The notes: a model not told the origin generated them from the sequence alone. A stretch of 64,000 bases of DNA from Bacteroidales bacterium (GCA_015061185.1 SUWZ01000007.1:1-64000), one strand, 5' to 3'. Shown: positions 1 to 64,000, numbered from the stretch's first letter. Program-made: numbers and translations.

Positions 1-782
1 GCTCTTCCTTTTTCTATACCTATCGCTTCACCCTCTTCCAATCCATCTTTTTTGGCTGTATTCATTACACTGAACCAATCATTGCAATTTTTCAAATTCT
101 CTTCGTAATCATATCGTTCTGTTTTTGAAAAGGCTGCAATTTCTGCTACCTCAAAAAAGCGTTTGAAGATGGCTTCGGTTAATACTGTGGGCTTATCGTC
201 TAACTTCCCAAGGTTTTTGATGGCATAAAGCCATTTGTCCATGAATGTCTCCAACTCGCTCTCTTCCTTGCGGAATTTAGGCATCTCTATGAAGATAAAA
301 TTCAAATTCTTATTAAACACCTCATAGGTGTCGTCCATCAATTGCACCTTGGTAATCAAATGGTCAGCCTTCTCCGGGGAATCATCCATCACAAAATCCA
401 AAATGCCTATCACATAAACCGGTGACAATTTATAATCCCAATAAACAGTATTGTTTTTTGTACCCTTTTGACCTTGATCTTGGATGGCAAATGAGGAGTA
501 GTACAAGGCTCTATCCCTAAAATTTTCTTGCTTTGCTTTTTGCATCTCAACAATGAATCGCTCCCCCTCCTTGGTGGTGCAATAGACATCATAGACGGCA
601 CGTCTCTCATTGTTAGAAAATCCTAATTGCTCGGTATTTAAGTAGGTAAGATCAGCAATCTCTTTTTCTCCGTTCAGTTCCAGCAAAGCATTTAAAAAAC
701 TGATTAAAAACTCCTTGTTCGCCTCCGTGCCGAAAAACTTCTTGAAAGCGAAATCAGTGTAGAAATTTATGTAGCGACTCAT
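1..782 (-). CDS. Rpn/PD-(D/E)XK nuclease family transposase-like protein (3' end beyond window)
   Basis: My translation of the minus strand from CAT at 780-782 gives MSRYINFYTDFAFKKFFGTEANKEFLISFLNALLEL...ERFIVEMQKAKQENFRDRALYYSS..., typical of the Bacteroidetes Rpn/PDDEXK family. An alternative in-frame ATG lies at about 803. Not in the ORF track because it is open at the edge. Confidence 0.85.
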   Translation of the reverse strand, partial: MSRYINFYTDFAFKKFFGTEANKEFLISFLNALLELNGEKEIADLTYLNTEQLGFSNNERRAVYDVYCTTKEGERFIVEMQKAKQENFRDRALYYSSFAIQDQGQKGTKNNTVYWDYKLSPVYVIGILDFVMDDSPEKADHLITKVQLMDDTYEVFNKNLNFIFIEMPKFRKEESELETFMDKWLYAIKNLGKLDDKPTVLTEAIFKRFFEVAEIAAFSKTERYDYEENLKNCNDWFSVMNTAKKDGLEEGEAIGIEKGR

Positions 783-972
783 CGCTGTTCCAGGTATGCA
801 CATAGTAATCGATTTAAATTTTGTTTATTAATACGACAAAAATAACACATTAATTTCATTTTGCAAAGGGGGACATTATTTCCCTTGAAACAAAAAATTA
901 GAATTTAGTTATTTTTAATGAATAGCATAAAATGAGATGGGGTTCAGGGTGCTGACAAACGTTTGTTAGCGT

Positions 973-1372
973 AGGGGGAATCGCATTCGCCCTATTTTTA
1001 TATTAGCGATATTTATCCTCGATAGTGCTGACGCACGTTTCAGGTTTCAAGTTTCAGGTAGGCTGTATAATTGACCTGCCTGGAAGGCAGTACTGAGCGC
1101 AGCGATGGTAGCCTGGGACGAAGTCTCGGGGAAATAGTGATGTTATCCCGTGACAGGGTCTCGTGATTGTATTGTATGGTTTCAGGATTCAAGTTTCAAG
1201 ATTCAGGTTTCAAGTAGGCATCTCCCCAACATTTCACCCTGCCTGGAAGGCAGTACTGAGCGCAGCGTTGGTAGCCTGAGACAATGTCTCGGGGAAATAG
1301 TGATGGTAGTCCGGAACGCAACATCGGTGAAATTCAGTGAGAATATAAAACAGGGCGAATGCGATTCGCCCC
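973..1372. repeat. Repeat-rich intergenic block bounded by an inverted repeat (973-993 / 1352-1372), containing a 68-bp direct repeat (1075-1142 / 1238-1305)
   Basis: Left arm agggggaatcgcattcgccct against right arm agggcgaatgcgattcgcccc (reverse complement ggggcgaatcgcattcgccct). The internal unit cctgcctggaaggcagtactgagcgcagcg.tggtagcctg.gac.a.gtctcggggaaatagtgatg occurs twice. Confidence 0.8.
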
Positions 1373-1395
1373 AACGGCAGCTACCGAAAGCAATA

Positions 1396-1500
1396 AAATG
1401 CTTTTGCCCCGCCGGGGCTAGTTTATCTTGTGGGCATTAATGCCGAGGGCGATGCCAACGGCTGATGGGTTTTGCACTTTCAGGGTGCAAGTGGGTGCGC
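1396..1500 (+). repeat. Interspersed repeat copy 1 (gcttttgccccgccggggc...gccaacggctgatgggttttgc)
   Basis: Matches the reverse complement of 12416-12522 by eye over about 105 nt. Confidence 0.75.
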
Positions 1501-1577
1501 TGCGGGAAAATCATTAACCGTCCACAATCCAGTATTCTCGAATTATGAACGGCTAATAATAAAAATTGAACCTCTAA

Positions 1578-2204
1578 TTATTTCCCGAAGAACTCATCAA
1601 ACAAAGGAAAGACCATTCCTGGGGTATCCTTAATCCCATTTGTTTTGCTCACAAATTCATCCGACTTTACATAGGTTTGAAGCTCCGGACGAGATTTCTT
1701 CATTCCAATTGCAATCGTACGTCTAACATTTTTATCATTATCATAAGGGACCTTTGTATAAAAAGAGTAAGCTAACTTCTCTTTCTTAACTTTGTAGTAG
1801 AATTTTGCCACTTCAGAATAGGCGTGATAATTTCCATTAAAAGAGGGGGTCCATGTGTGATTTCCGGCAAAAGTAATATAACCTTCTATGTTTGCACCTT
1901 GATATACTCTTAACATCAACGTGACATCTTTTTCTTTGTTCAAAGGAAGAGTTGCACACTCTACCCATTTTAGAGGAATAAGCACTGATGTATCTGCTTT
2001 AACCACAACTGAGTCGATGTTTGATAAATTCAATTGACTTTTGCACTCCTTAGTACCAAAAAGAGCAAACTCAAACTTTACACCATCAACTTTAAGATAA
2101 CCCGGAGTCACTTTCCCTCCTTTAAAATAAATGTCAACTTCTTCTTGTGCATAAGCACTGATACCCATAAAAATGGATAAGACAATTAATAGTAACTTTT
2201 TCAT
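1578..2204 (-). CDS. Hypothetical secreted protein
   Basis: 208-aa ORF with N-terminal signal peptide MKKLLLIVLSIFMGISAYAQ. Confidence 0.75.
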   Translation of the reverse strand: MKKLLLIVLSIFMGISAYAQEEVDIYFKGGKVTPGYLKVDGVKFEFALFGTKECKSQLNLSNIDSVVVKADTSVLIPLKWVECATLPLNKEKDVTLMLRVYQGANIEGYITFAGNHTWTPSFNGNYHAYSEVAKFYYKVKKEKLAYSFYTKVPYDNDKNVRRTIAIGMKKSRPELQTYVKSDEFVSKTNGIKDTPGMVFPLFDEFFGK

Positions 2205-2248
2205 AATAAAATAAATTTACGTTTATAAGTATGTTATATAATTAGTAA

Positions 2249-2395
2249 TCACCTATTTTTCTTTTCTATATTAGCAAAAATACAAAGCTTTACAAGATAG
2301 GTACTCGCAAAATAGTCATTCGAACTTCCGCCATCATCAGCAAGGAGCTGTACAGTTGCCAGTAAAAGGAAGATAGTTGAAAGGATGTTTTTCAT
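2249..2395 (-). pseudogene. Truncated duplicate of the 5' end of the downstream-numbered 619-aa gene
   Basis: Translation MKNILSTIFLLLATVQLLADDGGSSNDYFAST... closely matches MKNILSTILLLLATVQLFADDGGTSNFRDWT of the 2401-4260 gene. Nucleotide similarity covers about 2325-2399 against 4190-4264. Confidence 0.75.
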
Positions 2396-2400
2396 GATGA

Positions 2401-4260
2401 TTATTTTTTTATGTTTTTCTTACGCAATACAATAAATGTCACAGCTACAATCAAAGCAAGAACACATGCAATAGTGATAAATATTTTTGCATTATATGCA
2501 GATTCTCCCTTTACCTCAATTGTTTGATTAGCATCTATCGAATCTTTGCAGTTTGATGAAGAAGGGTTAGCGACATGTTCTTCTCTAAAGTTCTCTTTTG
2601 CATCATCATCTTCCGATAAAGTCCTCAAATATTTTTCAATTTGCTCTACATCCCACTCATCCCTTGGTTTGTCCTCCAAGTCTCCTCGGAATGGCTTGTT
2701 CGTAAGATTGGCATTGACGACATTCATCACATCATAAAAGATTGGACTCTCGCTCTTTGAATCCTCTTGCAAAGACTTTATCAGATTTGGAATCGGGAAA
2801 AACCACATTTCACTTATACCTGTTCTTGTTGCACTCTTGCCTTTGTAAATATCTTTTATGTTCATTCGGTATGTTCCCGGCTCTAACACTTGCAAGTACT
2901 TCACGCAATTAGAGGTTTCCCAGCCTCTCGAAGATGCCAAGGCTGTATATTCATCAGACAAGTTAAACGAAAAACTTTCCGATGTTTTTGTGTTTGTCAA
3001 TGTAATCTGTTTTACTCGATTCTCTTTTCTCCATAATGTATCTTCTATTTCGCAAGGAATATCAAAAATCAGTCCGCCCCAATCATCATCGCCAAATTCT
3101 TTCTTAAATATTTTCTGATTAACTTTCTCCGCACATAATCCATTTACAACAAGCGGACCTACAACATATTCTCTTAATGAAAACTCAATCCATGATTTTC
3201 TCCAATCCTCTGTTGATGTATATGTAAAAATATCTCCATCATTTAAATTATTCGAATCGAGTATATCTGCTGAAACTTTCAAATCGTACATCTCAGAATT
3301 GTAATTTCTCTTCTTAGGGAATATAACGTATTCAAACTCTATGTTTGTACATAACGAAAAATTCAACTGTTCCTCCGGCTGCGGCTCGTATCCTCTTTTG
3401 CAGTATATATTAACCTCAGAGTCTATCTTTTCAAAATTTGTAATGCTCCTCTCTATCTCGAATGGAGTTACTACGATAAATGACTCAATAGAATCTTTCC
3501 ATGTACCTCCTGTTGATATGTCATATACAAAGGAGCGACAATGGCCTTTATAGACTTCTTCTAATAATTCTAAATCATAAGAGACCAAAACCAAAGACTC
3601 TTTCTTTTTCGGGAATGTCAGTTTGTGGTGAAAGTGAAACGTTACAAATATTTTAGCATCTCGCACCTCCGTCTGCATCGCCACATTTTCTATCGGTACA
3701 ATATCATCATCTTGCACAATGTCACAACCTTTCATGTAAAAAGGTTGTTTGCTGAAAGGGATGGTGTCGCTCAATAAGTTCAAGTCTGAGAGATATTGTT
3801 TGTACTCCGCCATCGTCCATTTTTTTAACTTTTTATCAAGCTTTTGAGACATCTCGCTTATAGTAATTGGCATTTTAAGAATAGAACCCTCATCGTCAAG
3901 CAATTCTATTTTTTCTCCCAAAGCAATCGTCCAATGAGTACTTGGAAACTCTGACATATTGTATGTCTCAATCTTGACTGTGTCCGTATCTTCCTCTCTA
4001 TAAAACTGCAACACAATCTGAATAGGGAAAGCGCAATCCACCACCACATCCTCGTCCGTAGTGTTTTCAAAAACGAAGGTAGCTTTGAGCGAGTCTGTAT
4101 CAACCTCCATCAGCTCCTTCCTAAGGGCGATTTTATCGTTCGGCTCCTTCACGTATATGTTGCCGTAGGTCCAATCTCGGAAGTTACTTGTTCCGCCGTC
4201 ATCTGCAAAGAGCTGTACAGTTGCCAATAAAAGCAAGATAGTTGAAAGGATGTTTTTCAT
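2401..4260 (-). CDS. Hypothetical exported protein with C-terminal transmembrane helix
   Basis: 619-aa ORF with a signal peptide and C-terminal TM plus basic tail (IFITIACVLALIVAVTFIVLRKKNIKK). Confidence 0.8.
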   Translation of the reverse strand: MKNILSTILLLLATVQLFADDGGTSNFRDWTYGNIYVKEPNDKIALRKELMEVDTDSLKATFVFENTTDEDVVVDCAFPIQIVLQFYREEDTDTVKIETYNMSEFPSTHWTIALGEKIELLDDEGSILKMPITISEMSQKLDKKLKKWTMAEYKQYLSDLNLLSDTIPFSKQPFYMKGCDIVQDDDIVPIENVAMQTEVRDAKIFVTFHFHHKLTFPKKKESLVLVSYDLELLEEVYKGHCRSFVYDISTGGTWKDSIESFIVVTPFEIERSITNFEKIDSEVNIYCKRGYEPQPEEQLNFSLCTNIEFEYVIFPKKRNYNSEMYDLKVSADILDSNNLNDGDIFTYTSTEDWRKSWIEFSLREYVVGPLVVNGLCAEKVNQKIFKKEFGDDDWGGLIFDIPCEIEDTLWRKENRVKQITLTNTKTSESFSFNLSDEYTALASSRGWETSNCVKYLQVLEPGTYRMNIKDIYKGKSATRTGISEMWFFPIPNLIKSLQEDSKSESPIFYDVMNVVNANLTNKPFRGDLEDKPRDEWDVEQIEKYLRTLSEDDDAKENFREEHVANPSSSNCKDSIDANQTIEVKGESAYNAKIFITIACVLALIVAVTFIVLRKKNIKK

Positions 4261-4433
4261 GATGTTTAATGTTTAATTCTACATTTTTATATAACCAAGT
4301 GACAAAGATAAAAAAATTAGGCTCCTATCGCAAACAAAAGCTTTATCAACTCAAAATCTGCACAAAAAAGTTTTGATAGACAGATATTTAATCATATTTT
4401 TCTTATATTTGCCTATCAAATAAACCATTAAGC

Positions 4434-7001
4434 ATGAAAACACGTTTTTTATTATTATTCTCTTTTTTGACTTTATGTAAGTCGCTCGTCTTGGCGGATG
4501 TGGATGTTTCTGATCTTTATCTGCAAAACGCAGGTTTTGATGACGAGTCTCACTTTGATTATACTGTCTCTGACAATGGCAATGTGGCACAAGAGATTTT
4601 GCCAATCTATGGTTGGAACAAAGATTTCAGTGTGGATTATACCGTATGCGGAATCTATGAATTTGGCACGTCTAAGACTTTCAACACCTCCGGGAGTGTA
4701 CCATCTGCCGGATACAACAATTCAAAGGGTGGCTGTCTTGCATTAAGCACCGGCTGGGACCAAGAGATGAAGTTTTTTCAAGAGATAACTCTGCCACCCG
4801 GAAACTACAAACTCCAAACCGCCTACTTTAATGGCAGCAACTCCAATAATGGCTACAGTCTGCTTGGGTGGATTCCTAAGAATGGCTCCGGCAAGGTTTC
4901 GTCTATCTCCTCCTTCCCGTTCAATCAATGGATTGTGGATGAGGTCTCATTCACTCTTTCTGAGGAGACTACCGGACGTGTTCAAATTGGCTTCAAAGCA
5001 GTTGCAAACGGGTCTGCCAATTCTGCCAAGGTGGTAGCAGATTTCGTGAAACTATATATTATTGGAGATGAATCGACAGATTATCTTGCCTCAGAATTGT
5101 CGAAGCGAGTGGAAGCGGCTAACGAATTGTTAGCCCAAAGGATGAATGCCAACCATCGTGAAAATCTGAAGGGTGCGACGGAAAGTGCTGAGCTATGGTT
5201 ATCTTCTCCTTCATCACAGACACTCTCCTCCATTGTTTCCAATCTGCGGAAAGCCACAGAGAGTGCTGAAACTTCTGTTGCTCTGTACGCTGAACTTACA
5301 GAACTCATTGCTGAAGCAGAGCCGGCAGCCTTGGAAGATGCCGAGATCTCTAATGCATTGGATAAGGCCAAACAGGTTTATGACAATGAATCTCTCCTTA
5401 TTGCAGATGTCAATGAAACCATCCTGGATTTGGAGGAGTTGATGCTTTATTACAGAACAAGCCATGCCTCCGGACCGGTTCCAACTGTAACATCAGACCC
5501 TCGTCATGCTCGTGGTGCTACAATGGCTTTTGGTCGTGCCTCTTTTTCGGGAGAAGGAATTGTAGAAAAAGGTTTTTGCTGGGGAACAAAAAACAACCCT
5601 ACGATAAAGGATAACCGCTCCACCAAATCTTTTAGCAACAATGGCGACATATATGTGATTGAGGGATTGAGTCCTGCCACATTCTACTATATCCGTCCAT
5701 ACGCCATAACCAATCAAAATGTGGTGGGCTATGGAAAGACAATAAAAATCTGCACTCTACCCAAGGGTGGAATCACATGGAGCTATAATAACGGAGGTTC
5801 GGCAGAAGAGAACAACCGAATAAACTCTGCTGTGAAAGATGCCGTTGATATTTGGAACAACATTACAAGCATCAAGGGAATCAACATGACTGTAAATTAC
5901 GGTGCCAGCACACCAACAGCAGATTGCAGTTATGGCGGATGGATGCGAGTGGGACCTAATGCGAGTTATCAGCGTACAGGCACAATTCAGCACGAGATGG
6001 CTCATGCAGTTGGTGTCGGGACTACAGAAACATGGTACAATAGCAGCACATACCGAGAAAATACAAGTACAGGGTTTTGGCTTGGAGAACGAACAGACCG
6101 GATTTTGGCATTCTTGGAAAATGACAACAATGCGCATTTGAAAGGCGACAAAACACACTTCTGGCCATACGGTATCAATGGCGCGCATGAAGACAACGGC
6201 TCTCGTATGTTATATTATGCCAATGCGCTTATTGTGCAGTCTTTAGGCGAAGACAATCTTCCTCCGGTGTCGGGCGCATTCGCTTCGCCGGCATACACAT
6301 TCATCCAAGACGACAATGAATATTACTACATCCTCTCTGCTGATGATTTGAACGGCTCAGACTTTTCAATGCTAAAATCAGACGGAGATAATTTGCAATT
6401 ACAGAAGAGTAATTGGGTTACCGTTCTTAGGGAAAATTCGTATGCTTGGCAGATACGGTTCAATCCTGCCACACAGCTCTATGAGTTTAAAAATTTGGGA
6501 TCCGACAAAGCTCTTTCATACAACAACTCAAAGATTCAATTGACTGATAGTGAAAGCTTCAATATACAAATGCTTGGTTCACGACAAAATGTGGTTACCA
6601 ACGCCTTCAATCTAAAATCTTATTGGCTGACATTCGACAATGGAACAAACAGCCCAAGTGCGCTGACCTCTTCGAATAGCAATGTCTCCGGCTCACAATT
6701 CGACCATAAGAATTCAGCTTCCAACCAACGTTGGATAATCTTGTCTCGCAAGGAGGTTAAAGCGTTGGCAGGAGAAGATATAGAAACAAAGATAGACGAC
6801 ATCGAACTTCTCTCCCTTATCATCTACAGCACCGATGGAAAAATCGTTGTGGAGAGCACAGACAAAGGGGCGTGGATTAACGTGAATGACATTCAGGGCC
6901 GCATGGTCAAAAGACTTTATATGCAAGCCGGAATGAGACTTGAGATTGCGGTGCGAAGAGGTGTATATGTGGTGAATGGCAAGAAGTTGCTGGTGGAGTA
7001 A
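4434..7001 (+). CDS. Secreted T9SS cargo, putative zinc metalloprotease (HExxH) with C-terminal sorting-like domain
   Basis: 855 aa. Signal peptide, HEMAHAVGVG motif, and a C-terminal segment ...IIYSTDGKIVV...VNDIQGRMVKRLYMQAGMRLEIAVRRGVYVVNGKKLLVE resembling T9SS type A domains. Confidence 0.8.
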   Translation: MKTRFLLLFSFLTLCKSLVLADVDVSDLYLQNAGFDDESHFDYTVSDNGNVAQEILPIYGWNKDFSVDYTVCGIYEFGTSKTFNTSGSVPSAGYNNSKGGCLALSTGWDQEMKFFQEITLPPGNYKLQTAYFNGSNSNNGYSLLGWIPKNGSGKVSSISSFPFNQWIVDEVSFTLSEETTGRVQIGFKAVANGSANSAKVVADFVKLYIIGDESTDYLASELSKRVEAANELLAQRMNANHRENLKGATESAELWLSSPSSQTLSSIVSNLRKATESAETSVALYAELTELIAEAEPAALEDAEISNALDKAKQVYDNESLLIADVNETILDLEELMLYYRTSHASGPVPTVTSDPRHARGATMAFGRASFSGEGIVEKGFCWGTKNNPTIKDNRSTKSFSNNGDIYVIEGLSPATFYYIRPYAITNQNVVGYGKTIKICTLPKGGITWSYNNGGSAEENNRINSAVKDAVDIWNNITSIKGINMTVNYGASTPTADCSYGGWMRVGPNASYQRTGTIQHEMAHAVGVGTTETWYNSSTYRENTSTGFWLGERTDRILAFLENDNNAHLKGDKTHFWPYGINGAHEDNGSRMLYYANALIVQSLGEDNLPPVSGAFASPAYTFIQDDNEYYYILSADDLNGSDFSMLKSDGDNLQLQKSNWVTVLRENSYAWQIRFNPATQLYEFKNLGSDKALSYNNSKIQLTDSESFNIQMLGSRQNVVTNAFNLKSYWLTFDNGTNSPSALTSSNSNVSGSQFDHKNSASNQRWIILSRKEVKALAGEDIETKIDDIELLSLIIYSTDGKIVVESTDKGAWINVNDIQGRMVKRLYMQAGMRLEIAVRRGVYVVNGKKLLVE

Positions 7002-7058
7002 GGGTTCTTGGAAGAAGAAAAGCAGTTGGAGAATGTCTCGTTCTTTTGAAACAAGGAT

Positions 7059-8744
7059 TCAGTCAAATAAACTTAATTGTAGGTTTGTGTTTTTCCCTAA
7101 ATCCGTAAGGAAACCTTTTTTGCCTTTCTTTTCAGCTACTTTTTTTAAATCAATTCTCATTAGTATATCTTTTGTAATCATTCGTTTTGCATCTTTGAAA
7201 GTAATGCTTTTTAATAGATTTTCAACGAGGTCAGAATTTAAAAGTTCCCACACATATTCAGCTTGTTCTAAGGTGTCAAATCCAATGAAGTAACAAGTGT
7301 CATCCAGCATGACTGGTTTCCCATTCTGAGGTTTTACAAGACAAAAATGAAATGTCTTATACAAGCCTGAAATAGCTATTTTATAGGGTTTAAAAGAATA
7401 TTCTCCAACGCCAAATATTGAAAAATCACATTTCCCTTTATAAATGCTTGATTTTCTCATTCGGAATAAATCAATGTGGTCATTAAGATATTTATATGTT
7501 TGCGGAAACTCTTTTATATAAGAAGTGTTCTGCCCAATAAATTTTTGTGTAACAATCGTCATTTTCCGTGTTAATTTTGCTACTGTTGTCTTTAAATCAG
7601 AGCTTTTTAACAAAGGATAAATAAGATTATCTTCAAGGGTAAACCGTTCTCCTAACATATTGCAAAATATATTGCCTTCAGACTCTATTTCCATGACTTT
7701 TGAACAATCGTGTTTAATCCCTTGTCGCCACACAAAAGGAGAGATTCCATCTACTTCATTGTTTAATGATAAAACAGACATAAATTTATTATCCTTCCAT
7801 CCAAAATCACATTTTATTTCAGAAGAATAAAAATCTGACTCTTGACATGAATATTCGGTGTTCTTGTTTAACTCACAAATAAATAAAGCCGCATCAACAC
7901 TTACATCAAACTCTTTTTTACTGTCGATGTTTTGTTTTTTCATATTTGCGATTGGCAACTTAAGTTTTGGAATGTCATGAACAATGTTTTTGATGACAGA
8001 GTTTTTTACCAAAAATGCCATGTTGCCGGTACAATCCCCGAAATTCCTCAGCAAATCAATCGTTATATATTCTGCAATATCAAAGTTCCCCTTCCCAGTC
8101 ATTGCATCAAGTCCTTTATGTTGTTTAAAGTTTGATTTTTGAGGGAGGTTTTTAGAATCCATCATACCCAATGCAGAATTGGTTACCCATGGTGGATTCC
8201 CTATAATCAGTAGTTCTTTTTTTGCAATTGATTTCTTTATTGAGAGATAGTCAAAATCGAATATGCTTGAATGAATAATATGAATATTAGGAATCTTTCT
8301 ATTGGGATTCAAGAGAAAATAGTCCAAAATGTTAAATTTTGATTGCCAAATGTGTTTTTTTTGTATTTCTATACCATATATTGCTTCAATGTCATCGAAT
8401 GCATCCAACGCGGCAATGATAAAATGTCCTTTCCCGCAAGTCGGCTCAATAACAATTTTTGGAGAAACTCCGCTGTTTTTTAGATTTTCTGCAATCTGAA
8501 AAGTTAAATTCTGGTTTGTTTGAAAATCTCCATATTCTGCATCACTTTCGCAAACTTCATTAGTAAATTGTTCGTTAAGTTTGTTCGTTAGTTGCAATAG
8601 CTCTGAATCGTTCTCAAAAAATGCTTTAATCCCGCATTGCTCTTGAAGATACTTGTTAGCATCTTCTACGGAGACTAAAATGTTTTTTTTATTCTTAAAA
8701 AAACAAAATACAGATTCACTGATATAGGTGTTAAAAAAAATCAT
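7059..8744 (-). CDS. N6-adenine-type DNA methyltransferase (modification subunit of R-M)
   Basis: 561 aa with SAM-binding-like IEPTCGKGHFIIAALD and catalytic NPPW (IIGNPPWVTNSAL). Overlaps the 8741-9424 gene by 4 bp. Confidence 0.85.
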   Translation of the reverse strand: MIFFNTYISESVFCFFKNKKNILVSVEDANKYLQEQCGIKAFFENDSELLQLTNKLNEQFTNEVCESDAEYGDFQTNQNLTFQIAENLKNSGVSPKIVIEPTCGKGHFIIAALDAFDDIEAIYGIEIQKKHIWQSKFNILDYFLLNPNRKIPNIHIIHSSIFDFDYLSIKKSIAKKELLIIGNPPWVTNSALGMMDSKNLPQKSNFKQHKGLDAMTGKGNFDIAEYITIDLLRNFGDCTGNMAFLVKNSVIKNIVHDIPKLKLPIANMKKQNIDSKKEFDVSVDAALFICELNKNTEYSCQESDFYSSEIKCDFGWKDNKFMSVLSLNNEVDGISPFVWRQGIKHDCSKVMEIESEGNIFCNMLGERFTLEDNLIYPLLKSSDLKTTVAKLTRKMTIVTQKFIGQNTSYIKEFPQTYKYLNDHIDLFRMRKSSIYKGKCDFSIFGVGEYSFKPYKIAISGLYKTFHFCLVKPQNGKPVMLDDTCYFIGFDTLEQAEYVWELLNSDLVENLLKSITFKDAKRMITKDILMRIDLKKVAEKKGKKGFLTDLGKNTNLQLSLFD

Positions 8745-9424
8745 TTTTCAATATTCTCATCAATGATTTTGTTAATGCCAGACACGTTTTTCGTTAGAGA
8801 AACAACTCTCTGATATTGCAACCTCCACTGCAATGCATTAGATATGGTTAAATATCCTTGTTTAGGAGGATTTTTCATTATCATTTTTGCCATGTTTTGC
8901 AAAGTTATTTCATCTGCCGGAATGTTTTTATCAGTTAAATACGCAACTATATCCTCTTCGTTAGCTTTATCTTTTATCATTTCACGCAAACGGTAAGTGG
9001 TTGTATAATCAGCAGTTCGTTCACTTGATATAAACGTGCAACTCACAAAGTGTAATGTTGTAGTTTTGGTTTTAGGATTATCAATTTTATTATATACAAA
9101 AACCAGTAAATTGTAACCTAAACCAAAAATTTTTTGTTTTGCATCTTTATATGGACATGATGATTGAGGTTGCTTTATTGATGTTACTTTTATGTCAGTC
9201 AAAATATCCTTCGATGGTAAGTCAATGCCACTTGCGGAAGAACCGATAGTTACTATGTATTTGGAATTTAATTGTTGTTGGAATTTGTGTTCTACGTATG
9301 TTCCTACTGCCTTCCCGTCTGTTATCCCGTACAATTCGCTGTTTTTAATTTTTGATTCTGCTATACAGAATTGTTTTGCTTCTGCACGCAATATTTCAAT
9401 TGTTAATTTCGTTTTTTTTGCCAT
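8741..9424 (-). CDS. Type II restriction endonuclease (PD-(D/E)XK-like)
   Basis: 227 aa. GIDLPSKDILTDIKVTS is compatible with a D...DxK nuclease core, and the gene is translationally coupled to the methyltransferase. Confidence 0.7.
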   Translation of the reverse strand: MAKKTKLTIEILRAEAKQFCIAESKIKNSELYGITDGKAVGTYVEHKFQQQLNSKYIVTIGSSASGIDLPSKDILTDIKVTSIKQPQSSCPYKDAKQKIFGLGYNLLVFVYNKIDNPKTKTTTLHFVSCTFISSERTADYTTTYRLREMIKDKANEEDIVAYLTDKNIPADEITLQNMAKMIMKNPPKQGYLTISNALQWRLQYQRVVSLTKNVSGINKIIDENIEK

Positions 9425-9695
9425 ACATTTTTGTTTGAATGTTAATCAATGAACATAGAATAATCTGTTGAAATGATTAATTATGTTTCAAGAGATGAAG
9501 TGCTTAGGATTATTAGGGTGTACTGTAAAAACGAAGTGTAACCATAAGCATCCATAACTCCCCTACAAAGGTCTAAAATAATTTCATAAATTACAAATAT
9601 TATACTACCTTTGACCTTCGAAAAAACTTTTGCAGTAGCCATAATGAGGTTCAGGTTATTCGCTAAAAGAGTTTTTATAGAACCTCACTAAAAAA

Positions 9696-10616
9696 ATGGA
9701 AGGAAATAGTATTATTAACACGACACCTGCGGGAAAAGTTGATGCACAAAAGTGGTTGAGGTTTTCTGAAGTTTTGACGCTCTCGCTTGGAGCCGGTCTC
9801 CTGTTGAGCGGAATCATATTTTTCTTTGCCTACAACTGGGAAACGATTCATCGTTTTGTAAAGATGGGGATTGTGGTGGCTCTTTTGCTCTCCACCTTTG
9901 TCGCCGTGGTGAAAGTGCCCATGCGAGACTGGGTGCGCAACATAACCATTTTTTCCATGTGCATACTGGTAGGTGCTTTCTTGGCTCTGTTCGGACAAAT
10001 ATACCAGACGGGAGCAGACAGTTACACGCTCTTCCTCTCTTGGGCTATTTGCATTGTGGTTTGGGTGGTTGTGGCAGACTTCTATCCGTTATGGATTTTC
10101 TTTATCGGCTTGACGATGCTTGCCTACGGCTTGATTCCGTCTGTCAAATTGGGATTCACAGACTTTGTGGTTATCACCTCTCTTTTCATCCTCTTTTTTG
10201 AATTTTCACCGAAGTTGATTCCGCATAAAAGTGTTGCACCAAAATGGTTTATGACACTGCTTTTCAGTGTTGCATACACCCTCGCCGTGATCATGATTTC
10301 AATTGTTATCTTTGATGGCTTTGACTATATTGAGGGCTGGGATTTTTCTGTTAGCATAGCAGTGAGCGCAGCAACCCTCTTTTATGCGTTCATGAAGAGA
10401 AACCTCATGCTCTATTCTATTTTCTGCATAGGTGTTTTAACCATAATATATGAATTATTGCTTCGGATTATAGATGATTGGGAGATGATGTTTTGGGTCT
10501 CAATACCATTTATGACCACCATCTATTTTTTAGGCAAACACCTCATAGACAAAAAGAGGGAGTGGGATGCGATTTCTTCTGCAAATCAGCAGACAGAGAA
10601 TCAAAACAATGAGTAA
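9696..10616 (+). CDS. DUF2157 domain-containing membrane protein
   Basis: 306 aa multi-TM protein followed by DUF4401 and GDYXXLXY proteins, a commonly seen gene trio. Confidence 0.85.
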   Translation: MEGNSIINTTPAGKVDAQKWLRFSEVLTLSLGAGLLLSGIIFFFAYNWETIHRFVKMGIVVALLLSTFVAVVKVPMRDWVRNITIFSMCILVGAFLALFGQIYQTGADSYTLFLSWAICIVVWVVVADFYPLWIFFIGLTMLAYGLIPSVKLGFTDFVVITSLFILFFEFSPKLIPHKSVAPKWFMTLLFSVAYTLAVIMISIVIFDGFDYIEGWDFSVSIAVSAATLFYAFMKRNLMLYSIFCIGVLTIIYELLLRIIDDWEMMFWVSIPFMTTIYFLGKHLIDKKREWDAISSANQQTENQNNE

Positions 10617-10816
10617 GGTGAGTTCTATAAATTCACCGTTTATAATTAAAAAGTACAAATCGTGGGTTGATAAACTTTTCGGCACTTTTTGATTTATTTC
10701 AGCAACTTGCTGATTGTCGGTCGGTTACAGTGCCTGCACTGCTCCCTACTTTCGCACAGCAATCTGCTCGAAATAAATTCAAAAATTCCTCGAAATGAAT
10801 TTATAGAACCCTACTT
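10615..10816. mobile_element. MITE-like long imperfect palindrome
   Basis: Terminal inverted repeats aaggtgagttctataaattca (10615-10635) and tgaatttatagaaccctactt (10796-10816), 18/21 by eye. Internal arms tttttgatttatttcagcaacttgctgat and atctgctcgaaataaattcaaaaa are partly complementary, centred on cagtgcctgcactg. Confidence 0.65.
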
Positions 10817-10833
10817 AAAAACTTTCAAAAGGA

Positions 10834-11799
10834 TTGTTTATGGAATTTACAGACAAATATGATTTGACAGGGGGCACAAAACTGACGTGGCCGCTCAAAT
10901 TGCTCTTTTATATTGGAGGACAGATAACCATGTTAATGGTTGGTGCCCCGTTGGCACTAATAGTGGATGGTTCTGCAGGTGCCGCTCTTGTCTTGGGCTT
11001 ATGCTTGATTATTGGCTCTATCATAATGACGAGAATAGTTGATAACGAAAAACTTATACTTTCGGTAGCACTGCCACTTTTCTTTTCTGGAGAAGTTCTT
11101 TCTTCTTATATGTTGATAAATCATGAAATGCCTGAAAGTGCTTTCTGCTTTTTTGAAATCTGCGTGCTGATTGTATCGTGGATTTTTTGCCGAAACCATT
11201 TTTTGAGACAGATCATTCTTTTGTCGATTGTCTCTGTCTTCCCTCTAATGTTCGATTTTATAGGATATTCTTTTTTGAAAAACTTTTCATTTTACTACTC
11301 AATCCTCTTGATGGTTATCTACGGCTTGACGATTTGGTTTGATGCGGATAAATTCAAAAAAGAAAATCTTTATGCACAATATATACCCACCCTTCGCTTT
11401 TGTATAGTAGTTGTTGCTATCCCCTACGCTTTGTTGGGTATTGACAATGTAGCGCAGTCTATTATTTGCGCCTTATTAAGTTTCGCAGTGGCACTCTTTA
11501 TATTGTCAAAGCAGGAGATAGGATCCACAAAAAAAGCTTTGGGCACGGCTCTTGTTTTGTTAGGTTGCGCAGCCTCCTGCGTTACGCCCAACGTCTCACT
11601 TGCTGTGCTGGGCTTGATTCTCACCTACATGGTGTTGGACAAGTTCGGTGTGGTTGCGTTTGGACTCTTCTTAATCTATTCTATCGGCAAGTTCTACTAC
11701 GACATGGAGATCTTACTAAGTCATAAATCATACTTGCTTATGGGTAGCGGAATCATCTTTTTACTACTATTCTTTTTCATCAACAGATTAAAAAAATGA
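10834..11799 (+). CDS. DUF4401 domain-containing membrane protein
   Basis: 321 aa multi-TM protein between the DUF2157 and GDYXXLXY genes. The alternative ATG MEFTDKYDLTGG lies slightly downstream. Confidence 0.82.
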   Translation: MFMEFTDKYDLTGGTKLTWPLKLLFYIGGQITMLMVGAPLALIVDGSAGAALVLGLCLIIGSIIMTRIVDNEKLILSVALPLFFSGEVLSSYMLINHEMPESAFCFFEICVLIVSWIFCRNHFLRQIILLSIVSVFPLMFDFIGYSFLKNFSFYYSILLMVIYGLTIWFDADKFKKENLYAQYIPTLRFCIVVVAIPYALLGIDNVAQSIICALLSFAVALFILSKQEIGSTKKALGTALVLLGCAASCVTPNVSLAVLGLILTYMVLDKFGVVAFGLFLIYSIGKFYYDMEILLSHKSYLLMGSGIIFLLLFFFINRLKK

Positions 11800-12311
11800 G
11801 CAAATTAAAACTATTCATCATATCAGCCAACATGGTGCTTGTGCTGCTGTTTTTTGGTTTCAACATAGTGAAGAACGAGAAGGTTCTGAGCGAAGGTGAG
11901 ACTGTGTTGCTGGAATTGCGTCCGGTGGACCCTCGCTCGCTTATGCAAGGGGACTATATGACTCTTCATTTTGAAGTTTGTAATCATATTTATGGCCTTG
12001 AAGCAGAATCGAATAAATTTTGCGTTGTGCGGTTAGACGATGATAGAGTCGCCCATTTTGTCAGTTTGACCAATGACGCAGCAGTTGCATTAAAAGAGGA
12101 CGAACTTCTGCTTCGATATTCTTTAGAAAAAAACAGCTGGGGAGGAAAGTCCTATACCATCGGTTCAGACAGTTATTTCTTTCAAGAAGGTACAGGCAAT
12201 AAATATGTGGCTGCTACGTACGGTATGCTGAAAGTTGTGACAAAAGGAGAGATGATTGGGACTTGCAGCCTTGTCGGACTGTGCGATGAGAACAAAAAAC
12301 TGATTGAGTGA
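11796..12311 (+). CDS. GDYXXLXY domain-containing protein
   Basis: 171 aa with signature LMQGDYMTLHFEV; 4-bp overlap with the upstream gene. Confidence 0.9.
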   Translation: MSKLKLFIISANMVLVLLFFGFNIVKNEKVLSEGETVLLELRPVDPRSLMQGDYMTLHFEVCNHIYGLEAESNKFCVVRLDDDRVAHFVSLTNDAAVALKEDELLLRYSLEKNSWGGKSYTIGSDSYFFQEGTGNKYVAATYGMLKVVTKGEMIGTCSLVGLCDENKKLIE

Positions 12312-12415
12312 GTTTGTTTTGACCATCCAGCTCGATAGGATCTGCAATTCGACTGCTCCGAGTACAAGCATTTGCAATGCACTAACAACCAGAGCTGTAT
12401 ATATTCACTCTCAAC

Positions 12416-12522
12416 GTTACGCTCCAACCTGCGTCCTGAAAGGGCAAAACTCATCAGCCGTTGGCTCCGCCCTCGGCAATGCCCCCACACAACAAAACTC
12501 GCCCCAACGGGGCAAAAGCATT
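12416..12522 (-). repeat. Interspersed repeat copy 2 (inverted relative to copy 1)
   Basis: The reverse complement reads gcttttgccccgttggggcgagttttg...gccgagggcggagccaacggctgatgagttttgccctttcagg, matching 1396-1500. Confidence 0.75.
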
Positions 12523-12618
12523 AATTCCTAACTCCTCATCCCTCATTCATTAATTTTTGTTACACCTCTATGAAATCACGCTCAAAACATTATCTTTGCA
12601 GAAAGAAAAATTCAGCGT

Positions 12619-14181
12619 ATGGAGCAGACGTTAAAAAACTTGCCAATCGGCATTCAGGATTTCGAGAAACTGCGTAAGGAGAATTACTTATACGTAGATA
12701 AAACTGCGTTGATGCATCGCCTTGTGTCAACAGGGAGTTATTATTTCCTCTCTCGTCCTCGTCGCTTTGGTAAGAGTTTGCTTATCAGTACGTTGAAGGC
12801 TTATTTCCTTGGCAAGAAAGATTTGTTCGAGGGTCTTGCCGTTGAGCAATTGGAGCAGAAATGGACAGTGCATCCGGTGCTGCATTTGGATTTGAATACT
12901 GATAATTACGATAGTAAAGCTGCTTTAGACGACAGAATCGCCTTGTCGTTGGGAAATTGGGAAAAACTTTACGGCAGAAATGAATTGGAAAAGTCGTTCG
13001 GGGCACGTTTTGAGGGAGTTATCCAGCGAGCCTACGAAAAGACCGGCGAGCGTGTCGTGATTTTGGTGGACGAGTACGACAAACCGTTGTTGCAAGCCAT
13101 TGGCGATGACAAGCTTCAGGACACATTCCGCACCACCCTGAAATCTTTCTACGGCGCGCTGAAAAGCAAGGACGACTGCATAAAGTTTGCCATGCTTACA
13201 GGAGTGACGAAGTTCGGCAAAGTGAGCGTGTTCAGTGACTTGAACAATCTGAAGGATATATCTTTAGACAATCGCTATTATAATCTTTGCGGTATTGATG
13301 AAGATGAGTTGCGTGGCGTCTTGACTCCGTATGTTCAGCGTTTAGCGAGTGTTCAAAAAATTTCTTTGGACAAGGCTTATTCGGAATTAAAGCGAAATTA
13401 TGATGGTTATCATTTTTCAGAAGATGCCCCTGGAATGTATAATCCGTTCAGTGTTTTGAACACTTTGGATAACTTGAAATTCGGCAGCTACTGGTTCGAG
13501 ACCGGCACACCGTCTTACTTGGTTGAATTGATGCAAGACCAAGATATGAAGCTGTGGAATATAACAAAAAAGTTGGTTAGTTCTGATGTCCTAAATTCGG
13601 TTGACATTGCTACTACAGAACCGATTTCGGTGATTTTCCAGAGCGGATACTTGACGATCAAAGGGTATAAAAACGAATATGATGGCTATTTATTAGGATT
13701 CCCTAATGAGGAGGTAAAACGCGGATTTTTGCGCTATCTGATACCTCGTTACACATCAGTCCGACCAAGTGATACTGCATTTGAGATAGAAAGTTTTGTT
13801 GAGGAGGTAAGAGGTGGTGATATTTCGGGTTTTATGAAACGTTTGAAATCTTTCTTCGCAAACACTCCCTATGACCTCATCAAGGACACTGAAAACCACT
13901 ACCAGAACGTGCTTTTCATCTTGTGCAACCTCTGCGGACTCTACACGAAAGCTGAGTTTCACACTTCCGACGGACGTGTGGACATGACCATCGAGACAAC
14001 CGATTACGTCTATATCTTCGAGTTCAAATACAACGGCACTGCCGAAGAGGCGATGTCCCAAATCAAAGAGAAGAACTACGCCCAACCGTTCTTGGCAAGC
14101 GACAAAAAGATAGCCCTGATTGGTGCGAACTTCAGTGGCGAGACAAGAAACATTGAGAAGTATTTGGATGAGTGGCTGTAA
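12619..14181 (+). CDS. AAA-ATPase-like / PD-(D/E)XK nuclease domain protein
   Basis: 520 aa. N-terminal LPIGIQDFEKLRKENYLYVDKTALMHRLV...FLSRPRRFGKSLL and C-terminal nuclease-like TTDYVYIFEFKYNGTAEEAMSQIKEKNYA, a family abundant in Bacteroidetes. Confidence 0.92.
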   Translation: MEQTLKNLPIGIQDFEKLRKENYLYVDKTALMHRLVSTGSYYFLSRPRRFGKSLLISTLKAYFLGKKDLFEGLAVEQLEQKWTVHPVLHLDLNTDNYDSKAALDDRIALSLGNWEKLYGRNELEKSFGARFEGVIQRAYEKTGERVVILVDEYDKPLLQAIGDDKLQDTFRTTLKSFYGALKSKDDCIKFAMLTGVTKFGKVSVFSDLNNLKDISLDNRYYNLCGIDEDELRGVLTPYVQRLASVQKISLDKAYSELKRNYDGYHFSEDAPGMYNPFSVLNTLDNLKFGSYWFETGTPSYLVELMQDQDMKLWNITKKLVSSDVLNSVDIATTEPISVIFQSGYLTIKGYKNEYDGYLLGFPNEEVKRGFLRYLIPRYTSVRPSDTAFEIESFVEEVRGGDISGFMKRLKSFFANTPYDLIKDTENHYQNVLFILCNLCGLYTKAEFHTSDGRVDMTIETTDYVYIFEFKYNGTAEEAMSQIKEKNYAQPFLASDKKIALIGANFSGETRNIEKYLDEWL

Positions 14182-14231
14182 ACAGCTATCTTTTTTTGAA
14201 TTAAATTTAAACAACTTAACGGTACACGAAA

Positions 14232-14667
14232 ATGAAAAAAAAGATTGCTTTATCCATTTGTCTATTAGTAAGTTTCGTATATTTTTTTTTTAGATAGAGA
14301 TAAAATTGTCGTTTTTTCTTGTCCTGAAGACTGTGAGATAGGTATGTCGGGACAATTTGTTGAAATTGAATTTATTAATCAATTATTTCTGCCAATCGTA
14401 TTTGAAAAAACAGATAGTTTTAAAGGATTGCAATTAGAGTCAATTCAGTCATTGTCTGATGATTTGGATTTAGAAACAAAAGCAAGTTTAGGATCATGGC
14501 GAATGGAAAGTTGTATTGTTCATTATAACAAGTTTGGATTTATTGATGACATATACGTACTTGGTAATAGTGGATATTACTTTCATTCTGTTTATCATGA
14601 AGTTAGTGTGACCAGTAAAAGGGAATTAAAGGTGATTGATTTGATAAAGCAATCTTCTATCATCTGA
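14232..14667 (+). pseudogene. Small exported/membrane-anchored protein split by a T10 homopolymer frameshift
   Basis: MKKKIALSICLLVSFVYFFFR* (14232-) goes out of frame at T10 (14282-14291). One T fewer fuses it to the 107-aa ORF 14344-14667. Confidence 0.65.
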
Positions 14668-14816
14668 CTGGTCTGACTTGCAATCCGTCCGCACTGACAT
14701 ATAGGCATTTGCAAAACATTCACTAATACGTATCTGGCTTCATGTTGCAATTACCAGCTCGGTCGGTAAGACTTGAATTTGAAATGATAACGACAGATCT
14801 AAATAAATACCATAAA

Positions 14817-15500
14817 TCACCCCACCCCTAAATCGGTGTTCCCTATCAGCACCTCGATACGGTCGTCATCTTTTATCAGAGGATAAACCTCTTTCACAAA
14901 CCAGTCTGCCAACAACTCGTCTCGCCGAACTTCAGTCCCATTGTTGCAGAAAAAGTTGACGCTCATATATTCGAAATGCTTTTTAGCCAGTTCGATGTCA
15001 GTAATGATGCGCTCCTTAGTGTCGCCTTTCGTGCAAACCAGCAGACAGACTCCGCTAAAATATTTCGCCACATCGGTAACAGTCACATCAGCTGGCACAC
15101 CCTTGTTCCACTGCCTTCTGCGAAGGCCATCGAACGACTCGATACCGCAGCGGAACTTAACTCTCACCGGCGAAAAACGTTTGGCAAACTCCTCCAACCG
15201 ATTTCGGTACATATAGTGCATTTCGAACCAAACCGTATGAATTTTTTTCTCCGCCAACACCTTTTTGATTAAATCTAAAGTTTGCTCGTCCAATTCAATT
15301 CCGGAACCGGAGTTTATCACATCCAGCACACCAAATTTGCCGGTCACTCTACTCAAAACCATACGATTCACCTCAAAAGGATTGTTGCTCACATCGGTGT
15401 GGTAATCACAAAACGAGCACTTTGCCCATCTGCATCCACAACCTTGCAACAGCACAAACTCACGGGGCATTTTTGTTAAAATCTCTGCGTAACGCTCCAT
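14817..15500 (-). CDS. Radical SAM-like protein, candidate queuine-salvage lyase (QueL-like)
   Basis: 227 aa with a Cys cluster LLQGCGCRWAKCSFCDYH, 2 bp from a YhhQ-family gene on the same strand. The QueL assignment is from context. Confidence 0.6.
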   Translation of the reverse strand: MERYAEILTKMPREFVLLQGCGCRWAKCSFCDYHTDVSNNPFEVNRMVLSRVTGKFGVLDVINSGSGIELDEQTLDLIKKVLAEKKIHTVWFEMHYMYRNRLEEFAKRFSPVRVKFRCGIESFDGLRRRQWNKGVPADVTVTDVAKYFSGVCLLVCTKGDTKERIITDIELAKKHFEYMSVNFFCNNGTEVRRDELLADWFVKEVYPLIKDDDRIEVLIGNTDLGVG

Positions 15501-15502
15501 GC

Positions 15503-16174
15503 CTAAACACGTTCCATTCTTTTAGACAGAAAACCAATTGCCGCATACGCCATAGGCGTTCCTAAAAACGCCTCTATCAGCAACTTTACAAAATATTGAG
15601 TAAAGATCATCAGAATCAAATCTGCCACCGGCACAACACCTGCAAAAGCAATTAGCACAAACGGGACAGTATCTAAAAGATAACCCACAATTGAACTCCC
15701 AATAGTGCGCACCCAAAGACGTTTCCCTTCACTCTTTTGCTTTATTTTCTCCATCAGCCATGCGTTAGAGAGTTCTCCGCAAACAAATCCCACTAACGAA
15801 CCAATCACTATGCGCGGCACGTAGGTGAAGATGTGCTGATATGCTGCGGAGGTTTCCGCCATATAATCCGGAGCCGGCATCCACACCCCAATCATAGTGC
15901 AAACCACAAGAATGATATTGCAGACGAAAGTCATCCATATCACCTTCTTTGCCGTTTTGTAGCCCCACATCTCGGTGAGCACATCACCCAACATATAGGC
16001 GAAAGGGAATGTTATCGTCCCTGCATCAAAATAGAAAAGATTAAAGAAACCAATGACCTTGACAGCCATGATATTAGAGACCAGATACATGGTCACGAAG
16101 AGCGACGAAACAATCATCAACATAGACTGACTGTTTGTTCGGTTTTTGAAAGGGTTTTCCGATACCTTGTTCAT
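15503..16174 (-). CDS. YhhQ-family queuosine precursor transporter
   Basis: Hydrophobic protein with YFDAGTITFPFAYMLGDVLTEMWGYKTAKKVIW and LLIEAFLGTPMAYAAI, typical of YhhQ. Start taken at MNKVSENPFKN; the ORF track extends to 16240. Confidence 0.9.
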   Translation of the reverse strand: MNKVSENPFKNRTNSQSMLMIVSSLFVTMYLVSNIMAVKVIGFFNLFYFDAGTITFPFAYMLGDVLTEMWGYKTAKKVIWMTFVCNIILVVCTMIGVWMPAPDYMAETSAAYQHIFTYVPRIVIGSLVGFVCGELSNAWLMEKIKQKSEGKRLWVRTIGSSIVGYLLDTVPFVLIAFAGVVPVADLILMIFTQYFVKLLIEAFLGTPMAYAAIGFLSKRMERV

Positions 16175-16244
16175 ACGATTAAATTTTTTGCAAAGGTAGT
16201 AACATTTTCTCATAATGCAAATATGCACACAGGACAACAAAACA

Positions 16245-16275
16245 TAAAAAAATCCGCAACATCAATTGTTACGGA
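16245..16275 (-). terminator. Rho-independent terminator
   Basis: Minus strand TCCGTAACAATTGATGTTGCGGATTTTTTT: an 8-bp stem with one mismatch followed by a T tract. Confidence 0.65.
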
Positions 16276-16289
16276 CTTTAGTATAAATT

Positions 16290-16373
16290 GGTCTATAAAT
16301 TCAAAAATTTCCGAAAAATTTATCTGCCTGCCTATTTACACTTTCTACATTATAAATAGTGAATTTATAGGAC
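16290..16373. repeat. Short second element with the same ctataaattca terminal inverted repeats
   Basis: ggtctataaattca (16290-16303) and tgaatttatagga (16360-16372). The inner sequence aaaaatttccgaaaaattta resembles the right arm of the 10615-10816 element. Confidence 0.5.
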
Positions 16374-16385
16374 TCAACTATAATC

Positions 16386-17279
16386 CTATTTTTCAGAAAT
16401 TGTACAACGAGATTCAATGAAAGTCTCTCCAGTAGCAGCAGAATTTGTCTCCATCACTCTATCATAAGAGATAAGCCACCCGGTTTTCTCATCAAAAACA
16501 GCCTTCTCTTTAATTACCGCCGAAAGTCTTGATTTTTTCAGTTCATCCATCTGCTCTTTGACTTTATCTTCAAACATGGATGGTTGAACCCCCATAGATT
16601 TAGCCATATTATTCATCATCTCTCTATATGATTTTTCTGTTTCTAAAAAGAATTCTTCTTCCGACAAATTTGCTGTCAGTGTGAAAATCAGTTTTCCTCT
16701 TGACGACTCCACTTTTACGTTAGCCTCAACATCTTTGTAGATGGAAATTTTTTCAGTAAAATTTCTTTTTACTATGTTGTCACTATTCTCATCAAACTTT
16801 TTGTTCATATACCAGAAAATATTCTGAATCTCGGGCAAATACTTATTTTCCGCATCTTGTTGGCTTGTTCCTATAATAGTTGTAATTATAGATTCAACCA
16901 TACCACCACCAAACAAACCTCGCAAATCTTTGTAATTCTCAAAGTTACCAAACTCACCTTGTTTAGAGAATGAAACCTTATAAACAAATTCGTTCATATC
17001 TCTTGCAAGTTGCTCTCCAAACAATTTTTTAACTCCTAAGTATTGATTGCTTGTTGTGTCTATAATATTTTTAAAATCAATAAAATACTTGTCTTTATTC
17101 ATGGAATTAACTTTCATGGAAATATCGTGGTTAACAATATTACCTTGTTTATCCACAGTCACACATTTGTAACTACGAGAATCCCCAACCTTCCACCCAC
17201 GAGGGTTTAATACGACATCTGAAGCATTAGCAAAAATTGCCAATGAAACTGCCACCACTAAAAAAATAATTTTCTTCAT
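16386..17279 (-). CDS. Hypothetical secreted protein
   Basis: 297 aa with signal peptide MKKIIFLVVAVSLAIFANA. Confidence 0.75.
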   Translation of the reverse strand: MKKIIFLVVAVSLAIFANASDVVLNPRGWKVGDSRSYKCVTVDKQGNIVNHDISMKVNSMNKDKYFIDFKNIIDTTSNQYLGVKKLFGEQLARDMNEFVYKVSFSKQGEFGNFENYKDLRGLFGGGMVESIITTIIGTSQQDAENKYLPEIQNIFWYMNKKFDENSDNIVKRNFTEKISIYKDVEANVKVESSRGKLIFTLTANLSEEEFFLETEKSYREMMNNMAKSMGVQPSMFEDKVKEQMDELKKSRLSAVIKEKAVFDEKTGWLISYDRVMETNSAATGETFIESRCTISEK

Positions 17280-17702
17280 CTATTATCAGTTTTTATAATT
17301 TATCCATAATACAACCCTTATTAGAACCCTATGCTATTTCTTTCCATAGCGCAAAAGTTCATTCCTACTTTCAGGGCTTAATCAATAGTTGCAAATATAG
17401 CAAAAATTCTGACAAGCAGAATAATCTCTCTCCATCAATTTAAAGTACCATGTTTCTGCGGTCAACACCCTATTCTGAGAAAAGAATAACCAATAATTAT
17501 TTTGAATTAAGTCAATAAATTAGAACTATTTTAGCAGAATTTTAGAAAAATTAAAATATTTTACCTTACTTGCCGTTTCATTGCGATTAGATGAAAATCA
17601 ATCTAATAAGAAAATTGTTGGATTGGTTGTGGTTAGAAAATTTAAGGCGGTTATCTTAAGAATCGTATTAAGGATAGAAATTATACAAAAAACTATTTTA
17701 CC

Positions 17703-20700
17703 ATGGGAAAACATTTACTATCAATTACTACATTCATACTTTTCTCTATCGTTGGAATACACGGGCAAGGAGTTTCAATTAACGAAGTAATGCCTTGCAA
17801 TATATCCACACAAATAAATACAGACAACTATAACTTTTCCGGCTACATCGAACTATTTAACGGAGGAGAAAAATCTGTCAATCTAAAAGGCATGGTGCTA
17901 ACACATTTCAAAAGAAAAGGGAATGGAGATATCGAATTAAAGTGGCAATGGGAGATTGATTCAGATTTGATCGTTGACGAATTAGAAAGGTATAAATTAA
18001 TTTGGATGGATGAATCAGACAAAATTGGTCATAGTCCCTATAAATTGGATGCAGACGGAGGTTACTTAACCCTCTATGACGGCACCACATTAATCGACTC
18101 CTTTGCGTATGAAAGGGGAGATGCACATATCTCTTACGGACGCTACAATGGAAGTGTAGGCTACATGTCTCCATCACCTTTAAGCGTAAATTCCATGGTT
18201 GTCAAAAATCTTACATCGAATAATCGCTGTACTGCTCCCCAATTTTCACAAAAGCCCGGAGTGCTGACAGATTCCATCTATGTATCAATAACGACAACAA
18301 CTTCTAATTCCTCTATCTACTATACATTGGATGGCTCTGAGCCAACCGATACAAGTGGAAATATCTATTCCGAGGCATTATACATCAATAAAAACACTAT
18401 TCTACGCGCACGTTCCTATAAAAATGGAATGTTGCCAAGTAAAATCACAACAGGCACCTATCTATTTGCAGAAGAGGCTCGCACCGAATGCGGAGGGTTC
18501 TCAATCCCTATCGTCTCATTAACAACAAATGATGAATACTTAAACGACCCGATGATTGGAATCCTCGTAACCGGAAAAAATGGAATCATGGGAGAGAAAG
18601 ATTGTAATTTTCAAAAAGCCAACTACAATCAAGATTGGAAGAGAGCCATCAACTTTGAGTATATAGTAAATAATGAACAGGTTCTTTCTCAAGAAGTGGA
18701 GGCTGCTGTGGAAGGTGGTTGTTCTCGTAGCAACAGCATTAAATCACTCTCTTTAAAAGCATCGAAAAAAACTGGAAAAGAGAATTTTTCCTATAATATA
18801 TTTAATTCCAAACCGGATATTTTTCATCGCACTCTGCACCTAAGAAATGGTGGTCAGGGATTTGATCGTGTGCGTTTTGGAGATGGTCTTATGCAAACTT
18901 TTGCCATTGGGTTAAACATCGATTACCAAGCCTATCAGCCTGTTGCATATTACCTAAATGGAGAGTATATGGGACTGATGGGACTAAGAGAACGGACCAA
19001 TGCTGATTATGTAAAATCCAACTACGGCTATGATGATGACGAAATTGATTTGGTAACACTATCAGACCAACTAAAAATTAGCGCAAACAAAGGTACTTTG
19101 GATGCCTACAATGCATTGGTAGAATATTTATCAACCACTGACCCTGAAGATGAAAACTACTACAAAGGGGCTGCTCGATTAATGGATATGGATGAATACA
19201 TTGATTATCAAATTCTTCAACAATTTATTGCAAACGTGGATTGGCCTGGAAATAATACTAAAATGTGGCGACTAAAAGATAATGGTCGATTCCGTTGGAT
19301 AATGTTTGACACTGATTTTGGATTTGGATTACAGGGTGAGTCCGCTTCCAAAAATATGATTGAATGGTGCCAAGCCATCGGATCTAAAAATTGGGGAAAT
19401 GATGAGGAATGGATGACCATCATATTTGCTAATCTTTCAAAAAATAACGAATTCAAACAACGTTTTGTTACCAAATATTTAGATCGATTAAACACTACAT
19501 TCTCTGAAACAAGAATCAATGCTGTATTCGATAGTATATGTACTATTTTGGATAAAGAGAATTGTCTGTCGAAAAATAAAAGCGCTTTTGACGAAGCTGC
19601 AAGTATGCGACGTTTTGCACTGCAAAGGCCCTCCTATGTTTATAATCATTTAGTTGGATACGTAGGAGGAGATTCTATTGTTGATTTAGAAATTACCTCT
19701 AATGTTGATGGTGCTATTCTTATGATGAATGGAGAGAAAAGCGAGGGGTATAATGGGAAGTATATATCAGGCATGACGCTCAATTTGAAACCCTACGCTC
19801 CTGCCGGTTATCGCTTTTCGGAATGGAAAGTGACTCCGGAAGCCACTATTTTAGATGGTACTCTATATTGGGAGTCAATAATGACAAAACAGACCGAATG
19901 GAAGTACTACTATGACAAACAAGCCCCGGATTCCGCTTGGTTTGATACACTCTACGACGATAGTCAATGGAAAAGTGGTGCCGGACGATTTGGATATAGC
20001 TCTTCAGGCTTCATGAATCCTAGTCAAAATTTCGATGTTAAATTAGATTATGGTACAAATCGGAGAAATAAATATATGACTGCCTATTTCAGGAGTTCAT
20101 TTTCCATTGATAACCTAAAAGATTTAATGTCCATTCAAGCCTCAATCTCTTATGATGATGGATACGTACTCTACATCAATGGAGTAGAGGTAGAACAAAC
20201 TAACATGAAAAAAGTGGATTCCGTACAATATTCTACGGAAGCGGCTTCCAATGTAAATACCGCAACACGCACATTAAATATCAATCCAGACTTATTGATT
20301 GAAGGCAAAAACTTTATCGCCGTTGAAATGCATTTGAACAAAGCAAGCAGTGATAATTTAACATTTGAACTTGAAATGAAGGCGCAAAAAATCCAACACG
20401 TAGAGAATCCGGATAAAGAACAGCTAAATATTTGGGTTAAATCAGACCAAAAAATAGAAGCTATTTTTGAAAAAATAGAGAATCCTATGCCTCTAACACT
20501 TCAATTGAATGAAGTATGTGCCAGCAGTAACAAGAACTCCGGAAACTCCGATGATTACGGTGATTACCCTGATTGGATAGAGATTTACAATTACGGTACA
20601 GAACCTCAAGATTTGGCCGGACTTTACCTTTCGGACGAAAAAAATAATTGGACGAAATTTCAGATTCCATACGGATCTTCAGAAACCCTTATTCAACCTA

Positions 20701-21245
20701 AAGAAAGAAAAATTTTATGGGCAAAAGGGGATTTACAATATGACCCGCTCTATTTAGACTTTAAATTAAGTGCCGACAAAGCAACCCCAATACTCTTAAC
20801 ACAAAAAGTGGGTGGAGAAGTGGTACTTATCGACTATTTACAAATATATGAAAATCACCCAACCAATGGCTCATACGGGCGAGTAACAGATGGTGCTGAA
20901 GATTGGATGGTGTTTGACACTTGCTCAACCCAAGGCTCTTTAGCTACTCCTAACTTAAGTAATGGAAGTATTTCGTGTGAGGAAGAGACCTTTGTCAATC
21001 CTTTGTATGACGAAACCTTCTCTCTACTATGTTTCCCAAATCCTGCTTCAACAGAGATTCATATTCATGCGGAAGAGGAAATAGAAGATTTACTTTTGTA
21101 TGATATATCCGGAGTATTAGTTTATCAAACAACACCAACAACAAACCAATATACATTAGATGTATCTGAGCTTAAAAATGGTATTTATATTCTTCATGCA
21201 GAAACAAAATCAGGAGTGTATAGAAATAAAATCATAAAAGAATAA
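17703..21245 (+). CDS. CotH-like/lamin-tail domain T9SS secreted protein with chitobiase-type C-terminal repeat
   Basis: 1180 aa. Lamin-tail-like N-terminal segment, YYTLDGSEPTDTSGNIYSEALYI, CotH-like NTKMWRLKDNGRFRWIMFDTDFGFG, and C-terminal LLCFPNPASTEIHIHAEEEIEDLLLYDISGVLVYQ...LKNGIYILHAETKSGVYRNKIIKE sorting domain. Confidence 0.9.
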   Translation: MGKHLLSITTFILFSIVGIHGQGVSINEVMPCNISTQINTDNYNFSGYIELFNGGEKSVNLKGMVLTHFKRKGNGDIELKWQWEIDSDLIVDELERYKLIWMDESDKIGHSPYKLDADGGYLTLYDGTTLIDSFAYERGDAHISYGRYNGSVGYMSPSPLSVNSMVVKNLTSNNRCTAPQFSQKPGVLTDSIYVSITTTTSNSSIYYTLDGSEPTDTSGNIYSEALYINKNTILRARSYKNGMLPSKITTGTYLFAEEARTECGGFSIPIVSLTTNDEYLNDPMIGILVTGKNGIMGEKDCNFQKANYNQDWKRAINFEYIVNNEQVLSQEVEAAVEGGCSRSNSIKSLSLKASKKTGKENFSYNIFNSKPDIFHRTLHLRNGGQGFDRVRFGDGLMQTFAIGLNIDYQAYQPVAYYLNGEYMGLMGLRERTNADYVKSNYGYDDDEIDLVTLSDQLKISANKGTLDAYNALVEYLSTTDPEDENYYKGAARLMDMDEYIDYQILQQFIANVDWPGNNTKMWRLKDNGRFRWIMFDTDFGFGLQGESASKNMIEWCQAIGSKNWGNDEEWMTIIFANLSKNNEFKQRFVTKYLDRLNTTFSETRINAVFDSICTILDKENCLSKNKSAFDEAASMRRFALQRPSYVYNHLVGYVGGDSIVDLEITSNVDGAILMMNGEKSEGYNGKYISGMTLNLKPYAPAGYRFSEWKVTPEATILDGTLYWESIMTKQTEWKYYYDKQAPDSAWFDTLYDDSQWKSGAGRFGYSSSGFMNPSQNFDVKLDYGTNRRNKYMTAYFRSSFSIDNLKDLMSIQASISYDDGYVLYINGVEVEQTNMKKVDSVQYSTEAASNVNTATRTLNINPDLLIEGKNFIAVEMHLNKASSDNLTFELEMKAQKIQHVENPDKEQLNIWVKSDQKIEAIFEKIENPMPLTLQLNEVCASSNKNSGNSDDYGDYPDWIEIYNYGTEPQDLAGLYLSDEKNNWTKFQIPYGSSETLIQPKERKILWAKGDLQYDPLYLDFKLSADKATPILLTQKVGGEVVLIDYLQIYENHPTNGSYGRVTDGAEDWMVFDTCSTQGSLATPNLSNGSISCEEETFVNPLYDETFSLLCFPNPASTEIHIHAEEEIEDLLLYDISGVLVYQTTPTTNQYTLDVSELKNGIYILHAETKSGVYRNKIIKE

Positions 21246-21269
21246 CAAACTGATTATTCTTCTAATTTT

Positions 21270-21311
21270 AAATCGGATACCCATTCAACAAATTGAAGAG
21301 GTATCCGATTT
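21270..21311. terminator. Bidirectional rho-independent terminator between convergent genes
   Basis: Perfect 12-bp stem AAATCGGATACC / GGTATCCGATTT followed by a T-rich stretch, between the CotH gene (+) and thyA (-). Confidence 0.8.
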
Positions 21312-21359
21312 TATTATTCTCTGTAAATTATGTCTGGAAACAACCGAACAAAAATCATA

Positions 21360-22154
21360 TCACACCGCAACAACACCGGCAATGTGAGGATGAGGATTGT
21401 AATTTTCCAATGTAAAATCTTCATACTTAAATGAGAAGATATCCTTCACATTTGGATTGATTTTCATTGTTGGAAGTTCTCTTGGTTCCCGCATCAATTG
21501 CAAATTAACTTGCTCCAAGTGATTAGAATAGATATGTGCATCACCCAACGTATGAATAAATTCCCCCGGCTTAAGACCTGTCACCTGCGCCATCATAAGA
21601 AGCAATAGTGCATAAGAGGCAATATTGAATGGTACCCCTAAAAAAATATCTGCACTTCGCTGGTACATTTGTAAACTCAACTTACCATCAGCCACATAAA
21701 ACTGAAAGAACATGTGACAAGGTGGCAAATTCATATTATCCAAATCTGCAACATTCCACGCATTCACAATGATTCTTCTGGAGTTTGGATTGTTCTTAAT
21801 CATATCAACAACCTCAGAAATTTGATCGATATGTCCGCCCTTATAATCCGGCCATGAACGCCATTGATAACCATAGATATGCCCTAAATTGCCATCTTCA
21901 TCAGCCCATTCATTCCAAATTCTGACACCATTTTCTTGCAAATACTTAACGTTCGTATCCCCATTAAGGAACCATAGCAATTCATGAATAATCGACTTCA
22001 AGTGCAACTTTTTAGTGGTCAAAAGAGGAAATCCATCCTCTAAGTTAAACCTCATTTGATGCCCAAATACACTGATAGTTCCGGTGTTGGTTCTATCTCC
22101 TTTTTCTACACCCTCCGATAAAACTCGTTGTAAAAGTTCCTTATATTGTTTCAT
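21360..22154 (-). CDS. thyA: Thymidylate synthase
   Basis: 264 aa with [44 protein letters not shown]. Confidence 0.97.
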
Positions 22155-22208
22155 TTTTCTTCTAATTAATTCAGTTATACACTACACTAAAGTATTAAAT
22201 TTCAAATC

Positions 22209-24242
22209 TTAATACATCTTATATGTTGTTTTTAGCACTCTAAATTCTGTCCGTCGATTGATAGAATCAGCAATTTCTTTTTTCTCATCGCTATCAAAAG
22301 ATTCGATTGTCTCTTCATTAAGGGTATCTCCAATTTTCAAAAACGAATATTTTTTTTGCACCACTTTATCTACAACCACAGGTTGAGATTTCCCGTACCC
22401 TTTGGCAGTCAGACGTTCTGCTTCTATACCTTTTTTCACTAAGTAATCCACTACTGATTGAGCACGTTTGCCGGACAACTGTAAATTACCTTCCGCCGAA
22501 CCAACACGGTCTGTGTGAGCACCAATTTCGATGGTAATATTAGGATTGTCATTCAAAATCTTAACCAATTTATCCAAAGCAGTAGAAGATTCCGGAGAGA
22601 GTGTAGCCTGTCCGAACTCAAAGAAGATATTATCCAACCCAACCGGTTTCCCGATAGAGGCCAAAGTAAACGAGATTGGGAAGGTTTTAGAATCCTCCAT
22701 TCCCAATGTAATCGCCTCCTCTTTTTGATTTAAGAAACCCCTGCAATTACCCAAAAGCACATATCGAACATCCTTATTTAAAGAGATCTTAAATGTACCA
22801 TCAGTTTTGGAAGCAATCTTTTTATTTGTTCCATCATCGCCCACAATACGAACCGTTGCCCCCCCCAACGGTTCACCTGCCATATCGGTAACTTTCCCAT
22901 CAATTAAAAACTCTACCGGAGGCAATTCAAATTCATAGATTTTGTCATAACCTTTTTTCTCTCCTCTATTCGAAGAAAATAATCCCTTTTCCTTACCTGC
23001 CACAAAAGTGATTCCAAAATCATCATTATTAGAATTTACCGGCGTCATCATATTATGTACAGACCAAGAGCCACCTTCAATTTCATTGGCATAAAATAGG
23101 TCTAATCCCCCAAAACCGGGATGCCCATTGGATGAGAAATAAAGAACTCCATTTTCACGCATATAAGGAAACATCTCATCACCTGGAGTATTGATGGTCG
23201 GACCTAAATTAACCGGAGCACTATACTGACCTCCATTTACCTCACTCCTCCAAATATCCTTTCCGCCAAATCCACCCTCTAAATCAGAAACAAAATAAAG
23301 ATACTTGCCATCCGGAGAAATCGTAGGATGAGCAAATGTTACAGAACTATCTTCAGACAATTTTACATCCACAACCTTACCCCATTTACCTCCGGAACGA
23401 TTTACGGAACATATTTGAGCACCTCTGCTCTCCCCCTTCTCAGAATAGCAACGAGTAAAATACATAACCTTACCATCCGCACTAAAAGAGACAGACCCCT
23501 CATCCATATCAGAATTGATGTCACCCTCCACAGGTGAAAGGTTATCCCACTCACCTACCGAATTGCGTCTTGCAACATAAATATCATTATTTCTTATACC
23601 TGTGATTTTACTATTACCGCCTCCAATTTCTTTATTTTCTCGAGTAGAATTAAAATAAACAACCTCCTCATCTCCCCCGGGGAAAGAGGGTGAAAATTCG
23701 CTACGCTTAGAGACAAAGAAATCCACTTTTTTCACCACATACTTAGTTGGATTTTGCTTCCACTCAGCCAACTCTTCAGCTGATTTTTTTCCGTTGATTG
23801 CTCTAACATCTTCGGGGTAGGCAGCCAAATAGGTTTCATATTGTTGCAAAGCCTCTTTCTCTTTTCCATTCATTCTCAGAATATCAGCATAAAATAGATG
23901 CACAAGAGAATCTTTATGATTATACCTAACCGCATTAGAGTAGGCACGTTCAGCACGATCATAGAGATTTAAAAAGCGATAACAATTTCCTAATTTAAAA
24001 GCAGAATAAGCCTTCATAGACCTCTCTTTCACTTTCACTTTAGGATAAACTCGATTATAAATTGAAGAAGCCGTATGGTATTCTCCCACTTCATATTTTT
24101 TGTCTGCTTTTTTCAGTTGTTGCTTAACGGAACAAGCCGGAAAGATGAGGATAAAAAGGAGCAGAGAAAGATAGTTAAAATACCCTCCTAAAAGGCTTAC
24201 TCTCAATCTCTTTGACAACAATTTTTTTTCAATATCGGCCAT
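22209..24242 (-). CDS. OmpA-family lipoprotein with TPR, PD40 propeller and CarboxypepD_reg-like domains (PorE-like, T9SS-associated)
   Basis: 677 aa. Lipobox FPACS, TPR-like N-terminus, PD40 repeats (ISPDGKYLYFVSD), DGKVTDMAGEPLGGATVRI, and OmpA motif IEIGAHTDRVGSAEGNLQLSGKRAQSVVDYL. Confidence 0.85.
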   Translation of the reverse strand: MADIEKKLLSKRLRVSLLGGYFNYLSLLLFILIFPACSVKQQLKKADKKYEVGEYHTASSIYNRVYPKVKVKERSMKAYSAFKLGNCYRFLNLYDRAERAYSNAVRYNHKDSLVHLFYADILRMNGKEKEALQQYETYLAAYPEDVRAINGKKSAEELAEWKQNPTKYVVKKVDFFVSKRSEFSPSFPGGDEEVVYFNSTRENKEIGGGNSKITGIRNNDIYVARRNSVGEWDNLSPVEGDINSDMDEGSVSFSADGKVMYFTRCYSEKGESRGAQICSVNRSGGKWGKVVDVKLSEDSSVTFAHPTISPDGKYLYFVSDLEGGFGGKDIWRSEVNGGQYSAPVNLGPTINTPGDEMFPYMRENGVLYFSSNGHPGFGGLDLFYANEIEGGSWSVHNMMTPVNSNNDDFGITFVAGKEKGLFSSNRGEKKGYDKIYEFELPPVEFLIDGKVTDMAGEPLGGATVRIVGDDGTNKKIASKTDGTFKISLNKDVRYVLLGNCRGFLNQKEEAITLGMEDSKTFPISFTLASIGKPVGLDNIFFEFGQATLSPESSTALDKLVKILNDNPNITIEIGAHTDRVGSAEGNLQLSGKRAQSVVDYLVKKGIEAERLTAKGYGKSQPVVVDKVVQKKYSFLKIGDTLNEETIESFDSDEKKEIADSINRRTEFRVLKTTYKMY

Positions 24243-24289
24243 CTTTATATATGATTTAAATTCTCAACTATAACGTAGCAAATCAAGAT

Positions 24290-25327
24290 TTATTTTTCCA
24301 ACGAATTCCAACCTTGAGCCTTAAGAGTGATTTCTTGACCATCACGAGTAATCAAACAACATCCCAAAGACTCATCAGTGGTATGACCAATAACTTTGAT
24401 TCCCGGGAGATTTTGAAATACATCATTCATTTCCAACGGAACAGTAAACAACAATTCATAATCTTCACCACCATTCAACGCAACGGTTGTCAAATTCATA
24501 TTAAACTCCTCGGCCATAAGAGCTGTTTGATAATCAATCGGGATACGATCTTCATAAACTCTGCAACCCAATTTGCTCTGTTTGCAGATATGCAACAATT
24601 CGGAAGACAAACCATCTGAGATGTCCATCATAGCAGTAGGAACCACCTTAATACGCTCAAGCGATTCAATAATTTCTTTTCTCGCTTCAGGCTTCAATTG
24701 TCTCTCTATAATATACTCTTTCCCTGCAAAATCAGGTTGAATAGTATTATCAGAGGCAAAGACTTTCTTTTCACGTTCCAAAAGCAACAATCCCATATAC
24801 GCAGCACCCAAATCACCTGAAACACAAATCAAATCACTATTTTTTGCTCCATCTCTGCAAACTATTTTCCCTTTTTCTCCTTCCCCTAAACAAGTGATAC
24901 TGATGGTAAGACCAGTCATTGAAGCCGAGGTATCCCCTCCCACCAAATCAACGCCATATCTATCACAAGCCAATTTAATTCCGGCATACAACGTTTCAAT
25001 ATCTTCCACAGAAAAACGCTTAGAAACACCTAAAGAGACCGTAATTTGCTTAGGCATTCCATTCATCGCATAGATGTCAGAAAAATTCACAATAGCAGAT
25101 TTATAACCTAAATGCATCAACGGCACGTATGTTAAATCAAAATGAATACCTTCCAAAAGAAGGTCGGTTGTAACCAACGTTTGTTTATCCTTATAATCTA
25201 AAATTGCAGCATCATCACCAACACCCTTTATAGAGGAAGGATTCTTAAGCTCGAAATGCTCTGTTAAATGCTTTATTAAACCAAATTCACCCAAAGATGA
25301 AATTTCCGTTCTTTGTTGTTTTTCCAT
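24290..25327 (-). CDS. thiL: Thiamine-monophosphate kinase
   Basis: EFGLIKHLTEHF...GVGDDAAILDYKDKQTLVTTDLLLEGIHFDLTY...VGGDTSASMTGL. Start taken at MEKQQRTEISS. Confidence 0.95.
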   Translation of the reverse strand: MEKQQRTEISSLGEFGLIKHLTEHFELKNPSSIKGVGDDAAILDYKDKQTLVTTDLLLEGIHFDLTYVPLMHLGYKSAIVNFSDIYAMNGMPKQITVSLGVSKRFSVEDIETLYAGIKLACDRYGVDLVGGDTSASMTGLTISITCLGEGEKGKIVCRDGAKNSDLICVSGDLGAAYMGLLLLEREKKVFASDNTIQPDFAGKEYIIERQLKPEARKEIIESLERIKVVPTAMMDISDGLSSELLHICKQSKLGCRVYEDRIPIDYQTALMAEEFNMNLTTVALNGGEDYELLFTVPLEMNDVFQNLPGIKVIGHTTDESLGCCLITRDGQEITLKAQGWNSLEK

Positions 25328-25375
25328 GCTAAAAAAGTTAATACCAAGCCACAAAGTTAGTCAAATTTTTGATTC

Positions 25376-26311
25376 TTATCGCACATCAGGAAGTACATCT
25401 CTAAAATTTTGCTTTTGATATTGGAAAGGAGTAATACCTGTCTGTTTTTTAAAAAATCTCGAAAAGAATGAGGGATTTGGAAAATTCAATTCATCGGCAA
25501 TTTCATACACCAAAAGATTACCCTCTTTCAACAACTCTTTAGCTTTGAAAATAACCATTTTATTTATCCATTGCATAACCGTTTCTCCGCTTGTTTGCTT
25601 AATTAATGCACTCAAATAGTGAGGTGTTAAACTCAATCTTTCTGCATAAAACCCCACTGTACGCTGCTGTTTATAATGCTCACCTACCAAAGAAACAAAA
25701 CGATGAAATATCGAAACCTTATAGGGTGAATAAGAATCTTCCATCTTCTCCTTTTCTGCAAAACTTTTTGCATTCATTATAAAAGAAATCATCAAATATT
25801 GCAGAGAAGATTTCGATGAATTAACAGAACTATTTTCTCGCAATGTTTGTATCAAGGAGAAATATTTTTCTACAATATCCATTTCATCACCCGTCAATCT
25901 GTGAATAAACGGCTGCATCCAAAGTGGCGAGAAAATTTTTACCATCGACTCCGATTCAAAAAAAGCTTCGTTAACAGCTATAATTTCACATTCTGCATCT
26001 GCAGAAACCTCTTTAATTTCCAAAACACAATTAGGAGGTAAAATAACCAATGAACTGCTCTTTATTTCATACTCCTCAAAATTAAGCAAATATTTTACAT
26101 CCCCCTTTTTTAAGAAAAAAATACGAACCTCCTTCAAACGAAAAATATCCTTCTCTACCGATTTTATAGCATCACGGAAATCATTGACAGAAACATCTCT
26201 ACGGATAAATATTCCGGTTTGACTATACATCTCTTGATTTATATCCAAATCTGCCAATTCTGCCACCTCATTCAGGGAAATTGTTTTAATTTTTGTTTCA
26301 GTTAGTGTCAT
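25376..26311 (-). CDS. AraC family transcriptional regulator
   Basis: 311 aa with C-terminal HTH LSLTPHYLSALIKQTSGETVMQWINKMVIFKAKELL...ELNFPNPSFFSRFFKKQTGITPFQYQ. Confidence 0.93.
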   Translation of the reverse strand: MTLTETKIKTISLNEVAELADLDINQEMYSQTGIFIRRDVSVNDFRDAIKSVEKDIFRLKEVRIFFLKKGDVKYLLNFEEYEIKSSSLVILPPNCVLEIKEVSADAECEIIAVNEAFFESESMVKIFSPLWMQPFIHRLTGDEMDIVEKYFSLIQTLRENSSVNSSKSSLQYLMISFIMNAKSFAEKEKMEDSYSPYKVSIFHRFVSLVGEHYKQQRTVGFYAERLSLTPHYLSALIKQTSGETVMQWINKMVIFKAKELLKEGNLLVYEIADELNFPNPSFFSRFFKKQTGITPFQYQKQNFRDVLPDVR

Positions 26312-26710
26312 ACGTTACTAATACTATCAATTAGATTCTTACTATTTGTAACAAATTTTAAGCGATCTCTTAGAAGTTGCTTAAATTTTATTTCAAGCAT
26401 ATTTGAGAGGATTTTTTAAGATTATTTTTGTTATTCTTTTATCGTTTATAGTGGAATATTATCAAAAAAACAATAATAAAAATAGATTAAAAAATCGTCG
26501 AAAAGATGCCGAAAAAAAGAGCGTGAAGTTCAAAAATTAAATTTACAATAAAATTTAAACAGCTCCTTAATACCGGTACAAATATAAGAAATATTTCAAA
26601 CTTAACCGTACAAATAGAACATTTATAATTGTTTTAGGAAAGTCTGAACCCGGATTTATGATTTTCAATGGTTGCCACACAGTTTATTCTCTTTGCCAGG
26701 AAACAGAAAA

Positions 26711-26766
26711 TTTTGTCGATTACGTAACTTTTGATAAAATCAATCTCGTAATCCACTTGAGAATTA
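26711..26766. repeat. 56-bp direct repeat, copy outside traN
   Basis: ttttgtcgattacgtaacttttgataaaatcaatctcgtaatccacttgagaatta is identical to 28133-28188 except for one base (26717/28139). Confidence 0.95.
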
Positions 26767-26900
26767 GACGTTGTTAAATTTTAACCCCATAGATGACTAA
26801 GTTTACGATTTGAACCTGCGAATAAAGTTAAAAAAAAATTTAAACAACATCTAAAATGTTTACTAAATTTGTTGAGTCGAAAAACATAAAAACACAATTC

Positions 26901-27797
26901 ATGAAAGAGAGAGAAAAGGAGATTAAACGAATTACTATAATAGGAGGTGTAGCAAATACAATTCTATCAATAATAAAAGTATTGGTAGGAATTTTCGGGA
27001 AAAGTGCAGCTATGATTGCAGACGGAATTCATTCCCTTTCTGATTTGGTAAGTGACGCAGTAGTACTTATTTTTACCCATATATCATCGAAGGGGAAAGA
27101 CAAAAGACATGCCTTTGGCCATGGAAAGTTTGAGACATTAGCCACACTCATTGTAAGTATAATACTTATGATTGTTGCGGCAATACTCATGTCAGAAGGA
27201 ATTCAATCCATCCTTGATGTTCTAAATGGGAAGACGATTCCTGCTCCGGGTCACATTGCCCTATGGGCAGCCATTGTCAGCATTGTAATAAAGGAGTTGT
27301 TATATCAAGCAACTGTAAAAGTTGGGAAAAACGTAAATAGTCCTATTGTAATTGCCAATGCATGGCATCACCGAAGTGACGCACTCTCATCAATTGGAGC
27401 ATTTATTGGTATAGCCGGAGCTATTTTTCTTGGAGACAAATGGACTATTTTAGACCCCATCGTCTCTTGCGGAATCAGTATATTCATCATAGTAATTGCC
27501 ATAAAAATGGCATTACCTTGCTTAGAAGAACTACTTGAATCATCTCTCCCCGAAGAAGTAGAGAAAGAGATAATAGAAATAACACAATCTGTTATGGGTG
27601 TAGAAGATATACATGATTTAAAGACACGACGCAATGGAATTTCCTTTATCATTGATGCTCATGTTGTGGTAAATCCTGATATTTCTGTTGTGCAATCACA
27701 CGACATTGCTACCAATGTTGAAAAGAAATTAAAACAGAAATATGGTCATGAAACGCAAGTCTCTATTCATATAGAACCCGGCAAAGAAGCCGAATAA
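26901..27797 (+). CDS. Cation diffusion facilitator family transporter
   Basis: MIADGIHSLSDLVSDAVVLIF...KRHAFGHGKFETLATL...ANAWHHRSDALSSIGAFIG. Start taken at MKEREKEIKR; the ORF track begins at 26856. Confidence 0.95.
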   Translation: MKEREKEIKRITIIGGVANTILSIIKVLVGIFGKSAAMIADGIHSLSDLVSDAVVLIFTHISSKGKDKRHAFGHGKFETLATLIVSIILMIVAAILMSEGIQSILDVLNGKTIPAPGHIALWAAIVSIVIKELLYQATVKVGKNVNSPIVIANAWHHRSDALSSIGAFIGIAGAIFLGDKWTILDPIVSCGISIFIIVIAIKMALPCLEELLESSLPEEVEKEIIEITQSVMGVEDIHDLKTRRNGISFIIDAHVVVNPDISVVQSHDIATNVEKKLKQKYGHETQVSIHIEPGKEAE

Positions 27798-27884
27798 TCC
27801 GTCTTTAAATTAATAAAAAAAGCCCTACAATCCCTTGCAAGACTTTCTCAAACCTGTTTAGTTTCAAAATATATATTTACATAG

Positions 27885-28997
27885 TTAAGGCTTTGAATAT
27901 AGGTGTTTTGCATTCAGCAAAACTTTATTAGGTACGGTAAATTTAATATGTCTTCCTCCATTCTTTTCAAAGAGTTCGAAGAATAGATTATGCTTGTTAG
28001 GTATGGTAAATCTCTTAAAAAAGAAGACAACCGAATAGCAACCTTTTGCAGCAATCCGCTCCGACTCACTTTCAGAATAAATATATATAGGGATTTTTTC
28101 ATCTGTTTGAAATGCTTGTTTCTTTGAAGTCCTTTTGTTGATTACGTAACTTTTGATAAAATCAATCTCGTAATCCACTTGAGAATTATTTTGGACATCC
28201 AAAAAAAACATCATAACATCATTATGTACAAATATCGAACGAAGTCCAAAAACCATTTTATTCTCCATAACTCCTAAATTTCTCAATTGTGTGCCCTCTT
28301 TTAATATCTTTTTAGCCAAATTTTTCATTTCAGGTTCTCTCAAAGAATAGTCTGAAAAAATAGCTTCCACTTGACTCTCATTCGAAATATTGTAATTGAC
28401 AACATTCGGAGATTCATTATAGGTGACGATAAAAGGATAAAGGTTCCCATCTTCTGTAACTATAGTAAGAGAAGTTTCGTCAAAAAATTCAAAACCGGAT
28501 GCAACAGATTTACATTTTATAACATTATCAATGCCCTCAGCTTGTTCTGCAATAATTGTATCTACACCGGCACTGACCTCCACCACTTTTTTATCAAAAA
28601 TAAGATGACTTGTTTGTTTATGAGAAAGTTCTATTTCATAAAAAGGGATTTCAGAACGAACGTCACTCACTTGAAAAGCAATAAAGGGTAAGTTGGTTCC
28701 ATAATTGAGTTTAAAAGTATGAACAATACCATCCATAGTGATAATTGTAATACTTGTGCTTTCGAAATAAGGAATTTCACTTTTGATCCTTAGAATAGAA
28801 GGGATAACACTCTTTTCGATACGAATATCTTCTGTTCCCATATCAGCATACTTGATGTCACTATTAAATTTCAGATAGAGCCATTTCGTGTCAGAAATTT
28901 CCAACGAATCAGTCTTACTTCCTACTAAATTGGCAGCAAAAAGAGCCGGAAAATAGAAACAAAACAATATACATAAATACAATTTCCTATTTTTCAT
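27885..28997 (-). CDS. traN: Conjugative transposon protein TraN (DUF4138-like)
   Basis: 370 aa with NNSQVDYEIDFIKSYVINKRTSKKQAFQ typical of Bacteroidetes TraN, at the end of an overlapping tra cluster. Confidence 0.85.
   Translation of the reverse strand: MKNRKLYLCILFCFYFPALFAANLVGSKTDSLEISDTKWLYLKFNSDIKYADMGTEDIRIEKSVIPSILRIKSEIPYFESTSITIITMDGIVHTFKLNYGTNLPFIAFQVSDVRSEIPFYEIELSHKQTSHLIFDKKVVEVSAGVDTIIAEQAEGIDNVIKCKSVASGFEFFDETSLTIVTEDGNLYPFIVTYNESPNVVNYNISNESQVEAIFSDYSLREPEMKNLAKKILKEGTQLRNLGVMENKMVFGLRSIFVHNDVMMFFLDVQNNSQVDYEIDFIKSYVINKRTSKKQAFQTDEKIPIYIYSESESERIAAKGCYSVVFFFKRFTIPNKHNLFFELFEKNGGRHIKFTVPNKVLLNAKHLYSKP
28133..28188. repeat. 56-bp direct repeat, copy inside traN
   Basis: See 26711-26766; encodes NSQVDYEIDFIKSYVINK on the minus strand. 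Confidence 0.95.
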
Positions 28998-30129
28998 TCG
29001 TCTTAATTATTAGTTTATAGTTAGCCGGCAAAGTAACTTTAGTTCTACGAATTGAACCGGTAACTACATTTTTTGCAGCATTAACAATTGCATTTGCTCC
29101 GGAACTCACAATCCCTGTAAGTCCGCTAAAATTAACATCCGCAGAAGAAACAGTCTCACTTGAAGCCTCTGTTTTAGCATCATTTACCAAATTGTCCGGA
29201 ATATAAATTCCCAAGAAACCATCTTGATCATATATCCTCCCTCTGAAAGGATAAATATTATTCCGAAATGCTATATTTTCAATATCAATATTTACTCTAT
29301 TCTCGGAAAACGAAGCCATACCAAAAATGATTGTATTACGCGGAATCATAAAACCATCAACCTCAATCGGGTCTAATATTCTCAACTTAATTTGAGAAGA
29401 TTCTGTAATGTCCTTTTGTTCTCCATGAATCACAGCTCGAACACTCCCTTTGGGAGCTGTGGAGGTAGCTGAAACACCTAACGTTCTAAATCCATTTTTA
29501 TTTTTAGTTGTCTTTACCTCTTTTTCATTTTCAGTTGGTTCATCTTCTGTCGAAGAAGATGTTTGTGGCAGTTCATTCACAACTTTCTTACCATAATACA
29601 ACTCCTGTAACCGACGTTCTCTTTCTGCAATTTCTGCTTGCATTTTGGCCTCCCAATCTTCCGCAGTCTCATCCTTTGCTGTTCTTGTAGCACTTCCACC
29701 ACTCCCTTTTCGAGGAGTCCTTTGAGCAATCTGTTTTCTATTGGGAATAATCGGGGCTCCCGAAGAACCAACAACCACCTCTTTTAGAGTCTCAAATAGA
29801 CTTTCGTCAATAGTTGTATCCAAAATATTTGTCTCTTTCTCCACGTCCTCTTCCAAAAACAGAAACGAATTATTTGCCTCTTCCAACTCCTTTTCTTGCT
29901 TCAGTAGATGAGTAGCCTGCTTGAAAGCCTCTAACCTATCATTAGGAATTTCGTCCACCATTACATCAGGCAAAGTATCAAGATTTAATGCAACTTCTTC
30001 AACCGAATAATTCGCTTGTGACCCACCTCCCAGCATATAGAAAATAGACAAAAAACCGACAAAGAAAAAGAGTGTACACCCCTGAACAATAAGCAATTTC
30101 CTTTTTAATTTATCATCAATTTTCATCAT
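28987..30129 (-). CDS. traM: Conjugative transposon protein TraM
   Basis: 380 aa with single N-terminal TM, EDWEAKMQAEIAERERRLQELYYGKK and a VirB10-like C-terminal half (GFMIPRNTIIFGMASF). Confidence 0.88.
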   Translation of the reverse strand: MMKIDDKLKRKLLIVQGCTLFFFVGFLSIFYMLGGGSQANYSVEEVALNLDTLPDVMVDEIPNDRLEAFKQATHLLKQEKELEEANNSFLFLEEDVEKETNILDTTIDESLFETLKEVVVGSSGAPIIPNRKQIAQRTPRKGSGGSATRTAKDETAEDWEAKMQAEIAERERRLQELYYGKKVVNELPQTSSSTEDEPTENEKEVKTTKNKNGFRTLGVSATSTAPKGSVRAVIHGEQKDITESSQIKLRILDPIEVDGFMIPRNTIIFGMASFSENRVNIDIENIAFRNNIYPFRGRIYDQDGFLGIYIPDNLVNDAKTEASSETVSSADVNFSGLTGIVSSGANAIVNAAKNVVTGSIRRTKVTLPANYKLIIKTNEK

Positions 30130-30433
30130 CTTTTCGCATATTAAGTGTATCCACCCCCTCCACTAACATCAAAAAAGAATCTTTAGAGGCTGAAAAATGG
30201 TCGTGAACACGATTCAGTTCATTACTAAGTGCATCTAATTGATCTTGTGAAATCGTCTGATTATCTCCCGAAGATATACTTTGCCACCCCTCAGATGTAC
30301 GCATAATTTTTATCACAGACTTAGTTGCAAAACCCAGAATCAAGATAGAACAAAGAAGAATAACGTATGTTTTTCTTTCAACAACCGGAATTTTGTTTAA
30401 ATACTCCGACAATTTTTCTTTTAAATTATTCAT
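30116..30433 (-). CDS. traL: TraL-like small membrane protein (DUF3989-like)
   Basis: 105 aa with one TM, located between TraK and TraM; overlaps traM. Confidence 0.7.
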   Translation of the reverse strand: MNNLKEKLSEYLNKIPVVERKTYVILLCSILILGFATKSVIKIMRTSEGWQSISSGDNQTISQDQLDALSNELNRVHDHFSASKDSFLMLVEGVDTLNMRKDDEN

Positions 30434-30448
30434 AAAATAGACAATATA

Positions 30449-31069
30449 TTATCGTTGAACACTTTTAATTTCGGTCATATCATTTACCTGCCAATTATTA
30501 ATAATAAAACCATGCGGATTATTGTCTGAACGAGGAGAATTAATCAATTCACAAGATGTTATAAGTCGGTAATAAGAGACAGAAGATCTTCTCATGATAG
30601 AACTCACAGCATAAGTCTTAGCCGTATAGGGATAAACATCCATATTCAAGCAAATTGAATCGATACGAATTTCATTAATAATTCCTGCACCAATCATCTT
30701 TTGGTAATAACCACTTTCCTGACGAGTTTTATAAAATTCAAGGGCAGAATTATCAGCCAAGAATAGAGCCTGTTTCACGTTATCTTCGATAGCAGCACCA
30801 TCAGGAGCTAAAGTAAAGAACAGCTCATGAAACCATTTAACGTGTGCTTTAGCCTCTGCCGGTTTATTCATATAAACATCTTGCGAAAGAGCCAACATCA
30901 AAGATTTCCCATTATCTAATACGTAAACTTTTTCTCTCTGTTTTTCAGCAAATTGATAGGATTGAAATATCGCATAAGCCGACACTCCCAAAGCGAGAAG
31001 AGTAATTCCAATCAAATAGAATCGAGAGAGCGCAAATGCCCCTTGAATATTTCTCAAACTTTTTAACAT
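30449..31069 (-). CDS. traK: Conjugative transposon protein TraK
   Basis: 206 aa. SYQFAEKQREKVYVLDNGKSLMLAL and EAKAHVKWFHELFFTLAPD are typical of TraK. Confidence 0.88.
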   Translation of the reverse strand: MLKSLRNIQGAFALSRFYLIGITLLALGVSAYAIFQSYQFAEKQREKVYVLDNGKSLMLALSQDVYMNKPAEAKAHVKWFHELFFTLAPDGAAIEDNVKQALFLADNSALEFYKTRQESGYYQKMIGAGIINEIRIDSICLNMDVYPYTAKTYAVSSIMRRSSVSYYRLITSCELINSPRSDNNPHGFIINNWQVNDMTEIKSVQR

Positions 31070-32154
31070 TGTTGCACATTTTTAGGTAAGACCTCTTGTT
31101 TAATTTGAGGTTGAAAAATAACCTTTGCACCCTTCGCTTTTCTAAAGAACTTCAGCACATTTGAAGGCAAACCGGAACTTGATGCACCTCCAATCATTCT
31201 TGCTGCAGCTGCAGAGCCGGCAATAGTAATTCCTCCCATAAGTCCTTCCATTGTTCCGGCACTTACAACATAAGAGGCAATATTCGGTATCATCAAGTAT
31301 AAAACTATGAATGCGATTAAGAAAATGATATATGAAATTGTTATAGACATTAAAGCAGAATCAACGCTTGACATCGAGTCTGTCAACGCAGCAATAGCCT
31401 CTTTGTAATATTCGATATGCGTGCTTATCAACAATACATTCAACTTATTAATAATCACATCCATAATATTTGCGATGGGAATAAATAAGCAAACATTTAT
31501 ATATTTCCCCACCCAAGAGACCCAATTACCTTTAAAAGCAGGCAAAACAGACATAGCAAAAGCAAAAGGCCCCAAAACAATTAAAATAATTCGGAAAGCA
31601 TAACTCACCACTCTGAGAGTCAACTTTATAGCACCAAAAATAATTGAAGCAAAGTATTCCAATGACTCCAGAAGGAGATTAATGCAATTATCCAATAAAT
31701 GTTCAAAGAAAGTGGTCACAGAACTCACTTTGAAAATATTGCTCCAAAAGGTTGTTCCTTCTTGCTCCAAAGCAGCCTCTTTTTCTCTAAACTCAGTTCT
31801 CACATCCACCAACTTTTCTTTCTCTTTCATCAATTCCTTTCTATCTAACGCCAAATTCTCTGTATAAGCATTAATAGGAGACAAAATACCATCAACAAGA
31901 TTATATACCAATGAGAAGTTCATAATAACAATTCCAATAATGAAGGGCCGAATAAGCACAGAGAAATCGATCGGACTCCCTTTTGCCCAAGTTTTCATTA
32001 ATAAATTTCCCAAATAAACAAGAGCAAACATTCCACACAGAAAAAAACACAATTCTGTTAATCCGGAAAGTTTTTCCAAGCAACCATTAAATAAATTCTC
32101 TGCAAACTTATTAGAAAACAAAGAGGAAAGGTTAATAGTAGATTCGTTATTCAT
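31063..32154 (-). CDS. traJ: Conjugative transposon protein TraJ (VirB6-like multi-TM)
   Basis: 363 aa polytopic protein in the canonical position between TraI and TraK. Confidence 0.85.
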   Translation of the reverse strand: MNNESTINLSSLFSNKFAENLFNGCLEKLSGLTELCFFLCGMFALVYLGNLLMKTWAKGSPIDFSVLIRPFIIGIVIMNFSLVYNLVDGILSPINAYTENLALDRKELMKEKEKLVDVRTEFREKEAALEQEGTTFWSNIFKVSSVTTFFEHLLDNCINLLLESLEYFASIIFGAIKLTLRVVSYAFRIILIVLGPFAFAMSVLPAFKGNWVSWVGKYINVCLFIPIANIMDVIINKLNVLLISTHIEYYKEAIAALTDSMSSVDSALMSITISYIIFLIAFIVLYLMIPNIASYVVSAGTMEGLMGGITIAGSAAAARMIGGASSSGLPSNVLKFFRKAKGAKVIFQPQIKQEVLPKNVQQC

Positions 32155-32157
32155 ACT

Positions 32158-32772
32158 TTAGAAATTTATAAAAGAAAACAGAAAATCTTCTCTATTTGTA
32201 GAGACATAAGGAGACAAATACCTAAGATAAATATCATTCATTTCATCCGAAGTCATTTCCATCTCTCTCTTCAAGGTTCTAAGTTCTTGAAGACGCTCAA
32301 AATCAGATAATGTCACACCTTTATCCGCATTCTTATCAGAAACAACCGCAGTTGCTTTTTTTGAAATTTCACTAATGTTATCGCAACAGTTAATCATTTC
32401 AGCAATACACATAAATTTTTCATCATTGCTGAGGAGGTCTGATTTAAAAATTGCATTTTGCATAGATTTGAAATTTTGCACAATATTTTCCCCCACAGAA
32501 ATAATATCCACCACCTCTTGGGCACTCTTTACGAAAGAGGAAACAATTTCAATATTTTGCTGTAATTTCCGACTCTGATCCAACGCTTTTCTAGCAAGAT
32601 CAATCTGTTCGATAAACTTATATTTCTGCTCAATTTGTTCTGTCATTTCTTCGGTAGCCAACACAAACCTCTGAGCCACAGATGCGGGGTCAGAAATAAC
32701 CATAGCCCCCTGCGCATACATATTTAAATGCAAAGTGATAGCCAAACAAAAAGAATAAAGTAATTTTTTCAT
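32158..32772 (-). CDS. traI: TraI-like exported protein (DUF4141-like)
   Basis: 204 aa with signal peptide and coiled helical body, positioned between TraG and TraJ. Confidence 0.75.
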   Translation of the reverse strand: MKKLLYSFCLAITLHLNMYAQGAMVISDPASVAQRFVLATEEMTEQIEQKYKFIEQIDLARKALDQSRKLQQNIEIVSSFVKSAQEVVDIISVGENIVQNFKSMQNAIFKSDLLSNDEKFMCIAEMINCCDNISEISKKATAVVSDKNADKGVTLSDFERLQELRTLKREMEMTSDEMNDIYLRYLSPYVSTNREDFLFSFINF

Positions 32773-35273
32773 GATTTAAATTGTTTAATATAACAAGGAA
32801 TAGCTTTTAAAATACTATTTCCATTTTCTCTCATTAGATTTTGCAATCTTCCTTTTTCTTCCTTATCAGTTGTAAAGGTACAATACTCCTCATCACTAAC
32901 TTCCACACCATAAACAGCACAAAAATTTCTCAGTGAAATAAAGACCTCTTTGTAACGAGAACGAGAAGTAAAATTCAGATTATTGTTAACAGAAAACAGG
33001 ATGTTTTGCTCTTTTTTCGATAGGGACAAAATTTCTTGAATGATTGATACCTTCTCCTTAAAATCTCTCAAATCCAATAAGATTTTACAATGAGACTGGG
33101 TAATCATAATATCTTTAATAAATTTATTCCCCACCAAATCATCAGGTTCTTGAGTAACGATAGCGATTTCACCAAAATGTTTTCGAGCCGTTCTATAAAG
33201 ATACCCGATAAAAGTTGCCATACCCTCTTTGGCAATAGCTTGCCAAGCCTCTTCAATTAACATCAATTTTCGCTGATCCGATGGCAAACGTCTGATCTTA
33301 TCCATAAAAGTGGCCATGATGATTAAAGTTACAATTGGGAAAAGTGTTTTGTTATCTTTGATGTTATCTAACTCAAAAACAATGAATCGTTTTTCAAGCA
33401 AGTTCAATTCCTCCTTTGAATTCAATAAATGCCCAAACATTCCGCCGGATTCAAAAGGTTTTAAAACTTGTATCAAATCGTCCACATCAAAATTCTCGAC
33501 TCTTACACACAATTCATTTTGGATATAAGGTTTAAAGATTGATATGAGATAATGATAAAAAGTATCAAAACAAGGAGTGATAGAACGATCATCGCAAATG
33601 ACATCAATGTAATTGTAAATTGCCACTTTTATATGAGTGGACTCAGTATTACTTAATCCCATATCCCCCTTCCATAATGTTTTTATAAGAGTGAGCAGCT
33701 GTTCTTTTTTCTCCTCTGAGTAGTCATAATTTTTCTCATAGAAGGGATTAAAAGATAGTGGTTTATCCTCAGTATAAGTAAAATATAAACCGTCATCGGA
33801 ATTCGTTTCTTCATTGATTAAATGACAAAGACCTTGATAAGAATCACCCACATCGACTAAAACGACATGACAACCCTGTTCCCAATATTGCCTTACTAAA
33901 TTGTTCGTGAAGAAAGATTTTCCCGAACCGGATGGACCAATAATCACCTTGTTACGATTGTCAATCCACCCCTTTTTTTTAGGATAATCATCCAAATCAA
34001 TTCTCACCGGTACTCCTGCCAATCTATCAGTTAAATAGATTCCAAAGTCAGAACTACCTACCATGTTTTTATAATTAGTGTCAAAGTTTAGAAAGCAACA
34101 AGCTTGCTCCAAAAAAGTCAAGAAAGTTAATTCTTTTGGATATTGAGACGCCGCTCCCGGAATACCTCCCCAAAAGACTTGAGGAACTATTTTTTCTGTT
34201 TTTGTTTTAGTACAGCAGTTAATTTTAGACATTGCCGCCTCAACCAGCGCATTCTTATCCAACAATTTATTCCAATTCTTATCCCAAGTAATTACATTAA
34301 AGGCACATTTAACAGCTCTTTTTTGGCCTTCATACGCTTCATCCAAAAACTCCATATTACGCTGCAGATTCAAACTGTTCGCTCTGGAAGCATTAGAAAA
34401 AGCCTGCTGTAATTTCCCTTTTTGGCGAATCGAATCAAGAATTTTTTTGTCATCTTCCAAAAAATAATATTGATTGAAAATATGCTCGCAATTCAAAGAC
34501 AATCCTAAATCCGCTGTAAAACTTTGCGGTACATGAAAATTGGGAGGACTTGACAATTTGGAATTATTTGAACAACTGCAAACAAAAGATGGAACTGCAT
34601 CTAAATCTGCGATTGAATGACAAGATACATAATTATCTCCTACCATAAGAGATCCATCCTCAACATGTAGATCGCTCAAAACAGTCCCTCCGGAAAATTT
34701 TAGATTTAAATATTGCTCAATAATTCCTAATTGCAAATCATCTCCCAAAAGTTCACTATCTTCTATCCGTCGTACATAAATACCATTATCCGACAAAATC
34801 TGTATAAACCGAGAAACAGCTTGAGTGAAATCATTCAACCTATTTTCATCCATTTGTTCTTTTGGTATTAACCGATTTCGACATAAAGAAGACAAAACAG
34901 AAGTAGTCTCCATATTCGCTTTACAAGAAAGGGTGATGAAAAGAAAAGAGCGATGAGATAGAAAAGATCTTCCCTGAAAATGAGAAGCATAAGCTGAACT
35001 TAAAAACGAGTTTCCACTTTGTTGTAAATCTACTTTTGAGTATGTGTAAATATCCTGTTTATGTATTATTGTATAATTGGGAAAATCTCTCATTCCGGAT
35101 ACAAAACAATTGTGCAAAGTTTTGTATCTATCAACATCAGAAGTGAACGACTCGATTAAAGTCAGTTCTAAACAAATAGTTACATCAGAAGACTTTGAAA
35201 TAAGAAATCCCCCATCCAACTTCCATAAAGGGAAAACCTTCTCTATCAAATTACTCTTTATATTAAAATTCAT
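32769..35273 (-). CDS. traG: Conjugation system ATPase TraG (VirB4 family)
   Basis: 834 aa. Walker A IIGPSGSGKSFFTNNLVRQYWEQG, Walker B LMLIEEAWQAIA, and the VirB4-like N-terminal region. Confidence 0.95.
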   Translation of the reverse strand: MNFNIKSNLIEKVFPLWKLDGGFLISKSSDVTICLELTLIESFTSDVDRYKTLHNCFVSGMRDFPNYTIIHKQDIYTYSKVDLQQSGNSFLSSAYASHFQGRSFLSHRSFLFITLSCKANMETTSVLSSLCRNRLIPKEQMDENRLNDFTQAVSRFIQILSDNGIYVRRIEDSELLGDDLQLGIIEQYLNLKFSGGTVLSDLHVEDGSLMVGDNYVSCHSIADLDAVPSFVCSCSNNSKLSSPPNFHVPQSFTADLGLSLNCEHIFNQYYFLEDDKKILDSIRQKGKLQQAFSNASRANSLNLQRNMEFLDEAYEGQKRAVKCAFNVITWDKNWNKLLDKNALVEAAMSKINCCTKTKTEKIVPQVFWGGIPGAASQYPKELTFLTFLEQACCFLNFDTNYKNMVGSSDFGIYLTDRLAGVPVRIDLDDYPKKKGWIDNRNKVIIGPSGSGKSFFTNNLVRQYWEQGCHVVLVDVGDSYQGLCHLINEETNSDDGLYFTYTEDKPLSFNPFYEKNYDYSEEKKEQLLTLIKTLWKGDMGLSNTESTHIKVAIYNYIDVICDDRSITPCFDTFYHYLISIFKPYIQNELCVRVENFDVDDLIQVLKPFESGGMFGHLLNSKEELNLLEKRFIVFELDNIKDNKTLFPIVTLIIMATFMDKIRRLPSDQRKLMLIEEAWQAIAKEGMATFIGYLYRTARKHFGEIAIVTQEPDDLVGNKFIKDIMITQSHCKILLDLRDFKEKVSIIQEILSLSKKEQNILFSVNNNLNFTSRSRYKEVFISLRNFCAVYGVEVSDEEYCTFTTDKEEKGRLQNLMRENGNSILKAIPCYIKQFKS

Positions 35274-35583
35274 CTCCTTTTCTAATTATCAATGTACGAA
35301 CACGTTTGTCATTCTGGATTCTTTGATGAAGTTTTCTTGCTCCTCGCTCCATCAATAAGCCGGTTTCTCCATACTTCCCATTTAGATAATAGGCAACTCC
35401 AACAGATCCAATCATCACAATTGCTACCAAAATTATTGAGATTTCAAAAGGAAGAAACAGTCCCAAGATAAAGTAAAGTAAAACTCCAATTACAATCCCC
35501 CCTAAGGCTATAAAAACATAAATGGTTTGTAAACCTTTAAATTCAAACGATCGTCCTACCCCCTTGTTAATGGGATACTCCAT
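35263..35583 (-). CDS. traF: TraF-like protein (DUF4133-like)
   Basis: 106 aa MEYPINKGVGRSFEFKGLQTIYVFIALGG..., overlapping the traG start. Confidence 0.88.
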   Translation of the reverse strand: MEYPINKGVGRSFEFKGLQTIYVFIALGGIVIGVLLYFILGLFLPFEISIILVAIVMIGSVGVAYYLNGKYGETGLLMERGARKLHQRIQNDKRVRTLIIRKGDEF

Positions 35584-35882
35584 TTAAGCAAAAAAGAAAT
35601 TTTTAACAACCATAGAAACAACGCAAGCAATAACAAGTCCACCGACCCAACCGCCGATTTTTTTAGCCGAGTCATTATCTCCATTAAACATTTTATAGGC
35701 CACAACAGCACCGCCTACCAATGCAAATAAACCACAAACAGACATAAACAAAGTTAACGCAGGGAAACCATCTTGTCCAATTGAGTATTGGCTGCCTTTA
35801 ATGCCTCTGAAGCTTGCTTTTGAGAAAATGCCTCACAAACTACAAACAAAAAACAAACTAAATTTAAAAATCTTTTTTTCAT
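35584..35882 (-). pseudogene. traE: TraE-like protein (DUF4134-like) with apparent -1 frameshift
   Basis: Frame 0 gives MKKRFLNLVCFLFVVCEAFSQKQASEALKAANTQLDKMVSLR* (TAA at 35754-35756). The -1 frame continues LTLFMSVCGLFALVGGAVVAYKMFNGDNDSAKKIGGWVGGLVIACVVSMVVKNFFFA*. Immediately upstream of traF. Confidence 0.75.
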
Positions 35883-35893
35883 ATTTAAACTAT

Positions 35894-36100
35894 TTAATTA
35901 TTTACTACTTCCTCATCAAGACTAACTTTTTCATTAGCCTCAACTCCGGATAACGATTTTTTCTTTCTTAATTTATTGATTGAATCCTTTTCGCCTGATA
36001 TGCAACAAACACAGATTGACATCATAATATCCAAACACAAGCAAACAATAACATCGACGAACAGAAAATCCAACCAAGCGATTTCTGACAATCCAAACAT
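35894..36100 (-). CDS. Small hypothetical membrane protein
   Basis: 68-aa ORF upstream of traE on the same strand, with a hydrophobic N-terminus. Confidence 0.5.
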   Translation of the reverse strand: MFGLSEIAWLDFLFVDVIVCLCLDIMMSICVCCISGEKDSINKLRKKKSLSGVEANEKVSLDEEVVNN

Positions 36101-36388
36101 AGTTTTTATATTTTAAACGTTCACTCTTGAACCATTATCAACACCACAAAAAATCATCAGAATACAAACAAAAACTCTCTAATGCGCATGTAGTTATTTA
36201 TCACTGCAAAAGTAGTATAAAAATTCAATATCACAAAATATTTTCATAATTATTTTTACTTTTATTTTTATTTTTTCTTTTCATATTGTTATATTTATTG
36301 ATTTCTTTCATATATTTGGACTTTTCTTTAATAATATACCATATTTAAAGAATATAAATATTTTAGCAGAATGAATGATCCTTCTTTA

Positions 36389-36432
36389 AGGTTGCTCCCA
36401 TAAATGTTTGAAGTCGTTTACGGAAGCAACCT
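36389..36432. terminator. Hairpin between the giant gene and the tra cluster
   Basis: Arms aaggttgctccc / ggaagcaacct around 36389 and 36432. A weak T tract makes terminator function uncertain. Confidence 0.4.
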
Positions 36433-36446
36433 AAAATCAACAATTT

Positions 36447-39400
36447 CTAATTAGAAATCTTCACTAATTTAAACCTATGTTCAGCCACTTCTAACACGTA
36501 ATTTCCGCTATACAGATATTCTAAATGAAGCTCTAAAGAGGATTCTCCTTCTCCTTCGATAAGTTTTCGTCCAACCTCATCGTAAAGAGTGTATCGAAAT
36601 CGTTGCTCCGGATAATGAATTTTTATCCAAGAATCAAAAAGTGATGGATAAACTACCGGTTCTGAAATCTGATGCTGCTCTATCCACTCCTCAATTTCCA
36701 CTTCATCTTCAAAAAATCCTGCTCCATTTTCACCACTTCGTACACTCTCCCATGGAATGTAAAGAGCTGAAGAGCGAACAGTATCTTTACATCCAAATTC
36801 AGAAATCGCATACATTGTTACAGTATATCTTCCTCCATTATAAAAATAGGAAAGAGGAGAATCTTTATACGAATAGAGTCCCTTTGCACTTAAGTCTATA
36901 TTGCTCTCTTCTTCGTAATCTTTTGAGTCGATTAAAAGCCACCCAATGGATTGTAGCTTCTGTTCTGTTGTATTAAAGAACTGAACCAAAGCTCCTTGTT
37001 CAATCTCTACATTATCTGCCGATGCATTATAACGAATTTCATTATTTTGCGTCAATACAGAAAATTCAAAATCGGCTTCGAATAATTCAAAATCCAATGA
37101 ATAGGTAATTGTTGACGTAATTCCCGTTTTTTCAGATACTCTTTCGATTGTCAACTCTATAGGTTGTGTGACATTTTTTAAGGTCAAAACAAAATCTCCC
37201 TTTGGTCTGATTAACTCTCCTTCTGTGTATTTTTTTAAGTGAAGATAGATATCATCATACCCTTTAACTTGATAGGCATAATCACCTGAGCATGTAGGCT
37301 GATCGGAATAATTTAAGTAATCCCCAATTCTTATTTGACATTCGTCTCCATGACATAGTGCTTTTTGAACGACTTGAACATGTTTTTCAAGAATAGGCGG
37401 AACATCATTTAGCGTAATTAGTTTGAATCCTTCTGAATATTCTATACCACATTGATTTTCAATTACTAATCTATAGTATCTCACTGGGAAACTATCTTTA
37501 ACAGAAATAGCCAACGTGGTATCAATTCCAATTTTAATTGGGAATGAAAGCGTCTCCCAATTAACATTGTCTTCACTGTACTGCCAATAGGCTTTTGTTG
37601 CATTAATAACATTTGAACTCAAAGTAATGGATAAATCAGGTGTTTTTTGAGCATAGCACTCAGAGAACTCCAATCCTTTTTCTTGAAAATATGAGGAATC
37701 TTGAAGTAGGACAATTGTTCCTACCTGTGGCTCTTCTTGTAAAGAGACCTCCACTTCGTTGCTATAAAGAATATATTCACCTGAACGGGTAATGCGTCTA
37801 TAACTCGTTTTGACATCTATAACTTGAGGCTTATACTCCTTAGCAGTTGCCCCCTCAATGTTTACATATTCCGGACGAGAAAAGTACTCATTACGATATT
37901 GCCATTGATAGGTGTACTCTCCTACACCGCCTTCTACATCTGTAACAACAAAACTTGGCATCTCTTCGCCTTTGCAAACTTTAATTGCTTTGTCGCTGTG
38001 AATTCTTCCTCCTCTCAGAGGAACGATTCTATAATTTGAATAACAGTCTCCTCTTTTTTGAATTTTCAATAAAGAATCTTTGTACAAACTTGCCGAATAA
38101 GGTAATTTTTGAGATCCGTACAACAACAAAGGTAATTCTCCATCTCCAACAAATTCATACTCTGTCTCAATCTCTTTGTTGCGGGTATATAGAATAACAG
38201 AATCCTGTTCTTCAGTTAGTTGCGTGACAATTTCCATCGATAATTCTGTTACATAATCTACTTCCTCCAATGGTTGAGCTACAAATGACAAGACATTACT
38301 CCACAACGTATCACATCCATTTGATACACTTCTTTTAAGATAAAGAGTATCCTCGATGGCTATATAAATATCTTTCTCATTTTGCAATAAGATTTGAGTC
38401 CATGAATTGTTGTCACTTGAACGATACCATGAAAAATAGATATGCTCTACATCTTCAGAAACTGAAGGAATTTCTCCCTCAACATGAACAATTGTTTGAC
38501 TACATGGGGAGGTCTCATCGCAAGAGATTGAATTACGAGAATCATTCAGAGGAAGTGCTGTATGTGCCTCAATTTTCAAAGGTTCGCTTTCACAACGATT
38601 CCCTAATGAATCGACTGCCACCAAAAGCAAATCATATTGCTTGCTATCCTCCGCAAACCCATCCAATGTAACTGCATGTTTTGACGCTCCAAAGAGACCA
38701 CAGATTTTTTCTTCATCAAAAATTTCGATAACAACCGACTGAAAACCGGCAGTCAGATATAACGATGAAATTGAATCAAAATCTGATGGTTCTATCGAAA
38801 TATTAAAATTTCTATTTTTACACTTATAGTCAGACAAAACAAAGAGATTAGGATTCTCCAAGAGAAGTTCTTTTTTCACCTTAATCTTAATCACATTGGA
38901 TGTGTCACTCGCACAAATATCATTAACAATTCGTCTATAATAGACATCCGATTTTACGTTAAGCACTTCTAAATGTTCATCTGAACTAAAGCTTTCAAAA
39001 TCTACATTGTCGTATGAATATTGCCACTCAAAATTCTTTTCGCCATTTCCTCCATAAACATCACCTCCATCTACCCTTAAATAAGAGTTGAAACACAAAG
39101 GCTCTTCCGGTTGCAATATAGTTTCTTGAGCTAATTTTGGCAAGGAGTCCACATCAAAATAGGTTATCGGAGAAGGGCAACCCGATATATTTGATTCTGC
39201 ACGAACTCCGTAAGATGTTACCTCTGCCACGTCTGTTACGCGCTTAATCTCCATAGAATCTGCAACAACAGAAGCCCATTTCATATTTCCTTCTTGGTCA
39301 AGCATATACCATGAGTGGGTATAATCTCCTGTATTATGAACACGCACCAAAACCTCGTTCGTATCACAACTCTCGTTATCTTGATATATACTTGGAGCCT

Positions 39401-42400
39401 GCGGTTCTTCCCAAATCTTTATTTTTAACACATTGCTAATTACCTCACCACATCCATTATTTCCATCTCTGTACATTGCTCTAAAGAATAGATTATTGGT
39501 CTTACTAAAATCCAACATTAAAATGGAATGTGAACGAAGCAACAAATTCAGATCTATCTCGGTTCCATAACGTGTATAATTCTGCAAATCAACGAATTCC
39601 AAACCATCTAAAGAGTACTGCCACTTATATTGATAACCAATTCCATCCACACCGCAAATACCACCAACCGGAGTTGTTGAAGCTAACGTAGGGAAAGAAT
39701 CTGTGGTACAAAATGCATCTTTTGGAGACAGATAAGAGATCGTTCCCGGCAAGAAATCATCATAGAAACGAAGTGTAACAGTATCTGAGAAAGAGACTCT
39801 TCCGCATTCATTAGTTGCTTTTCGTCTGAACATATAACAACTAACATCATAAGAGGCAAGTGAATTTATCTTTTCGGCCGATAGGTCTAAATCAGTGGCC
39901 ATTGGTATATCTTTCCAATGTTTCCCGAGACCATCGGTTGCCACTTGCCATTGATAAACAAAGCTCCTTTCCTGACCAAAATTTGGTGAAATCATCATTC
40001 CGGAAGCCTCTTTAACATTTACTATTGCCTTAAAACTATCTGCTCTACACAACAATGTCTCTCCAATATAGGCCAATTTGCCGCCCTCACTTTTAGAGTA
40101 AAGAGGAAGGTTAATTGCTATACTCTGAGACATGCAACTCTTCTCCGAATCATAACGAGTTAAGAAGATTTCTGTCGGGGTTTTGTCAGAGATAATTGTT
40201 CCGTATGAATATCCTCCTTTAGACAAAGTATCTGTCAAAGATGAATTTCCAAACCAATAACAATCATATAACAGATCTCCATACCTGACAACAAGGCTAT
40301 CTCCATACTCAAATCCCTGCGTTATCTTTTCTCCTTCAGGAGTTACGGCGAAGCAACTGATTTCAGAAGAATCAGCAACTCTGTTTGACAAGGCAACTCG
40401 AACATAATCCGAATAGGTGGTAGAACAACCATCTGAAAACGCAAATTGAACATAATAATTTGATGATAAATCCTGCATCATCCAAGCTCCTATTGCATCA
40501 TTTTCCAAACGACTTTTCTCATCAACAATCCATCCACCCTGAGAAATTTTATTGCTTGGCAAATACTCTACCCAAGTAGAAAAATGCGCAGAATATCTAT
40601 CATACTGTTTGGGCCCATAATAGCCTGATTCCCAAAATTTATACAATGAATCCGAAATATGAACTTTGACCTTTGCAGATTCACCAAAACAGAAATTATT
40701 TCCATCTTCCATCAATAACTCACCTGCCAGACTTTCACCTTCCCACATTTTCGATTCCACCAAAGAGAGAGTTGGAACAACATACAATGACAAAGTATCA
40801 GAACTAACTGCACGAGATTCCATCACCCCGTTATTATTGACACTAAAACGAGTAATTCGATAGAAAGAGACCTTTTTTTCTAATGTTCCACCCAACGAAC
40901 TATTGGTAAAAAGAGTTTGTTCCAATTTACACTTATCCAAGTCGATATCAAAAGTATAAACCCCCAAACTTTTATTGCTTTCATTAGAATCATTTACCCT
41001 ATAATACCACTCATAAGTATGCCCACTCAAGGAATCTTCTATACCATCAGAAGAGATTTTCCCGGCAGATTGTCCACTGCAAATCCAATAATTTGAGCCC
41101 GAATTATCAAAATTGTCAAAAGTCAAATGCCCTCCATCAACCATATAAGTAGATATTAAAATTGTATCCCTATTAGATGAAATACATCCATTCTTTGCCA
41201 GCGACGCCACATAATAGATCGTTGGAGAATTCATAATGGAAGGTGTGACAAAATTTTCTGTCCACTCTGTGGTGTCGCAAGAAATATTATTCGCATCATA
41301 CCATATATAACTGTAATTCTGCGACTTACCCCACATATTTGCACTGGCACCATTAGCAATATAGGGAGTATAACCTATATCACTTGCAGAAATTTTCACC
41401 TCGTCATTCACCCTAACCATCAACTCCTGTTTAGACAATAATTCTGTTTTACAATTTCTGTCTGAGACACGTCTTCGAATCTTTCCATCGGAGAACATCG
41501 GATACCTTCTATTAAAGTTTTGAGATTCAGCCATAGTAATATCCTTCCAACCCTCCAATTCTCCGCTTGAATTAAGCGAATTAACTTGCCACTGATAGCT
41601 ATATTCTCCACTACCTCCGGAAACAGGTTTACCAACAACCACTCCCAACTCTTCTCCATAACACAACTCCAATTCTCCCCAGACATCAATTCCACCATCA
41701 AGCAGGGGCGAAAACACCTCTTTGCGAAGTGTATTGGTTAAATATGAAGCCCCTTTATACTCTCCAACCGATTTCACCAATGCATAAAATTCTGTTGACG
41801 ATGTAAGATGTGAAAGACGTAGTTGTGCCGTGGCTCCTAAAATCCCATAACTAATTGTGCTACCTTCGTAATGGAACAAAGCTGTATCGATACTCAACGT
41901 ATCCAACAAAACAAAACCACCCATATTATCGGATTTATAATACCATTCAACCTCATAACGTCCATCTCCTCCTACAATCGAATTTAAACTGAAGGTGAAA
42001 GAGTTATCATCAGCCTTACAGACCGGAGAAGAGTTATTAAGGAAGAGAGGATCTGCTGTCAATTTGGCAAATGCTTTAAAGGAGAATTCAATCGTATCAG
42101 ACAGACAATTTCCTTTATCATTCGTTTGTTTGTAAACATAAACAGAATTTTCTCCAACAAAAGGTCCGTTGATAACCACCGGATTCCCTTCCTGCCAATC
42201 TTCTCTCAACTCAGAATCTTTTGTCCAATAATAGGTGCTATTATAGTCGTTTCTGACCGTCAATCGAATGGAAGACAATCCACTTGCATTATCATATATC
42301 ACTCCATTAGAGACCATAATCTCTTCCGGATTTAAACGAATGCCCTCATTGTATTTAAGCCAGATATTATTTTCAGAAAAGTACTCTTCACCGCTACATT

Positions 42401-45400
42401 TATCTGTGATACCCAACCTAAACATAGTACTTGAACTATAGTTATCCAGATCTATTGTACACTCTGCCGATTTCGTACCAACGGTAGTTCCTTCAACCGT
42501 TACTTTCTCCCAATCATTGCCTCCTGCCACCATTTGATACCATTGATACGTTGCTACATTGTCGGTTGCAACTCCATCAACTTTCATTGTCAACTCTCCT
42601 TCTGCCCCTTTGCAGACATAAAGAATCGTCTTCTCACCACCATCGGCAAAATAGATTGCTCCTGCTTTTACTCGATCTTTTCCTGTTACCTCAAAAATAT
42701 TACTGCTGACCGAAACTTTCCTACCTTCCACTTCGTAAGTCAATTTTGCATAATAACGGTCTGTAGTCCCCGAATTTGCGCTAACAGTAATCGTCGCACT
42801 ATCCCCAACATTAGCCCATTGATTTTGAGCATTACCTCTGTACCAAACATACGAAACATGCTCCATATTCAAAGGTTGATTGTTGTAATGAGGCAGTGAA
42901 GATAGAGCTAAGGTTACTTCTTCTCCTGCACAAACCGTGGTAGGTAAGACTCCGGACAAATCAGATTCAACAATCGGCATACCATCGAACCCATCACTAA
43001 GAGGAATGGCTATTGTGCTATTCGAAGAACAACGTTTATTCGTACTAAAACGAGTGATCGGAAGTGTAGCAAGATGGTTAACAAAATCTGTACTTCCCAC
43101 TTGAATATTCAATGTTCCATCAAAAATAGTAGGAACACCATCAACCAATAACGAATCACCTAATTTTAATTCATCACCGTTAGGACCTGGATGAATCATC
43201 AATAAAAGATCTTTTAATTTTCCTCCTGAAATATCCCCTTCATCCACAAAAGCAGGTTCGGAAGTAATGCTAAAAGTTAGCTCCTTTTCTACCTCTATAT
43301 AAGCAGTTTCCGTTACACTATATGCCATCGAATGAAGACAAATATTATCTGAAACCGTCACCTCTACTTCTTGCTTTCCGGCACCTGAAAGAGCCTCAAG
43401 GTGCAACCTGTTACTCAAAGAATCTTCATTGGAAATTTGCGTTCCTCCAATACTCCATTTATAACGATAATCACCACTTCCACCATGAGCTTTAACTACA
43501 AAATCCACCTCCTCACCATGACAAACAGCTGCTTTAGAGAAAGACAACTCAACTTGTTCAACTTCACCCAAAGTCTTGATGTAAACCGTATCCAATACTC
43601 TTCTACAATTATTGATATCCGAAGAGGTTCTTACCACCCTATACAATTGCTTTGGCATATTGAAATAGTCGCCGGAACTCACTAACGAAGAGTAGTTTTT
43701 GTTGATATTGGCACCATTATTGATATTCCAAACATACGAAATAGAAGGATTCTCTTCTTGAGGAATTTCATCTATAATCGTTAGAGGAGAAGCAGCACAC
43801 ACAAAGAAAGTATCGTCCACAACTCTACTTCCGGCACTGTTCTGCATTTCAATAGTTAATTTGCTATGTAATAACGGATTATCCATCTCTAAATTATCAA
43901 TTCTAAATTCTTTTTCCTGCAAACAACCCACATCAGACTTTACAAAAATCGAATAGGACTTTGACCCCTTTTCCGGGAGCAAGATATTGTTGCAACTAAC
44001 GCCAAGCACAGTATCTATGCGATTTTGATTATCACCTAAGAAGACAAAACCATAATTGCTCTCTTTATACTTTGGCGAATTGATATGAATAGAAGCACGC
44101 TCACCCCTCACCATACAATCGCCATAAACCACCGAAAGGTCTTTCAATAAATCATCGTACGGCCTCACTAAAATCGAATTGGACGAGTATATCTTTTCTC
44201 CGCAATAATCTAAATAAGACTTAACCAAAATGGTATCTGTCACTATAAAATTTGACAAATCAAGTTGCGAAAATTCTATTGTATCATTTGCACTATTGAT
44301 ATAAATATAATTAGGATGTAAATCAAAAATACCTTGCTTCTTCAGAATAGAATCATTTTCAAATGAGACCGATAATTCAAGATTACTACCATAACAAACA
44401 TTCAGACTCTCTTTCTGTTCCGAATTAACCCTAACCCTGAAATTAGGGATAGAGCGAGGAGCAATTTTCAGAACATTACTCACTCCTGAAATATAACTTT
44501 CAGTGTCGTTAATATCAATATGAGAATAACACTTTCTTCGAATAAAATAGGATGTATGCGTAGGTTTGTTCCATACCCCCTCTTTCAGGCTTTCAGAAAC
44601 TACAAATTTACCATCAACCGTCTGCATATTCATCCATGTTTGATTATCATTTGAATATTGCCATTGGTAACTATATGTTCCTTCTACCCCATATCCACCA
44701 AGAACCTCAGAGCCAACGATATAAGGTGAAGCATCGGCACTACATAAATATTGAATAGAATCTATGTTATTAGGAGCATTCTGACTAAATGAAATAATAT
44801 TGTTATACAAACTTCCTTTGTACGAAATAGATAAATAAATAGGACTACTTTCACAATTAGTAGTATTTTTATTATCCACTTTTACAATTTTAATTCCTCT
44901 GGAGTTGTTCTCTTTAAACCACTTTCTATCCTTGATAGAAGAGGAAATTAAATGCCCATTCGCACCAATAGGTTTCCCGCTGTCCCAAATATAAGCTCCC
45001 TCTGCATCTTTTTGGTCTGTAAGGTAATAGATATAAAACCTCATATTAGGTTCGTTATCCTCAATAAAGAGTGTAAAATTCCCCTGCGAAGAGACCTTTA
45101 ATTCCTCACTCAAACCAGATGTAGCATTAGTGATTGTTGCTCCCATAACGGATATATCTTGCTTGGAAAACGATGGTAAAGGATTAACTATAATCGACTT
45201 ATCAATCGTTACGGAATTATTGCAACCATCTTTCACCTCTATAGAGATAGATTTAGTATCCAACAACTCTTCATAGAACGGAAGGGATAGTTCCGAAGTC
45301 ACAAAATCACCATTCAGACTTGCAATATTTGACTTCACAGTATAAAGAAAATGGTTAGGGTTATCATTTTTTAAAGAACTATAGACCGCACCACTTTCCG

Positions 45401-46814
45401 GCTGGAACTCTAACTTTAAGAGATCATCATAAATCATCCCCGAACATGTAGGATTAAACTCCGGTGATGAAAAAAGTTCCTTTTTCAACGAAGAATAGCG
45501 AGTCACATTCACCGTCTTATTTGCAGCTGAAGAATAGACCTTAATTCCACCAAAATTATTGATGACCGCATATTGTCTAAAACAATAGACTATGTCTTCC
45601 TCTATCAAAGACTTTGGAATACACAATTTAGGCGAAGTGACATCATTACCTGAAATTTCAACAATTTTTCGAGGATTTTTAGATGTATAGTACTCCCAAC
45701 CATAAGCAACACCATACAAATTTTCATTTTGCAAAGCAGAATTATCAACCGACTCTATTCGATTTCCATCGATGCTCAACACACCATCCATCATGCAATC
45801 CAACTCCAAACCGGGAACAAAAGTTTGAGATGACGGACAAACATAAATAAGTTCATCATTATCGAATCCCGGCAAAGAAACAGGAGCAACAGATTGGAAA
45901 GTAAGTTCATTACTCTTACATTCAAAATTATCATTTACGTAAACCCTAAAAATCTTTTTAATTTCCCCCTCCGATTTTTTCGTATCGAAACCCAAATTTG
46001 TTAATTTCAAAGTTGCATCATAAGTCCCCCCGTCAGTAGGAATAGTTGCATAACTCCCCAAATTTGCATCATAAACACGGTACTCAAATTTTTCATTAGG
46101 AATATTGGGCAAATTACAATGCTCTTCGCTTGAAATTTTTATCTTTTTACTGTTATCAGATAAACTATGATATACACCAAAAATAGGAGTCAACTCTGTT
46201 CCGATATTTGGAGTAACTGATTGATCAGTAGTAATTTTACCAACAATATAATCACAGTTATAAACCATTATTTGCTTATTGATAACAATGGTCCCCTCAT
46301 TTAGCCACCTATCCTTTTCTGTACCCTCGTAATCGCAGAAACCTTCAATTTTAAAGCGAAAATTGATAGGCGTTTTTTGTTCTACCATCTCATCACCCAA
46401 CAAATCATTCAAACTAATAAAAGCCTTTTGATCCCATCCATCAATAATCGCGACATAACAATTATCATCGCCAGAACTATTTTCTTTTTTGAAAGAAGTA
46501 ATCCCCCACGCACGCTGATAATTACGATAAGCACCCATCGGAATAGGTTTAAATTCTTCTGAAGAGCCCACACTATACTCTGCAGTGAAATACAACGTAA
46601 TACTATTAATTTCACGAGCGGCATAAGAACTTTTCGCATGAAGTTCAAAATTTGAGGCAGAAATTTCCACCAGTTCGTCCAATTGGTAAATTTGTTCTTT
46701 AATGGTAAACTCGGGATAGTGATTTTCCTTCAGTTTAAAGAACAACTCACCTGCATTTGAATAAGAAATAAGGACAAACAAATAAACAAATAGAGTTAAA
46801 ATTTTCTTTTTCAT
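36447..46814 (-). CDS. Giant (3455 aa) surface protein with many Ig/SprB-like repeats and a T9SS type A sorting domain
   Basis: Signal peptide MKKKILTLFVYLFVLISYSNA. Recurrent YxYQWQYSxDNxxW motifs. C-terminus VYPSLFDSWIKIHYPEQRFRYTLYDEVGRKLIEGEGESSLELHLEYLYSGNYVLEVAEHRFKLVKIS. Confidence 0.9.
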   Translation of the reverse strand: MKKKILTLFVYLFVLISYSNAGELFFKLKENHYPEFTIKEQIYQLDELVEISASNFELHAKSSYAAREINSITLYFTAEYSVGSSEEFKPIPMGAYRNYQRAWGITSFKKENSSGDDNCYVAIIDGWDQKAFISLNDLLGDEMVEQKTPINFRFKIEGFCDYEGTEKDRWLNEGTIVINKQIMVYNCDYIVGKITTDQSVTPNIGTELTPIFGVYHSLSDNSKKIKISSEEHCNLPNIPNEKFEYRVYDANLGSYATIPTDGGTYDATLKLTNLGFDTKKSEGEIKKIFRVYVNDNFECKSNELTFQSVAPVSLPGFDNDELIYVCPSSQTFVPGLELDCMMDGVLSIDGNRIESVDNSALQNENLYGVAYGWEYYTSKNPRKIVEISGNDVTSPKLCIPKSLIEEDIVYCFRQYAVINNFGGIKVYSSAANKTVNVTRYSSLKKELFSSPEFNPTCSGMIYDDLLKLEFQPESGAVYSSLKNDNPNHFLYTVKSNIASLNGDFVTSELSLPFYEELLDTKSISIEVKDGCNNSVTIDKSIIVNPLPSFSKQDISVMGATITNATSGLSEELKVSSQGNFTLFIEDNEPNMRFYIYYLTDQKDAEGAYIWDSGKPIGANGHLISSSIKDRKWFKENNSRGIKIVKVDNKNTTNCESSPIYLSISYKGSLYNNIISFSQNAPNNIDSIQYLCSADASPYIVGSEVLGGYGVEGTYSYQWQYSNDNQTWMNMQTVDGKFVVSESLKEGVWNKPTHTSYFIRRKCYSHIDINDTESYISGVSNVLKIAPRSIPNFRVRVNSEQKESLNVCYGSNLELSVSFENDSILKKQGIFDLHPNYIYINSANDTIEFSQLDLSNFIVTDTILVKSYLDYCGEKIYSSNSILVRPYDDLLKDLSVVYGDCMVRGERASIHINSPKYKESNYGFVFLGDNQNRIDTVLGVSCNNILLPEKGSKSYSIFVKSDVGCLQEKEFRIDNLEMDNPLLHSKLTIEMQNSAGSRVVDDTFFVCAASPLTIIDEIPQEENPSISYVWNINNGANINKNYSSLVSSGDYFNMPKQLYRVVRTSSDINNCRRVLDTVYIKTLGEVEQVELSFSKAAVCHGEEVDFVVKAHGGSGDYRYKWSIGGTQISNEDSLSNRLHLEALSGAGKQEVEVTVSDNICLHSMAYSVTETAYIEVEKELTFSITSEPAFVDEGDISGGKLKDLLLMIHPGPNGDELKLGDSLLVDGVPTIFDGTLNIQVGSTDFVNHLATLPITRFSTNKRCSSNSTIAIPLSDGFDGMPIVESDLSGVLPTTVCAGEEVTLALSSLPHYNNQPLNMEHVSYVWYRGNAQNQWANVGDSATITVSANSGTTDRYYAKLTYEVEGRKVSVSSNIFEVTGKDRVKAGAIYFADGGEKTILYVCKGAEGELTMKVDGVATDNVATYQWYQMVAGGNDWEKVTVEGTTVGTKSAECTIDLDNYSSSTMFRLGITDKCSGEEYFSENNIWLKYNEGIRLNPEEIMVSNGVIYDNASGLSSIRLTVRNDYNSTYYWTKDSELREDWQEGNPVVINGPFVGENSVYVYKQTNDKGNCLSDTIEFSFKAFAKLTADPLFLNNSSPVCKADDNSFTFSLNSIVGGDGRYEVEWYYKSDNMGGFVLLDTLSIDTALFHYEGSTISYGILGATAQLRLSHLTSSTEFYALVKSVGEYKGASYLTNTLRKEVFSPLLDGGIDVWGELELCYGEELGVVVGKPVSGGSGEYSYQWQVNSLNSSGELEGWKDITMAESQNFNRRYPMFSDGKIRRRVSDRNCKTELLSKQELMVRVNDEVKISASDIGYTPYIANGASANMWGKSQNYSYIWYDANNISCDTTEWTENFVTPSIMNSPTIYYVASLAKNGCISSNRDTILISTYMVDGGHLTFDNFDNSGSNYWICSGQSAGKISSDGIEDSLSGHTYEWYYRVNDSNESNKSLGVYTFDIDLDKCKLEQTLFTNSSLGGTLEKKVSFYRITRFSVNNNGVMESRAVSSDTLSLYVVPTLSLVESKMWEGESLAGELLMEDGNNFCFGESAKVKVHISDSLYKFWESGYYGPKQYDRYSAHFSTWVEYLPSNKISQGGWIVDEKSRLENDAIGAWMMQDLSSNYYVQFAFSDGCSTTYSDYVRVALSNRVADSSEISCFAVTPEGEKITQGFEYGDSLVVRYGDLLYDCYWFGNSSLTDTLSKGGYSYGTIISDKTPTEIFLTRYDSEKSCMSQSIAINLPLYSKSEGGKLAYIGETLLCRADSFKAIVNVKEASGMMISPNFGQERSFVYQWQVATDGLGKHWKDIPMATDLDLSAEKINSLASYDVSCYMFRRKATNECGRVSFSDTVTLRFYDDFLPGTISYLSPKDAFCTTDSFPTLASTTPVGGICGVDGIGYQYKWQYSLDGLEFVDLQNYTRYGTEIDLNLLLRSHSILMLDFSKTNNLFFRAMYRDGNNGCGEVISNVLKIKIWEEPQAPSIYQDNESCDTNEVLVRVHNTGDYTHSWYMLDQEGNMKWASVVADSMEIKRVTDVAEVTSYGVRAESNISGCPSPITYFDVDSLPKLAQETILQPEEPLCFNSYLRVDGGDVYGGNGEKNFEWQYSYDNVDFESFSSDEHLEVLNVKSDVYYRRIVNDICASDTSNVIKIKVKKELLLENPNLFVLSDYKCKNRNFNISIEPSDFDSISSLYLTAGFQSVVIEIFDEEKICGLFGASKHAVTLDGFAEDSKQYDLLLVAVDSLGNRCESEPLKIEAHTALPLNDSRNSISCDETSPCSQTIVHVEGEIPSVSEDVEHIYFSWYRSSDNNSWTQILLQNEKDIYIAIEDTLYLKRSVSNGCDTLWSNVLSFVAQPLEEVDYVTELSMEIVTQLTEEQDSVILYTRNKEIETEYEFVGDGELPLLLYGSQKLPYSASLYKDSLLKIQKRGDCYSNYRIVPLRGGRIHSDKAIKVCKGEEMPSFVVTDVEGGVGEYTYQWQYRNEYFSRPEYVNIEGATAKEYKPQVIDVKTSYRRITRSGEYILYSNEVEVSLQEEPQVGTIVLLQDSSYFQEKGLEFSECYAQKTPDLSITLSSNVINATKAYWQYSEDNVNWETLSFPIKIGIDTTLAISVKDSFPVRYYRLVIENQCGIEYSEGFKLITLNDVPPILEKHVQVVQKALCHGDECQIRIGDYLNYSDQPTCSGDYAYQVKGYDDIYLHLKKYTEGELIRPKGDFVLTLKNVTQPIELTIERVSEKTGITSTITYSLDFELFEADFEFSVLTQNNEIRYNASADNVEIEQGALVQFFNTTEQKLQSIGWLLIDSKDYEEESNIDLSAKGLYSYKDSPLSYFYNGGRYTVTMYAISEFGCKDTVRSSALYIPWESVRSGENGAGFFEDEVEIEEWIEQHQISEPVVYPSLFDSWIKIHYPEQRFRYTLYDEVGRKLIEGEGESSLELHLEYLYSGNYVLEVAEHRFKLVKISN

Positions 46815-46996
46815 ATAGTTAAATTAAAGTGAGTTATATGAATTCATTTTGCGGAATTATTTAATTCAAGTAGATTGCAAACCAACTGACAACAGCAGGT
46901 AACCGAAAGAATACAAAAAGTTCCGAAAAGTACATCAACCCACGATTTATACAATTTTAATTTAAAACGATGAATATATGGGACACATCATGAATA

Positions 46997-48088
46997 TCAA
47001 ATTACGAATTCATATTTTTTCCATTGGCACCAAAGTCCCCACTTATCCATACATCTAAAATAGACTGTATGTGTCCCGATTGTTTGAAAAACATGATTGA
47101 TAGAAGACAACGATGTAGAACGAATCCAGACTCCCCCTTTCATAATAATCTTTTCATATTCACCATAATAACCCACATTAGCAACAATTCCATCACTTCT
47201 TAAGAAGCCAATATCCTTGGAGAAGAAATCGCTATCATATCCACCGAACTCGGAAATTTCGTAAGGAGAAGATTCCACCTGATAAGGATCAATTAGGAAT
47301 TCATACTTTAAAATCTCGTCGTGATTTGGATCATCAGCAACAATTGTAAGGGTTCTTGACAAAGAATCAACCAAAGAATTATCCTCTACCACCAATTTAG
47401 GAAGAGGAGGTTTGTTGTAATGAATATTTAAAAGGATATTGACAGAACCCACCTTCCCCAATTTATTGGCAACATGAAGTTCGATGCGCGATTCGATTAA
47501 AGAGGTCTCCGATGATCGCTGAGGAGCCTGATTTTCAGAGACAATTAACCCAATCGGACTATTAACATTAAATTCACGAAAAGAGTAATGAATATAGTTT
47601 TCATAAAAATCCAGAGCACTTTTGGTATTTTCAGAAATAACAATTTGCCCATTTTCTTTATCCACCATAAAAGATAAATTATCAGCAAACTGCAACTTTC
47701 TTCCCTCGTTATTAAGGAAATCAATGCCCAAATCACTCAAAGTACCCACATTATTTGATTCCAAATTCCAATAAGTGGTAAAATTATCAGCAAACCCCTT
47801 CCAATAGTAACCATCCAACCGATTGTTATACATAGGAACAATATCATAAAATACCTCACCAATACCCCCATACTTATCTTCCAAAGTATAATCGATTTTT
47901 ACGGTTTCACCCCAGTGTAAATCGACACAAATGTATCGCTTTCCCTCCATTGTAGTATCAGAATCCGACTGTAGGTGAATAACCGGTTCTTCACAATGTT
48001 CAAAAAAATAATCATCTCTTGTATCGCAAGACAAAACACAAAAAGAGATCGAAAAGACATACAATGCCTTTCTCCAAATTTTTTTCAT
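46997..48088 (-). CDS. Hypothetical lipoprotein
   Basis: 363 aa with lipobox-like FCVLSCDTRDD. Confidence 0.8.
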   Translation of the reverse strand: MKKIWRKALYVFSISFCVLSCDTRDDYFFEHCEEPVIHLQSDSDTTMEGKRYICVDLHWGETVKIDYTLEDKYGGIGEVFYDIVPMYNNRLDGYYWKGFADNFTTYWNLESNNVGTLSDLGIDFLNNEGRKLQFADNLSFMVDKENGQIVISENTKSALDFYENYIHYSFREFNVNSPIGLIVSENQAPQRSSETSLIESRIELHVANKLGKVGSVNILLNIHYNKPPLPKLVVEDNSLVDSLSRTLTIVADDPNHDEILKYEFLIDPYQVESSPYEISEFGGYDSDFFSKDIGFLRSDGIVANVGYYGEYEKIIMKGGVWIRSTSLSSINHVFQTIGTHTVYFRCMDKWGLWCQWKKYEFVI

Positions 48089-48102
48089 ACCAAAAATTTA
48101 AA

Positions 48103-48633
48103 TTATCTACTAAAGTTGTACTTCACACCGGCTGTAAACAATGGTTTAAGATATTGGTCATCATTGCCAAACAAAAGGTATTGCTGAGCACGTAAAGTAA
48201 AAGAGAGGAAATGCCAAGGGACAAATTCCACTCCGGCACCGGCATTAACACCCCCTACAATACCTTTTACTTCGCCACTGACAAGGTCGTTTCGCCAAAC
48301 ATCATATCCAACAGAGCCTGCCAAGGATAGGTTCAGGTAAAACCAAGTCAACGGACTCCACACGGCATATTCGACACCCGGAGACAACAACACAACACCC
48401 ACAAAGTCTGAACCACCAAACTTTGCTCTCTCATGATCAACTTCAACACTCAAAGAGATTTTTGAATTGAAATGATAATTGTAAGTTAAACCTACAGCAA
48501 ACAAATTTTTCGTCCCGATTCCACCTCTCACACCAAGAGAATTTATCCCTTTCACATGATTTAACTGCGCCTCTACAACGCAAACAGAACAATGGAAACA
48601 AAACAAAACAAGAATCCATTTAAGATTTTTCAT
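48103..48633 (-). CDS. TraO-like/outer-membrane beta-barrel protein
   Basis: 176 aa with signal peptide, alternating barrel-like strands (SLAGSVGYDVWRNDLVSGEVKGIVGGVNAGAGVEFVPW) and terminal GVKYNF. TraO similarity is from pattern and context only. Confidence 0.55.
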   Translation of the reverse strand: MKNLKWILVLFCFHCSVCVVEAQLNHVKGINSLGVRGGIGTKNLFAVGLTYNYHFNSKISLSVEVDHERAKFGGSDFVGVVLLSPGVEYAVWSPLTWFYLNLSLAGSVGYDVWRNDLVSGEVKGIVGGVNAGAGVEFVPWHFLSFTLRAQQYLLFGNDDQYLKPLFTAGVKYNFSR

Positions 48634-48800
48634 AATATAATAAGACTTTTAAGAACACATTTTTCTCACCAAAATTTCGGTCGAAAAAACGAACACAAAG
48701 ATAATACAATTTTTTTAATCAGAAAATAGTTGCCAATTTTTTTGCATTACGTTTTTTACAATACAGTATACACTTACGGTCCCCCTCTCATTAAAACAAA

Positions 48801-48830
48801 AGAGGGCATATCAATAATGATACACCCTCT
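48801..48830 (-). terminator. Rho-independent terminator downstream of the korB-like gene
   Basis: Minus strand AGAGGGTGTATCATTATTGATATGCCCTCTTTTGTTTT: stem then T-rich tail. Confidence 0.7.
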
Positions 48831-48854
48831 CCTATTTTTATAGCTTACAAAGAA

Positions 48855-49859
48855 TTACTTCACTTCCCATGTATCGTTGGTCATTAACAACTCTTGGAAA
48901 TTATGGTATTTCTTCTTGCTCTTTACATCTTCGATTTGTGCCGTAACAGCATCATCGTATGTAGGAGCCTCTACATCACGAATAACACCCAATGCAATAG
49001 GGAAATCCGGACCTTCCATTAAAGCCAATTTCAACTGCAATGTATTGTCTTCGCAATGAGCATCATGTACCAACAAATCTTTTTCAGTGATACCATTTTC
49101 GCCCAATTTTACCACTTTGATGTTGAAACCGTCTTGCATTAAACCAAATTCATTATTTTCCCCGAAAATCATTGGCTTACCATGTTCCAAATAGATTGCA
49201 TTTTTCTTACGTCCTTCGGCAGAATAAACGCTCTCATGAGTTCCGTCGTTGAAAATAACGCAGTTTTGTAGAATCTCGCAAACGGAAGCACCCTTATGAG
49301 CGTGCGCTGCTTTAAGAACCTCAACTGTACCCGGAGCATCTGTTGCAACGGCACGAGCAAAGAAATGTCCTCTCGCACCAAAACACAATTCAGCCGGACG
49401 GAATGGGTCTTCTACTGTTCCGTATGGAGATGATTTACTTACAAATCCACGCTCAGAAGTTGGAGAATACTGACCCTTTGTAAGTCCATAAATACGGTTA
49501 TTCAAAAGGATCATATTTAAGTTGATGTTACGACGATTCGCATGAATAAAATGGTTACCTCCGATTGCCAAACCGTCACCATCTCCGGAAATTTGCCAAA
49601 CCGACAAATCAGGATTTGCAACTTTACACCCGGTAGCAATAGCCGCAGCACGACCATGTATAGTATTCATACCATAAGTAGCCATATAATGTGGCAAACG
49701 GCTTGAGCAACCAATACCTGAAATCACTGCTACATTATGAGGTGCTACCCCAATCTCTGCCATAGCCTTATGCAAAGAGGCCAAAAAGAAGTGGTCTCCA
49801 CAACCGGGGCACCAACGCGGTTGTCCTTTCTTATAATCTTTTGCTGTATATTCGCACAT
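48855..49859 (-). CDS. korB: 2-oxoacid:ferredoxin oxidoreductase beta subunit
   Basis: 334 aa. RWCPGCGDHFFLASLHKAM, GIGCSSRLPHYM, GDGDGLAIGGNHFIHANRRN TPP-binding motif. Confidence 0.93.
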   Translation of the reverse strand: MCEYTAKDYKKGQPRWCPGCGDHFFLASLHKAMAEIGVAPHNVAVISGIGCSSRLPHYMATYGMNTIHGRAAAIATGCKVANPDLSVWQISGDGDGLAIGGNHFIHANRRNINLNMILLNNRIYGLTKGQYSPTSERGFVSKSSPYGTVEDPFRPAELCFGARGHFFARAVATDAPGTVEVLKAAHAHKGASVCEILQNCVIFNDGTHESVYSAEGRKKNAIYLEHGKPMIFGENNEFGLMQDGFNIKVVKLGENGITEKDLLVHDAHCEDNTLQLKLALMEGPDFPIALGVIRDVEAPTYDDAVTAQIEDVKSKKKYHNFQELLMTNDTWEVK

Positions 49860-49879
49860 TGTTTCTCTATTTACCGTTA

Positions 49880-51718
49880 TTACTTATTATAAATTTCCAT
49901 GAAAGCCTTTTCCAAATCAGCTACTGCAAAAGGTTGTCCCTTCACCTCATTAAATTGATATGGAACAAAGTTATCCACCTTCATGCGTAACCAACCTGCA
50001 AATTGACCTAAATTCTGCTCTGCAACAACCACTTTCTTGTATTTTTTAAGTACAGCGGCCGTATTTTTAGGCAATGGATTAATATATTTAAAGTGAGCAA
50101 AGGCCACTTTCTTTCCATTCTTTCTCATACGATCCATTGTAGCGCGCAAATGACCATAAGTTCCACCAAATCCAACAATCAACAACTCTGCATCATCTAC
50201 GTCTCCAAGCACCTCCAAATCAGGAACTTGAATTTTGTCAATTTTTTCTTGACGCAAACGAGTCATCAAATCATGGTTGTCAGGGTCTGTTGAAATTGCT
50301 CCGGTTTTGTTATCTTTCTCCAAACCTCCTAAAATATGAGTAAAACCTTCCGTTCCTGGAATAGCCCAAAAACGAGAACCCACTTCATTTCTTTGGTAAG
50401 GAGTCCATGAACCCTTCATTTCTGGAGTAACATACGGAGGATTAATTGCAGGATATTCTGCCAAATCAGGCAATTTCCAAGCAGCAGAACCATTCGCAAC
50501 AAAAGCATCAGTCATCAAGACCACAGGAGTCATGTGTTCCAACGCAATCTTACATGCCATATATGCAGCATCAAAACAATCTGTAGGAGAAGTAGCAGCA
50601 ATAACCGGCATAGGAGATTCTCCATTTCTTCCGAAAAGAGCTTGAAGCAAGTCTGTTTGTTCCGATTTAGTAGGAAGACCGGTAGCTGGTCCACCACGTT
50701 GAACATTAAGAACCACCAAAGGAAGCTCCATAATAACAGCCAAGTTCATGGCTTCGGATTTCAAACAAATACCCGGACCGGATGTTGAAGTACAAGCCAA
50801 GGCTCCGGCAAAAGAGGCACCCAAAGCAGAAGCACAACCTGCAATTTCATCTTCACATTGAACAGTAACAACACCCAAAGATTTATGCTTTGCCAACTCA
50901 TGCAAAACATCCGTTGCAGGAGTAATAGGATAAGAACCCAAATAAAGTTTCAATCCTGCTTTTTCTGCAGCTGCAATCAAACCATACGAAGTGGCTTTAT
51001 TTCCGTTGATATCCATGAAAACACCCTTCTCTTTGGTTCCCTTGGTTTCCACTGTATAAGTATGAGAAACAGAAGAGTGAGTGTTATGTCCATAATCATA
51101 TCCGGCTTGAATTACCTTGATATTAGACTCGGCGATGGCCGGTTTTTTCGCAAATTTTTCTCTCAACATATTAGCTGCAATAGAAAGGTCGCGATTAAAT
51201 AACCAACAAACCAATCCCAAAGCAAACATATTTCTGCACTTCAAAACAGCTTTTGCATCCATTCCGGAATCAGCCAAACAATCTTTCACCATTTGGGTGA
51301 TTGGAGCTGCAATGACATCATTCTTGATGCCCATCTCTGCGAATGGATCATTGGTTTCAAAGTTAGCCTTCTTCAAATCCGACTCCTTAAACGAGTCTGT
51401 ATCAACAATAATTGAAGCTGTAGGTTTACAGAACTTATATTGAGTTTTAAGGGCGGCCGGATTCATTGCCACCAACACGTCACATTTATCACCGGGCGTA
51501 AAAACTTTCTCTGCACCAATATGCACTTGAAATCCGGAAACTCCGGTCAATGAGCCCTGTGGGGCGCGAATATCTGCTGGATAATCAGGGAATGTACAAA
51601 TGTCATTACCCACTGTTGCGGATATAGTGGAAAAAATATTTCCTGCCAACTGCATTCCGTCTCCGGAATCCCCAGAAAATCGAACCACTACCTGATCCAA
51701 ATCTTCAACTTTTGCCAT
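49880..51718 (-). CDS. korA: 2-oxoacid:ferredoxin oxidoreductase alpha subunit (fused gamma/alpha)
   Basis: 612 aa. VRFSGDSGDGMQLAGNIF and GLKLYLGSYPITPATDVLHEL...TSTSGPGICLKSEAMNLAV. Confidence 0.93.
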   Translation of the reverse strand: MAKVEDLDQVVVRFSGDSGDGMQLAGNIFSTISATVGNDICTFPDYPADIRAPQGSLTGVSGFQVHIGAEKVFTPGDKCDVLVAMNPAALKTQYKFCKPTASIIVDTDSFKESDLKKANFETNDPFAEMGIKNDVIAAPITQMVKDCLADSGMDAKAVLKCRNMFALGLVCWLFNRDLSIAANMLREKFAKKPAIAESNIKVIQAGYDYGHNTHSSVSHTYTVETKGTKEKGVFMDINGNKATSYGLIAAAEKAGLKLYLGSYPITPATDVLHELAKHKSLGVVTVQCEDEIAGCASALGASFAGALACTSTSGPGICLKSEAMNLAVIMELPLVVLNVQRGGPATGLPTKSEQTDLLQALFGRNGESPMPVIAATSPTDCFDAAYMACKIALEHMTPVVLMTDAFVANGSAAWKLPDLAEYPAINPPYVTPEMKGSWTPYQRNEVGSRFWAIPGTEGFTHILGGLEKDNKTGAISTDPDNHDLMTRLRQEKIDKIQVPDLEVLGDVDDAELLIVGFGGTYGHLRATMDRMRKNGKKVAFAHFKYINPLPKNTAAVLKKYKKVVVAEQNLGQFAGWLRMKVDNFVPYQFNEVKGQPFAVADLEKAFMEIYNK

Positions 51719-51982
51719 AATTTATGTCCTCTTGTTTATTATTCGTTTTCTATGATTTACAAAAGTAGTGAAACATGGCATAATAAACAAATAAATTTTA
51801 ATATTTGCGAATATTTTTAGCCATTTTGATTCTATTTTTGTATAAATATGCACAATATTTGGTTGTTTTTCTCTCTTAACGTTAGAAGAGAATCTGCTTT
51901 ATTATTGATTTGAGCCTCTCTCTTTTTAGTCATCATTGAAAGATGCTTTTAAGGTGAATTCTATAAAATCTCCTTAGAAAAG

Positions 51983-53449
51983 TCATGCAAAATATTCGGT
52001 CCTGCTCACATCCAATCGTAAGAAGATAAAAAGCAAGATAGTAAATCCCCACAAGGAAGAGCCACCGTAACTAAAAAAAGGAAGAGGAATACCAATAACG
52101 GGAGTCAATCCAAGAACCATACCGATATTAATTGTCAAATGGAAAAAGACAATCGAGGCGACGCAATAACCATAAATTCTACTGAACAAAGAGCGCTGTC
52201 GCTCTGCCAGAAAAAGAAGTCGCAAAAAAAGGAATAAAAAGAGGAATAGCACTGTCACAGAGCCCACAAACCCATACTCCTCTCCTACCGTGCAAAATAT
52301 AAAGTCTGTATCTTGCTCCGGCACATATTTTAATTTTGTTTGAGTACCATTTAAAAAACCTTTCCCTGTTAATCCACCGGAACCGATGGCAATCTTGGAT
52401 TGATTAACATTGTAACCCGCCTTTTTAGGGTCATTCTCCATTCCTAACGTCACCTTGATACGTGTCTGTTGATGAGGGAGCAAACTCTTAAAAGCCGTTT
52501 CAGACAAACTACTGAATCCGATGGCAAATAGACCAAAGAGAGCTATCAACGCAAACGTTTTTCTACGTTCTGATATTGCATTAAAAATTAAATAAAGAGT
52601 GACAATCCCCGTAACACCAAAGCCCAGATAGGTAAATTTTATCGGGAAATCTGCCAACTTATAAACCAACGTCCCTACAAAAAATATTACAGCAGATGCA
52701 ATAAAAATTATAAGGGGCACTTTATTATTTTTTTCGTAAATAAGAAGAAACAATATTTGAACCAGAAGGGAAAAAATCATCACCAAAAAAAGTCCGTATG
52801 ACTCTTCCGGGAACGCCGAGATAATTGGCTCTGCACCAAATCGTATCGAGACAATAAAGATAACCGCCAAACAAAAAGCCAAAAAGAGAAAAATACCAGG
52901 CATTCCCTCCCTATATAAAACAAGTAACAAAGATACATAGACCAACGCAGACCCTGTTTCATTCTGAAGTATGATCAACAAAAAAGGGATAAAAATTATG
53001 AGACCGACAATTGAGGCATCTCTCAGATTATACAATTTAAAATTATAAGAACTCATAAATTTAGCCAAAGCCAAAGCAGTAGCAGTTTTTGCAAATTCTG
53101 CGGGCTGAAGGCTTATCGGACCTAAGACCAACCAAGAACGAGAACCCTTAATTTCCGGGGCGACAAAAATTGTTACCAGCAATAGTAGTAGCAATAACGC
53201 ATAGATATGGTAGGCAAAAATATTATAAATTTTACTATCAAGAAGCATTAGAAACAAAGCGATAACAGAAGCTAAACCTATCCAAATCAATTGTTTCCCA
53301 TATCTATAGTTGAAATCCCAGAAAGGAACCTCTTCCATATTGTAAACAGCTCCATAGATACAGAACCAGCCAGCGATTACAAGCAAAAAATAGATTGCAA
53401 TTGTAACCCAATCAATATTGCTTAATATATTAATTCGACGAGACGACAT
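51983..53449 (-). CDS. rodA: Rod shape-determining protein RodA (SEDS)
   Basis: 488 aa multi-TM SEDS protein with LVLGPISLQPAEFAKTATALALAKFM and C-terminal GIPLPFFSYGGSSLWGF. Confidence 0.95.
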   Translation of the reverse strand: MSSRRINILSNIDWVTIAIYFLLVIAGWFCIYGAVYNMEEVPFWDFNYRYGKQLIWIGLASVIALFLMLLDSKIYNIFAYHIYALLLLLLLVTIFVAPEIKGSRSWLVLGPISLQPAEFAKTATALALAKFMSSYNFKLYNLRDASIVGLIIFIPFLLIILQNETGSALVYVSLLLVLYREGMPGIFLFLAFCLAVIFIVSIRFGAEPIISAFPEESYGLFLVMIFSLLVQILFLLIYEKNNKVPLIIFIASAVIFFVGTLVYKLADFPIKFTYLGFGVTGIVTLYLIFNAISERRKTFALIALFGLFAIGFSSLSETAFKSLLPHQQTRIKVTLGMENDPKKAGYNVNQSKIAIGSGGLTGKGFLNGTQTKLKYVPEQDTDFIFCTVGEEYGFVGSVTVLFLFLFLFLRLLFLAERQRSLFSRIYGYCVASIVFFHLTINIGMVLGLTPVIGIPLPFFSYGGSSLWGFTILLFIFLRLDVSRTEYFA

Positions 53450-55277
53450 CCTTTGGTAATAAATTTGAATTTAACATTTTCTCTTCCATTGGGATTCTAC
53501 GAGGGGCGATATAACCTTTGAGATACTTTTCTATCATCAGCGAAGCAATTGGAGCGGCCCAAGTTGCACCGAATCCACTATTTTCGACCACAACACAAAT
53601 GGCAATTTTAGGATCATCCTTCGGGGCAAATGCCATAAACAGCGAATGGTCTTCGCCGTGAGGGTTCTCAGCAGTACCGGTTTTTCCACAAACAGCCACG
53701 CTATCTATTCTGGAATACCACCCTGTCCCGGCTCTCATAACCAAATCCATACCTTCTACAATAGGAGCAAAATGCTTCGGATCAATGGTTGTAATCTTCT
53801 TTGTTCGATAGATACTATCTATTTCTCCTCCTTCAATCTCTTTTACTAAATGAGGGACAACGTAATATCCCCTATTCGCCACAATTGCCGCTAAATTGGC
53901 TATCTGCAAAGGGGTAGTTAAAATTTCTCCCTGCCCGATTGAATTGGATACAATCATCAACGATTTCCATCTGTTTTTGCCATACAATTTATCATAAACT
54001 CCGGAGTTGGGAATATAACCCCGTTTCTCATTAGGAACATCTGCACCCAATTTATATCCAAATCCCAAGGATACGATGTGATTTTTCCATGTTTCGAAGG
54101 CGTCCGAAATATTTTTGTACTTCTTATGATCCATCATCGTCCTAAAAGAAGCACAATAGTAGGCATTACAAGAGTGCTGAACAGATTGAACAAGATTCAA
54201 TGGAGAATAGTGAGCATGACAACCAACAGAGAATCGTCCGACATGATAACCTAAATGACAAGATAGATAGGTGTTAGGAGTGATGATACCCTCTTGTTCA
54301 AAAATCAATGCATTAGCGACTTTAAATGTAGAACCGGGTGGATAATACGCCATTACCGGCCTGTCTAACAAAGGTTTTAATGGATTTTTCAACAACTTCT
54401 CATAATTCTCGGATCTTTTTCTTCCTGATAAAATTGCAGGGTCGTAAGTCGGACTCGAAACCTGAGCTAAAATCTCTCCCGTTTTAGGATCAATTGCCAC
54501 AATACTACCAACTTTATTTTCCATCAATTGCTCTCCATACATTTGCAAATCGATATCAATAGAGAGAGTTAGGTTTTGTCCCGCTTTAGACTGAATGTCA
54601 TGCGCACCATCGTCTAATTTCCCTTGGATACGTCCATGCGCATCTCTCAAAAAGACTTCGACCCCCTTCTTGCCTCTTAGAACATTCTCGTATGTCTGTT
54701 CCACCCCATTTTGTCCTGCATAATCCCCCAAGACATAAAACTCATCCTTCTCAATCATTTTACGATTCACCTCCCCAACAGACCCCAACAACAAAGCGGC
54801 AGCAGAGTAATTATAGTTTCGTATAGTTCTCATCTGCATATAGACACCCGGGAAGCGAAAAAGTTGCTCTTGCAATACCCCATAATCTTCCGGAGGCAAC
54901 TGGGTCATAAAAGGTTGCGGCGTGTAAGAGGAGTACCCTACTCTCTTTTTTAGGTCTTTCATCCGAATATCAAACTCCTCTTGAGAGATATTCAACAACG
55001 TACAAAAACCAAGCGTGTCAAACTGTTTCATCTCACGTACCACCATCATCACATCGTATGAAGGCTTATTAAAGACAAGGATTTTCCCATTACGATCTTT
55101 AATCAATCCTCTGGCAGGGAATTCTATCTGTTTTAAATAGGCATTACTATCCGCCTTATCCTGATAGGAATCATCTAAAATTTGTAAACTAAACAAGCGC
55201 AAAATGTAGATTAATACCACCAAAACCATTAATCCACCGATGACATATTTTCTATTTCCGTATAAATCGTTTATCAT
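53430..55277 (-). CDS. mrdA: Penicillin-binding protein 2
   Basis: 615 aa. YYPPGSTFKVANALI (SxxK), SCNAYY (SxN) and CGKTGTAENP (KTG). Confidence 0.95.
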   Translation of the reverse strand: MINDLYGNRKYVIGGLMVLVVLIYILRLFSLQILDDSYQDKADSNAYLKQIEFPARGLIKDRNGKILVFNKPSYDVMMVVREMKQFDTLGFCTLLNISQEEFDIRMKDLKKRVGYSSYTPQPFMTQLPPEDYGVLQEQLFRFPGVYMQMRTIRNYNYSAAALLLGSVGEVNRKMIEKDEFYVLGDYAGQNGVEQTYENVLRGKKGVEVFLRDAHGRIQGKLDDGAHDIQSKAGQNLTLSIDIDLQMYGEQLMENKVGSIVAIDPKTGEILAQVSSPTYDPAILSGRKRSENYEKLLKNPLKPLLDRPVMAYYPPGSTFKVANALIFEQEGIITPNTYLSCHLGYHVGRFSVGCHAHYSPLNLVQSVQHSCNAYYCASFRTMMDHKKYKNISDAFETWKNHIVSLGFGYKLGADVPNEKRGYIPNSGVYDKLYGKNRWKSLMIVSNSIGQGEILTTPLQIANLAAIVANRGYYVVPHLVKEIEGGEIDSIYRTKKITTIDPKHFAPIVEGMDLVMRAGTGWYSRIDSVAVCGKTGTAENPHGEDHSLFMAFAPKDDPKIAICVVVENSGFGATWAAPIASLMIEKYLKGYIAPRRIPMEEKMLNSNLLPKDVVSSN

Positions 55278-55280
55278 CTA

Positions 55281-55781
55281 TCAGCGCTGCTTAATATATT
55301 CAATCGAAAAAATAAAAAATACTGTAAATAAAGAACAACAAAACGCCTTTAATAGTGTATTCCAAAAGAAAACAAATGTGAAAGCTTCGATAAAAAAGAA
55401 GCATATTTGATGCATCAGGACTAAGAAAGAGACATATTGAAGATACCTGATTGTTCCGAATGAATAGAGAGAAGGAGTTATCACTTCGTTATACTCGCGA
55501 GGTCCAAAGAGTCGCTGGGTATAAGGTTTAAGGTAGGCTAACAACACCGATGCAAAAGCGTTACATCCCATTGTGCCGCTAAAAATATCAACCGAGAGAC
55601 CCAAAAGAAATCCCAACAAAAGGTGCATATCCCGAGAAACAGAAGAGGGTAAACTCAAAAGAAAATATAGATATAGAAAAGGATTAATGAATCCTAAAAA
55701 ATGAATATTATTAAGCAATAAAACTTGCAACAACACCCATCCTACAAAAGAAAAAACATATCTAAAAGAATCATTAATCAT
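55281..55781 (-). CDS. mreD: Rod shape-determining protein MreD
   Basis: 166 aa hydrophobic protein between mrdA and mreC. Confidence 0.85.
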   Translation of the reverse strand: MINDSFRYVFSFVGWVLLQVLLLNNIHFLGFINPFLYLYFLLSLPSSVSRDMHLLLGFLLGLSVDIFSGTMGCNAFASVLLAYLKPYTQRLFGPREYNEVITPSLYSFGTIRYLQYVSFLVLMHQICFFFIEAFTFVFFWNTLLKAFCCSLFTVFFIFSIEYIKQR

Positions 55782-56607
55782 CTAAACTACCTCCTTTCAT
55801 TTGCAAACTATCATTTTCTTCCGAATGGATAAAAGAAATAACATTAACAAAATGTAAATTATTATAGTCAACTGCCAAATTAACCTTTATATCATAAAAG
55901 TTATCATTTTTCTTCCTAACCTCTTCCACAACACCTACATTTATTCCCTCCGGAAAGACTGTTGAATAGCCACTTGTTTTTACCCCATCGCCCTTAGCAA
56001 TCGACACATACAAAGGGACCTCATCCAAAAACGCATAACGGATATCTGCCTTCTGCCACTTTAACGTACCGGAATGAGTTTTTCCGTCCACTTGGACACT
56101 AATCCTCGAATTGTCGTTAATAATAGGGAGTACCGCCGAAAAATGAGTTGATACACTGCAAACTATTCCAACCACGCCCAAATCAGATACAACACCCATC
56201 CCAACTTTCAATCCATCTGCAGATCCCTTATCCAAGGTGAGATAATTATTTCGGTAGTTAGTTGTAGCTTGTATCACTTTTGCTGTTATCAACTTATATT
56301 TAGATGAATCCGATTCAAAGGTTGGCATATATTTAAAAGAGCTTAACTGCCCTTCCAAATAAAACAAACGTTCCTTCAACAACGAATTTTCGAGAGCTAA
56401 GGACTCATTAACATCTGATAATTTAAAATAATCAGAAACAGAATTAGACAATCGAAAAACAGATCCTACAAGGGAGTTACTTGTATGCAAAAAGTGTACC
56501 CGTTGAAACTGATTATGATTAACAATCAATACCAACGACAAAATCTCCAACGCCAAGAAAAAAAACAGCGTTTTGAATCTCAACAAAAATTTTATCAATG
56601 TTCTCAT
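55774..56607 (-). CDS. mreC: Rod shape-determining protein MreC
   Basis: 277 aa. YLTLDKGSADGLKVGMGVVSDLGVVGIV; between mreD and mreB. Confidence 0.93.
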   Translation of the reverse strand: MRTLIKFLLRFKTLFFFLALEILSLVLIVNHNQFQRVHFLHTSNSLVGSVFRLSNSVSDYFKLSDVNESLALENSLLKERLFYLEGQLSSFKYMPTFESDSSKYKLITAKVIQATTNYRNNYLTLDKGSADGLKVGMGVVSDLGVVGIVCSVSTHFSAVLPIINDNSRISVQVDGKTHSGTLKWQKADIRYAFLDEVPLYVSIAKGDGVKTSGYSTVFPEGINVGVVEEVRKKNDNFYDIKVNLAVDYNNLHFVNVISFIHSEENDSLQMKGGSLDD

Positions 56608-56777
56608 CTTCGAAAAGAAGGAATCAACATCAAATAAAAACAGACATACAACTCACCCGACTGACAAAAGCAGTCATAAAATAACAACCACAAGAGAAAC
56701 TCCAATAAGAACTACCCTGTGGTTGTTGATTCATTATTCAGAAAGAAAATTCAAATCTACCCGAAAGAGAATTCAAA

Positions 56778-57800
56778 TTAACGTTTCAAGAAAGAAAATT
56801 TATCCACGTTTTTCAACGCCACACCGGTTCCTCTTGCCACTGCATGTAGCGGGTCATCAGCCACATGGAAAGGGATACCAATTTTATTGGACAAACGCTT
56901 ATCCAACCCTCTCAACAGAGCTCCACCACCTGCCAACCAGATACCACGAGTAACAATATCAGCATACAACTCCGGCGGAGTTTGTTCCAAAGCACTTAAT
57001 ATAGCTGCTTCGATTTTCGAAATAGATTTCTCGATACAATGAGCCACCTCTTGATAAGAGATAGGCACCTCCATAGGAAGAGCCGTCATTTGGTTAGGAC
57101 CACGCACAATATAATCTTCAGGCGGTTCCTCCAAGCTTGTTAAAGCAGAGCCGACATTAATTTTGATTAACTCAGCCGTACGTTCTCCCACTTTGATGTT
57201 ATGTTGTCTTCTCATGTATTCGATAACATCATCCGTCAAGTCATCACCTGCAATTTTGATGGACTTATTAGAAACAATACCACCCAACGAAATCACGGCA
57301 ATTTCTGTGGTACCACCACCTATATCGACAATCATGTTTCCCTCGGGAGCCTCAACATCGATACCAATTCCTATTGCAGCAGCCATCGGTTCATAGATTG
57401 TATAAACCTCGCGACCTCCGGCATGTTCAGAAGAGTCTCTGATAGCTCTTAAATCCACTTCGGTACTACCTGAAGGGATACAAACAACCATCTTAAACGA
57501 TGGAGAAGTGAACCATCTATTGCTTGAAAAAGCCATCTTAATCATACCACGCATCATGTGTTCAGCCGCACTAAAGTCGGCAATCACACCCTCGCGCAAT
57601 GGGCGAACAGTTCTAATCCCCTCATGCGCTTTACCATGCATTTGGCGAGCCTTCTCGCCTATGGCAATCAATTTATCCGTCTTGCGATCCAGAGCAACAA
57701 CCGAAGGCTCATCAACCACAATTTTATCATTATGGATGATGATTGTATTGGCTGTTCCCAAGTCAATCGCAATCTCTTGTGTGAAAGAGAATAATCCCAT
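56778..57800 (-). CDS. mreB: Rod shape-determining protein MreB
   Basis: 340 aa. AIDLGTANTIIIHNDKIVVDEPSVVALD, VDIGGGTTEIAVISLGGIV. Confidence 0.98.
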   Translation of the reverse strand: MGLFSFTQEIAIDLGTANTIIIHNDKIVVDEPSVVALDRKTDKLIAIGEKARQMHGKAHEGIRTVRPLREGVIADFSAAEHMMRGMIKMAFSSNRWFTSPSFKMVVCIPSGSTEVDLRAIRDSSEHAGGREVYTIYEPMAAAIGIGIDVEAPEGNMIVDIGGGTTEIAVISLGGIVSNKSIKIAGDDLTDDVIEYMRRQHNIKVGERTAELIKINVGSALTSLEEPPEDYIVRGPNQMTALPMEVPISYQEVAHCIEKSISKIEAAILSALEQTPPELYADIVTRGIWLAGGGALLRGLDKRLSNKIGIPFHVADDPLHAVARGTGVALKNVDKFSFLKR

Positions 57801-57813
57801 CTTAGAATGTTTT

Positions 57814-59337
57814 TTAATGTTTAAAATGTCTAAATCCTGTCATCACCATTGCCACACCATTCTCGTTGCAATAATCAACAGAAGCTTGGTCTTTAATAGA
57901 ACCGCCTGGTTGAACAACCGCAGTAATACCTGCATTCTTAGCAATCTCCACACAATCAGGGAATGGGAAGAATGCATCAGAAGCCATTACAGCACCATTT
58001 AAGTCAAACCCAAAAGAGTGAGCCTTTTCAATTGCTTGTTTCAAGGCATCCACACGAGAAGTTTGCCCAACACCACTTGCGCATAATTGTCCATTTTTAG
58101 CCAAAACGATTGCATTTGACTTCGAATGTTTTACAATTTTGTTGGCAAAAATCATATCTTGAATCTCAGCATCAGTAGGAGCCTTTTCTGTAACAGTTCT
58201 CATATCCTCAGCTGTTTCACTCTTTGTATCTTTATCCTGCATCAAAACACCATTCAAAACAGTACGAATCTGTTTTGTTGGCAATTTTGTCTCTTTTTGA
58301 ATCAAGATGATACGATTCTTTTTCTGAGAAAGAACCTCCAAAGCATCAGTATCATAATCCGGAGCAATGATTACCTCAAAGAAGATCTCATTGATTTTCT
58401 CAGCAGTCTGCTTATCGATAACTGCATTAGTAACCAACACGCCACCAAAAGCAGAAACCGGGTCACCAGCCAACGCATCGTTCCATGCATCAGTCAAGTT
58501 AGGTCTGGATGCTACACCACAAGCATTGTTGTGTTTCAAGATAGCGAAAGTGATGTCATCATAATCAGCGATTAAATTAACCGCAGCATCAATATCCAAC
58601 AAATTGTTGTAAGAAATTTCCTTTCCTTGTAATTGCTCGAACATCTTTTCAAAATCACCAAAGAAAACACCTCTCTGATGAGGATTTTCTCCATATCTCA
58701 ATGATTTTGAAGAATTGGCAGTCAATCTCAAAGCCGAATCAGCTTCGTTATCAAAATAGTTGAAAATAGCTGAATCATAATGAGAAGAGACAGCAAAAGC
58801 CTCTTTTGCAAACCATTTACGAGTCTCCAAACTTGTTGTAGCGCCCTCTTCATTCAAATGATTCAACAACGGCTCATATTGCGCTTGAGAAGCAACAATC
58901 ACTACATCTTTGAAATTCTTAGCCGCAGCACGAATCAAAGAAATTCCACCTATATCGATCTTTTCGATAATAGATTGTTCGTCTGCTCCTGAAGCAACAG
59001 TATCTTCAAAAGGATACAAATCAACAATCACCAAATCAATCTCAGGAATCTCATATTGCTCCATTTGAGCTAAATCCTGTGCCAACTCTCTACGTCCTAA
59101 TATTCCTCCAAAAATTTTAGGATGCAAAGTCTTAACTCGTCCTCCCAATATAGAAGGATAACTTGTTAAAGACTCTACCGCCTGACATGGAATGCCTAAC
59201 GACTCTATAAATGTTTGAGTTCCACCGGTTGAAATGAACTCTACTCCTTCTGAATGAAGCTTACGAATTATCTCGTCTAATTTGTCTTTGTGGTAAACCG
59301 AAACTAAAGCGGTCTTAATTTTTTTATTATCAGCCAT
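57814..59337 (-). CDS. purH: Bifunctional AICAR transformylase/IMP cyclohydrolase
   Basis: 507 aa. ALVSVYHKDKLDEIIRKLHSEGVEFISTGGT, KSLRYGENPHQRG, SDAFFPFPDCVEIAKNAGITAVVQPGGSIKD. Confidence 0.97.
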   Translation of the reverse strand: MADNKKIKTALVSVYHKDKLDEIIRKLHSEGVEFISTGGTQTFIESLGIPCQAVESLTSYPSILGGRVKTLHPKIFGGILGRRELAQDLAQMEQYEIPEIDLVIVDLYPFEDTVASGADEQSIIEKIDIGGISLIRAAAKNFKDVVIVASQAQYEPLLNHLNEEGATTSLETRKWFAKEAFAVSSHYDSAIFNYFDNEADSALRLTANSSKSLRYGENPHQRGVFFGDFEKMFEQLQGKEISYNNLLDIDAAVNLIADYDDITFAILKHNNACGVASRPNLTDAWNDALAGDPVSAFGGVLVTNAVIDKQTAEKINEIFFEVIIAPDYDTDALEVLSQKKNRIILIQKETKLPTKQIRTVLNGVLMQDKDTKSETAEDMRTVTEKAPTDAEIQDMIFANKIVKHSKSNAIVLAKNGQLCASGVGQTSRVDALKQAIEKAHSFGFDLNGAVMASDAFFPFPDCVEIAKNAGITAVVQPGGSIKDQASVDYCNENGVAMVMTGFRHFKH

Positions 59338-59473
59338 TTACGTAATGATTTATTTTCCAAATTGCAAATTTAAAAAATATCTCTTGAAAAATCTAACAAA
59401 AAGGCATAAATTATGTTGCAAAATTTGGAAGAAAATTTCAATACTTAAAAGAAAAGATACTTTATAAAAAATG

Positions 59474-59504
59474 TTGATAATCTAGAACAAATAAACTAAT
59501 TTTG
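59474..59504 (+). promoter_or_regulatory. Putative Bacteroidetes-type promoter for the T2SS-like operon
   Basis: TTG at 59474-59476, 20-bp spacer, TAATTTTG (TAnnTTTG) at 59497-59504, 37 bp upstream of the pseudopilin ATG. Confidence 0.55.
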
Positions 59505-59541
59505 CAACGTTTTCTATTTGACAATTTTAGAATGTATTTGT

Positions 59542-59943
59542 ATGAAAGGAAGAAGGATTCAAGGGTTCTCATTACCAGAGTTACTAATCGTATTAGTTAT
59601 AATTGGCATCTTAGTGCTATTAGCATTGCCCAATCTTATGCCACTGATTTCTAAAACGAAAGCGACAGAAGCACAACTACAACTGAGTCATCTGCACACA
59701 TTAGAAAAAAATCATTTCTACATGTATTCAAAATACTCGAATGATTTAAACGAGATTGGCTTTGAACAAGAAAAGCTAGTTTCAGAAGGAGGGAAAGCAA
59801 ATTATCAAATCGAAATTACCTCTGCAGAAAGTACTACATTTACTGCAAAAGCAACAGCTGTTGTTGATTACGATGGAGATGGAATATACAACGTATGGGA
59901 AATTGATCAAGACAAGAATTTAAAAGAAACTACAAAAGACTAA
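59542..59943 (+). CDS. Type II secretion/type IV pilus-like major pseudopilin (GspG-like)
   Basis: Prepilin leader MKGRRIQG/FSLPELLIVLVIIGILVLLALPNLMPLI with Glu+5. The ORF track start 59518 is a TTG; the ATG at 59542 is preferred. Confidence 0.9.
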   Translation: MKGRRIQGFSLPELLIVLVIIGILVLLALPNLMPLISKTKATEAQLQLSHLHTLEKNHFYMYSKYSNDLNEIGFEQEKLVSEGGKANYQIEITSAESTTFTAKATAVVDYDGDGIYNVWEIDQDKNLKETTKD

Positions 59944-60440
59944 TGGAAATAAATCTTTCAATTTTACCCATTTTATTGATATTAGCATATCAAGATTTTA
60001 CGAAATATTCTGTTTCATTACTATGGCTAATAATCTTAATAGTACTTCAGTTCATAATAGGAGTTTACACAATTGGTTTTGAAAGTATTTTATTAAATGT
60101 TGTAATAAACATATCAATTACTCTGTTTCAATTAATAATACTAATGTTATATTTTAAAATTAAAAAAAAGACGAGAAATGAATCTTTCATAAACAATGTA
60201 TTAGGATTAGGAGATATTATATATTTCATATTTTTAAGTGTTGCTTTTTCTCCAATAAATTACCTTTTTTTCTTGATTACGTCATTAATTTTGACATTGG
60301 TGATTCACATAATTTTAATGAATAGGCACGAAAAAATAGCCCTAATTGGCTACCTATCTATACTGTATAGTTTGGTGATAGCCTTAGGATTTAACACTCA
60401 AAACGACATCTACTTTCAAAGTTTACTTATAGAACAATGA
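59943..60440 (+). CDS. Minimal prepilin peptidase-like (A24/TadV-type) membrane protein
   Basis: 165 aa. ILAYQDFTKYSVSLLW (first catalytic Asp context) and VLGLGDIIYFIFLSVAFSP (GxGD). Located between pseudopilin and ATPase genes. Confidence 0.75.
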   Translation: MEINLSILPILLILAYQDFTKYSVSLLWLIILIVLQFIIGVYTIGFESILLNVVINISITLFQLIILMLYFKIKKKTRNESFINNVLGLGDIIYFIFLSVAFSPINYLFFLITSLILTLVIHIILMNRHEKIALIGYLSILYSLVIALGFNTQNDIYFQSLLIEQ

Positions 60441-61867
60441 TAAAAGCACTTGACATAAATTTAAATATCAAACATATTATAACAGACCAACAAGCTTGGC
60501 ATTATCATATTGTCCCCCAATCAATAACAGAAACAGAACTGATTCTTTACATAGACAACGAATATTTAAGTCCCAACGTTAAAGAAGAGTTAGAACTAAC
60601 GCTCAATAAAACAATAACATTAGTCCCAATTGATCCTGGTACTATCAAGTATACATTAAATCGCTACTATAGAAAATCAGGAGATAAAAGTTCTAACGAA
60701 CACACAATTGTTAACATAAAATCTGACGATTTTTTAACATCATTAATACAAGAAGCCCAAGAAATGCAATCAAGTGATATTCACATAGAGACATATGAGG
60801 AATTTTGCAGAATAAGGTACAGAATAGATGGTAAGTTATTAGAAAAACATAGGTTAGAAAAAGAGAATTATCCCGCATTAATAAATAAAATAAAAATAAA
60901 AGCGAACATAGATATAGCAGAAAAACGCTTACCACAAGATGGTCGCATACTACATGAAAGTTGGAATACAAAATTTGATATTCGAGTATCTGTTTTACCA
61001 ACATTAAATGGAGAAAAGATAGTTTTACGCCTTCTGAACAAGGATTCCAGCAGAATAGAGATAACTAAGTTGGGTTTTACAATAGAACAGCAAAATATAT
61101 TTTTAGAAAATATAAAAAAAACACATGGCATAATATTAATTAGTGGTCCTACCGGATCTGGAAAGAGTACTACATTGTACGCCACCTTGAAGACTTTAAA
61201 TAAAATAGAGAGAAATATTTTGACAATTGAAGATCCAATAGAGTACACTCTTTCTGGAATTAATCAAGTCCAACTAAGAGAAGATATTGGATTAACGTTT
61301 TCTAAGGCATTGCGTACGTTCTTAAGACAAGATCCAGACATTATAATGCTTGGAGAGATTCGAGACAACGAAACCGCACAAATGGCAATACGCGCAGCGC
61401 TAACAGGTCATCTTGTTTTATCCACCATACATACCAACTCAGCATGGGGAATAATATCTCGACTAAGTGATATGGGGATTCCTCCCTTTTTATTGGCAGA
61501 TACAATAAATTTATGTGTTGCCCAGCGATTAATTCGCTTATTATGCCCCAAATGCAAAGAAAAAATAAGATTTGAAGTTTCACACTTACCACAACAATTT
61601 AGAACAACCAATATACCTGAATATCATTATATAGCACGTGGGTGTGAAGAGTGCTACTATACTGGCTACCATGGGAGAAAAGCAATATACGAAGTTATTC
61701 CAATAGATTTAGAATTATCGAATTTAATAAAACAAAATAGTTCTAATATAGAGAAATTTAAACACGAAAAAAAGATATTGTCTTTAGCAGAAACTGCATA
61801 TAATGATTTTATATTAGGCAATACATCTTTAGAAGAGATATATCCAATTTTATTAAATAATTTGTAA
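60437..61867 (+). CDS. GspE/PilB-family secretion ATPase
   Basis: 476 aa. GPTGSGKSTTLYATLKTL, LRQDPDIIMLGEIRDNETAQMAIRAALTGHLVLSTIHTNSA, and Cys motif CPKCKEKI...CEECYYTGYHGRKAIYEV. Confidence 0.96.
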   Translation: MIKALDINLNIKHIITDQQAWHYHIVPQSITETELILYIDNEYLSPNVKEELELTLNKTITLVPIDPGTIKYTLNRYYRKSGDKSSNEHTIVNIKSDDFLTSLIQEAQEMQSSDIHIETYEEFCRIRYRIDGKLLEKHRLEKENYPALINKIKIKANIDIAEKRLPQDGRILHESWNTKFDIRVSVLPTLNGEKIVLRLLNKDSSRIEITKLGFTIEQQNIFLENIKKTHGIILISGPTGSGKSTTLYATLKTLNKIERNILTIEDPIEYTLSGINQVQLREDIGLTFSKALRTFLRQDPDIIMLGEIRDNETAQMAIRAALTGHLVLSTIHTNSAWGIISRLSDMGIPPFLLADTINLCVAQRLIRLLCPKCKEKIRFEVSHLPQQFRTTNIPEYHYIARGCEECYYTGYHGRKAIYEVIPIDLELSNLIKQNSSNIEKFKHEKKILSLAETAYNDFILGNTSLEEIYPILLNNL

Positions 61868-61871
61868 CATC

Positions 61872-63791
61872 GTGAAACAATTAATTTTTATATTATCATT
61901 TTTACTTATAAATGTCAGCATTTCTGCGCAAGTAATAAAAAGAGATGAACAATTAAAGAGTTTAGAAGAAAAACTAAAACAACTTTCAGAAACAATGCCA
62001 GGTTTGAAAGAAGAGATAGATTTATCTGTTTCTGATGTAAATATCCAAGATTTTATACATGCTATTGCACAATCGAACAAAATCAACATTCACATCAATC
62101 CTGATTTGGACATGCGCGTTAATAATAATTTTTCGGATGTTTCAGTCTCTTCAATACTAATTTTTCTTTGCAAACAATACAACTTAGACATAGAAATATA
62201 CAATAATATTTTATCTATTTCAAAATGGGTTCAGAACGAAACACAATCAGAAATCAAATTACCCAAAGAGTTAGATATTCGCTACAATGCAAATAAAAAA
62301 CTTATTAGCATGGATTTAAATTCTGATACATTATCAAGAATTGTCAAAGAAGTAACAAAGTTGACAGGACGCAATGTGCTATATGGACCGGAGGTAGGCA
62401 ACAATATAATTACTTTCTTTATAGAGAATCTTTCTGTAGAAAACGCTATAAACAAATTAGCATTAACCAATGGCTTACAAACCTCTATTACAGAGGACAG
62501 TTGTATTTTAATAGATAAACAAGGAAGTTCAATAATTGGAGAGGTTGATAACATAAATCAGTCATCAAACAAAAAGGAATTAAAACGTAAGAAATCGAGA
62601 AAAAACGATTTTGATTATACAATAGAACAAAATAAAATTTTTTTAAATGCAGAAGATGCATCAATAAACGATATTGTCACAGAAATATCAAATGAGTTAA
62701 AGAAGAATTTCATTGTCTACACCCCCATACAAGGAAATATCACAACACACCTTGAAAATGTTTCTTACGATGAATTTTTAGACAAAATATTAAATGGTAG
62801 TAACTATACGTTTACGATTAACAATTGCCTGTACATGATTGGAGAACGCCAAATAGAGAATTTAAGAGAAACTAAAGTGATTCAGCTCCAGCACAGATCA
62901 ATTGATAAGTTATACGAATACATCCCTAAAGAAATACAAGAAGATGTTACTTTAAAAGAATTTCCAGAACTAAATAGTATAATTGTATCCGGCTCTAAAC
63001 GAGCTATTGATGAAGTTGAAAAGTTTTTAATAAACATAGATAAAGTTGTTCCCGTCATTCTTATTGAAGTTATTATGGTAAGCTCAAACGTATATAACTC
63101 TACATCAACCGGCATTTCCTTTGGATCAGGAACGGAAGTTTCACAATCTTCATTTACATTCAACGGAGGAATAGCAACAACGTTCAGTTCAAGAGTGCTA
63201 AATGATATAATATCCGGGATTAATAGTTGGGGATCATTTTTCAATTTAGGGAAAGTAAATTCAACATTCTATTTATCATTAAGTGCATTAGAAGATCAAG
63301 GAGTAGTTAAAATACACTCTACCCCAAAACTTGCAACATTAAATAGCCATGAAGCCACTTTAGTAATTGGAGAAACTGAATATTATAAAGAAGTACAAAA
63401 CACCGTGGTAGGAAACGAAAATCCACAAAATATTCAATCGTACGAATGGAAATCGATTGATGCCAATCTTTCGATTTCTATAAAACCAATGTATTCTGGA
63501 GACGATCAAATCACTATGGATGTAAAAGTTTCTCAATCTGGCTTTAAACAAGCTGCGGGGAAAGATGCACCTCCAGGCTCTGAAAATAAAACATTCAGCT
63601 CTACGATGCGAGTACGAAATGAAGAGATGATTCTCCTTGGTGGCCTAGAAGAAAAAAGTAAGTCTAACCGAGGGTCTGGTCTCCCTATCCTTTCAAGAAT
63701 ACCTATACTCCGTTGGCTCTTTTCAAGCAGAACCAAGAGTAAAGAAGATTCACAACTACATATATTCATCCGTCCTACTATAGTGTTCTAA
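61872..63791 (+). CDS. Secretin (GspD/PilQ family)
   Basis: 639 aa, GTG start, signal peptide. C-terminal secretin LGGLEEKSKSNRGSGLPILSRIPILRWLFSSRTKSKEDSQLHIFIRPTIVF. Confidence 0.92.
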   Translation: MKQLIFILSFLLINVSISAQVIKRDEQLKSLEEKLKQLSETMPGLKEEIDLSVSDVNIQDFIHAIAQSNKINIHINPDLDMRVNNNFSDVSVSSILIFLCKQYNLDIEIYNNILSISKWVQNETQSEIKLPKELDIRYNANKKLISMDLNSDTLSRIVKEVTKLTGRNVLYGPEVGNNIITFFIENLSVENAINKLALTNGLQTSITEDSCILIDKQGSSIIGEVDNINQSSNKKELKRKKSRKNDFDYTIEQNKIFLNAEDASINDIVTEISNELKKNFIVYTPIQGNITTHLENVSYDEFLDKILNGSNYTFTINNCLYMIGERQIENLRETKVIQLQHRSIDKLYEYIPKEIQEDVTLKEFPELNSIIVSGSKRAIDEVEKFLINIDKVVPVILIEVIMVSSNVYNSTSTGISFGSGTEVSQSSFTFNGGIATTFSSRVLNDIISGINSWGSFFNLGKVNSTFYLSLSALEDQGVVKIHSTPKLATLNSHEATLVIGETEYYKEVQNTVVGNENPQNIQSYEWKSIDANLSISIKPMYSGDDQITMDVKVSQSGFKQAAGKDAPPGSENKTFSSTMRVRNEEMILLGGLEEKSKSNRGSGLPILSRIPILRWLFSSRTKSKEDSQLHIFIRPTIVF

Positions 63792-63793
63792 AA

Positions 63794-64000
63794 TGTTTAA
63801 ATTAGAAAGTATAATAGATAAAACTAGAAAAGTTTATGTCATAGACATAGAACTTTCTATAAAAGAGAGTTATTCTTTAACAGAATTGAGTAGACAAGGG
63901 AAAGAAATAGATTTTAATTTTCTTTTAGTTGGTTGCAATAGTATTGATGATGTAATCTCTTATATTCCTCCTGAGTCCGCAGTAGGAATTATAATCAGCG
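63794..64000 (+). CDS. Partial CDS, possible PilM/GspL-like assembly protein
   Basis: ATG at 63794: MFKLESIIDKTRKVYVIDIELSIKESYSLTELSRQGKEIDFNFLLVGCNSIDDVISYIPPESAVGIIIS, open at window end. Assignment is from context. Confidence 0.4.

Follow-up and report, generated by a model that had tools for sequence, protein, structure and literature searches.

A Bacteroidetes mating-pore locus without a detected relaxase or coupling protein in a gut Bacteroidales genome, and its possible role in cell contact

Introduction

The minus-strand locus described here is, on balance, probably a domesticated, non-conjugative type IV secretion system (T4SS) of the MPF_B class, most likely acting as a contact or adhesion apparatus. 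The locus lies in a stretch of 64,000 nucleotides (the window), which forms positions 1-64000 of one contig of a Bacteroidales genome (G000; 2.9 Mb, 99.98% complete). Gene content and comparison with relatives suggest that a group of uncultured gut Bacteroidota lost the genes for moving DNA but has kept a pore and a giant protein as an ordinary chromosomal set, perhaps for contact between cells or for exporting proteins. Here, we set out the genes of the locus, the distribution and maintenance of related loci, and the alternative functions that such a system could have.

The mating-pore core

Nine minus-strand genes (27885-35882) form a Bacteroidetes (MPF_B) mating-pore core running from TraE to TraN, as judged from family models and gene position (table 1). 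A first-pass annotation made from the sequence alone had read these overlapping genes in the same way, and family models for TraN, TraM, TraK, TraJ, TraG and TraF bear this out. The combination by which MPF_B is recognized, TraG with TraF, TraJ, TraK, TraM and TraN, is present, TraJ being under its NCBIfam cut-off; TraM also matches TIGR03779 at 147 bits, under the cut-off of 172. The VirB4 ATPase gene is intact and encodes a Walker A motif (GPSGSGKS) at residue 446 of TraG. TraI is assigned by position, size and conservation, its VirB5 match being weak, while TraL, for which the family-model search gave no match, is assigned by position and size. Spacing between genes is -14 to +15 nt from a small transmembrane reading frame through TraN (36100 to 27885), which argues for one operon and not for chance. 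The gaps around the giant gene described below are wider, at 182 and 346 nt.

The product of that small reading frame was covered by the first-pass coordinates and left uninterpreted there. It weakly resembles (34% over 44 aa) a 123-aa protein at the same position in a sister ICE, and is possibly a short TraD. The first-pass annotation was likewise right that TraE is present and overlooked that its gene is frameshifted. The VirB2-like traE, likely the pilin gene, is broken by one single-nucleotide gap relative to an intact, otherwise 96%-identical copy in the nearest genome (G012). It is intact in four relatives (G012, G002, G004 and G013), and the lesion in the window could be an assembly error.

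Table 1. Genes of the locus, with coordinates in the window.
Feature	Coordinates	Strand	Basis or remark
TraN (VirB9-like)	27885..28997	-	TIGR03780 219 bits and PF13595 213 bits, over cut-offs
TraM (VirB10-like)	28987..30129	-	PF12508 128 bits, over cut-off
TraL position, small membrane protein	30116..30433	-	position; cluster of five homologues
TraK (VirB8-like)	30449..31069	-	TIGR03781 255 bits, over cut-off
TraJ (VirB6-like)	31063..32154	-	TIGR03782 118 bits, below cut-off 290
TraI position (VirB5-like, signal peptide)	32158..32772	-	TIGR02791 weak, E 0.0025
TraG (VirB4 ATPase)	32769..35273	-	TIGR03783 804 bits, over cut-off
TraF (VirB3-like, DUF4133)	35263..35583	-	PF13571 E 6.4e-14, 52 bits, over cut-off
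TraE (VirB2-like), frameshifted in this assembly	35584..35882	-	two frames span gene
Small membrane protein, 68 aa, TraD position	35894..36100	-	conserved among type A loci
Giant secreted surface protein, 3455 aa, Ig-like	36447..46814	-	signal peptide by inspection
Lipoprotein, 363 aa, Ig-like sandwich domains	46997..48088	-	adjoins TraO where both found
TraO-type outer-membrane beta-barrel, 176 aa	48103..48633	-	PF13505 E 1.4e-6

The upstream surface genes

The whole gene set reaches 48633. The limits first given to the locus, 27885-36100, are those of its core and miss three upstream genes, which encode a TraO-type barrel, a lipoprotein and a giant protein. The profile of the 176-aa family matches the ICE TraO alignment (hhalign, 97.4%, E 1.2e-11) and a homologue at another locus (L087) matches the TraO model PF10626 over its cut-off; these place the barrel in the TraO family, the window's own protein having no PF10626 match. 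The lipoprotein begins with a conserved Cys-(D/E)-(T/S)-R in an alignment of 14 relatives. Its AlphaFold2 model has a pLDDT of 68 and finds generic Ig-like matches in the PDB with TM-scores near 0.2, so that the fold says no more than Ig-like. The giant protein has an Ig_7 match just under the cut-off (E 7e-6) and a weak type IX (T9SS) sorting tail, also under the cut-off (E 0.078); in its homologues L193 (3.6e-9) and L092 (2.6e-6) the tail is over the cut-off, and the protein is a probable T9SS cargo.

Among 61 genomes, TraO and the lipoprotein are present in all 16 that carry this core subfamily, even if unlinked to the core, and occur elsewhere at strong scores only in G003 and G014. These two genomes keep the TraO-lipoprotein-giant set, with no core of this subfamily detected. 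TraN and the same module also lie downstream of VgrG and DUF4280 genes at three loci (L084, L087 and L088), and the function of the module may therefore not depend on the core alone; taken together with G003 and G014, these loci indicate that its link to the core is not exclusive. In most genomes of the genus, TraO, the lipoprotein and the giant gene occupy a site separate from the core. By gene sizes, a further locus (L093) resembles the VgrG-associated arrangement of L084, L087 and L088.

DNA-transfer genes

Searches of the whole G000 genome found no relaxase (PF03432), no MobB relaxase (NF041325), no MobC-type coupling protein (NF041326) and no coupling domain (PF12696). The first-pass annotation had noted that relaxase and coupling protein were missing from the 64 kb and had proposed looking beyond it; the absence thus extends to the genome. 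The same searches did detect a coupling protein (T4CP) or relaxase in G034, G051, G001, G006 and G013. Neither a relaxase nor a VirD4-type coupling protein, both expected of an ICE, is therefore detected genome-wide, and from the genes alone the locus is a VirD4-less T4SS, that is, an envelope channel with VirB4 but without VirD4. T4CP is also undetected in 14 other genomes with related loci, giving 15 in total: G000, G002, G004, G012, G020 and ten genomes with group beta or gamma loci. A relaxase occurs in 1 of these 15, in a 251-aa frame.

Other marks of an integrative element were sought within the window. It contains no tRNA and no relative of the integrase of the sister ICE (G034); the first-pass annotation had seen no integrase in the 64 kb. 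Among the 20 repeat families listed, none places a pair of direct repeats at both ends of the locus; the one long near-perfect repeat in the window is a copy of a traN fragment.

Maintenance of the locus

The dN/dS ratios between the window and G012, its nearest species (dS 0.1-0.37), are 0.026-0.14 for TraF, TraG, TraI, TraJ, TraK, TraM and TraN, comparable with 0.03 for the chromosomal gene thiL. TraL is weakly constrained (0.53). By these ratios the core genes, TraL excepted, are under purifying selection. Synteny between the window and G012 extends over both flanks, and the G012 core genes are all intact. The core is also open in G002 and G013, and in G004 except for a split traJ; pervasive pseudogenization in sister genomes, which would have spoken for decay, is not seen.

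Within type A, the TraG subclade to which the window belongs, TraG topology agrees with that of host thiL and OmpA, in a tree of seven genomes that has no outgroup and cannot root type A against type B. Type A loci lie at different chromosomal sites, one in G000 and G012 and another in G002, G004 and G013; a single ancient domestication does not follow. The thiL regions of G001, G002, G004, G006, G013 and G020 are without the locus, and the genes that flank it in the window are not adjacent there. In group beta, the order TraE-N-TraO-giant-lipoprotein and the same flanking gene recur in seven species.

Relatives and the sister element

The relatives are placed in the Paludibacteraceae, many of them from herbivore gut, and TraK is found in 14 of 16 genomes of the genus. 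In the TraG tree, 29 sequences, apparently all from Paludibacteraceae, form one clade outside the classical ICE clade. It comprises three subclades, joined at a node with a support of 94, just under the support mark of the tool. Type A contains the window, G012, G002, G004 and G013 beside the G034 and L082 elements; the second subclade is group beta/gamma; and type B includes G020 and several ICEs. Loci without a relaxase, and loci without a T4CP, occur in all three.

The G034 integrative element (C25; L197, L208 and L052) has a TraG that is sister to type A. It encodes TraO, the lipoprotein and the giant protein together with a T4CP, a MobB-type relaxase, ParA and a tyrosine integrase, and its gene content is taken as the ancestral state of type A. 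Since all four of the latter genes persist in this sister ICE, the locus in the window has the appearance of a pore that was domesticated and stripped of its DNA-transfer genes.

A form with a coupling protein

Type B genomes retain a T4CP of 885-980 aa. Where its region was fetched, this gene lies among the same neighbours in eight species (G001, G005, G006, G007, G009, G010, G011 and G015); in G008 it directly follows TraN, with part of the eight-species neighbourhood. Two further proteins, P180 and P486, are encoded by overlapping genes. Within the genus, P486 accompanies a non-ICE T4CP in 10 of 10 genomes and is present in 0 of the 6 others, a co-occurrence with a probability of 1/8008 under an independence of genomes that does not hold here; it is absent from the window genome. 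In a fold search, P180 matched no PDB structure at an E below 0.03. The idea that P486 is a polymorphic toxin with a variable end was rejected, the protein being conserved over its full length. P180-P486 is a candidate cargo pair of the type B T4CP.

Proposed mechanism and alternatives

The ancestor would have been an ICE already equipped with TraO, the lipoprotein and the giant protein, from which the lineage would have lost ParA, relaxase, T4CP and integrase while retaining the channel and its surface partner. Powered by TraG, the proteins TraE, TraI and TraJ-N would assemble into a channel or pilus that spans the envelope, with TraO and the lipoprotein building its outer-membrane end. The giant protein, which probably leaves the cell by the type IX route, would lend the apparatus reach and make it specific for particular neighbouring cells or surfaces. 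The lack of a T4CP speaks against export straight from the cytoplasm; the simplest source of any substrate would be the periplasm, because no cytoplasmic coupling receptor was found. Against this reading stand the traE frameshift in this assembly, the sub-threshold T9SS tail of the window's giant protein, the non-exclusive link between the surface module and the core, and the different chromosomal sites of type A loci. A more elaborate and rather unlikely version sees a hybrid contact machine, in which a type IV pore without a T4CP works solely with a giant adhesin, exported by the type IX route, through a TraN-TraO-lipoprotein-giant docking unit, and a sister form in the same genus delivers cargo via a chromosomally fixed T4CP and P180-P486.

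The main rival, ranking next after a Trw-like contact role by analogy with known systems, is two-step export in the manner of Bordetella Ptl or Brucella VirB, with passage by Sec to the periplasm and then through a TraM/TraN/TraO outer channel. The substrate could be the giant protein or proteins encoded elsewhere. Intact VirB4 and VirB10/9-like genes despite the lack of a T4CP, the signal peptides of the accessory proteins and the existence of two-step exporters among known VirD4-less systems (PMC12857230) are all consistent with this possibility. It is nonetheless somewhat doubtful, as no clear candidate substrate is linked to the locus, the T9SS tails of giant-protein homologues point to another exit, and a gene stands here in the VirB5 position whereas Ptl has no VirB5. 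The first-pass annotation had offered either a decayed ICE or a domesticated T4SS, and of these the second is favoured. A recently decaying remnant, in which DNA-transfer genes went first and pore genes now drift, would fit descent from an ICE, the traE frameshift and the TraL ratio of 0.53. It is improbable given the low dN/dS in the rest of the core, the largely open core genes in G012, G002, G013 and G004, the intact G012 locus, the relaxase-less state repeated in three subclades, the shared neighbour in seven group beta species and a traE lesion of a single, possibly misassembled, nucleotide.

Roles in DNA movement appear less probable still. DNA uptake would recall Helicobacter ComB, which also lacks VirD4 (PMC12857230) and is not conjugative. 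It would fit the type II/IV pilus-like gene cluster that lies some 11 kb past the locus and includes a ComP-like minor pilin, and the comM-like genes that adjoin two type A loci. Those two loci, however, occupy a different chromosomal site, so their comM-like neighbours may be incidental; ComB lacks VirB5 and is not known to have a giant surface partner, and uptake seems quite improbable. Mobilizable elements can use the conjugation pores of other elements, and the pore might still move DNA in trans for elements that bring a relaxase and T4CP of their own. This is very improbable: neither gene is detected in the G000 genome, and conservation of the locus in 15 genomes without T4CP would be left unexplained. 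For the contact apparatus that we prefer, the best-fitting VirD4-less analogue is the Bartonella Trw system, given that what the pore has kept as its partner is a giant protein of the surface.

If an MPF_B system without relaxase is indeed spread across this family of herbivore gut bacteria, it would add to the kinds of conjugation machine that have been put to other purposes. Moreover, the genus contains one form that lacks a T4CP and another that has one, along with a candidate cargo pair, making the contribution of the coupling protein directly testable.

Comparison with known systems

The transfer region of CTnDOT-type elements (TraE-TraO, MPF_B) has the same core genes in the same order, and TraG, TraK and TraN of the window exceed the corresponding NCBIfam cut-offs. 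The window locus differs in that relaxase, T4CP, ParA and integrase are not found in it, in the position of its TraG within the Paludibacteraceae clade and outside the classical ICE clade, and in the addition of the giant protein and the Ig-like lipoprotein. The G034 ICE shares these additions, TraO and a closely related TraG, but unlike the window locus it has the complete DNA-transfer set listed above.

Bordetella Ptl and Brucella VirB are likewise T4SSs without VirD4; their substrates are known, they belong to another MPF class and, to our knowledge, they have no giant protein of this kind. Helicobacter ComB differs from the window locus in its lack of VirB5, its demonstrated DNA uptake and its MPF class, and we know of no giant surface partner for it. 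Bartonella Trw, of conjugative origin, lacks a coupling protein and mediates adhesion (PMC2883598; PMC12857230), and so resembles the window locus in that origin, in the missing coupling protein and in a surface role, which for the window is proposed. It differs in being proteobacterial and akin to R388 Trw, with amplified pilus genes and no giant separate surface protein.

In the literature consulted, protein-secreting T4SSs have been reported only for MPF_I and MPF_T (PMC4793230, 2016), and no mention of Bacteroid* was found in a 2025 review that devotes a section to systems lacking VirD4 (PMC12857230). Chromosomal T4SSs without a relaxase are already a known concept: what defines the MOBless class is that no relaxase lies nearby (Guglielmini et al. 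2011, PMC3158045). The window locus shares its chromosomal setting and lack of relaxase with that class, and differs in that the absence is genome-wide and comes with a lineage history and accessory genes. Within a limited literature search, what seems to be new is that such a system belongs to MPF_B, recurs in a pattern across the lineage and comes with this set of accessory genes.

Association of P486 with the coupling protein

Among the genomes of the genus, P486, one gene of the overlapping pair P180-P486, co-occurs perfectly with a VirD4-type coupling protein (T4CP) outside ICEs, being present in all 10 genomes with such a T4CP and in none of the other six.

The pair adjoins the core of type B, a TraG subclade, and loci of TraO, the lipoprotein and the giant surface protein. 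TraK (VirB8-like) is tandemly duplicated in type B cores (L041-L050), and also in the genomes G020 and G051.

Features of the window and related loci
Feature	Location	Remark
P180-P486 loci	L041, L042, L044, L046-L048, L051, L183, L188, L190, L191, L195	
CotH-domain protein	window 17703-21245	1180 aa
Cation-efflux gene	window 26856-27797	inside ~1.1-kb insertion
Cluster resembling those for type II secretion or type IV pili	window 59518-64000; L032	encodes a T2SSE ATPase, a secretin and a pilin that bears the N-methylation motif

Other features of the window

Compared with G012, the nearest genome, the window carries an insertion of ~1.1 kb (26711-27814), which includes 56 nt that repeat, at 98% identity, a segment from within traN (28133-28188). 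The CotH-domain protein has a type IX sorting tail that scores over the cut-off.

Partial and detached gene sets

The genomes G003 and G014 retain TraO-lipoprotein-giant, and the core of the window's T4SS subfamily was not detected in either; G010 retains T4CP and P486, and TraK, TraO and the lipoprotein were not detected there. A divergent, compact T4SS in G013 (contig C1; L051, L193), with a TraG at 26% to that of the window, comes with a T4CP, P180-P486, giant, lipoprotein and TraO of its own.

VgrG, a protein of 280 aa and a large one with DUF4280 are encoded upstream of a TraN-TraO-lipoprotein-giant module (L084, L087, L088, L093; also L196). No T4SS core was found in the stretches retrieved around this module. 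Elsewhere TraN, away from the core, is flanked by primase-like (Toprim) and topoisomerase genes (L070, L071, L074, L076, L128); these loci probably belong to ICEs.
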